IMG/VR virus record: IMGVR_UViG_3300028196_001095 | Span: 1 to 27,788 of that record | Origin: a virus | Strand: one strand, 5' to 3' | DNA length: 27,788 bases | Shown: positions 1-27,788 of the stretch, piece by piece | Layout of the letters: every line of letters starts with the position of its first letter | Position numbering within the stretch: position 1 is the stretch's first letter | Made by a program: the position numbers and the translations under genes | The notes under the pieces: model-generated | The model's input: the letters and a program-made list of their open reading frames with translations, nothing else | What the model was told of the DNA's origin: nothing | The model's database searches: none

Positions 1-1
1 A

Positions 2-46
2 ACTGAGGCAAGAATTGAAGTAGAAACATACCTAAATTTGTCATAG
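2..46 (+). CDS. 3' end of an unidentified CDS (partial)
   Basis: An open frame enters the window from the left and ends at TAG 44-46, giving the C-terminal residues TEARIEVETYLNLS. The next gene starts 19 bases later on the same strand behind an AAGGA ribosome site, which fits the tight packing of this genome. The product cannot be identified from 14 residues. The alternative is that this is a chance open frame. Confidence 0.4.
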   Translation, partial: TEARIEVETYLNLS

Positions 47-65
47 CTTAACAAAAAGGATTGAT

Positions 66-233
66 ATGAGAATATCTACAAATACAAAGAAGTCTTTAGA
101 AAGTCAAATAGGTCATGATCCCGCAAAAGAAATATTTGATATACTGTTGGGGTTGATTCAAGAAGTTGAAACTTTAAAAAGAAATAAGGTTGATGTAACA
201 AAAATAATAAAGGGTGTTGACGATAATGTGTAA
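66..233 (+). CDS. Small hypothetical protein (55 aa)
   Basis: The ATG at 66 is preceded by AAGGA at 56-60, a good Shine-Dalgarno match. The frame runs 55 codons to TAA 231-233. The protein starts MRISTNTKKSLESQ and is charged, with a predicted helical middle (AKEIFDILLGLIQEVETLKRNK). There is no signal peptide, membrane segment or recognisable motif. It sits at the head of a run of small genes before SSB, a typical place for small phage early proteins. The promoter proposed for the next gene overlaps its 3' end. No function is assigned. Confidence 0.6.
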   Translation: MRISTNTKKSLESQIGHDPAKEIFDILLGLIQEVETLKRNKVDVTKIIKGVDDNV

Positions 234-245
234 TTATGGTATACT
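217..245 (+). promoter_or_regulatory. Sigma-70-like promoter upstream of the gene at 258
   Basis: TTGACG (217-222) and TATACT (240-245) are separated by exactly 17 bases. Both are close to the bacterial housekeeping consensus TTGACA/TATAAT. A start about 7 bases after the -10 would give a very short leader containing the GAGAGG ribosome site before ATG 258. The assignment rests on sequence match only. Confidence 0.55.
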
Positions 246-257
246 GAGAGGTAAACC

Positions 258-539
258 ATGAAAAGAAAAAAACTCGCTAGAATACTAAATGACTTTTACG
301 AAGATGCTCTTCCTACGGATCGCGCTTGGAATACATATTTAAACTTTCTAAAAATGTACAAAGGCGCAGACGAAGACACTGTAGAGTTTATGTATAGTAT
401 ATGTAACATGACTAAAAAAGATATGTTGAGATGGAGAACCAGACTAGCAGAGAAAGGTTTTGAATTAACCCCAAATGAAATAGAGCAGTATATACTTATT
501 GCTGCTCTTGTTATGCACTTAGTAGAGCCTGATAATTAA
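258..539 (+). CDS. Hypothetical protein (93 aa)
   Basis: The ATG at 258 follows GAGAGG at 247-252 and lies just downstream of a near-consensus promoter. The 93-residue product begins with a basic stretch (MKRKKLARILN). It is predicted mostly helical, with aromatic-rich segments (NTYLNFLKMYKG) and a hydrophobic C-terminal helix (IEQYILIAALVMHLVE) that could be amphipathic rather than membrane-spanning. I recognise no family. Its own promoter, small size and place ahead of SSB suggest an early-expressed phage protein; this is inference from position. Confidence 0.65.
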   Translation: MKRKKLARILNDFYEDALPTDRAWNTYLNFLKMYKGADEDTVEFMYSICNMTKKDMLRWRTRLAEKGFELTPNEIEQYILIAALVMHLVEPDN

Positions 540-548
540 AGGTGTAAT

Positions 549-704
549 ATGTCAGAAGAATCTAAAAAAATAGAAAAACTTGAGGCAGAACTAAAGGAAC
601 TCAGGCAAGCCGCCAAGGGGGTTTATCAGCTAATTCACTATATGGAAGATAACGATGGTCGTATCCGTAGACTAAAGAATGCTATTTTTTCTGAAAAAAA
701 GTAA
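549..704 (+). CDS. Small coiled-coil hypothetical protein (51 aa)
   Basis: The ATG at 549 lies nine bases after the previous stop, with only a weak ribosome site (AAAGGTG, 538-544). The frame reads 51 codons to TAA 702-704. The sequence is dominated by charged heptad-like residues (KKIEKLEAELKELRQ), a likely short coiled coil, followed by a basic tail (GRIRRLKN). It ends just before the SSB promoters. Function is unknown; a small dimerising or DNA-associated protein is possible but not shown. Confidence 0.6.
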   Translation: MSEESKKIEKLEAELKELRQAAKGVYQLIHYMEDNDGRIRRLKNAIFSEKK

Positions 705-712
705 ATTAAGTG

Positions 713-741
713 TTGAAAATTACCCGATGGTAATCTATAAT
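713..741 (+). promoter_or_regulatory. Consensus sigma-70-like promoter P1 for SSB
   Basis: TTGAAA (713-718), a 17-base spacer and a perfect TATAAT (736-741) lie in the gap between the 549-704 gene and SSB. This is the best housekeeping-type promoter match in the window and suggests transcription of SSB by host RNA polymerase. A second candidate lies 36 bases downstream. Confidence 0.65.
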
Positions 742-748
742 GATGTTG

Positions 749-778
749 TTGACAGCGTGTTGCTGTTTTGTGTTTAAT
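749..778 (+). promoter_or_regulatory. Possible second promoter P2 for SSB
   Basis: A perfect TTGACA (749-754) is followed after 18 bases by TTTAAT (773-778), a five-of-six match to the -10 consensus. If used, transcripts would start about five bases before the AGGAG ribosome site (786-790), leaving a minimal leader. It may work in tandem with P1 or be fortuitous. Confidence 0.4.
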
Positions 779-797
779 TAATTTTAGGAGTTTGATG

Positions 798-1127
798 ATG
801 GCGTTTAATAATGAGATTCGTTTGCAAGGCAACTTGACCAAAGATCCAGAGTACAAGAATATTTCCGAAAAGGATCTTGTTACTTTCCGTCTTGCCGTAA
901 ATGAGTCTATTGGTAAAGACAAAGAAGAAACTATCTATATGGATGTTGACGGCTGGGATAGTCACGCTAGATACGCTGAAAACGTAATGCTGGCAAAGGG
1001 TGATCGCGTCATCGTTACCGGAAGGCTGAAACAGCGGGAGTGGACAGATAAAAATGGCGCTAATCGCGTTTCTTACAGCGTTCTTCCTTCGACCTTCTCT
1101 AAGGTCGTAAAGCCTAACATGGCTTAA
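798..1127 (+). CDS. ssb: Single-stranded DNA-binding protein (OB-fold)
   Basis: This is an SSB-like protein that would coat single-stranded DNA during phage replication and recombination. The OB-fold signature is clear: an N-terminal strand (NEIRLQGNLTKDPE), FRLAVNES, then YMDVDGWDSHARYAENV, GDRVIVTGRL and a final strand (NRVSYSVLPS). Of two adjacent ATGs (795 and 798), 798 has the better spacing (7 bases) to AGGAG at 786-790. At 109 residues it is essentially the OB domain alone. It lacks the disordered region and acidic tip (DDIPF-type) by which bacterial SSB recruits partners, ending instead in KVVKPNMA. It stands alone with its own promoters, far from the recA/dnaB block, and is followed at once by structured element 1. 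Confidence 0.9.
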   Translation: MAFNNEIRLQGNLTKDPEYKNISEKDLVTFRLAVNESIGKDKEETIYMDVDGWDSHARYAENVMLAKGDRVIVTGRLKQREWTDKNGANRVSYSVLPSTFSKVVKPNMA

Positions 1128-1143
1128 CTCTAACTATACCATA

Positions 1144-1221
1144 GGGTTTGTCGGATCAAAATTAGGATTCAATTCATCATCCATCATCTGGATTCACAAT
1201 GTCATCCTAACCGACAAGCCC
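1144..1221 (+). ncRNA. Structured intergenic hairpin, element 1 (novel motif)
   Basis: The 109-base gap after SSB holds a long imperfect hairpin. The basal stem is GGGTTTGTCGG (1144-1154) with CCGACAAGCCC (1211-1221), 11 bp with one G-U. After a one-sided 7-nt bulge (1155-1161) comes a 7-bp stem, TTAGGAT/ATCCTAA (1162-1168/1204-1210). Next is a symmetric 10/10 internal loop, TCAATTCATC (1169-1178) against TCACAATGTC (1194-1203). A 5-bp stem, ATCCA/TGGAT (1179-1183/1189-1193), carries the pentaloop TCATC. Two copies of GKATTCANNNNRTCATMC lie at 1165-1182 and 1190-1207. The same architecture recurs at 5165-5244. It could be an RNA structure or a protein-binding site; the coding strand of any RNA is not certain. 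Confidence 0.6.
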
Positions 1222-1236
1222 TTTTGGGTCTTTATT
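1216..1236 (+). terminator. Possible weak terminator or alternative hairpin after element 1
   Basis: The 3' arm of element 1's basal stem (AAGCCC) can instead pair with GGGTCTT across a TTTT loop, followed by a T-rich stretch (TCTTTATT). The stem is short and imperfect. The layout, one arm shared between two exclusive pairings, resembles an attenuator, but the weak stem keeps confidence low. Confidence 0.3.
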
Positions 1237-1419
1237 ATGCAAAAAAATAGAATACTACTACAATTATCTAATATTGAAGATCAACTAAGCGTCCTTTCCG
1301 AAAAGTTGTATAATCCTCAACTTACAAGTTCGGAAGTCAGGGAACTTTCTAAAAAGAAAAAGAAACTAAAGAAAGATATGTCTAAATTAAAGAAAAGGTT
1401 AGACCACTCAAATGAGTAG
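1237..1419 (+). CDS. Small Lys-rich coiled-coil protein (60 aa)
   Basis: The ATG at 1237 begins a 60-residue frame ending at TAG 1417-1419. No convincing Shine-Dalgarno precedes it; the start lies immediately after element 1, so its translation may depend on that RNA structure. The sequence is a helical, heptad-like chain with a basic core (SKKKKKLKKDMSKLKKRL), suggesting a coiled coil that could bind nucleic acid. It overlaps the next gene by 8 bases. No known family is recognised. Confidence 0.55.
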   Translation: MQKNRILLQLSNIEDQLSVLSEKLYNPQLTSSEVRELSKKKKKLKKDMSKLKKRLDHSNE

Positions 1420-1618
1420 AAATAAACTTAAAAGAAAGCAAGATAAGCAGAAAAAGAAAGAGTCAGCTAAAGCTGTAAAACTTTCTAGAAGACGTAAGCA
1501 CCTTACAGAAAAAAAGAAGGTAGAAAAAGATACGTCCGATATGCAAAGAGAGATGCAGAGGTTGCAAAATAGACTTTCTGGTGTTACAATAAGAAAACCA
1601 AAAGAGAACGCTTCGTGA
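1412..1618 (+). CDS. Small highly basic protein (68 aa)
   Basis: The ATG at 1412 overlaps the end of the preceding gene and the frame stops at TGA 1616-1618. The product is extremely rich in Lys and Arg (SRNKLKRKQDKQKKKESAK at the start), with a central helix (DMQREMQRLQNRLSG) that could form a coiled coil. Charge alone suggests binding to nucleic acid or acidic proteins; I cannot name a family. It pairs with the similarly basic upstream gene, and the two may act together. The stop overlaps the GTG start of the next gene. Confidence 0.55.
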   Translation: MSRNKLKRKQDKQKKKESAKAVKLSRRRKHLTEKKKVEKDTSDMQREMQRLQNRLSGVTIRKPKENAS

Positions 1619-1923
1619 AAAGGTTTATAATACTATTGATTATGTCTTTGTTCCCGTTAGTATCTAGCGGTGAGCAATTATTAATGAGCAGACCTAGAAC
1701 TATAGAGGAAGTTGATCGTAGTAAATTCTATGCCTACAAAGATAGAATGAAGCAAAGAAGAGTATATGGATTAGAAGCTAGAAGAATTTATAATTCGGGA
1801 AAGGTTCATAAATACTGGACCGCTATGGTCTACCCGCGATACTATCCCAATTATTACAGGTATGTGCCGACCTACAGGCTGGAAAGAAGCGAGTACAAAT
1901 ACGAATATCAATACGGATACTAG
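1615..1923 (+). CDS. Secreted Tyr/Arg-rich small protein (102 aa)
   Basis: This starts at GTG 1615, overlapping the previous stop by four bases (GTGA). The N-terminus is a classic Sec signal peptide: MKR, a hydrophobic core (FIILLIMSLFPLV) and a small-residue cleavage region (SSGEQ, about residue 19). The mature part is basic, and its last 35 residues are strikingly rich in tyrosine (YPRYYPNYYRYVPTYR and then RSEYKYEYQYGY). Tyr-rich exported tails are seen in envelope or matrix proteins; the function here is unknown. It opens a run of exported or membrane products (to 4643) that looks like one accessory cassette. Confidence 0.65.
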   Translation: MKRFIILLIMSLFPLVSSGEQLLMSRPRTIEEVDRSKFYAYKDRMKQRRVYGLEARRIYNSGKVHKYWTAMVYPRYYPNYYRYVPTYRLERSEYKYEYQYGY

Positions 1924-1924
1924 G

Positions 1925-2413
1925 ATGCAAAATACAGGAACTTGGAACTCAGACGAAGCTATCTTTTACTTTCTTGTAGTCATATCTCCGATATGTCTAT
2001 ACTTTCTAGGTGCTTTTGTTAATATCGTGCTTAACGCTATGCCGGATACACCAGAGCCAGAAATTAGCTTTACCCAAGCAGTAGGAGAGGAAGAGGCTTG
2101 GCAGGCAGTAAAAGACAGATGCCTTGAAGATGCTGTCAACGGCGATTACAGAGCGCGCGATTGGCTAACTAAGAATTGTTATGGTTCAACCACTTTTTCG
2201 ACAGAGCCTAAGCCCAAATCTAAGCCTAAATCTAAGCCCAAATCTAATAAAGAAGAGGTCACAAGCCCTCAAGTTATCGACGAGGCGATTGTGGGTTTGG
2301 TAGGACTAGGCTATAAAAAACCAGAGGCAAAAAGGTTGATAAGCAAATTAACAGCTTCAAAAGTCTACAAAAACGCAGAAGTTTTACTCAGAGATACCAT
2401 CACTAATGTTTAA
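1925..2413 (+). CDS. Membrane-anchored protein with RuvA C-terminal-like domain (162 aa)
   Basis: I chose ATG 1925, just after the previous stop and near an AGG. An upstream in-frame ATG at 1862 would add 21 low-complexity residues inside the preceding gene. Near the N-terminus is one strong membrane helix (AIFYFLVVISPICLYFLGAFVNIV written in part), followed by a soluble region. A KPKS triple repeat (encoded at 2210-2245) acts as a linker. The C-terminal 45 residues (IDEAIVGLVGLGYKKPEAKR and onward) resemble the small helical RuvA domain III/UBA-like fold, a module that usually binds partner proteins. A membrane-tethered copy is unusual. The domain call is by eye. Confidence 0.6.
   Translation: MQNTGTWNSDEAIFYFLVVISPICLYFLGAFVNIVLNAMPDTPEPEISFTQAVGEEEAWQAVKDRCLEDAVNGDYRARDWLTKNCYGSTTFSTEPKPKSKPKSKPKSNKEEVTSPQVIDEAIVGLVGLGYKKPEAKRLISKLTASKVYKNAEVLLRDTITNV
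2210..2245 (+). repeat. Three 12-bp tandem repeats encoding KPKS linker
   Basis: Three units of AAGCCYAAATCT lie head to tail (2210-2221, 2222-2233, 2234-2245). They encode KPKS three times within the linker of the 1925-2413 protein. Such in-frame repeats change copy number easily by slippage and simply lengthen the linker. Confidence 0.8.
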
Positions 2414-2441
2414 ATGTGTATAAAATACTTTGGGGGAACGT

Positions 2442-3113
2442 ATGAATATTGTAGATTTAGATAAAGCATTTTCTGATAATATTAATTCTGTTAAGTATAC
2501 AGACTCTAAAAAGAGTTGGAAAGTGTCTGATAGGATTACTATAGATTGGAAAAATGTCTTACCTAAGCCCCCAGAGAACAATTCGGAAGAAACTCGCAAA
2601 GAATTGGAGTATCTTCAAAGTATAACAAAATCTCTTACTACAAGAGATAAAAATCTAATAGATTTAGTTGACAACGAACCTCTTGATCTTTATAATGATG
2701 TACTAAGAGAATACAACCTTCAAATGCCTAATTCCGCTTTTGACAAGGTTTGGAATATAACCCGCCCGATTATAATGAATTTAAAATATCAATATAATAG
2801 ACCAAGGCCAGTACAAATTGCAGAAAGACTGGGGTTTAAGGTAAATGTGGTAGAGACAAAGACCCACCAAACGCCAGCATACCCCTCTAGTCACACAACC
2901 TACGCTGCGATGGCGGCCTATCTTTTGTCAGATATGTATCCCAATTTGTCTTCTGATTTCTTTAGGAGGATTGGCGAGGCTGGACTGGCTAGATGTTTAC
3001 AGGGCGTACATTATCCGTCAGACAACGAGGCTGCTATGGTTATAAGTGGCGCTATTTGGCAAGACATAAGATATAAACTATTTCCAGATCTGGAACCATA
3101 CAGGAAGGGCTGA
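2442..3113 (+). CDS. PAP2 / vanadium-haloperoxidase superfamily phosphatase
   Basis: This is a soluble PAP2-superfamily enzyme, a family that dephosphorylates lipid phosphates, sugar phosphates or diphosphates, or binds vanadate as a haloperoxidase. All three signature motifs are present: K-X6-R-P at K115/R122-P123 (KYQYNRPRP), PSSH at 148-151, and R184-X5-H190-X3-D194 (ARCLQGVHYPSD). These supply the phosphate pocket, the acid His and the nucleophile His. The start is ATG 2442 behind GGGGGA at 2432-2437; a TTG at 2430 is less likely. At 223 residues I see no membrane helices, unlike the lipid phosphatases. It is followed one base later by the DUF1501 gene, suggesting co-expression. Substrate is unknown. 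Confidence 0.85.
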   Translation: MNIVDLDKAFSDNINSVKYTDSKKSWKVSDRITIDWKNVLPKPPENNSEETRKELEYLQSITKSLTTRDKNLIDLVDNEPLDLYNDVLREYNLQMPNSAFDKVWNITRPIIMNLKYQYNRPRPVQIAERLGFKVNVVETKTHQTPAYPSSHTTYAAMAAYLLSDMYPNLSSDFFRRIGEAGLARCLQGVHYPSDNEAAMVISGAIWQDIRYKLFPDLEPYRKG

Positions 3114-3114
3114 T

Positions 3115-4344
3115 ATGAAAAGACGAGACTTTGTTAAACTAGGAGCGGCGACTTTTGCTTATGGAAATATTACAGCGACTTACGCACAAGATGAGAAGAA
3201 GGACGATACAGCAGTATTATTCCTTTTTCTTGGCGGTGGCGCTAGTCATATTGAAACTTTTAATCCTGTACCATTTGCTCCTGCTGACCGGCGATCTGTA
3301 ACCGGAGCTATAAAAACCAACGTAGCAGGGGTCGAGCTAGGAGGTTTGTTTACAGAACTATCTAAACGTACAGATAAAATTGCAATCCCAAGAGCATTTG
3401 GTCACAGAGATCAGAACCATGCTTCCGCTGTTCATTGGATGGTTACAGGCGAGGCTAATTTCGGAGCGGGAACAAGCTCTAAGTGGCCTAGCTACGGGTC
3501 TATGATGAGTAAGCATCACGGAGTAAACACTGATGACGGGTTGCCCACATATGTCAAGCTAGGACAGTACGATCATAACGGTGCTGCATGGCTTGGTGGA
3601 AAGTATACAGGCTTTGATGCAACAAAAGAAGGCAGAAAAGACCTTAGACTGTTAGGGCAAAGCGAAGATTTCCACCGTAGATTACAGGCTTTAAATGTAA
3701 TTGATAATAATTTCTTAGCAAAAGACCAGCAAATGTCTAAAGATTGGCGAGATCTGCGGAATCAGTCGGTAGATATTATTCTTGGTGATGGCTCTAAGGC
3801 ATTTAGAGTAGAAAACGACAAAGATTATGATAAGTTCAAGGAGGCAACATTGGGGCAGGATGCCCTTACTGCAATCAGATTGCTGGAAGCTGGCTCTAAG
3901 TTTGTTTCATTAAGCTATGGTGGCTGGGATATGCATACAAACATAGGCCAATCTCTTGCAACAAAACAGGTAGAACTAGACCACTACCTTGCTAAAATCA
4001 TGGATACATTAGAGTCAAGAGGAATGTACGAACGGGTTATGCTTGTTGTAACCTCTGAGTTTGGTCGTACCCCAAAGGTGAATCAAAATCAAGGACGCGA
4101 CCATTTTGGGAAACTCGCTCCCCTTATGATTAGTTGCGGGAGTTATGAAATGGGAAGAACGATTGGGGCATCGACCCCTAACGCAGACGATTTTGAGAGC
4201 GGAAGATGTGGACCAGAAGATTTAGCGTGGACTATCTATAATCATCTTGACATGGTTAAATTAACACGGTATACTGCTACGGATGGCAGACCTCACAGTA
4301 TTGTAAAAGAAGACTCTAAGAACATTTTAAAGGATGTAGTATGA
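3115..4344 (+). CDS. DUF1501 family protein with Tat-type signal (alkaline-phosphatase-like)
   Basis: This 409-residue protein belongs to DUF1501, which I place with alkaline phosphatase/sulfatase-like proteins. These are usually encoded by Planctomycetota and relatives. The N-terminus is a twin-arginine signal (KRRDFVKLGAA) with likely cleavage after TYA24. Family motifs in order: GGGASHIETFNP (40-51), HWMVTG from H107, GWDMHTN (D272, H274), EFGRTP from E315, and GRDHF shortly after. The first motif has Glu47 and Asn50 where the version I remember has Asp (SHIDTFDPKP), so the metal site may differ. It lies one base after the PAP2 gene and overlaps the next secreted gene (ATGA). Its role in a phage is unknown; envelope modification or phosphate/sulfate release are guesses. 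Confidence 0.85.
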   Translation: MKRRDFVKLGAATFAYGNITATYAQDEKKDDTAVLFLFLGGGASHIETFNPVPFAPADRRSVTGAIKTNVAGVELGGLFTELSKRTDKIAIPRAFGHRDQNHASAVHWMVTGEANFGAGTSSKWPSYGSMMSKHHGVNTDDGLPTYVKLGQYDHNGAAWLGGKYTGFDATKEGRKDLRLLGQSEDFHRRLQALNVIDNNFLAKDQQMSKDWRDLRNQSVDIILGDGSKAFRVENDKDYDKFKEATLGQDALTAIRLLEAGSKFVSLSYGGWDMHTNIGQSLATKQVELDHYLAKIMDTLESRGMYERVMLVVTSEFGRTPKVNQNQGRDHFGKLAPLMISCGSYEMGRTIGASTPNADDFESGRCGPEDLAWTIYNHLDMVKLTRYTATDGRPHSIVKEDSKNILKDVV

Positions 4345-4643
4345 TTAAAAAATTAGCAGCAGCATTGGTTTTAACTTTCTGTTTTTGTAGTATGAGCGAT
4401 ACAGTTTCGGCTCAGTGGCCTTGGGGTTATAATTATCGCCAAAGGGTCGTTGGGTATCAACCTCATGTTGTATGGCTACCACAAGGAACTACCTTAAATA
4501 TAAACGGTGCGCACGTTGATCCATACAGGAGAACCGTTACGATAGGCGTTAATGCCCAATTTTACCATGTTCCACAGGTGCGAACTTTTAATTTCTATAA
4601 TGGAAATCAAAATTTTTACAACAATAATAACTGGAGAAGATAA
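4341..4643 (+). CDS. Small secreted protein, Asn/Tyr-rich (100 aa)
   Basis: The ATG at 4341 overlaps the DUF1501 stop (ATGA), implying translational coupling. The N-terminus is a clear Sec signal peptide (MIKKLAAALVLTFCFCSM) with an AxA-type site at VSA, leaving mature QWPWGYNYRQ. The mature core (VGYQPHVVWLPQGTTLNING, then DPYRRTVTIGVNAQF and VRTFNF) resembles short secreted proteins I associate with planctomycetes (pattern LPxGTxL...DRRYVRI...F). That match is from memory. The C-terminus is low-complexity (YNGNQNFYNNNNWRR). It probably acts outside the cytoplasm together with the DUF1501 protein. Confidence 0.65.
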   Translation: MIKKLAAALVLTFCFCSMSDTVSAQWPWGYNYRQRVVGYQPHVVWLPQGTTLNINGAHVDPYRRTVTIGVNAQFYHVPQVRTFNFYNGNQNFYNNNNWRR

Positions 4644-5158
4644 TGAAAGACTATATTAAACAGACAGATGAAACATTTTACCTAGACTCTTACGGCTCAG
4701 AGGAAGAAGTTACAGAAAGTAATTTCTACACTCCTTCTGAGGCAGAGTATGAAGACTGGGGTGAGGATTCCGAAGACTGGGATATTTCTATAGCAAAACC
4801 CGGACTTTGGGAAAATATTCGTAAGAAAAAAGAAAGAGAAGGTAAGAAATACAAACCAGCAAAAAGGGGAGACAAGGACCGTCCAGATCCAGAATCTTGG
4901 AAAAAAGCTCAGAGTTTAGAATATCAAGGCCGCAAGGTTACGCTCAACAAACCTTTTCTAACTCCAAAAGGTCCAAAGAAAAGGTCTGTTTATGTTAAAA
5001 ATGAGAAGGGTAATGTAGTAAAGGTGAACTTTGGCGACCCCAACATGGAGATCAAAAGAGATAATCCTAAAAACAGAAAGAGTTTTAGAGCTAGACACAA
5101 GTGCGAAACTCCCGGCCCTAAATGGAAAGCTAGATATTGGTCTTGCAAACAGTGGTAA
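4643..5158 (+). CDS. Conserved phage protein with C-terminal basic Cys/Trp domain (171 aa)
   Basis: ATG 4643 overlaps the previous stop (TAATG). The N-terminal 50 residues are acidic and Tyr/Trp-rich. A middle segment (LWENIRKKKEREGKKYKPAK then GDKDRPDPESWKKAQ) precedes a basic C-terminal domain of about 75 residues: VTLNKPFLTPKGPKK, VYVKNEKGNVVKVNFGDPNM, then ARHKCETPGPKWKARYWSCK. I recall this pairing of blocks in proteins of marine tailed phages, often near capsid genes, with no assigned activity. Possible roles are a virion or scaffold-associated protein. The two C-terminal cysteines could bind metal. Element 2 begins 7 bases after its stop. Confidence 0.65.
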   Translation: MKDYIKQTDETFYLDSYGSEEEVTESNFYTPSEAEYEDWGEDSEDWDISIAKPGLWENIRKKKEREGKKYKPAKRGDKDRPDPESWKKAQSLEYQGRKVTLNKPFLTPKGPKKRSVYVKNEKGNVVKVNFGDPNMEIKRDNPKNRKSFRARHKCETPGPKWKARYWSCKQW

Positions 5159-5164
5159 TATAAT

Positions 5165-5244
5165 CTATAATACAGTTAGCTGGATTCAGATTGTCATACA
5201 ATTCAATATTGTATTCAGCGCATCATCCAGCGCTGTATTATTAG
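5165..5244 (+). ncRNA. Structured intergenic hairpin, element 2 (permuted copy of element 1)
   Basis: In the 108-base gap before the glycosyltransferase, ATAATACAG (5167-5175) pairs with CTGTATTAT (5233-5241), extendable by CTA/TAG with one bulge. Inside a 3/1 loop lies GCTGGAT/ATCCAGC (5179-5185/5225-5231). Then comes a symmetric 10/10 internal loop, TCAGATTGTC (5186-5195) against TCAGCGCATC (5215-5224). The apical stem is ATACAAT/ATTGTAT (5196-5202/5208-5214) with pentaloop TCAAT. Motif copies lie at 5182-5199 and 5211-5228. The TGGAT/ATCCA helix is basal here but apical in element 1. A competing hairpin, CAGCGC/GCGCTG (5216-5221/5230-5235), could switch the fold. Confidence 0.6.
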
Positions 5245-5266
5245 ACTATAACTTAGGAAACATTGA

Positions 5267-6325
5267 ATGATAAATTTAATTGCGCCCATAAATACTTTGG
5301 GTTACGGGGTAGCGGGATACAATATACTTAAAGAATTATACAAGATAGATAACTCTGTATCCCTCTATCCCATTTCTCAGCCGCAAGATTTTGAAAGCGA
5401 AGAACTTTATGCGGCAATATCAAATCAAGAAAGATGTCTTATTGATAGACCCTGTGTTAAAATCTGGCATCAAAATGATTTGACCACCAGAGTTGGTAAT
5501 GGAAAGTTTATAGGCTTTCCAATCTTTGAGCTTACTCATTTTAACGCAAAGGAAATAACAAGCCTTCATCATTGTAATAAAATATTTGTTTGTTCTAAAT
5601 GGGCTAAACAAATTATCTTACAAAATACAAAATTTAAAGATGAAGATGTGCATGTTGTGCCTCTAGGTGTTGATAATAATATATTCTCACCATCAGCCGT
5701 TTCAGGAAGAAAGCCTACTGTATTTTTTAACTGCGGTAAATGGGAAAAAAGAAAAGGTCACGATATACTTCTAGAATGCTTCAACAATGCCTTTTCTGAG
5801 AATGATGATGTGGAACTATGGATGATGTGTGATAATCCATTTATAGGAGAGGGTAATAAAAATTGGCAAGACCTCTATAAAAATTCTAAGCTAGGAAGCA
5901 AAATAAGAATTATACCAAGGCAGAAAACTCATCAAGATGTAATGAGCATTATGCGGCAGGCTGATTGTGGTGTATTTCCCTCAAGGGCAGAAGGTTGGAA
6001 TCTTGAGTTACTAGAAATGATGTCTATGGGCAAACATGTTATTACAACTAATTACTCTGCACATACAGAATTTTGCACTCCGGTAAACTCAAGACTTATA
6101 AATATTAACAATTTAGAAACAGCTTTTGATGGCGTATTTTTTGATGGTCAGTTGGGGCTTTGGGCAGAAATTGCTCAAGATCAAAAGGATGTTACAATAG
6201 AATATATGAGAGATGTTCATACGTTAAAACAAGATGGACAACTTACTACAAACCAAAACGGTATAGATACCGGAAAACAATTTAGTTGGAAAAATTCAGC
6301 ACAGGAGTTGATAAATGGATTATGA
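5267..6325 (+). CDS. Glycosyltransferase, GT4-like (GT-B fold)
   Basis: This is a 352-residue retaining-type glycosyltransferase. The N-terminal domain has the short glycine-rich opening (NTLGYGVAGYNILKEL) typical of group 1 acceptor domains. The linker VVPLGVDNNIFSP (about 130-142) and the start of the donor domain (FNCGKWEKRKGHDILLECF) follow. The donor-binding signature is S239-R-A-E242-G-W-N with ELLEMMSMGKHVITTN after it, where E242 and the following Glu contact the nucleotide sugar. Possible targets are virion glycans, host surface sugars or modified DNA bases; the context does not decide. It starts at ATG 5267 right after element 2, with only AGGAAAC as ribosome site, and overlaps the protease gene by 11 bases. 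Confidence 0.85.
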   Translation: MINLIAPINTLGYGVAGYNILKELYKIDNSVSLYPISQPQDFESEELYAAISNQERCLIDRPCVKIWHQNDLTTRVGNGKFIGFPIFELTHFNAKEITSLHHCNKIFVCSKWAKQIILQNTKFKDEDVHVVPLGVDNNIFSPSAVSGRKPTVFFNCGKWEKRKGHDILLECFNNAFSENDDVELWMMCDNPFIGEGNKNWQDLYKNSKLGSKIRIIPRQKTHQDVMSIMRQADCGVFPSRAEGWNLELLEMMSMGKHVITTNYSAHTEFCTPVNSRLININNLETAFDGVFFDGQLGLWAEIAQDQKDVTIEYMRDVHTLKQDGQLTTNQNGIDTGKQFSWKNSAQELINGL

Positions 6326-7250
6326 TTTTGATGATGTAGATCTTACACCTAGACAAATATTAAATCTTTATAAGGGTGGTTTTGTAGGTAGCGTATGCGA
6401 TCCAGAAGACACGGCGGCTCTGCTGGCAGAACTTCCTACTCCTGTGTTTGGGGCTTCTGCTCATAGTCTATATGGATCTGGTAAAGGTAAGTTAAGCCTT
6501 CCTTTTAAAGCTTTATTAGATTTTGATTCCGGTTTTGGTCCATCAGAAAAGCAGACCACGGGGGATTGTGTTTCTCATTCCACTAGAAATGCTGTAGACA
6601 TTACTCGCGCGGTAGAAATTAAAAATGGAGATAGGGAGGATTTCGTTGCTCGCGGCGCAACGGAGGCTATATATCAGTCAAGAAGCCATATGGGACAGGG
6701 TATGACTTGTTCTGGTGCTGCTAGATATGTTCATCAGAACGGCGGGGTGTTAGTTAGAAAAGATTATGGAGATGTAGATCTATCTAAATATAATTCTAGC
6801 TTGGGAGCGAGAAAGAAAATACCAAATAATGTGTATAAAACAGAGGCTCAAAAGCACCAAGTTAAAACAATATCAAACATCAGAACTATAGAAGAGGCTA
6901 GAGATGCGCTGGCTAATGGCTATGCTCTTTCTGTATGCTCTGGGTACGGCTTTTCTTCTAGAAGGGATAGTAATGGTATCGCTAAAAGATCTAGCGGTTG
7001 GAATCACGCTATGTGTTGGATCGCTTGTGATGATACAAACGAAAGATTAAAAGAAACGCTATACCTAGTTCAAAATAGCTGGGGCAAATGGAATAGTGGT
7101 CCAAGGGTAAATGGGCAACCAGAAGGTAGCTTCTGGATTAGAGAGAAAGATGCTAGAGGCATGTTATCGGGCGGTGGCGGCTGGGTGTTCAGCGATGTAG
7201 ATGGGTTCCCAGCTAGAAAAATAGATTGGACAATCAATGAGGTATTTTGA
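6315..7250 (+). CDS. Papain-like (C1-type) cysteine peptidase
   Basis: This 311-residue protein has the catalytic landmarks of the papain fold. Gln80 and Cys85 lie in KQTTGDCVSHS (oxyanion Gln and nucleophile), His231 in GWNHAMCW, and Asn254 in LVQNSWGKW. About 60 residues precede the catalytic core, and I see no signal peptide, so it is either cytoplasmic, virion-borne, or released by a holin. It overlaps the upstream glycosyltransferase by 11 bases, and its TGA overlaps the next ATG (ATGA). It is followed by membrane proteins and a holin-like gene, so a lysis or envelope-penetration role is possible. Capsid maturation is an alternative. Catalysis is well supported; the substrate is unknown. 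Confidence 0.8.
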   Translation: MDYDFDDVDLTPRQILNLYKGGFVGSVCDPEDTAALLAELPTPVFGASAHSLYGSGKGKLSLPFKALLDFDSGFGPSEKQTTGDCVSHSTRNAVDITRAVEIKNGDREDFVARGATEAIYQSRSHMGQGMTCSGAARYVHQNGGVLVRKDYGDVDLSKYNSSLGARKKIPNNVYKTEAQKHQVKTISNIRTIEEARDALANGYALSVCSGYGFSSRRDSNGIAKRSSGWNHAMCWIACDDTNERLKETLYLVQNSWGKWNSGPRVNGQPEGSFWIREKDARGMLSGGGGWVFSDVDGFPARKIDWTINEVF

Positions 7251-7663
7251 TGAACACACAACAAAGAGCGATAATAGGGGTTGTAATTATAGCTGGTTTT
7301 ATTTTTTTTCAAAGTAAATCAGCAGAGTCGTTGACAACAAGCGATATACAGCCTATAATTGATGAGACGAGCGAGGCATTTGACGTAGCTCAGGCTAAGG
7401 TTTTTAATATTGTTCCTGATGATGACGACGAACCCTTGGGGCCAGATCCAGACGTTAATAAGTGTATATGCAAAGGTACTGGAAAGATAGTGCAGGGGGA
7501 TGGTCATACAACCGACTGTCCATATCACTCTGTGTCTAGTCCTGCTCCTGTGGTGAACGAGGTGGAGGTGGTAGAGATGGGGGCATACTGTCCTACAATA
7601 ACGGTAGAAAATCAAAAAAAAAATTACAGAAGACCTCTACTGTGGTTTCTACGGATGAGGTAA
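7250..7663 (+). CDS. Membrane protein with CxCxGxG zinc-like motif; probable 5' part of a frameshifted Trx fusion
   Basis: ATG 7250 overlaps the protease stop. Residues 7-20 are a membrane helix (RAIIGVVIIAGFIFFQ). An acidic stretch (DDDDEPLGPDPD) then leads to CICKGTGKIVQGDGHTTDCP, whose CxCxGxG core resembles DnaJ-type zinc motifs. In the zero frame the last 14 residues (NYRRPLLWFLRMR end) follow an A10 run at 7614-7623 and look unlike the rest. A -1 shift there joins the frame to the thioredoxin gene, giving a product of about 238 residues: anchor, cysteine motif, linker (QKTSTVVSTDEVKVKP) and thioredoxin. Either a short and a fused form are both made, or the A run is a sequence error. Confidence 0.65.
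   Translation: MNTQQRAIIGVVIIAGFIFFQSKSAESLTTSDIQPIIDETSEAFDVAQAKVFNIVPDDDDEPLGPDPDVNKCICKGTGKIVQGDGHTTDCPYHSVSSPAPVVNEVEVVEMGAYCPTITVENQKKNYRRPLLWFLRMR
7614..7650 (+). other. Candidate -1 frameshift site: A10 run plus hairpin
   Basis: Ten consecutive A residues (7614-7623) are read CAA AAA AAA AAT in the upstream frame, a permissive A-AAA-AAA slippery heptamer. Five bases further on, AGAAGACC (7628-7635) can pair with GGTTTCT (7644-7650) as a 7-bp stem with one bulged G and an 8-nt loop. Slippery run, spacer and stem-loop are the usual parts of programmed -1 shifting. Transcriptional slippage on A10 is an equal alternative. Confidence 0.45.
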
Positions 7664-7677
7664 AGGTAAAGCCAAGA

Positions 7678-7965
7678 ATGAAACAGGTTTTATTCTTTAC
7701 GGCAAGTTGGTGTGGCCCATGTCAGCAGTGGAAAAGAACAGAGTTGGCAAAATTTAAAACTAATCCTAAGTGGAAAATATCGGAAAAAGCAGACGCTATG
7801 ATAAGAATTGTGGATATTGACAAGCCGTCAAATAAGCAAATTATGTTTAGTAAGAAAACGAGGGTGGTTCCTGAGTTTGTTTTATTAGTAAACGGGAAAT
7901 ATGATTCTCATAAAACAGGTTTTCAGTCTGCCGAAACCATAGGAAAGATGTATAATAAGAAGTAG
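7678..7965 (+). CDS. Thioredoxin-like protein (possibly the C-terminal part of a fusion)
   Basis: This is a thioredoxin-fold protein with an intact CGPC active site (C12/C15 counted from ATG 7678) in the context FFTASWCGPCQQWK, and the cis-proline region VVPEFVLLVNGK later on. It would exchange disulfides or reduce target thiols. The chosen ATG 7678 has only weak ribosome sites (AAGG about 12 bases upstream). GTG 7642 is another possible start, and the frame stays open upstream through the A10 run into the preceding membrane gene. Expression may therefore come mainly from frameshifting, placing the domain at the membrane. A hairpin terminator follows the stop. A partner could be the class II RNR at 12184, but the tether argues for an envelope role. 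Confidence 0.8.
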   Translation: MKQVLFFTASWCGPCQQWKRTELAKFKTNPKWKISEKADAMIRIVDIDKPSNKQIMFSKKTRVVPEFVLLVNGKYDSHKTGFQSAETIGKMYNKK

Positions 7966-7972
7966 TGTTTAT

Positions 7973-7998
7973 ATCCTTCATCGGAAGGGTTTGTTTTT
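7973..7998 (+). terminator. Rho-independent terminator after the thioredoxin gene
   Basis: ATCCTTC (7973-7979) pairs with GAAGGGT (7984-7990), 7 bp with one T-G pair, across the tetraloop ATCG. It is followed by a T-rich tract (TTTGTTTTT). It lies 8 bases after the stop at 7965 and separates the 5267-7965 operon from the small membrane genes. Confidence 0.75.
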
Positions 7999-8021
7999 AG
8001 AAAAGGTAATTGGAGTAAGTT

Positions 8022-8198
8022 ATGGATAAGTTAAAATCGTTAGGTAAGTCTCGTAGATTCTGGGTTTCAGCAATCGGCCTTGCCGCAGTTGTAGCTTCCG
8101 ATCTTTTTGGAGTGGAATTGAATCAGGAGCAATTACTTGGTATCGTTACCATTGTTGCAGCTTGGGTTATTGGTGATACTGTACGAGAAACTAAATAG
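8022..8198 (+). CDS. Small two-helix membrane protein, holin-like (58 aa)
   Basis: ATG 8022 follows GGAG at 8012-8015. The 58-residue product has a basic N-terminus (DKLKSLGKSRR) and a first membrane helix (FWVSAIGLAAVVASDLF). A short amphipathic link (VELNQEQL) and a second hydrophobic helix (LGIVTIVAAWVIG) follow, ending in a charged tail (DTVRETK). Size, two helices and charged ends match small phage holins, and the layout KSRRFW...LNQEQLLGIV is one I recall from small phage membrane proteins. A pore role is inferred from shape and position near the peptidase, not shown by any diagnostic motif. It follows the terminator at 7973-7998. Confidence 0.65.
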   Translation: MDKLKSLGKSRRFWVSAIGLAAVVASDLFGVELNQEQLLGIVTIVAAWVIGDTVRETK

Positions 8199-8210
8199 TA
8201 GGAAAATAAA

Positions 8211-8516
8211 ATGGGTGAACTTAGTACGATTCAGTTAATTTTTATTGGTGTAGGAGTCGTTATTGCGGCTCCAGCTTTACTTGATTTATTGAAAGGGCTT
8301 TCTTTGCCCTCTATCAGTAGACCTAAAAAAGCTGTGAAACTATCTTCTACGGTTGTTCAGTGGGAGTCTCTTTACGATTCTTGCAAAGCCCTTTGTTTAA
8401 CAGAGGCTTGCAAGAAGTTAGACGAGGCATTCCCTCTGTTAGTAGAAAGAGATGAGAAATGCGAAAATCAAGACTCTCTTGAAACGGAGGATAAAATTGA
8501 AATCCTCAACGACTAG
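8211..8516 (+). CDS. Membrane protein with one N-terminal helix (101 aa)
   Basis: ATG 8211 lies 12 bases after the holin-like gene with AGGAAAA upstream. The N-terminal 30 residues contain one membrane helix (TIQLIFIGVGVVIAAPALLDLL). The rest is a soluble domain carrying three cysteines (SCKALCLTEACKKLDEAFPL) and an acidic tail. Its 3' end overlaps the start of the next gene by about 20 bases. No known family is recognised. In the context of consecutive single-helix proteins it may belong to a lysis or envelope group. Confidence 0.6.
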   Translation: MGELSTIQLIFIGVGVVIAAPALLDLLKGLSLPSISRPKKAVKLSSTVVQWESLYDSCKALCLTEACKKLDEAFPLLVERDEKCENQDSLETEDKIEILND

Positions 8517-8958
8517 AACCTGTATAGGTTTACTTATAGTTCTTATTGGTTTATTTTTGCCTCAAATTCAGGAACGGATTCCTGATTTGATACCCAAGCC
8601 CAGCGCTCCGGTTGTTGACATAAAAGAACCTACGCAGGAGATTAAAGAGAAAACCTTAAAGGTGGCAGAGAAAGTTACCGATGATAAAGATAGGTTGGAC
8701 CTTTGTATCTTTAATAAAGAGTTTTCAGAAAGAATATTGACATACAATACAGATGTTCAACAGGTAAACGATGTATATACAGAGGCCGCAAAGATTTTGT
8801 ATAAAGATTCTTTAAAAGGTAAGTACGATGGGTATAGTGAAGGCGTTATATCTCTAGTCTCAGGGGTTACTGGAAGCGAAAACCACCAGCTAACACAGTC
8901 AGAAAAGCGTCAGCTTGGTGAAGTGTTTTCTGGTCTTGCTTGGAATTTATCTCAATGA
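8497..8958 (+). CDS. Membrane-anchored hypothetical protein, TTG start (153 aa)
   Basis: I place the start at TTG 8497, which has a strong GGAGG (8486-8490) six bases upstream and puts a signal-anchor (RTCIGLLIVLIGLFLPQI) right at the N-terminus. An in-frame ATG at 8452 would overlap the previous gene by 65 bases with no good ribosome site. After the helix comes a proline-rich spacer (DLIPKPSAPVVDIKEPTQ), a charged helical stretch (EIKEKTLKVAEKVTDDKDR) and a helical domain ending GLAWNLSQ. The layout of anchor, spacer and coiled region resembles spanin-like or virion-assembly proteins, but no family match is clear. Confidence 0.6.
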   Translation: MKSSTTRTCIGLLIVLIGLFLPQIQERIPDLIPKPSAPVVDIKEPTQEIKEKTLKVAEKVTDDKDRLDLCIFNKEFSERILTYNTDVQQVNDVYTEAAKILYKDSLKGKYDGYSEGVISLVSGVTGSENHQLTQSEKRQLGEVFSGLAWNLSQ

Positions 8959-9344
8959 AAGTAAGGGTAACATTTATAGTATTAAAAAAGGACAACAACA
9001 TAAGCCCCGCAAGCGATCAGCATTTAAAAGTTTATCTTGATGATGATTATTTGTTTCCTTTTAAATATATATCCACAAAGAATGAGTATGAAACCTTAAA
9101 AGAAATTTCAGAACACTATCTTAGTGTAGATTTTGATTGGATGAAAAAAGATCTTTTTAGTTTTGAGGTCTTGAATAATGAAGAATGTGAGGTAATATAT
9201 ATAGCTTGTATTCCCCAGATAGGCGATTCAGAAAAAACAGGATCTTTTTACACTCTGCCCGAACTCTCCGATATAGGAATAGAACTAAAGAAAAATTATG
9301 AAAGAGCAATCTTTAAAAGAGGAAAATCCCCAGTCGGATGGTGA
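8955..9344 (+). CDS. Hypothetical protein, possibly degenerate Nudix-like (129 aa)
   Basis: ATG 8955 overlaps the preceding stop (ATGA), the coupling seen repeatedly here; a TTG at 8940 is a less likely start. The strand order (MKVRVTFIVLKK, a helix YETLKEISEHYLSVDF, then CEVIYIACIP and a late FYTLPELSDIGI) loosely recalls a Nudix fold. The Nudix box (GX5EX7REUXEEXGU) is absent, so any hydrolase activity is doubtful. The last 47 bases overlap the next gene. Treat it as an unknown cytoplasmic protein. Confidence 0.6.
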   Translation: MKVRVTFIVLKKDNNISPASDQHLKVYLDDDYLFPFKYISTKNEYETLKEISEHYLSVDFDWMKKDLFSFEVLNNEECEVIYIACIPQIGDSEKTGSFYTLPELSDIGIELKKNYERAIFKRGKSPVGW

Positions 9345-9645
9345 GACTATATCTCAGCTATTGATATACACAGAAGAAGATGGAAACATATACTTTTCAT
9401 GTGATTGGACAGATTCAGAAGATGCAGTCACAAGCATGGGGTCTATGTTGTATAGACTATCCGAAGGGCAATTAGTATCTGAAATTATGGATAATTTAAA
9501 GTCCCAATGTGTACTAGAAGAAAGAGTTGAAGACTATGAAAAAATATCTACACTATATAATAGTTTAAAGATATTGAAAAAATCAGTTAGCGAAATATCA
9601 GAAGATACCGTAGTCGTCAACCCTATAGATGCAACTACCTTTTAA
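9298..9645 (+). CDS. Hypothetical acidic protein (115 aa)
   Basis: The frame from ATG 9298 overlaps the preceding gene by 47 bases, and a weak purine-rich site (AAAGAAAAA) precedes it. The 115-residue product is acidic. It has a probable strand region (SQLLIYTEEDGNIYFSCDW), then helices (SMGSMLYRLSEGQLVSEIM and YEKISTLYNSLKILKKSV). Similar short proteins with EDG(N/D)...W followed by helices occur in phage genomes as uncharacterised genes. I assign no function. It ends 16 bases before the next gene. Confidence 0.6.
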   Translation: MKEQSLKEENPQSDGETISQLLIYTEEDGNIYFSCDWTDSEDAVTSMGSMLYRLSEGQLVSEIMDNLKSQCVLEERVEDYEKISTLYNSLKILKKSVSEISEDTVVVNPIDATTF

Positions 9646-9661
9646 TCACGGTGAGACTATT

Positions 9662-10291
9662 ATGCCAGTTCACAAAAAAATAGCTTGGGAAAGCTGGAAT
9701 GCTAAAGTTGACGTAGTATCTTCTATTGAGCCAGCGCAAGCAGGAGAAGAGGAAGATTATGAAATTGACCAAATGTCTCAATTTCCAATAGATCCCAGCT
9801 TTATTCTAGAGCAACAAAGAATCTTATACACCCCGATAGGTCCGTATCCAGAAGAGTCAATGCTGAAACCTTCCGATAGGTGGGATTGCTGGATGGGATA
9901 TACAAACTTCCCAGTTACTAACAAGATTTCTTCTGTTTTAAATAAGGATATAGATGGCATAGAAGCTTTGAAAATATTAGGTAAATATTCTTTTTTCATT
10001 GGTGTTGCTAGAATGTTTGATATATCGGACGTTAGGAAAGCTATTGAAGAAAGGTTATGTAACTATACGGAGAGTGAAATACTGTCAGACGAAGAAACTC
10101 AAGAGACGGTAGATTTAGTTAAGAGTCAACTTAAAAACAATAAATATTGGTCTATTTTAGTTTCTCCGCAGGGGAAAGTTGACTATATAGTTTCTGATTT
10201 TATGGATGAGATTTATTTAGATGGTCTAAATAGATTATTGGAATTGAAAAAACAGGCTGGCGGAATAATACTTAGGAGCAAAAGTGGATAA
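9662..10291 (+). CDS. Hypothetical protein (209 aa)
   Basis: I prefer ATG 9662, which follows GGTGAG (9651-9656). The in-frame ATG at 9629 lies inside the previous gene without a ribosome site. The 209-residue product opens MPVHKKIAWESWNAK, has an acidic segment around residues 30-40 (EEEDYEID), a Trp/Pro-rich patch (PSDRWDCWMGYTNFPVT) and several helices (IEALKILGKYSFFIGVARMF). No domain is recognised. Its end overlaps the GTG start of the sigma factor by 8 bases, so the two may be co-regulated. Confidence 0.6.
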   Translation: MPVHKKIAWESWNAKVDVVSSIEPAQAGEEEDYEIDQMSQFPIDPSFILEQQRILYTPIGPYPEESMLKPSDRWDCWMGYTNFPVTNKISSVLNKDIDGIEALKILGKYSFFIGVARMFDISDVRKAIEERLCNYTESEILSDEETQETVDLVKSQLKNNKYWSILVSPQGKVDYIVSDFMDEIYLDGLNRLLELKKQAGGIILRSKSG

Positions 10292-10787
10292 AGATATTGA
10301 AAATTACTTGAAGGATAAAAACATTCTAAACATTATGAATAAGGTTTCTTTTCCTTATAAGAACAATATAGACTGTGACGAAATTGATTCGATTAAAATG
10401 GATATATTATGGAATTGTATCAACAAATACGATTCAGATAGAGGATCTAAATTTACATCTTATTTGTATCAACAGCTTTCTTTTGCTTTTCGCAGCAGGG
10501 TAAAGAAAAAAAGAAGAGAATACTCTAGTGAGTTTATAGAGGATGGAACGTCTACGCGAGGAAGAATGCGTCTTCAAAGTTTAAGGAAAACAAGCTCTGA
10601 CATGAATTTTTATGATATTTTAGAAGGTTTGCCTGACGATGTTTCGGACATAATAAAACAAAGATTCATGGAAAATATGACGATGAAAGAAATAGGAAGT
10701 GCTAATGGCTACAGTAGAGAGACGGCTAGAAGAAAATTGTTAAAAGCTGTAAAAATATGCAAAGAAAAAAACAAGATTCAAATATGA
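10284..10787 (+). CDS. Sigma-70 family RNA polymerase sigma factor (small, phage-type)
   Basis: The start is GTG 10284, five bases after AGGAG (10274-10278). Residues 32-75 match sigma region 2, with the hallmark NKYDSDRGSKFTSYLYQQL that binds the core enzyme and the -10 element. A basic link (RVKKKRREY) leads to region 4 at about 113-158: a helix (LPDDVSDIIKQRFM), then the helix-turn-helix MTMKEIGSANGYSRETARR. At 167 residues it contains only the minimal pair of domains, like ECF or T4 gp55-type factors. It would redirect host RNA polymerase to phage, probably late, promoters. The virion gene at 10868 lies immediately downstream, behind candidate repeat sites. Confidence 0.85.
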   Translation: MDKDIENYLKDKNILNIMNKVSFPYKNNIDCDEIDSIKMDILWNCINKYDSDRGSKFTSYLYQQLSFAFRSRVKKKRREYSSEFIEDGTSTRGRMRLQSLRKTSSDMNFYDILEGLPDDVSDIIKQRFMENMTMKEIGSANGYSRETARRKLLKAVKICKEKNKIQI

Positions 10788-10793
10788 TTTGTG

Positions 10794-10820
10794 TATATAG
10801 AGTTGGACTTGGATATATAG
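10794..10820 (+). promoter_or_regulatory. TATATAG direct repeats, candidate late promoter region
   Basis: The 80-base gap between the sigma factor and the virion gene has two near-identical boxes, TATATAGAGT (10794-10803) and TATATAGTGT (10814-10823), exactly 20 bases apart. A TTGGAC lies between them (10804-10809). The A/T-rich TATA-type box recalls phage late promoters read by phage sigma factors. No housekeeping consensus is evident here, in contrast to the SSB and RNR promoters. Confidence 0.35.
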
Positions 10821-10867
10821 TGTAGGATACATGGAAAAAAAATACATTTATAACATGGAGAATGTTA

Positions 10868-11530
10868 ATGCCTGTTTCTACACAAGGTGATTATCTTAAA
10901 AACACTACTGGTGGGGCTTATGTGGCCCAAAAAGAAGGCGGTACTGTACTTGGCAATGTCACTACTGGTACTGTAATTACTAAGTCCTTGTCTCTTTTAG
11001 ATAATGGCGCACCCTATACTGCTACTCTTCCTTCGGAAAGAGCTAACGGTTTAGTTGCTAACCAAAAAGTTCTATCCGGTGGAACTTTCGCTTATGACGC
11101 TGCTGGAAAATATGTTATTCGTACAATTAGTGATACACTCTCTGGTGTTGCTAGCACAACGATGCTTATTCCTTCTAGAGCAAAAGAAGCTACTCCACCC
11201 ATTGCCAAGTTTAATCACGACTTTGGTGCGGATACAACTAGTTTGATGAGAAAGAATCGTTTTTCTCGCATTGGCTACTTAAATAACGGAAATAAGCTCA
11301 CTTCAAGAAGGTTGTGGCTTAATGCTGCTGGAACGGCTGCTGCTGCTCCTTCTACTTTAACCGGTGGGAATATGTGGGGTATTGCTGCAAGTGCAACCTC
11401 GGATAATCCAGACAATGCCGCTAATCCAACCAGAGCTATTCCGGGTGAACTTGTAATGAAGGTTGACTTCGTTACTCTTACTGTCGCCGGAGGTGACTTC
11501 TTCGACTACAAACCAATTACTGGTATGTAG
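10868..11530 (+). CDS. Probable virion structural protein (capsid or decoration type)
   Basis: ATG 10868 is seven bases from GGAG (10857-10860); the ATG at 10862 is too close to it. The 220-residue product is rich in Ala, Thr, Gly, Ser and Asn. It has no cysteine, no membrane segment and repeated beta-type segments (GGTVLGNVTTGTVITKSLSL, YVIRTISDTLSGVASTTM), as is common for capsid or decoration proteins. Codon use leans to GCT, ACT and GGT more than its neighbours, consistent with high expression. It is a single-gene unit bounded by its own upstream region and a strong terminator. I cannot match it to a specific fold, so the virion role is inferred from composition and context. Confidence 0.6.
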   Translation: MPVSTQGDYLKNTTGGAYVAQKEGGTVLGNVTTGTVITKSLSLLDNGAPYTATLPSERANGLVANQKVLSGGTFAYDAAGKYVIRTISDTLSGVASTTMLIPSRAKEATPPIAKFNHDFGADTTSLMRKNRFSRIGYLNNGNKLTSRRLWLNAAGTAAAAPSTLTGGNMWGIAASATSDNPDNAANPTRAIPGELVMKVDFVTLTVAGGDFFDYKPITGM

Positions 11531-11551
11531 AGAATTTTTTGGCTTTAACCG

Positions 11552-11583
11552 AGGGGGCGGGGTGTGTCTCGCCCCCTTTTTTT
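11552..11583 (+). terminator. Strong rho-independent terminator
   Basis: AGGGGGCG (11552-11559) pairs with CGCCCCCT (11570-11577), an 8-bp GC-rich stem over a 10-nt loop, followed by a run of T to 11583. It closes the virion protein gene at 10868-11530 and is the strongest terminator in the window. It separates this abundant transcript from the coiled-coil membrane gene at 11603. Confidence 0.9.
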
Positions 11584-11602
11584 ATACATAAGGAAAGTCA
11601 TC

Positions 11603-11944
11603 ATGAGCGAGGCATGGAGTTTAACTAGAGATATAGCAGAAGTCGTAGGAATGTTTCTTGTTCCCGTCATGGCTTGGGTTATGTATACTATATTAAGTCA
11701 TGGAAAACAAATCATAATTTTGGAGGAAAAAGTGAACGACTCCTTAAATAGAAGAATGGCTGGTATTGAAGAGAAGGTTGTGAGTATGGAAAGTAAAATA
11801 GAAAACAAGATAGACGGTCTTGAAAAAAATATTGTAGAGTGTAAAATAGCTATAAACAACAACGCCAGCAATCTCAATAGTATTGGTAATTCTATAACCA
11901 ATAAGTTTGATACCTTGATAGATAAAATTGAGGATATTAGATGA
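11603..11944 (+). CDS. Membrane-anchored coiled-coil protein (113 aa)
   Basis: The start ATG 11603 follows AGGAAAG (11591-11597). An upstream in-frame start at 11564 lies in the terminator and is rejected. The N-terminus has one membrane helix (VVGMFLVPVMAWVMYTIL). The remaining 75 residues form a long heptad-patterned coiled coil (KVNDSLNRRMAGIEEKVVSM, then IENKIDGLEKNIVECK and onward). One anchor plus a coiled rod could be a holin-associated, spanin-like or replisome-tethering protein; nothing distinguishes these. Its stop overlaps the next ATG (ATGA). Confidence 0.65.
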   Translation: MSEAWSLTRDIAEVVGMFLVPVMAWVMYTILSHGKQIIILEEKVNDSLNRRMAGIEEKVVSMESKIENKIDGLEKNIVECKIAINNNASNLNSIGNSITNKFDTLIDKIEDIR

Positions 11945-12111
11945 GCATAAAGTCTGTAATCATCAGAGAAATAATGGAAGAGTTTGGCGTTACCGAAGAA
12001 ATGGTAGACAAAGTTAAATCTGTTATTGATAATATTGATGTACAGAAATTTGATAACAGGACTATTATTAGTATAAAGACTAAAAATATATCAGTAATTA
12101 TAGATAAATGA
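11941..12111 (+). CDS. Small hypothetical protein (56 aa)
   Basis: ATG 11941 overlaps the preceding stop (ATGA), and the frame ends at TGA 12109-12111. The 56-residue product has an amphipathic helix (VIIREIMEEFGVTEEMVDKV) and an Ile-rich strand-like tail (TIISIKTKNISVIIDK). Translational coupling suggests it works with the membrane coiled-coil protein upstream. It has no family resemblance that I know. The RNR promoter begins three bases after its stop. Confidence 0.55.
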   Translation: MSIKSVIIREIMEEFGVTEEMVDKVKSVIDNIDVQKFDNRTIISIKTKNISVIIDK

Positions 12112-12113
12112 AA

Positions 12114-12142
12114 TTGATTTTTTACCTGTCTTAAACTATAAT
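12114..12142 (+). promoter_or_regulatory. Sigma-70-like promoter upstream of RNR
   Basis: TTGATT (12114-12119), a 17-base spacer and a perfect TATAAT (12137-12142) lie in the 72-base gap before the ribonucleotide reductase gene. As for SSB, this suggests host-polymerase (early) transcription of nucleotide-metabolism genes. I see no NrdR-box-like palindromes around it. Confidence 0.6.
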
Positions 12143-12183
12143 ATACTATCTACTAAACACTTTACAGGACGAGGAATAAATAA

Positions 12184-14373
12184 ATGTCATTGAAATCCCT
12201 TATGGATTACACTTTTGTAAGCAAGTATGCGAGATGGATACCGGAAAAGAAAAGAAGAGAAACTTGGAACGAGGCTGTAGATAGAGTCAAGCAAATGATG
12301 CTTGAAAAATATGCGGATAAACCGGAGGTGTTGCCGGAAGTAGAATGGGCATACGAACAAATGCGCAAGAAGCGTGTGCTTGGTAGTCAGCGCGCTCTAC
12401 AGTTTGGCGGTTCGCCAATCTTTAAACATAACGCCAGAATGTATAATTGTATTGTCTCATTTTGCGACAGAACTAGATTCTTTCAGGAGTGTATGTATCT
12501 TCTTTTATGTGGTTGTGGTACAGGGTTTAGCGTACAAAAACATCATATAAATAACCTACCAGACCTACTACCTAAAAAAGAAGGAAGTAAGAAATATGTT
12601 ATACCTGATACAATTGAAGGGTGGAGTGATGCTGTCGGAGTCCTCGTATCAAGTTATTTTGATCAATTTGCTGATGAAGAGTTGTTTGTAGAGTATTCTG
12701 GCAAGAATGTTAACTTTGACTATAGTGAAATTCGTCCTGCTGGATCATATCTTAAATCTAGCGGAGGCAAAGCGCCGGGACCAGAACCACTTAAAAAAGC
12801 ACTCACAAACATTAGGAAGATTTTAGACAAGGCATTAAAAGATGGACAAACAAAACTCTCAGCCATCCAAGCTTACGATATTGTTATGCACACCGCTGAC
12901 GCTGTTATTAGTGGTGGTGTTCGCCGTAGTGCTACCATTTGCGTCTTTAGCCCTGATGATACTGAGATGGCAACAGCTAAGACAGGAACTTGGTTCATTG
13001 ACAATCCGCAAAGAGGAAGATCCAATAACTCAGCACTTCTACTCAGGGACGAAACGACTAAAGAACAATTCTCAGAATTGATGAAGTCCGTAAAAGAGTT
13101 TGGCGAACCGGGATTTGTTTGGTCTGACAGCACAGAATTGTTAGTAAACCCCTGTGTGGAAATTGGAATGTGGCCTGTTTGTGAAAAAACAAAAGAGTCA
13201 GGATGGCAGGCATGTAATCTCAGTACGATCAACTGTGCGAAAATCAAAACAGAACAAGACTTCTTTGACGCTTGCCGCGCTGCTACAATTATTGGTACGT
13301 TGCAAGCGGGGTTCTCAGAATTTGGATACCTTGGTGGCGCGTCTGAAAGAATTATTGCAAGAGAAGCCTTGCTGGGCGTTAGTATGACTGGAATGATGGA
13401 GCAACACAACATTTGTCTTGACGAAACATCGCAAAAGAGAGGTGCTTCCATAGTAAAAAAGACAAACAAGAAGATTGCAGAACTCACTGGTGTAAACCAA
13501 GCGGCTAGAACTACTTGTATTAAACCAGAAGGTACGTCAAGCTGTATCCTTGGGACATCTAGCGGTATTCACCCGCACCACGCGAAGAGATATATTCGTC
13601 GCGTCCAAGCCAACAAGATGGAGCCTATCTATAATTACTTTAAAGAAATTAATCCTAGAGCATGTGAAGAAAGTGTTTGGAGTAATAACGATAGCGATGA
13701 TGTTGTTGGGTTTTGCGTAGAAGTTCCAGATGGAAGTAAAACAAAGAATGCAGTAGATGCTATCCAGCTATTAGATTATGTAAAGTCTACACAAAAAAGT
13801 TGGGTTCTCAATGGAACCAATCCAGAACTTTGCACTCAACCTTGGTTAAATCATAATGTTAGTAATACTATTAATGTTAAACCAGAAGAGTGGAACGAAG
13901 TAGAAAGATATATATTTAAGAATAGAAAATACTTTTGTGGTATTTCCTTGCTTCCTATTTCTGGAGACAAGGACTATCCCCAAGCGCCATTCACCACAGT
14001 GTACCTACCAAGCGAACAGGTTGCTCACTACGGGGATGCTTCTCTGTTTGTAAGCGGTCTTATCGAAGTTGCGCTAACCCTTTGGGAAGACAACCTGTGG
14101 ACAGCCTGCGACAGTCTTCTTGGGGTAGGAGAAAAACTTAAAGGTAACGGTAAGAAAGAATGGGGGGAAAGATGTAAGAAGTTTGCTGATAAATACTTTA
14201 AGGGAGATCTAAGACAATTGACATATTGCATGAAAGATGTGTATAATTGGAAGGAGTGGGTTGATATCAACCGCGAATACAAAGATGTTGATTTTACAAA
14301 TGTTATCGAGGAAACTAACAACGTAGTGCCAGAGCAAGAACTTGCCTGCGCAGGAGGAAAATGCGAAATATGA
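12184..14373 (+). CDS. nrdJ: Adenosylcobalamin-dependent (class II) ribonucleotide reductase, monomeric RTPR type
   Basis: This enzyme reduces ribonucleotides (probably triphosphates) to deoxy forms, using a B12-generated thiyl radical. At 729 residues it is close to the single-chain Lactobacillus-type RTPR. Visible features: C89 in MYNCIVS and C344 in QACNLSTIN (redox pair), and catalytic N322-P-C324-V-E326 in VNPCVEIG. A C-terminal C722-X4-C727 tail (ACAGGKCEI) accepts electrons from thioredoxin. Glycine-rich GCGTGFSVQ and SGGVRRSATI also fit. It is transcribed from a consensus promoter, with GAGGAA before ATG 12184. It overlaps dUTPase by 13 bases, forming a dNTP-supply pair. The host must provide or take up cobalamin. 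The phage thioredoxin at 7678 is a possible reductant. Confidence 0.93.
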   Translation: MSLKSLMDYTFVSKYARWIPEKKRRETWNEAVDRVKQMMLEKYADKPEVLPEVEWAYEQMRKKRVLGSQRALQFGGSPIFKHNARMYNCIVSFCDRTRFFQECMYLLLCGCGTGFSVQKHHINNLPDLLPKKEGSKKYVIPDTIEGWSDAVGVLVSSYFDQFADEELFVEYSGKNVNFDYSEIRPAGSYLKSSGGKAPGPEPLKKALTNIRKILDKALKDGQTKLSAIQAYDIVMHTADAVISGGVRRSATICVFSPDDTEMATAKTGTWFIDNPQRGRSNNSALLLRDETTKEQFSELMKSVKEFGEPGFVWSDSTELLVNPCVEIGMWPVCEKTKESGWQACNLSTINCAKIKTEQDFFDACRAATIIGTLQAGFSEFGYLGGASERIIAREALLGVSMTGMMEQHNICLDETSQKRGASIVKKTNKKIAELTGVNQAARTTCIKPEGTSSCILGTSSGIHPHHAKRYIRRVQANKMEPIYNYFKEINPRACEESVWSNNDSDDVVGFCVEVPDGSKTKNAVDAIQLLDYVKSTQKSWVLNGTNPELCTQPWLNHNVSNTINVKPEEWNEVERYIFKNRKYFCGISLLPISGDKDYPQAPFTTVYLPSEQVAHYGDASLFVSGLIEVALTLWEDNLWTACDSLLGVGEKLKGNGKKEWGERCKKFADKYFKGDLRQLTYCMKDVYNWKEWVDINREYKDVDFTNVIEETNNVVPEQELACAGGKCEI

Positions 14374-14888
14374 ATATCCATCCAGACGAATTAGCTAGAG
14401 AAAAACAATTACAAGAACACCAAAAGAGAACCTGCTTTCCTAAATATATAAAACCTTGGAACGGGCATCCTTTACAGTTTGTAAAGCTAAACGAAGACGC
14501 TATCGCCCCAACAAAGGCAAACGAATCTGATGCGGGATTTGATTTATACGCTTCTCACGGGGCGATATTAGAAAAGCATACTCATAAATTAATCAAAACT
14601 GGAATTGCGATGCAAATTCCTACCGGTTATGTGGGATTGATCTGGCCTAGATCTGGAATGGCCTATAAATACGGTATAGATGTTTTCGCTGGCGTTATTG
14701 ATAGTGGATACCGTGGAGATGTTGGCGTTATCCTTTTTAATTCTCAATATAGTGATTACCACATAAAGCCGGGAGATAGAGTGGCGCAACTTGTGCTGCA
14801 AAAAGTAGAAAACTTTGAGCTTATAGAAGTGTCCGACCTAAACAATACAGACCGTAGCGAAGACGGTTTTGGAAGCACAGGTGTATAA
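14361..14888 (+). CDS. dut: dUTP diphosphatase (trimeric dUTPase)
   Basis: This enzyme hydrolyses dUTP to dUMP and diphosphate, keeping uracil out of phage DNA and feeding dTMP synthesis. All five motifs of the trimeric family are present in order: SDAGFDLYA, PRSGMAYKYGID, GVIDSGYRGDVGVILFN, GDRVAQLVLQK and the C-terminal RSEDGFGSTG lid. At 175 residues it is about 30 longer than many. The extra is a basic N-terminal arm (HPDELAREKQLQEHQKRT). The AGGAGG (14352-14357) sits three bases before ATG 14361, and a second ATG at 14370 is possible. It overlaps the RNR 3' end and is TAATG-coupled to the next gene. Confidence 0.93.
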   Translation: MRNMNIHPDELAREKQLQEHQKRTCFPKYIKPWNGHPLQFVKLNEDAIAPTKANESDAGFDLYASHGAILEKHTHKLIKTGIAMQIPTGYVGLIWPRSGMAYKYGIDVFAGVIDSGYRGDVGVILFNSQYSDYHIKPGDRVAQLVLQKVENFELIEVSDLNNTDRSEDGFGSTGV

Positions 14889-16354
14889 TGACAACCTTAC
14901 CATTTAGCGATCCTAACGGTAGGATATTTTACGCTTGTCAGGCCGTTCTTACAACAAAAAGAAATGTCGCAGGAGAATCAGATTCTACTGATGGGGTTTT
15001 CCTAAATGGTGTTCAATCTATAGGTATAAATGGAGACATGCCGTCTCAGTCTCTTTTAGATATAGGTAGGGCGCAAAGACAATTTCATTACTATGGTCAG
15101 CAAAATTTTGAAATAACTATAGAAAGAAAAATAGATAAAGATAGCGATTTCTTTTACTTTGTAGATCCCTCTGATTATACTGCTGGGGCCGCTGGCTACA
15201 AAACTAGCCACGCTTTGTATAAAGATAATTTACACGATAAAGGTTTCGCAGATGATGGAGGTAAGTCACTAAGAAATTATGACATAACTATTCTTTATGC
15301 TCCAGACCGATATAGTTATATAGGTGCTGGAAATGATTTAACTGACGAAGATTATAACGATACTAACGACGACGGAAGTATAAGCGATTCTGAAAAAGAT
15401 GATCAAGAACCAGACAAAGATAAAATTATATCTGTGACTTATAAGAGTTGTTTGTTGTCTAATGTAGAATATACCATAGGGGTGGATGGTGTTACTGAAT
15501 CTGTGACCCTGTTTACAAAACAGTTTAGATTTAATAAAGACTTATCTACCCTAAGTGCTTACGGCATAAATGATGATCTTCCTCAGTCTGGAGAAGTCTT
15601 AAAAAGGCAACATTTAGATATACTAAAACAACCCGTTGATAGAAAATCAAGACTTCCTCAAGAAGTTATTAGTATGTTTGAGGTGGGTAATGCCGAAACT
15701 GCTTATGATGGTGATGACGGTGTTAAAAGACCTTTAAAAATATATGGAATTAATAGTATAAGCCTCAGTCTATCTATTGATTACTCTCAAATACCAGACG
15801 TAGGATTTTGGAGGGGATCTGAAAAAGATAAAGAGTATGAGCAAAATTTATTTTCTTATATGAATCTACCCCTTCAAGTAACATGCTCTTTTACTGGTGT
15901 TGCAAGAAGATCGCTAGAATATGGAGACTTTATATGGACGGAAAGCGCTGACGATGTGTTTGTTAGAAATACAGATGTTATATTTGGCGCTTCTGGCGTA
16001 ATGGACAAAAGTACAGGGCTTAGTTATGGAGGCGGTCCTTACAGGGATGGACTTGATCCCAATAATCCTAATCTCCCCAGCTATGGTTCACCAAAGCCTC
16101 CGTCAGATGTATATAACAGAACAGATAGACCTATAAGACTTGTTTTTGCTACATTTGACCCAGCCGCCAATGCAAACAAATTTCACATAATAGATCTTGG
16201 CAACAATAACTACGTATCTAGTATCAGTACCAGCGGTGGCGATACAGGAGGTGGCAATGTAGAAACGACAATCACTTATCAAAATGACCATAGCGATATG
16301 GTATTAGTTAAGGATACTCAGGTGAGGGATTTAATTAACGAAAAACCTTTCTAA
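14888..16354 (+). CDS. Probable virion (tail-type) structural protein with EF-hand loop
   Basis: This 488-residue protein is rich in beta-type sequence, Tyr, Asp and Asn, with no membrane segment. The opening (GVQSIGINGDMPSQSLLDIG followed by QFHYYGQQNFEITIERKI) and a later stretch (SCLLSNVEYTIGVDGVTESV) resemble the alternating strands of phage tail-tube or baseplate proteins. Around residues 158-169 lies DTNDDGSISDSE, an exact EF-hand/dockerin-like calcium loop (D158, N160, D162, G163, I165, E169). The C-terminal third is a Gly/Pro/Asn-rich linker (GGPYRDGLDPNNPNLPSYGS) plus a terminal beta region. It starts at ATG 14888, sharing bases with the dUTPase stop. The tail role is inferred from composition. 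Confidence 0.55.
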   Translation: MTTLPFSDPNGRIFYACQAVLTTKRNVAGESDSTDGVFLNGVQSIGINGDMPSQSLLDIGRAQRQFHYYGQQNFEITIERKIDKDSDFFYFVDPSDYTAGAAGYKTSHALYKDNLHDKGFADDGGKSLRNYDITILYAPDRYSYIGAGNDLTDEDYNDTNDDGSISDSEKDDQEPDKDKIISVTYKSCLLSNVEYTIGVDGVTESVTLFTKQFRFNKDLSTLSAYGINDDLPQSGEVLKRQHLDILKQPVDRKSRLPQEVISMFEVGNAETAYDGDDGVKRPLKIYGINSISLSLSIDYSQIPDVGFWRGSEKDKEYEQNLFSYMNLPLQVTCSFTGVARRSLEYGDFIWTESADDVFVRNTDVIFGASGVMDKSTGLSYGGGPYRDGLDPNNPNLPSYGSPKPPSDVYNRTDRPIRLVFATFDPAANANKFHIIDLGNNNYVSSISTSGGDTGGGNVETTITYQNDHSDMVLVKDTQVRDLINEKPF

Positions 16355-16367
16355 TCAAAGAGTTTAA

Positions 16368-17027
16368 ATGAAAAGAAAAACTAAAAAACCCAGCAGCGCA
16401 CCACAAAAAGTAAAAGTCGTAGAAGCAAAAACGGAGAATCAAAAAGAGTATATAAGGTCTATAGTAGAAAATGATGTTGTATTTTGCAGCGGGCCATCTG
16501 GATCAGGTAAATCGTATATAGCGGCGGGGATAGCCTCAGAACACCTTCACAGAGGAGAAATAGATCAAGTATTGATAACACGTCCTCTGGTATGCACCGG
16601 AAAAGAGTTGGGAAGTCTTCCGGGAGATTTACTAGACAAGATAGCGCCATACCTTCTTCCTATGCAGGAAAATTTTAGAAACTTCTTAGGGAGAGCCTAT
16701 TACGGAATGTACTACAACGAAGGTAGGATAAAATATCAGCCTCTAGAGGTTATGAGAGGGTCTACTTTTCATAATACATATATGATATTGGACGAAGCTC
16801 AAAACTGTACATTTGAACAAATAAAAATGTTTATAACCAGAATGGGACAGGGGAGTAAAGTGTTGATAAATGGAGACACTAGGCAATGCGACTTATCTAG
16901 AAGCGGTCTATGGGATTGTATAGAAAAGCTTGAGGGCGTGGATGGTGTTGGAATCTCCACACTTACAAGACAGGATATTCAAAGGAATGGTATTCTTGGA
17001 AGAATATTAACAGCTATGGAAAATTAG
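16368..17027 (+). CDS. phoH: PhoH-like P-loop ATPase
   Basis: This protein has an SF1-helicase-like ATPase core. Walker A is GPSGSGKS (42-49), and Walker B is MILDEAQN from residue 139 (D142, E143). A sensor-type NGDTRQCDL and a C-terminal arginine-containing SRSGLWD region follow. PhoH-like proteins are very common in marine phages. The name comes from phosphate-starvation control in E. coli, but the enzyme is better seen as an RNA-related ATPase/helicase, and some copies are fused to PIN nucleases. No PIN domain is present here (219 residues). It starts at ATG 16368, 13 bases after the virion protein, and is followed by a 60-base gap. Confidence 0.9.
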   Translation: MKRKTKKPSSAPQKVKVVEAKTENQKEYIRSIVENDVVFCSGPSGSGKSYIAAGIASEHLHRGEIDQVLITRPLVCTGKELGSLPGDLLDKIAPYLLPMQENFRNFLGRAYYGMYYNEGRIKYQPLEVMRGSTFHNTYMILDEAQNCTFEQIKMFITRMGQGSKVLINGDTRQCDLSRSGLWDCIEKLEGVDGVGISTLTRQDIQRNGILGRILTAMEN

Positions 17028-17048
17028 CGTGTAATGTTAGCGTCTATC

Positions 17049-17063
17049 CTCTAGAATATAGAG
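17049..17063. repeat. Short inverted repeat upstream of the FmdB-like gene
   Basis: CTCTA (17049-17053) and TAGAG (17059-17063) flank GAATA in the 60-base gap between phoH and the zinc-ribbon gene. It is too short to be a terminator and has no T tract. It could be a small operator or be fortuitous. No good promoter consensus is visible in this gap. Confidence 0.3.
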
Positions 17064-17087
17064 TCAACTTACTATACGGAGGAACAA

Positions 17088-17432
17088 ATGCCGCTTTATG
17101 ACTTTGAGTGTAAACAATGCAAATATTACGATGAAATTAGACAGGCCCATGATGCTCCATCTATATTGGAGTGTCCATGCTGCGATAAAAAAACTTTAAG
17201 AAAGGTTTTTATAAACCCTCCCGCTATATCTATTAGAGGGGAGCCTACTACAATCGCACAACTAGCGGATAAAAATACTAGAAACATGGGCCACTACGAA
17301 AAACAAGACAGATCCGCCAAAGATAATCCTAAAAATAAGAGTGAGGCTCAAAAGAAGAGAGAGGTTAATAGAAAGATAAATGGAATGACGGATAAAGAGA
17401 AGGTTAAATGGATAAAAGAAGGTGACTCATGA
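17088..17432 (+). CDS. FmdB-type zinc-ribbon protein (114 aa)
   Basis: The N-terminal 40 residues are a clear FmdB/CxxC zinc ribbon: MPLYDFECKQC with C8 and C11, then ECPCC with C29 and C32, followed by LRKVF. Such proteins are small putative regulators or chaperone-like factors and are frequent in phages; their partners are largely unknown. The rest (about 70 residues) is a basic, lysine-rich low-complexity helix ending EKVKWIKEGDS. ATG 17088 has a strong CGGAGG upstream. The TGA overlaps the next ATG. Confidence 0.85.
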   Translation: MPLYDFECKQCKYYDEIRQAHDAPSILECPCCDKKTLRKVFINPPAISIRGEPTTIAQLADKNTRNMGHYEKQDRSAKDNPKNKSEAQKKREVNRKINGMTDKEKVKWIKEGDS

Positions 17433-17674
17433 ATGAATTACAAATATCCGATAATCAAGTAGATAGAAAAAATCATCCACATCACGCCACTATAACTATG
17501 AAAATTGATATTAGGAAGATGTATGACGATGGTAGTCTTGATAATCAAGTTATGGGTAATCGCCTACTGTCTAAATATGGTATATCTAATAAGGCTCAGA
17601 TATGTATTTCTGGAGCTACAGAAGCAGACTGTATAAGAATATTAAAAGAAAAACTGGAGAAGCTAAATGGCTAG
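17429..17674 (+). CDS. Hypothetical protein (81 aa)
   Basis: ATG 17429 overlaps the FmdB stop (ATGA), with GAAGGTGA as ribosome site inside that gene. A second ATG at 17433 is possible. The 81-residue product has a His-rich start (NHPHHATITMKIDIRKMY), a central loop and a C-terminal segment (AQICISGATEADCIRILKEK) that reads as strand-helix. I recognise no family. It overlaps the following gene by 8 bases, so the four genes from 17088 to 18303 form one coupled unit. Confidence 0.6.
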   Translation: MNELQISDNQVDRKNHPHHATITMKIDIRKMYDDGSLDNQVMGNRLLSKYGISNKAQICISGATEADCIRILKEKLEKLNG

Positions 17675-18002
17675 ATGGGATAATGAAGATGTATCTGACT
17701 TAAATTTACCAAACCCACAAGATGTGCAAAAGACATACTTTGGTAAAAATGCGGCAGTTGCTATGGAGACAAGGGAGGCGTTTGCATATACTAATACTGT
17801 TGACCAGTCAACTTCCTATCACATACTTTACGACAGAGCCGAAATAATTGATCCATATAACGATAGATTTACAAGATCGTCTTCGACAACTAGGAGGTTT
17901 AAAAAGGTCTCAGAAACGTGTTTTAATTTTTACATGAAGTATTTGAAAACTAAGAATGCTTTATATTTTACAAGAGCCAGAAGATTAGTAATGGAGAAAT
18001 GA
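17667..18002 (+). CDS. Hypothetical protein (111 aa)
   Basis: ATG 17667 lies inside the previous gene's end, with GGAGAAG about ten bases upstream. The 111-residue product starts acidic (ARWDNEDVSDLNLPNPQ), has a Tyr/Thr-rich middle (AFAYTNTVDQSTSYHILYDR) and a basic C-terminus (KYLKTKNALYFTRARRLVM). No motif, membrane segment or known family is seen. It sits one base ahead of the next gene. Confidence 0.6.
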   Translation: MARWDNEDVSDLNLPNPQDVQKTYFGKNAAVAMETREAFAYTNTVDQSTSYHILYDRAEIIDPYNDRFTRSSSTTRRFKKVSETCFNFYMKYLKTKNALYFTRARRLVMEK

Positions 18003-18003
18003 A

Positions 18004-18303
18004 ATGAAGAAAGGTCCGCTTTCAAAAGCTGAAAAATTTTATATTGAAAACAATGCAAGATCAGAACTAAGTGATCTAGTCAAGGATCTTGACAGATCAG
18101 AACTTTCAATTTCAAAGCATCTGAAAACTATCAAGACTGAGCAGTCGCAAATTGCAGACTCTTCTAACCTGTACGCTAGAGACTCTAACAAGGTAGCTAC
18201 GATCATGACGGAGGCAGCTTCTATGGCGGCAGACGAGTCTAGAAAAAGCACGTCAACACCAAAAAAGTATAGAGGAATAATACACAAGATAAAGGAGGAC
18301 TAA
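18004..18303 (+). CDS. Small HTH-like phage protein (99 aa)
   Basis: ATG 18004 follows GGAG about eight bases upstream. The first 45 residues (KKGPLSKAEKFYIENNARSE then DLVKDLDRSELSISKHL) look like a helix-turn-helix of the kind in small phage regulators: an LSKxEKFYIENN opening, then a leucine-spaced recognition helix with RS. The rest is helical and Ser/Ala-rich, ending in a basic tail (KKYRGIIHKIKED). It may bind DNA; the match is by pattern, and no strong family is claimed. Confidence 0.6.
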   Translation: MKKGPLSKAEKFYIENNARSELSDLVKDLDRSELSISKHLKTIKTEQSQIADSSNLYARDSNKVATIMTEAASMAADESRKSTSTPKKYRGIIHKIKED

Positions 18304-18304
18304 T

Positions 18305-18820
18305 ATGATTTGCACAAAGAGAGATGGCTATATGAGAAGGCTCATCATGGAGCATCTTATGATTAGTTGGATTGTCACACTATCTAACGACGAGCGTGTC
18401 TATGGTGACTATGACAGGCCAAACTTAGAAAACCCTTGGACCAGACTTTCGGATTACTGTAAAGATCGTAATGTTTTTCCTGTAAAGATAGAACTCCATA
18501 TGTTCGGCGCTCCTGCTAAGGTTTTCTTTGAAGACCCTAAAGGCTTAGATGGGCTGGCTGTTATGAGAGGCATAGCTAAAGATCAAGCGATGGACGGTAG
18601 TCATTCTACATCTTTTCAAACCCTAACCGTGTGTTTACTAAAAGATGACTGCTCTGCCGTAGATGTCGCAAAATACACTTGGCCCTATAATCAATTTGAG
18701 AAGGCTAAGTCTGAAAGATCTGTTACAGAAGATAATGTTAAATATATGATATTCAAAAATGACTCAGAAAAAATCAAACACCCAGAAGTACAGAAGTATA
18801 TCAACGAGGCAGCCGTGTAA
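18305..18820 (+). CDS. Hypothetical protein (171 aa)
   Basis: ATG 18305 has a near-perfect AAGGAGG upstream (within 18290-18300). The 171-residue product contains SWIVTLSNDERVYGDYDRPN and a WTRLSDYCKDRNVFPVKIEL block that I recall as uncharacterised phage proteins (a W-V-LS-x-G-V-Y-x-D pattern). Later comes ahead-of-end YTWPYNQFEKAKSE. Four or more cysteines are spread without a zinc pattern. No activity is assigned. Its end overlaps the frame of the next gene. Confidence 0.65.
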   Translation: MICTKRDGYMRRLIMEHLMISWIVTLSNDERVYGDYDRPNLENPWTRLSDYCKDRNVFPVKIELHMFGAPAKVFFEDPKGLDGLAVMRGIAKDQAMDGSHSTSFQTLTVCLLKDDCSAVDVAKYTWPYNQFEKAKSERSVTEDNVKYMIFKNDSEKIKHPEVQKYINEAAV

Positions 18821-19244
18821 TGCGGCTCAGTATTGCGCTGAACTTGTCTGCATTAGAAAAAGGGAGCGTGATAACAAGGGTAGTCTTGAATTTAAGTTTT
18901 GGAACAAGTCACAAAAAGAAGAATATGAAACTCAAATTAGATTAGCTTCTAAGTTAATTAAAAAATACGGAGAGAAATCTTTAGTATCTTATTTAAATGG
19001 CCCAAGTGGTAGAAACGTTTACTCCTTGGGCTTTTTGCACAATTCTAAAAAGTTTGTTTTAATCACTAAGTTTGTAGAAGCCGGTGTTGCAAAACGATCC
19101 GAAGAGGTTAAAATAGAAGCAAAGAAACCAAAAAAGGTTATAGAAATATCAGAAGATGTAGAATACAAGCCAAGAACAAAGAAGAAAAAGAAAACATTAA
19201 TGTCAAAACTTAGGGATACCGATGGCAAAAAAGAAAACTCCTGA
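18759..19244 (+). CDS. Conserved phage protein, start uncertain (NAAQYCAELVC type)
   Basis: The frame is open from ATG 18759 to TGA 19244, but the first 20 residues overlap the previous gene by 62 bases without a ribosome site and look unlike protein. The part that resembles phage proteins I know starts at NAAQYCAELVCIRKRERDNK, directly after the previous stop. An ATG in TAATG position (18820) is in the wrong frame by one base. A single extra G there would give M-A-A-Q-Y-C. So either an unusual start or a one-base deletion (biological or sequencing) is present. The C-terminus is Lys-rich (KPRTKKKKKTLMSKLR). It overlaps recA by 23 bases. Confidence 0.6.
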   Translation: MTQKKSNTQKYRSISTRQPCNAAQYCAELVCIRKRERDNKGSLEFKFWNKSQKEEYETQIRLASKLIKKYGEKSLVSYLNGPSGRNVYSLGFLHNSKKFVLITKFVEAGVAKRSEEVKIEAKKPKKVIEISEDVEYKPRTKKKKKTLMSKLRDTDGKKENS

Positions 19245-20304
19245 ATATTTGAAAAGTCAAATAAAAGAATACGGAAACATAATCAAAACAGGCACAGAGG
19301 TGCTTAAAGAAAAAAGCGACTACAAAGTAATTTCTATCAGTCCCGCTATTGATATAGCGCTAGGTGGTGGAGTTAGAGAGGGCTGTTGGGTTACTCTTAC
19401 AGGCGATCCTAAAAGTGGTAAAACAACAACCGCTATGCAAATCGCTACCAACTGTCAAAAAGAAGGTAGGCCAGTCATCTATCTAGATGCGGAAGGTCGT
19501 CTTAAAGATATGAATTTTCAGGTAAACGATTTCGACCCTGAGAAAATAGAGGTTATTGCACCAGAAGATAAGCCTTTACCGGCAGAAGAGTTCTTAGAAA
19601 TGGCCTACAAAATGATGAGCCATCCAGACTATCAAGGCGCGATTCTGATAATTGATTCTATATCTTCTTTGATTCCAGCTAAAGAATTAGATGGAGACTT
19701 TAGTCCGGGACGGGCGGGGCTACCAAAGATTTTGTCCATCTTTACAAAAAAGATTGGACAACTTCTACCAAGGCAACGAGGACTTGTTATTGCTATAACT
19801 CACTATATCGCAAACACAGGAGGATTTGGTAAAGCTAAACTTTCTGATGGCGGTAACAAAATTCAATATCAAGCAGATACTAGAATGGAAATTGCTGGTG
19901 GTGGTGAAAAAATCTCCGCAGTAAAACCTTGGGAAGACGCTAGCAAAAATAGAATTGGTCAAGTAGTAAACTGGAAAATTATTTGTTCTTCTATGGGACC
20001 ACCGGGAGGACAAGTGCAAAGCTACATCAGGTATGGTCATGGTATCGACTCAACCCAAGAGGTTCTTCAGTTGTCGCTAGACTTGGGTTTTATTGACAGG
20101 TCTGGAGCTTGGTTCTCTTGTCCATTCTTAGAAACGAATAAAGAGCTTGCTAAAGAGGTTGACCCAGATGTTGATGTGGAAGACGCTGAAAAACTTACTA
20201 AAGCTTTTAAGTTTCAGGGTCAAGACAAGGTTTATAGTTTTTTGAACAGAAACCCTAAACTAGTAAAGTCCCTAGAGTCGATGATAAAAGAGGTCTTGGC
20301 TTGA
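19222..20304 (+). CDS. recA: RecA-like recombinase
   Basis: This is a 360-residue strand-exchange ATPase of the RecA/UvsX group. After a Lys-rich start comes PAIDIALGGGVREGCWVTLT. Walker A is GDPKSGKTTT (61-70), followed by YLDAEG and Walker B AILIIDSIS (about 140-148, D145). A switch-like ITHYIANTGG and GGGNKIQYQADTRM-type region follow, with the order of elements as in RecA. It would coat ssDNA and drive recombination-dependent replication. It begins the 19222-27788 block of DNA genes, coupled by short overlaps, and TTGA-overlaps the nuclease gene. Length and motifs are complete. Confidence 0.9.
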   Translation: MAKKKTPEYLKSQIKEYGNIIKTGTEVLKEKSDYKVISISPAIDIALGGGVREGCWVTLTGDPKSGKTTTAMQIATNCQKEGRPVIYLDAEGRLKDMNFQVNDFDPEKIEVIAPEDKPLPAEEFLEMAYKMMSHPDYQGAILIIDSISSLIPAKELDGDFSPGRAGLPKILSIFTKKIGQLLPRQRGLVIAITHYIANTGGFGKAKLSDGGNKIQYQADTRMEIAGGGEKISAVKPWEDASKNRIGQVVNWKIICSSMGPPGGQVQSYIRYGHGIDSTQEVLQLSLDLGFIDRSGAWFSCPFLETNKELAKEVDPDVDVEDAEKLTKAFKFQGQDKVYSFLNRNPKLVKSLESMIKEVLA

Positions 20305-20696
20305 AAGTAATAGGCTTAGACAGCCGAGAGTACAAATGGAACCCTAAGTCTGGAGGTGGAAAGAGATCTAAACTCCACCAAAAGGCTAAGGGGCTGCTTG
20401 ACTCTTGCTATCCGTATGATAGAATACTAGAAGAGGTTAGTCTTCCGGGGACAAAAACCATAAGAAATAAAAACCTACGTGCTGACTTTTATATACCTAA
20501 TAGAAATTTGGTTGTAGAAGTTCACGGTGAGCAGCACTTTCGTTTTAATGCTTTTCATTTTAAAGATAAGTTGTGCTTTTTTAAAGCGCAGGCAAGAGAC
20601 AGAAATAAAGCAGACTGGTGTAAATTAAATGAAATACGGTTAGTTCAGTTAAACTACAACGAGGACATAGATGAGTGGCGAAACAAGATTGAATGA
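20301..20696 (+). CDS. Putative PD-(D/E)XK/Vsr-like endonuclease (131 aa)
   Basis: The start is TTG 20301, overlapping the recA stop (TTGA), with GAGG (20290-20293) seven bases upstream. The core LRADFYIPNRNLVVEVHGEQHF has the Asp, then Glu-X-His-Gly-X-X-His of restriction-endonuclease-like nucleases such as DUF559 or very-short-patch-repair proteins. A preceding basic helix (KRSKLHQKAKGLLDS) and a following helix (QARDRNKADWCKLNEIRLVQ) complete the fold. It likely cuts DNA in recombination or repair alongside RecA. Which structure it cuts is unknown. It overlaps the next gene by 26 bases. Confidence 0.7.
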   Translation: MKVIGLDSREYKWNPKSGGGKRSKLHQKAKGLLDSCYPYDRILEEVSLPGTKTIRNKNLRADFYIPNRNLVVEVHGEQHFRFNAFHFKDKLCFFKAQARDRNKADWCKLNEIRLVQLNYNEDIDEWRNKIE

Positions 20697-21132
20697 GTTT
20701 CTACAAGCGATTGAAGATTGGAAAAGCTCTAAGTATTTAGCGACAGTAGACCCTCCAGAAGAAGCTTCTATCGCTCTAAACGCTAGTTCTGAGACGATGA
20801 AATCTTGGAGCGCAGAAACATGTAACGTATATTCTTTTAAGCTCTATGCTTATGCAGAGTATGTTGAAACAGAAAAGACTAGAGAAAAAAACACTTTAGA
20901 GTGGGCAGAGTCTTCTATTTGGTTTATAATAGGTAGCGTAATGAATCAATACGGAGGTCAATATTCAAAATGGCAAGAAAAGTATTACTCTGCGGTAAAA
21001 GAAAACCCTCTTGCATCGGAAATACTAAAGATTAAAAACCATGCAGAGGCTAGGGTTAGAACACTAGAGGGTAAAAACAGTAGAGTTATTAAGATGGCAG
21101 AAATATTAGCAAATATGGCTAGGAGAAAATAA
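20671..21132 (+). CDS. Hypothetical helical protein in the recombination block (153 aa)
   Basis: ATG 20671 follows GAGGAC and overlaps the nuclease gene. The 153-residue protein is nearly all helix, with an acidic start (TRLNEFLQAIEDWKSSK), YSFKLYAYAEYVETEKTREK, LEWAESSIWFIIGSVMNQYG, and a basic C-terminal helix. I recall similar proteins beside recombination and replication genes in phages; a recombination mediator (UvsY-like) is conceivable from position but not from sequence. The TAATG junction couples it to the next gene. Confidence 0.6.
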   Translation: MSGETRLNEFLQAIEDWKSSKYLATVDPPEEASIALNASSETMKSWSAETCNVYSFKLYAYAEYVETEKTREKNTLEWAESSIWFIIGSVMNQYGGQYSKWQEKYYSAVKENPLASEILKIKNHAEARVRTLEGKNSRVIKMAEILANMARRK

Positions 21133-21560
21133 TGAGCGAAGAGATTATAAAAACACTGTTAAGTATAATGACACCGGAGCAAAAAGCTGAATTAATGAGC
21201 AAGCTCCAAGATCCAGATTTACCCCTTGATAATACGGCGTATATCCAAAAAGAAAAGGTTAAGCCACCTAAAAGTACGGCAGTGGATGTGGATGATTTTA
21301 CAATGACAAAAGATAAGGCAAATCCAAACTCTACACAGGTGGAAGTTAAGAAAAGGGTTAACTTATTTAGCGATGATGGAACGGAGCATAAAGATCCTCT
21401 AAACAAAACGCCAGAAGTAACCCCCACAGAAAGAAAGAGGCCGCCGGTAAAAAACGTTTCACAAACATGCTCTTCCTGCGGTAAAGGTTTAGAGGTGCAT
21501 CCCGCTCATAAAAGAGAAAACTTTATTTGTGATAAGTGTTTGAGGTCAAGGTCAGTTTAA
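21132..21560 (+). CDS. Zinc-ribbon protein (142 aa)
   Basis: ATG 21132 shares bases with the previous stop (TAATG) and has AGGAGAAAA upstream. The N-terminus is a short helical segment (LLSIMTPEQKAELMSKL), the middle is disordered and charged, and the C-terminus is a four-cysteine ribbon (C113-SS-C116, then C133-DK-C136). The layout, a helical peptide plus a disordered linker plus a zinc ribbon, suggests an adaptor that tethers partners in the replisome. It precedes dnaB directly. No family name is assigned. Confidence 0.65.
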   Translation: MSEEIIKTLLSIMTPEQKAELMSKLQDPDLPLDNTAYIQKEKVKPPKSTAVDVDDFTMTKDKANPNSTQVEVKKRVNLFSDDGTEHKDPLNKTPEVTPTERKRPPVKNVSQTCSSCGKGLEVHPAHKRENFICDKCLRSRSV

Positions 21561-23021
21561 ATGAAAAACAATCTTCAAGATTCAGCATCTGAAAGAGCCG
21601 TATTAGCGGCTCTTTGTCAATATGGATTAGATTGCTATTTAGAAATAGATTTTGTAGACGCTGACCACTTCACAAGTGACATGAATCAGCTTTTATATCA
21701 CTGCATATATAAGTCTGTTTCAGAAAACTCTAAGGTGGAATTAGCATCTATACTTTCTGCCGCAAACAGTCTTGGGGTAAGTGAATCTATAAACAACAAA
21801 GAAGAGATGTCGTTTATAAGGTCTTTGTTTAATTTTCCTATACATAAAGAAAATGCAAAGTCTCACGCTGTAAAGATAGCAAAACTTAAATTAGCAAGAG
21901 ATTTAAAGAAAACACTCAAGGCTTGCGAAAAAGAGCTAGACGCTACTAATGGCGATGAAGATATAATGGATCTTATATCTAAAGTAGAAGCGCCTATATT
22001 AGACGCTACTGCCGACATATATCAATCATCCAATAAGAAGACCGAAATTATTGGTGAAGATATTGATGATTATATTGAATACCTTTCTGAGAACGTATCT
22101 GAAAACGTAGGAATACCAACAGGGTTTCCTAGGTATGATGCAGCGATTGGCGGTGGACTAAGAAGAAAGTGTGTTGATCTCGTAGCCGCACGTCCCAAGG
22201 TGGGTAAGTCCATGTTTGGAGACGCTGTAGCGATGAATGTTTCTAGGTTGGGTATTCCTGTGCTGATGCTAGATACAGAAATGAGCAAGGAAGACCATCT
22301 CAACAGAATGCTTGCAAACCTTAGCGGTGTAGATATTAATAAGATTTCTACTGGTAAGTTTACAGAAAACCCACTAGAAAAAGAAAAGGTTGAAAAAGCC
22401 GCGCAAGAACTCAAAGAAATACCGTATCACTATATAAGTATAGCTGGTCAGTCTTTTGAAAACATATTAGCGTTAATGAGGAAGTGGATTTATCAGCACG
22501 TTGGCTTTGACGAGTCGGGCGTTACTAATGACTGCCTTGTAGTTTATGATTATCTAAAGCTGATGGGATCGGAAGGTATTAGTAGCTCAATGCAGGAATA
22601 CCAAGTGCTTGGTTTTCAAATAACCCAGCTACATAACTTTATGGTTAAGTATGATGTACCCTGTTTGAGTTTTGTGCAGCTAAATAGAGATGGTATAACC
22701 AAGGAGTCTACCGATGTGGTATCAGGCTCAGACAGGCTTATATGGCTTTGTACGAGTTTTTCTATATTTAAGATGAAGTCAGAAGAAGAGGTCGCGGAAG
22801 ACAAGATAGAAAATGGAAACAGGAAACTGGTTCCGGTTGTGGCTAGACATGGTTGTGGTCTTGATGACGGCGACTATATTAGTATGAATATGTTTGGAAG
22901 TATTGGTAAGTTAGTAGAAGGTGAAACCAGAAATGAGCTTCATAATAATGCAAGAGCAAGAGAAGAAGGTTTTGAAATAAATGAAGAAATTGACACAGAA
23001 TCAGATATTGACAGTGTGTGA
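21561..23021 (+). CDS. dnaB: Replicative DNA helicase, DnaB-like
   Basis: This 486-residue protein has the DnaB plan. An N-terminal helical domain (SASERAVLAALCQYGLDCYL) and a linker precede a RecA-like motor with TGFPRYDAAIGGGLRRKC. Walker A is ARPKVGKS (210-217), followed by LDTEMSKEDHLNRM. A Walker B-like LVVYDYLKLMGS and the switch FVQLNRDGITKEST come next, then DRLIWLCTS. It would unwind the phage fork as a hexameric ring. Its 3' end overlaps the primase start by 41 bases, keeping helicase and primase coupled. The C-terminal tail is acidic (EEIDTESDIDS). Confidence 0.9.
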   Translation: MKNNLQDSASERAVLAALCQYGLDCYLEIDFVDADHFTSDMNQLLYHCIYKSVSENSKVELASILSAANSLGVSESINNKEEMSFIRSLFNFPIHKENAKSHAVKIAKLKLARDLKKTLKACEKELDATNGDEDIMDLISKVEAPILDATADIYQSSNKKTEIIGEDIDDYIEYLSENVSENVGIPTGFPRYDAAIGGGLRRKCVDLVAARPKVGKSMFGDAVAMNVSRLGIPVLMLDTEMSKEDHLNRMLANLSGVDINKISTGKFTENPLEKEKVEKAAQELKEIPYHYISIAGQSFENILALMRKWIYQHVGFDESGVTNDCLVVYDYLKLMGSEGISSSMQEYQVLGFQITQLHNFMVKYDVPCLSFVQLNRDGITKESTDVVSGSDRLIWLCTSFSIFKMKSEEEVAEDKIENGNRKLVPVVARHGCGLDDGDYISMNMFGSIGKLVEGETRNELHNNARAREEGFEINEEIDTESDIDSV

Positions 23022-24024
23022 TAAGCTGGCAGAGCATATTCCTGAGATTCTAGAACACTTTGATATCGAAGGATTAGAGTATCCCAATAGGTATTCGTTT
23101 CCATGTCCTATTCACGGCGGGGATAGTCCAGAGGGTTGTAGCGTATTTACAGACGGGGACTCTGCCGTTGGTAACTGGCGATGCTGGACAAATCAATGCG
23201 AACAAGACTACCAAAGTAATATATTTGGATTTATAAGAGGCGTACTGTCAAATAAAGATGGTAAAGATGTTTCCTTAAATGCAACGTATAACTTTTGTCT
23301 AGAGTTTCTTAAACTAGATGATTCGCAATTAGAAACCCAAGATCAACAACCAAGTAAAGAAGTTAAATTACTAGAAATATTTGAAAGAAAGATTGAAAGA
23401 AAACCCACCACAATATCTAGGGAACAAATACAGTCTACTATAAATATACCGGCAGAATACTACATCAATAGAGGATACAGAGAAGAAACCTTAAAAACTT
23501 TTGATATAGGTACATGTTTTGCAAAAAATAAGCCAATGTCTGGAAGAGTTGTTGTTCCTATTTACGATGAAGACTATAACTATGTAGGATGTGTTGGAAG
23601 GTCTATTAATGACGAACTAAAGCCCAAGTGGTTACACAGTAAGGGTTTTAAGAAAAACGTTCTTTATGGATTTAACATTGCTCAGAAATTCATGGGAAGC
23701 AAAGGTGTTCTTTTTATACTAGAAGGACAGGGCGATGTTTTAAGAATGTATGAAGCAGGATTTAAAAATTCAGTTGGTATTTTTGGTTCTAGTATAAGTG
23801 ATGACCAGCTATTAACATTAGAAAAAAGCGGCGCTTTAAACTTGGTGATACTCACAGACTATGACGAAGCTGGAAAAAAAGCCGCGAGCCAAATTGTCAA
23901 AAAATGCGGAAGAAGATTTAATTACTACAGACCGCAAATTTCTAAAAAAGACATTGGTGAAATGACCACAGAACAAATTCATGAAGAACTTAACCCCCAA
24001 TTGGAGAAGGATAACTTAATATGA
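22981..24024 (+). CDS. DNA primase, DnaG/Toprim type
   Basis: This 347-residue primase has an N-terminal zinc-binding set (C42-P-I-H45, then C68 and C73 in CWTNQC) for template reading. It continues into an RNA-polymerase domain with a Toprim core: E248 in FILEGQGDV and D293/D295 in LTDYDEAG, which bind the catalytic metal. The order matches DnaG but is shorter, lacking the helicase-binding C-terminal domain of the bacterial enzyme. ATG 22981 lies inside dnaB, implying coupled translation. Its stop overlaps the dNMP kinase start (ATGA). Confidence 0.88.
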   Translation: MKKLTQNQILTVCDKLAEHIPEILEHFDIEGLEYPNRYSFPCPIHGGDSPEGCSVFTDGDSAVGNWRCWTNQCEQDYQSNIFGFIRGVLSNKDGKDVSLNATYNFCLEFLKLDDSQLETQDQQPSKEVKLLEIFERKIERKPTTISREQIQSTINIPAEYYINRGYREETLKTFDIGTCFAKNKPMSGRVVVPIYDEDYNYVGCVGRSINDELKPKWLHSKGFKKNVLYGFNIAQKFMGSKGVLFILEGQGDVLRMYEAGFKNSVGIFGSSISDDQLLTLEKSGALNLVILTDYDEAGKKAASQIVKKCGRRFNYYRPQISKKDIGEMTTEQIHEELNPQLEKDNLI

Positions 24025-24914
24025 CCACTAGAATTTTAGCGTTTGCTGGCAATAAGCAGTCTGGTAAAACGACATGCAGTAATTTTATACACGGTTATCA
24101 ACTTAGATCTAATAATATAATTAGCGCATTTAACGTGACAGATAAAGGCGATCTTGTTGTTGGGACAGAATTTATTGACTCTAAAGGAGAAAAGGAACAG
24201 GGTCAAGCTTTATTAGACGTAAAAAGGGTAGACCTAGATTTTGCGGAGTGGGCGGTGTATAATATGTGGCCCTATGTAAAAAGCTATTCTTTTGCAGACC
24301 CTCTTAAAAATATCGCAACAGAATTATTCGATATTAAAGAAGAGAATATTAGGGGTACTGATATACAGAAGAATGCTAAAATACCCATCACTTGGGAGTC
24401 TATGCCCGGAATTATAAGCTGCCCTAAGTTGGCTAGAAATCCCCAGATAAAAAAACTTATTGATGATGGAACCTTTATGTATCACAAAAAGGGGAAAATG
24501 ACAGGCCGGGAGTTCTTGCAGTTTTTTGGATCAGAAGTATGTAGAAAGATTTACGAAGAAATTTGGGTTTCTAGACTGGTCAAAGATGTAGAGTCGGAGG
24601 GTTCGCTACTGGCGGTAGTTGATGATTGCAGGTATCCAAATGAAGCAGAGGCTATTCAGAATGCTGGCGGCAAAGTTATTAAATTAACAAGATCAAACCA
24701 TAAAGATTCTCATAAAAGCGAAAACGCATTTGATAAAGATTATGAATTTGATGCTGTTATTGATAATCAAAACATGTCTATCCAAGAAGCTCACGTAGAA
24801 CTTGTAAAGACTATTGAAGATTGGGGATGGTTAGGATCTCCGATACCAGAGTCTATTCCAGAATCAGAACCCGTTCTTGTTGGTGGTATCCATACAATCA
24901 AGGAATCGGAATGA
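24021..24914 (+). CDS. Deoxynucleoside monophosphate kinase (T4 gp1-like)
   Basis: This kinase would phosphorylate dNMPs (such as those from degraded host DNA) to dNDPs. The P-loop is GNKQSGKTT (10-18). A long insertion is followed by the family block REFLQFFGSEVCRKIYEEIW and the DDCRYPNEAEAIQNAGG segment, both typical of T4 gp1-type enzymes. Its 297 residues are longer than T4 gp1 (about 241), with extra residues after the P-loop (LVVGTEFIDSKGEKEQGQ). GGAGAAGG precedes ATG 24021. It ends in a Ser/Pro/Glu-rich tail and overlaps the nuclease start by four bases. Confidence 0.85.
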   Translation: MTTRILAFAGNKQSGKTTCSNFIHGYQLRSNNIISAFNVTDKGDLVVGTEFIDSKGEKEQGQALLDVKRVDLDFAEWAVYNMWPYVKSYSFADPLKNIATELFDIKEENIRGTDIQKNAKIPITWESMPGIISCPKLARNPQIKKLIDDGTFMYHKKGKMTGREFLQFFGSEVCRKIYEEIWVSRLVKDVESEGSLLAVVDDCRYPNEAEAIQNAGGKVIKLTRSNHKDSHKSENAFDKDYEFDAVIDNQNMSIQEAHVELVKTIEDWGWLGSPIPESIPESEPVLVGGIHTIKESE

Positions 24915-25933
24915 TAGTAACATATATTAGATCCTCTAGTTATGGCAATTACGACTTTTGTCAAATGCAATATTTTATGACTTATGTATTAGGATATAGG
25001 TCAGAGTCGGGAAAAAAAGCGCAACTTGGTACGGCATGTCATAAGGTGATGGAATGTTTAGCATCCTGCACAAAAGAGCTACAGGACAACCCGGACAAAA
25101 AAGAGTTGTTAATTACAGACGACGCTATTGGCGAAGTTGAATTTACGCCAAGAAAACTAAAGACTAAGAAGTTTGTCGCAGATCTTTTGAGTCGCAGTTA
25201 TGAACATTACGGGTCTACAGATAGCCATAAGTATTACCCTGCTGATTTTAAGTTTTGCGAAAAGCAAATTGATACAGCACTAACCTTTAACGATGGTCAA
25301 TTTGATCCAAGGAAAAGAGATATAGTTGACACAGAGCCAACTTTTGATATTGCTATAGAAGAAGACTGGGCTAAATATAAATATGAAATGCCGGATGGAA
25401 CAACCGTAGAAGGTAATCTAGCGATCAAAGGAACGATTGACTTAGTTACAAAAATAGACGATAATATAATTGAAGTCGTAGATTGGAAAACGGGACAAAG
25501 AAAGAACTGGGCAACAGGAGAAGTTAAAACTTATGAAAAACTTCTTGACGATGCACAGTTGTTGTTGTATAATTATGCTATATCAAAACTTTACCCCGAT
25601 TATGATCAAGCCATCATGTCTATCTTCTTCACTAGAGACGGTGGTCCTTTTAGTATGTGTTTTGATAAGAAGGATCAAGATAGATTTTTGGAAATGCTTA
25701 GAAAAAGATTTGAAGAGATTAAAGAGAACGTCAAACCAAGGCCGATTAGTTACAGTAGGAGGGATTTTAGATGTCAAAAGCTTTGTCACTTCTACAAGAA
25801 CGATTGGCCGGGAACTAATACCACCATGTGCGAGCATGTGGAACAAAGGCTGCATACTATAGGCCACAAAGAAACAGTAAAAGAATGTACTAATGAAGGT
25901 TTTAACATAGGATATTATGAGGCTCCGGGATAA
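24911..25933 (+). CDS. RecB/Cas4-like PD-(D/E)XK nuclease with cysteine cluster
   Basis: ATG 24911 overlaps the kinase stop (ATGA), and I prefer it to the upstream frame extension at 24821. The 340-residue protein opens like RecB-family nucleases (SSSYGNYDFCQMQYFMTYVL, GTACHKVME). The active-site block is GTIDLVTKIDDNIIEVVDWK, with the metal-binding Asp, Asp and Lys. Four cysteines (C17, C288, C292, C307) bracket the domain as in AddB/Cas4 iron-sulfur nucleases, though with unusual C-X3-C-X14-C spacing. It would resect DNA ends in recombination with the phage RecA. It is not linked to any CRISPR array here. Confidence 0.8.
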   Translation: MIVTYIRSSSYGNYDFCQMQYFMTYVLGYRSESGKKAQLGTACHKVMECLASCTKELQDNPDKKELLITDDAIGEVEFTPRKLKTKKFVADLLSRSYEHYGSTDSHKYYPADFKFCEKQIDTALTFNDGQFDPRKRDIVDTEPTFDIAIEEDWAKYKYEMPDGTTVEGNLAIKGTIDLVTKIDDNIIEVVDWKTGQRKNWATGEVKTYEKLLDDAQLLLYNYAISKLYPDYDQAIMSIFFTRDGGPFSMCFDKKDQDRFLEMLRKRFEEIKENVKPRPISYSRRDFRCQKLCHFYKNDWPGTNTTMCEHVEQRLHTIGHKETVKECTNEGFNIGYYEAPG

Positions 25934-26847
25934 TGGCAGAATTAATTGATTTAAATAACGAGTTTGATTTAGGTAACAAGTTTACCTTAGACGTTGCTAC
26001 TAAATTTAGCGACACATTAGACGATAACTATAGAGTTATTGTAAAGTACGATGCTCAAGACTTGCCAAATTTTGGTGACAATAAGCTTAATATTTTAATA
26101 TCTACATCTAGAGAAAACCATCAAATACCAGAGGGATTTTTTGATGACGATGTGTTTTTGATATTTCAGCACTATCATGCGTTAGATAGGTGGGAACACT
26201 GCCTAGATACACCTTTAACATTTCCTATGCCTCTGGGACCGTTTAATGATTTATACAAAGATATTGAAATAAAACCATTATCTCAAAGAGAATATGATTT
26301 TACTTTTGTGGGACAACTTCCTAAAACCGGGACTAGAGACTCCTTCAAGAGAGGGCTTGATAAATTAGTAAAAGAAAATGGGGACAAATTCAAATACAAA
26401 ATCGAATTTACTGATGGGTTTAGTAAGGGGTTGGAGCCAAGAGAATATATGGAGCTTTTAGCTAATTCTAGACTGTCGTTGTGTCCCGCCGGAGCCTACA
26501 GTATGGAAACGTTTAGATTTTTTGAATCTACTCTAATGGGTGCTATACCAGTTGTAGACAGACTTCCAAAGTTCTGGTATTATGAAGAAGCTTCATTTTT
26601 CAAAGGCGCTTGGGATGTTCTTGATAACACTTTATCAAAATCTTTAAATTATCTACAAACTGGAGCTTGTAGAAATATGCTTAAAGGTTTAGCTATGTAT
26701 AATAATGATGTATTAAATGTTGAGAGTTTAGCTTCTAGGATGAGGCACATAGTAGATCAAAGACATAGCAACATGGAAAGCTCTAAAGAATATCTAAACA
26801 ATTTAAGGAAACACTTGAGAGATGAACTGGATTCCGACAAACTGTAA
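25933..26847 (+). CDS. Exostosin-like glycosyltransferase (304 aa)
   Basis: ATG 25933 shares bases with the nuclease stop (TAATG). The C-terminal half carries the exostosin/GT47-type donor block: YMELLANSRLSLCPAGAYSM, then ETFRFFESTLMGAIPVV. The first half (TSRENHQIPEGFFDDDVFLI, PMPLGPFNDLY, DFTFVGQLP) fits the acceptor side of a GT-B enzyme. It is a second sugar-transfer gene besides the one at 5267, oddly lodged between a nuclease and the polymerase. Glycosylation of phage DNA or virions is possible, but no partner decides this. Its end overlaps the polymerase start by 26 bases. Confidence 0.72.
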   Translation: MAELIDLNNEFDLGNKFTLDVATKFSDTLDDNYRVIVKYDAQDLPNFGDNKLNILISTSRENHQIPEGFFDDDVFLIFQHYHALDRWEHCLDTPLTFPMPLGPFNDLYKDIEIKPLSQREYDFTFVGQLPKTGTRDSFKRGLDKLVKENGDKFKYKIEFTDGFSKGLEPREYMELLANSRLSLCPAGAYSMETFRFFESTLMGAIPVVDRLPKFWYYEEASFFKGAWDVLDNTLSKSLNYLQTGACRNMLKGLAMYNNDVLNVESLASRMRHIVDQRHSNMESSKEYLNNLRKHLRDELDSDKL

Positions 26848-27788
26848 AACGCACTTTAGTCTACAGCAGGGCTTTTGTAAAACAGATAAGCTGGCAAAAA
26901 GATGCGCTGAGTACGGCTATAACGCTTGCGGTATAGCTGATCTTGGTACTGTCTCTGGTGCTGTAGAGTTTCACCAAGAGTGTAAAAAGCAAGGCGTAAA
27001 ACCCATAATCGGATGCGAGTTCGACGGGTTCATACTCTATGCAAAAAACAAAGATGGCTGGTTTGACTTGGTTAAATATGTATCAAATCAAAACGTAGAA
27101 GTTTTAAAAGAGATAGCAGAGAATGGCAACGTTCTATGTGTGACTCCAAAGAAAAACGGATTTGCTAAGATATTTAAGTCCAATCATATCAAAATAGATT
27201 ACGCTCAGGAGGCTATCTATTATGTAGATAAAGACGATGCAGATTGTCATAGAATTATGTTGTGTAGCAAGCTTAAAAAGACTCTTGCCAAACTAGAAGG
27301 CGTGGAGCATGAGTTCTCAGAATTTTTCGACGGAGACGATAGATGGTATCTACCAGATATGACAGACTTATCAGTAGGTCACGAAATTGAAAAAAGATGC
27401 GAAGAATATGAACTAACAGGACCGCCAATGCTGCCAGACTTTGATTGTCCAAAGGGGTTTGATCAAAACGAATACCTAAAAGAACTATGTCGTCATGGCT
27501 GGAAGAAGAAGTTAATTCCATCTAAGAAAGTCTATTTAGATGTAGACAAAGAAGAATATCTTGATAGAGTTAAAACAGAATTAGAAGTCATTTTTAAAGC
27601 TGGACTGTCTGGATATTTTTTGATTGTACAAGACATTGTAAACCATGTCAAGGATAAAGGATGGATCGCTGGACCCGGAAGAGGCTCTGCTGCTGGATGT
27701 TTAGTTTCTTATCTACTGGGAATTACAGAGGTAGACCCGATAGAGTACGGACTAATCTTTGAGAGGTTCTATAACGAAGGAAGAAATA
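26822..27788 (+). CDS. dnaE: DNA polymerase III alpha-like (C-family) polymerase, 5' part
   Basis: The frame from ATG 26822 stays open to the window end (322 codons, partial). The start lies inside the preceding gene. The N-terminus is a PHP-like domain (THFSLQQGFCKTDKLAKRCA, GIADLGTVSGAVEFHQECKK, VKPIIGCEF). Its metal ligands look lost: K-T-H-F-S stands where H-T-x-F-S is expected, and A-D-L-G where T-D-H-G is expected. The palm begins with GPGRGSAAGCLVSYLLGITE and VDPIEYGLIFERFYNEGR, strong C-family signatures. It would be the phage replicase. A shortened region between PHP and palm suggests a compact phage form. Confidence 0.9.
   Translation, partial: MNWIPTNCKTHFSLQQGFCKTDKLAKRCAEYGYNACGIADLGTVSGAVEFHQECKKQGVKPIIGCEFDGFILYAKNKDGWFDLVKYVSNQNVEVLKEIAENGNVLCVTPKKNGFAKIFKSNHIKIDYAQEAIYYVDKDDADCHRIMLCSKLKKTLAKLEGVEHEFSEFFDGDDRWYLPDMTDLSVGHEIEKRCEEYELTGPPMLPDFDCPKGFDQNEYLKELCRHGWKKKLIPSKKVYLDVDKEEYLDRVKTELEVIFKAGLSGYFLIVQDIVNHVKDKGWIAGPGRGSAAGCLVSYLLGITEVDPIEYGLIFERFYNEGRN

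Follow-up and report, generated by a model that had tools for sequence, protein, structure and literature searches.

The window analysed here, the whole 27,788-nucleotide stretch of the IMG/VR virus record IMGVR_UViG_3300028196_001095 (positions 1 to 27,788), encodes on its + strand a 409-aa protein of the DUF1501 family (3115–4344, ATG start). The reading that we favour, and to which we give about an even chance, is that marine tailed phages infecting Pirellulaceae-like hosts use this Tat-exported, planctomycete-derived protein to remodel the envelope or surface of the cell. A broader proposal, which we hold somewhat more tentatively, is that a lineage of uncultured, large marine phages infecting Pirellulaceae-type planctomycetes has a dedicated envelope-remodelling system, built on repeated capture of DUF1501, on arrays in which as many as three of these exported enzymes are maintained, and on a cassette that pairs DUF1501 with a planctomycete-type secreted protein and is swapped among the phages.

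No activity or characterisation of DUF1501 proteins is known (PMC4452313). They are preferentially found in compartmentalised PVC species according to a passage of PMC4960237 that cites Kamneva 2012, and in some proteobacteria they occur together with DUF1800 and chitin synthase genes (PMC5122149). As for phages, a 61-aa protein of a Pseudomonas phage with a weak CDD hit to DUF1501 has been reported (PMC5418858). In the literature searched, we found no description of a phage DUF1501 as an auxiliary or host-takeover gene and no dedicated work on phages of planctomycetes.

The DUF1501 gene, its signal and its phage context

The initial annotation had recognised a DUF1501 protein with a twin-arginine signal in a phage setting, and all three points held. 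In an HMM search, residues 32–405 matched positions 2–387 of the 390 positions of PF07394 (E 6.3e-56), covering most of the profile, and the score of 190.6 bits lies far above the cutoff of 27; a PDB sequence search with P0001 returned no match. By sequence, the N-terminus (MKRRDFVKLGAATFAYGNITATYA) carries a Tat-type signal, with RRDF at residues 3–6 and an A-x-A-like end, and cleavage is likely to occur after TYA, at residue 24. The motif RRx[FL][LVIM] was present in 78 of the 81 viral homologues with a clear start and the remaining three had RRKF, which brings the RR motif to 81/81. Phage DUF1501 is under strong purifying selection, with dN values of about 0.05–0.12 in the more distant contig pairs, where dS was at least 1.3 or saturated. 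Given this conservation across contigs, with dN far below dS, a chance open reading frame can be excluded.

The signal also bears on the idea that the protein might be a virion- or tail-associated enzyme working on the cell surface at entry. Many phage tails bear polysaccharide hydrolases, which would fit such a part, but a virion protein assembled in the cytoplasm would not need the Tat motif that every viral homologue with a clear start carries. Moreover, the neighbouring genes are replication genes, glycosyltransferases and a PAP2 phosphatase and not recognised tail genes, and we regard this explanation as very improbable.

The window further encodes UvsX, a DnaB-type helicase, a primase, a dNMP kinase, an exonuclease, a PhoH-like protein, a B12-type ribonucleotide reductase, a sigma-70-like factor and a Pol III alpha-type polymerase. 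Upstream of the DUF1501 gene lies that of a PAP2-superfamily phosphatase (2430–3113, +; PF01569, E 7.8e-12), which often adjoins phage DUF1501 and in which no signal peptide was seen. Downstream follow a 100-aa secreted partner that we call SEC (4341–4643, +), a protein with a phrog_7595 C-terminal domain (4643–5158, +; E 3.7e-11), which is a frequent neighbour, and a GT4-type glycosyltransferase (5267–6325, +; PF13692, E 6.6e-16), also frequent near the gene in relatives. Proteins of the phrog_7595 type, the window's own and its homologues, differ greatly in length and reach 653 aa; their C-terminus is conserved (RKSFRARHNCDNPGPKWKARYWSC), and the modules ahead of it are variable.

The same DUF1501 was carried by about 40 other viral contigs (39 in count) from different metagenomes, at 51–100% identity, the longest of them reaching 126 kb, with phage genes on both sides. 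That the locus is an assembly chimera of host and phage DNA has a negligible probability: nothing was found in favour of a chimera, and this recurrence rules it out. The best match of the protein likewise lay within DUF1501. A wider profile search matched 374 viral contigs, so that a reading of the gene as a one-off phage oddity is not supported. A tblastn search had no hit at 1e-3 among 50,697 named phage records, and in the collections searched phage DUF1501 thus appears as a feature of uncultured phages.

Predicted fold and candidate site

The AF2 model of the protein (pLDDT 85, pTM 0.84) predicts an alkaline-phosphatase/sulfatase fold, with matches to nucleotide pyrophosphatases (NPPs), sulfatases and lipoteichoic acid synthase (LtaS). 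For this predicted model, VIA Z was 20.2–20.5 to NPPs over 245–255 residues (rmsd about 3.4 Å) and about 20 to choline sulfatase over some 250 residues, while Foldseek matched it to LtaP with an E of 5.5e-7. Sequence identity to NPPs, S1 sulfatases and LtaS is about 9–15%, and the shared features are the fold and D/H positions in the expected order. An uncultured Caudovirales phage protein (UniProt A0A6J5M742) is also named DUF1501 and matches the fold (E 1.3e-9), but it is 489 aa long and only 12% identical over the structural alignment.

Over 82 DUF1501 sequences, residues G41, G42, H102, E233, D272, H274, D289, F316–R318 and R328–H330 were invariant, and H45, E47 and H97 were at least 90% conserved. 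The invariant H102 stands nine residues ahead of the conserved TG, which we take to be the spacing of the sulfatase Cys and hence the nucleophile position; it would thus put a His where the known enzymes have Cys or Thr. The S1 sulfatase signature C/S-x-P/A-S/A-R was not found in NHASAVHWMVTG (residues 101–112). In profile alignments, which are short and weak by themselves, EFGRT falls on the DHG segment of sulfatases, so that, in the DHG/DNG metal pair, E315 would stand for the Asp and F316 for the His/Asn. In this sequence register, the canonical nucleophile and metal pair are not all present, and the altered positions of H102 and E315/F316 suggest a site that is related to, but different from, that of the alkaline-phosphatase superfamily.

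The initial annotation had also proposed that substitutions at E47 and N50 of the first motif could alter metal binding; that both of them do so is not supported. Both are present and invariant among close relatives of the window's protein. In 26 planctomycete DUF1501 sequences drawn without a motif filter, position 47 was D in 14 and E in 10, which makes E47 an ordinary family variant and rules it out as an unusual residue. Position 50 was D in 24 of the 26, and therefore only N50 departs from the family, as a clade-specific change.

Origin of the gene and likely host

Placing the viral proteins in a phylogeny with bacterial DUF1501, a check suggested at the outset, showed them nested among cellular ones at four separate points, with Planctomycetota and Verrucomicrobiota as cellular neighbours. 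The careful tree comprised 63 proteins (27 viral and 36 cellular) and needed four virus/cell label changes (bootstrap 5–95% range 4–4), where the cellular set had been partly chosen by sequence pattern and is thereby biased towards relatives of the main viral clade. A larger quick tree gave five changes, at least four of them forced by supported branches, and a single viral clade was rejected with an earlier sequence set (p 5.4e-5). Genes of two marine Pirellulaceae/Planctomycetaceae MAGs share 83% identity with one phage copy (L273), and for a second phage group (L047 copy 2) the identity is 76–78%, whereas the window's DUF1501 shares 30–37% identity with the nearest bacterial ones found. Phages thus appear to have captured DUF1501 from planctomycete bacteria at least four times. 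The deeper clades may reflect transfer in the reverse direction or unsampled bacterial lineages. Like the DUF1501 proteins of Planctomycetota and Verrucomicrobiota, that of the window has a full-length domain, a Tat-type signal and the motifs GG.SH.ET, H-x8-TG, GWD.H, EFGRT and GRDH; it differs in having N50 for a near-universal D and in being phage-borne and cassette-exchanged.

SEC carries a Sec-type signal peptide and a domain (YQPHVVWLPQGTTLN..VDPYRRTVT..TFN) that turns up again in Pirellulaceae, both in secretins and in secreted proteins. With the A3/A8 profile, the domain was detected in 39/60 Pirellulaceae genomes, in 5/99 across Planctomycetota and in 0/101 of Chloroflexota. The two genomes closest to the L273 DUF1501 gave the best matches to an improved profile (E 1.8e-16 and 7e-13); it matched none of 12 Verrucomicrobiota, Kiritimatiellota, Poribacteria, Phycisphaera, Gemmata-type and related genomes in the panel, and one Planctomycetaceae MAG was likewise without a match. 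A short domain with the consensus LPQG...VVSPDRRYVR...TFN, noted for SEC and for L122, L124 and L338, is common to secretins and small secreted proteins of Pirellulaceae. Its phage members gave no Pfam match, and it may be an undescribed planctomycete domain; the structure model of SEC (pLDDT 49) was too poor for use.

Taken together, the tree placement, the 83% identical copy and the SEC domain support Pirellulaceae-like hosts, which narrows the PVC-type host of the initial annotation. For the CRISPR check that it proposed, window positions 1–20000 were compared with 241 Pirellulaceae genomes; no spacer-like match stood out, and the hits were mainly PhoH and DUF1501 motifs with a few isolated short matches.

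Counted against a planctomycete host were two MAGs, one of SAR202 and one of Lokiarchaeota, whose bins each include two phage contigs. The SAR202 MAG OSU_TB57 (L047, L333–L337; contigs C13 and C7) holds contigs of 152 kb and 64 kb with a phage replication cluster and DUF1501 arrays. Because its 152-kb contig is identical over a gene run to an IMG/VR virus contig, this MAG appears to contain phage genomes. Its own DUF1501, located in a DUF1800 operon, shares only 24–32% identity with the compared set, and that over short stretches; SAR202 was set aside as host. In the Lokiarchaeota MAG Hel_238_bin13, the two contigs (L042 and L043) are phage contigs of the lineage, with all ORFs 40–100% identical to phage proteins. 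Their presence in an Asgard archaeal MAG is probably due to binning errors, and Lokiarchaeota were rejected as a source.

As another possibility, the phage protein might insert into, or compete with, DUF1501/PSCyt2-PSD1 envelope modules of the host by binding and not by catalysis. Such mimicry would suit the 23, 26 and at least 49 DUF1501 matches in three sampled planctomycete genomes, the DUF1549/DUF1553 gene near the closest bacterial relative and the resemblance of SEC to part of the secretins and other secreted proteins of planctomycetes. However, the catalytic-looking residues are invariant, for which there is no obvious need in binding alone, and no DUF1549/DUF1553 gene was found on the phage loci searched, in contrast to the pairing of bacterial DUF1501s; we consider mimicry rather unlikely.

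An exchanged cassette and the possible role of DUF1501

Within the window, a segment comprising DUF1501 and most of SEC (3114–4610) is 94.4% identical in nucleotides to the 72-kb phage L003, whose replication proteins are only 34–56% identical to those of the window. The match begins at the DUF1501 start codon and stops inside the 100-aa SEC gene, and the flanking sequences are not co-linear: in a co-linear alignment identity drops to about one third on both sides. In L003 the cassette lies behind the exonuclease gene, whereas in the window it stands between the PAP2 and phrog_7595-type genes. The DUF1501–SEC cassette is thus exchanged between phages.

Related phages carry one to three DUF1501 genes between the exonuclease and the PAP2/Pol III genes. 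We surveyed this slot on contigs found through the exonuclease, 50 of which had at least 2.5 kb downstream. DUF1501 occupied it on 31/50, often as two genes and at most as three, and where DUF1501 was lacking the slot mostly held a GT2-family glycosyltransferase. In the window, the slot runs from a PD-(D/E)XK-type exonuclease (24821–25933, +; phrog_69, PDDEXK in a relative) to a DNA polymerase III alpha-type gene (PHP and DNA_pol3_alpha; 26822–27787, +) that runs off the window's end, and is filled by an exostosin/GT47-like glycosyltransferase (25933–26847, +; PF03016, E 5.1e-9). In L174 and L176–L179, DUF1501 directly follows the ribonucleotide reductase gene, in a slot other than that between exonuclease and Pol III. 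Phage DUF1501 resembles the glycosyltransferases that serve phages as auxiliary or host-takeover genes in its slot in sister phages, its variable content and its exchange between phages. Since sister phages fill the slot with glycosyltransferases, the purpose of DUF1501 may be related to theirs, namely remodelling of the cell surface.

The slot also helps in judging whether DUF1501 could be an auxiliary metabolic gene, encoding an exported phosphatase, phosphodiesterase or sulfatase whose release of phosphate or sulfate from extracellular organic esters feeds phage synthesis in poor waters. The predicted alkaline-phosphatase-superfamily fold, the PhoH-like gene in the window and the adjoining PAP2 phosphatase would agree with such scavenging. 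It is harder to reconcile with the absence of the canonical nucleophile and of one metal ligand, and with a slot shared by glycosyltransferases and not by transporters, and we think it rather unlikely.

On the basis of Tat export, fold and the slot shared with glycosyltransferases, we infer that hydrolytic remodelling of the envelope or surface glycans is the most likely role, in keeping with the envelope-directed or auxiliary function that had been put forward as plausible. The protein would be made inside the infected cell, fold in the cytoplasm, probably with metal, and be exported by the host Tat system. Outside the inner membrane it would hydrolyse envelope lipids or surface glycans that bear phosphate or sulfate, and the remodelled cell surface might, for example, block superinfection or prepare lysis and release.

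DUF1501 genes are heavily multiplied in some planctomycetes, one of the genomes sampled having at least 49 matches, yet are without known function. That phages repeatedly take the gene and keep it under strong purifying selection indicates that it is valuable during infection, a benefit apparently gained without the DUF1549/DUF1553 genes that accompany DUF1501 in the host. The biochemistry of DUF1501 should be easier to approach through a few phage proteins than through the dozens of paralogues of the host family, and the cassette with the SEC domain provides a sequence marker for planctomycete phages. For the biology of these hosts, our findings suggest that infection of planctomycetes depends on remodelling something beyond the cell membrane.
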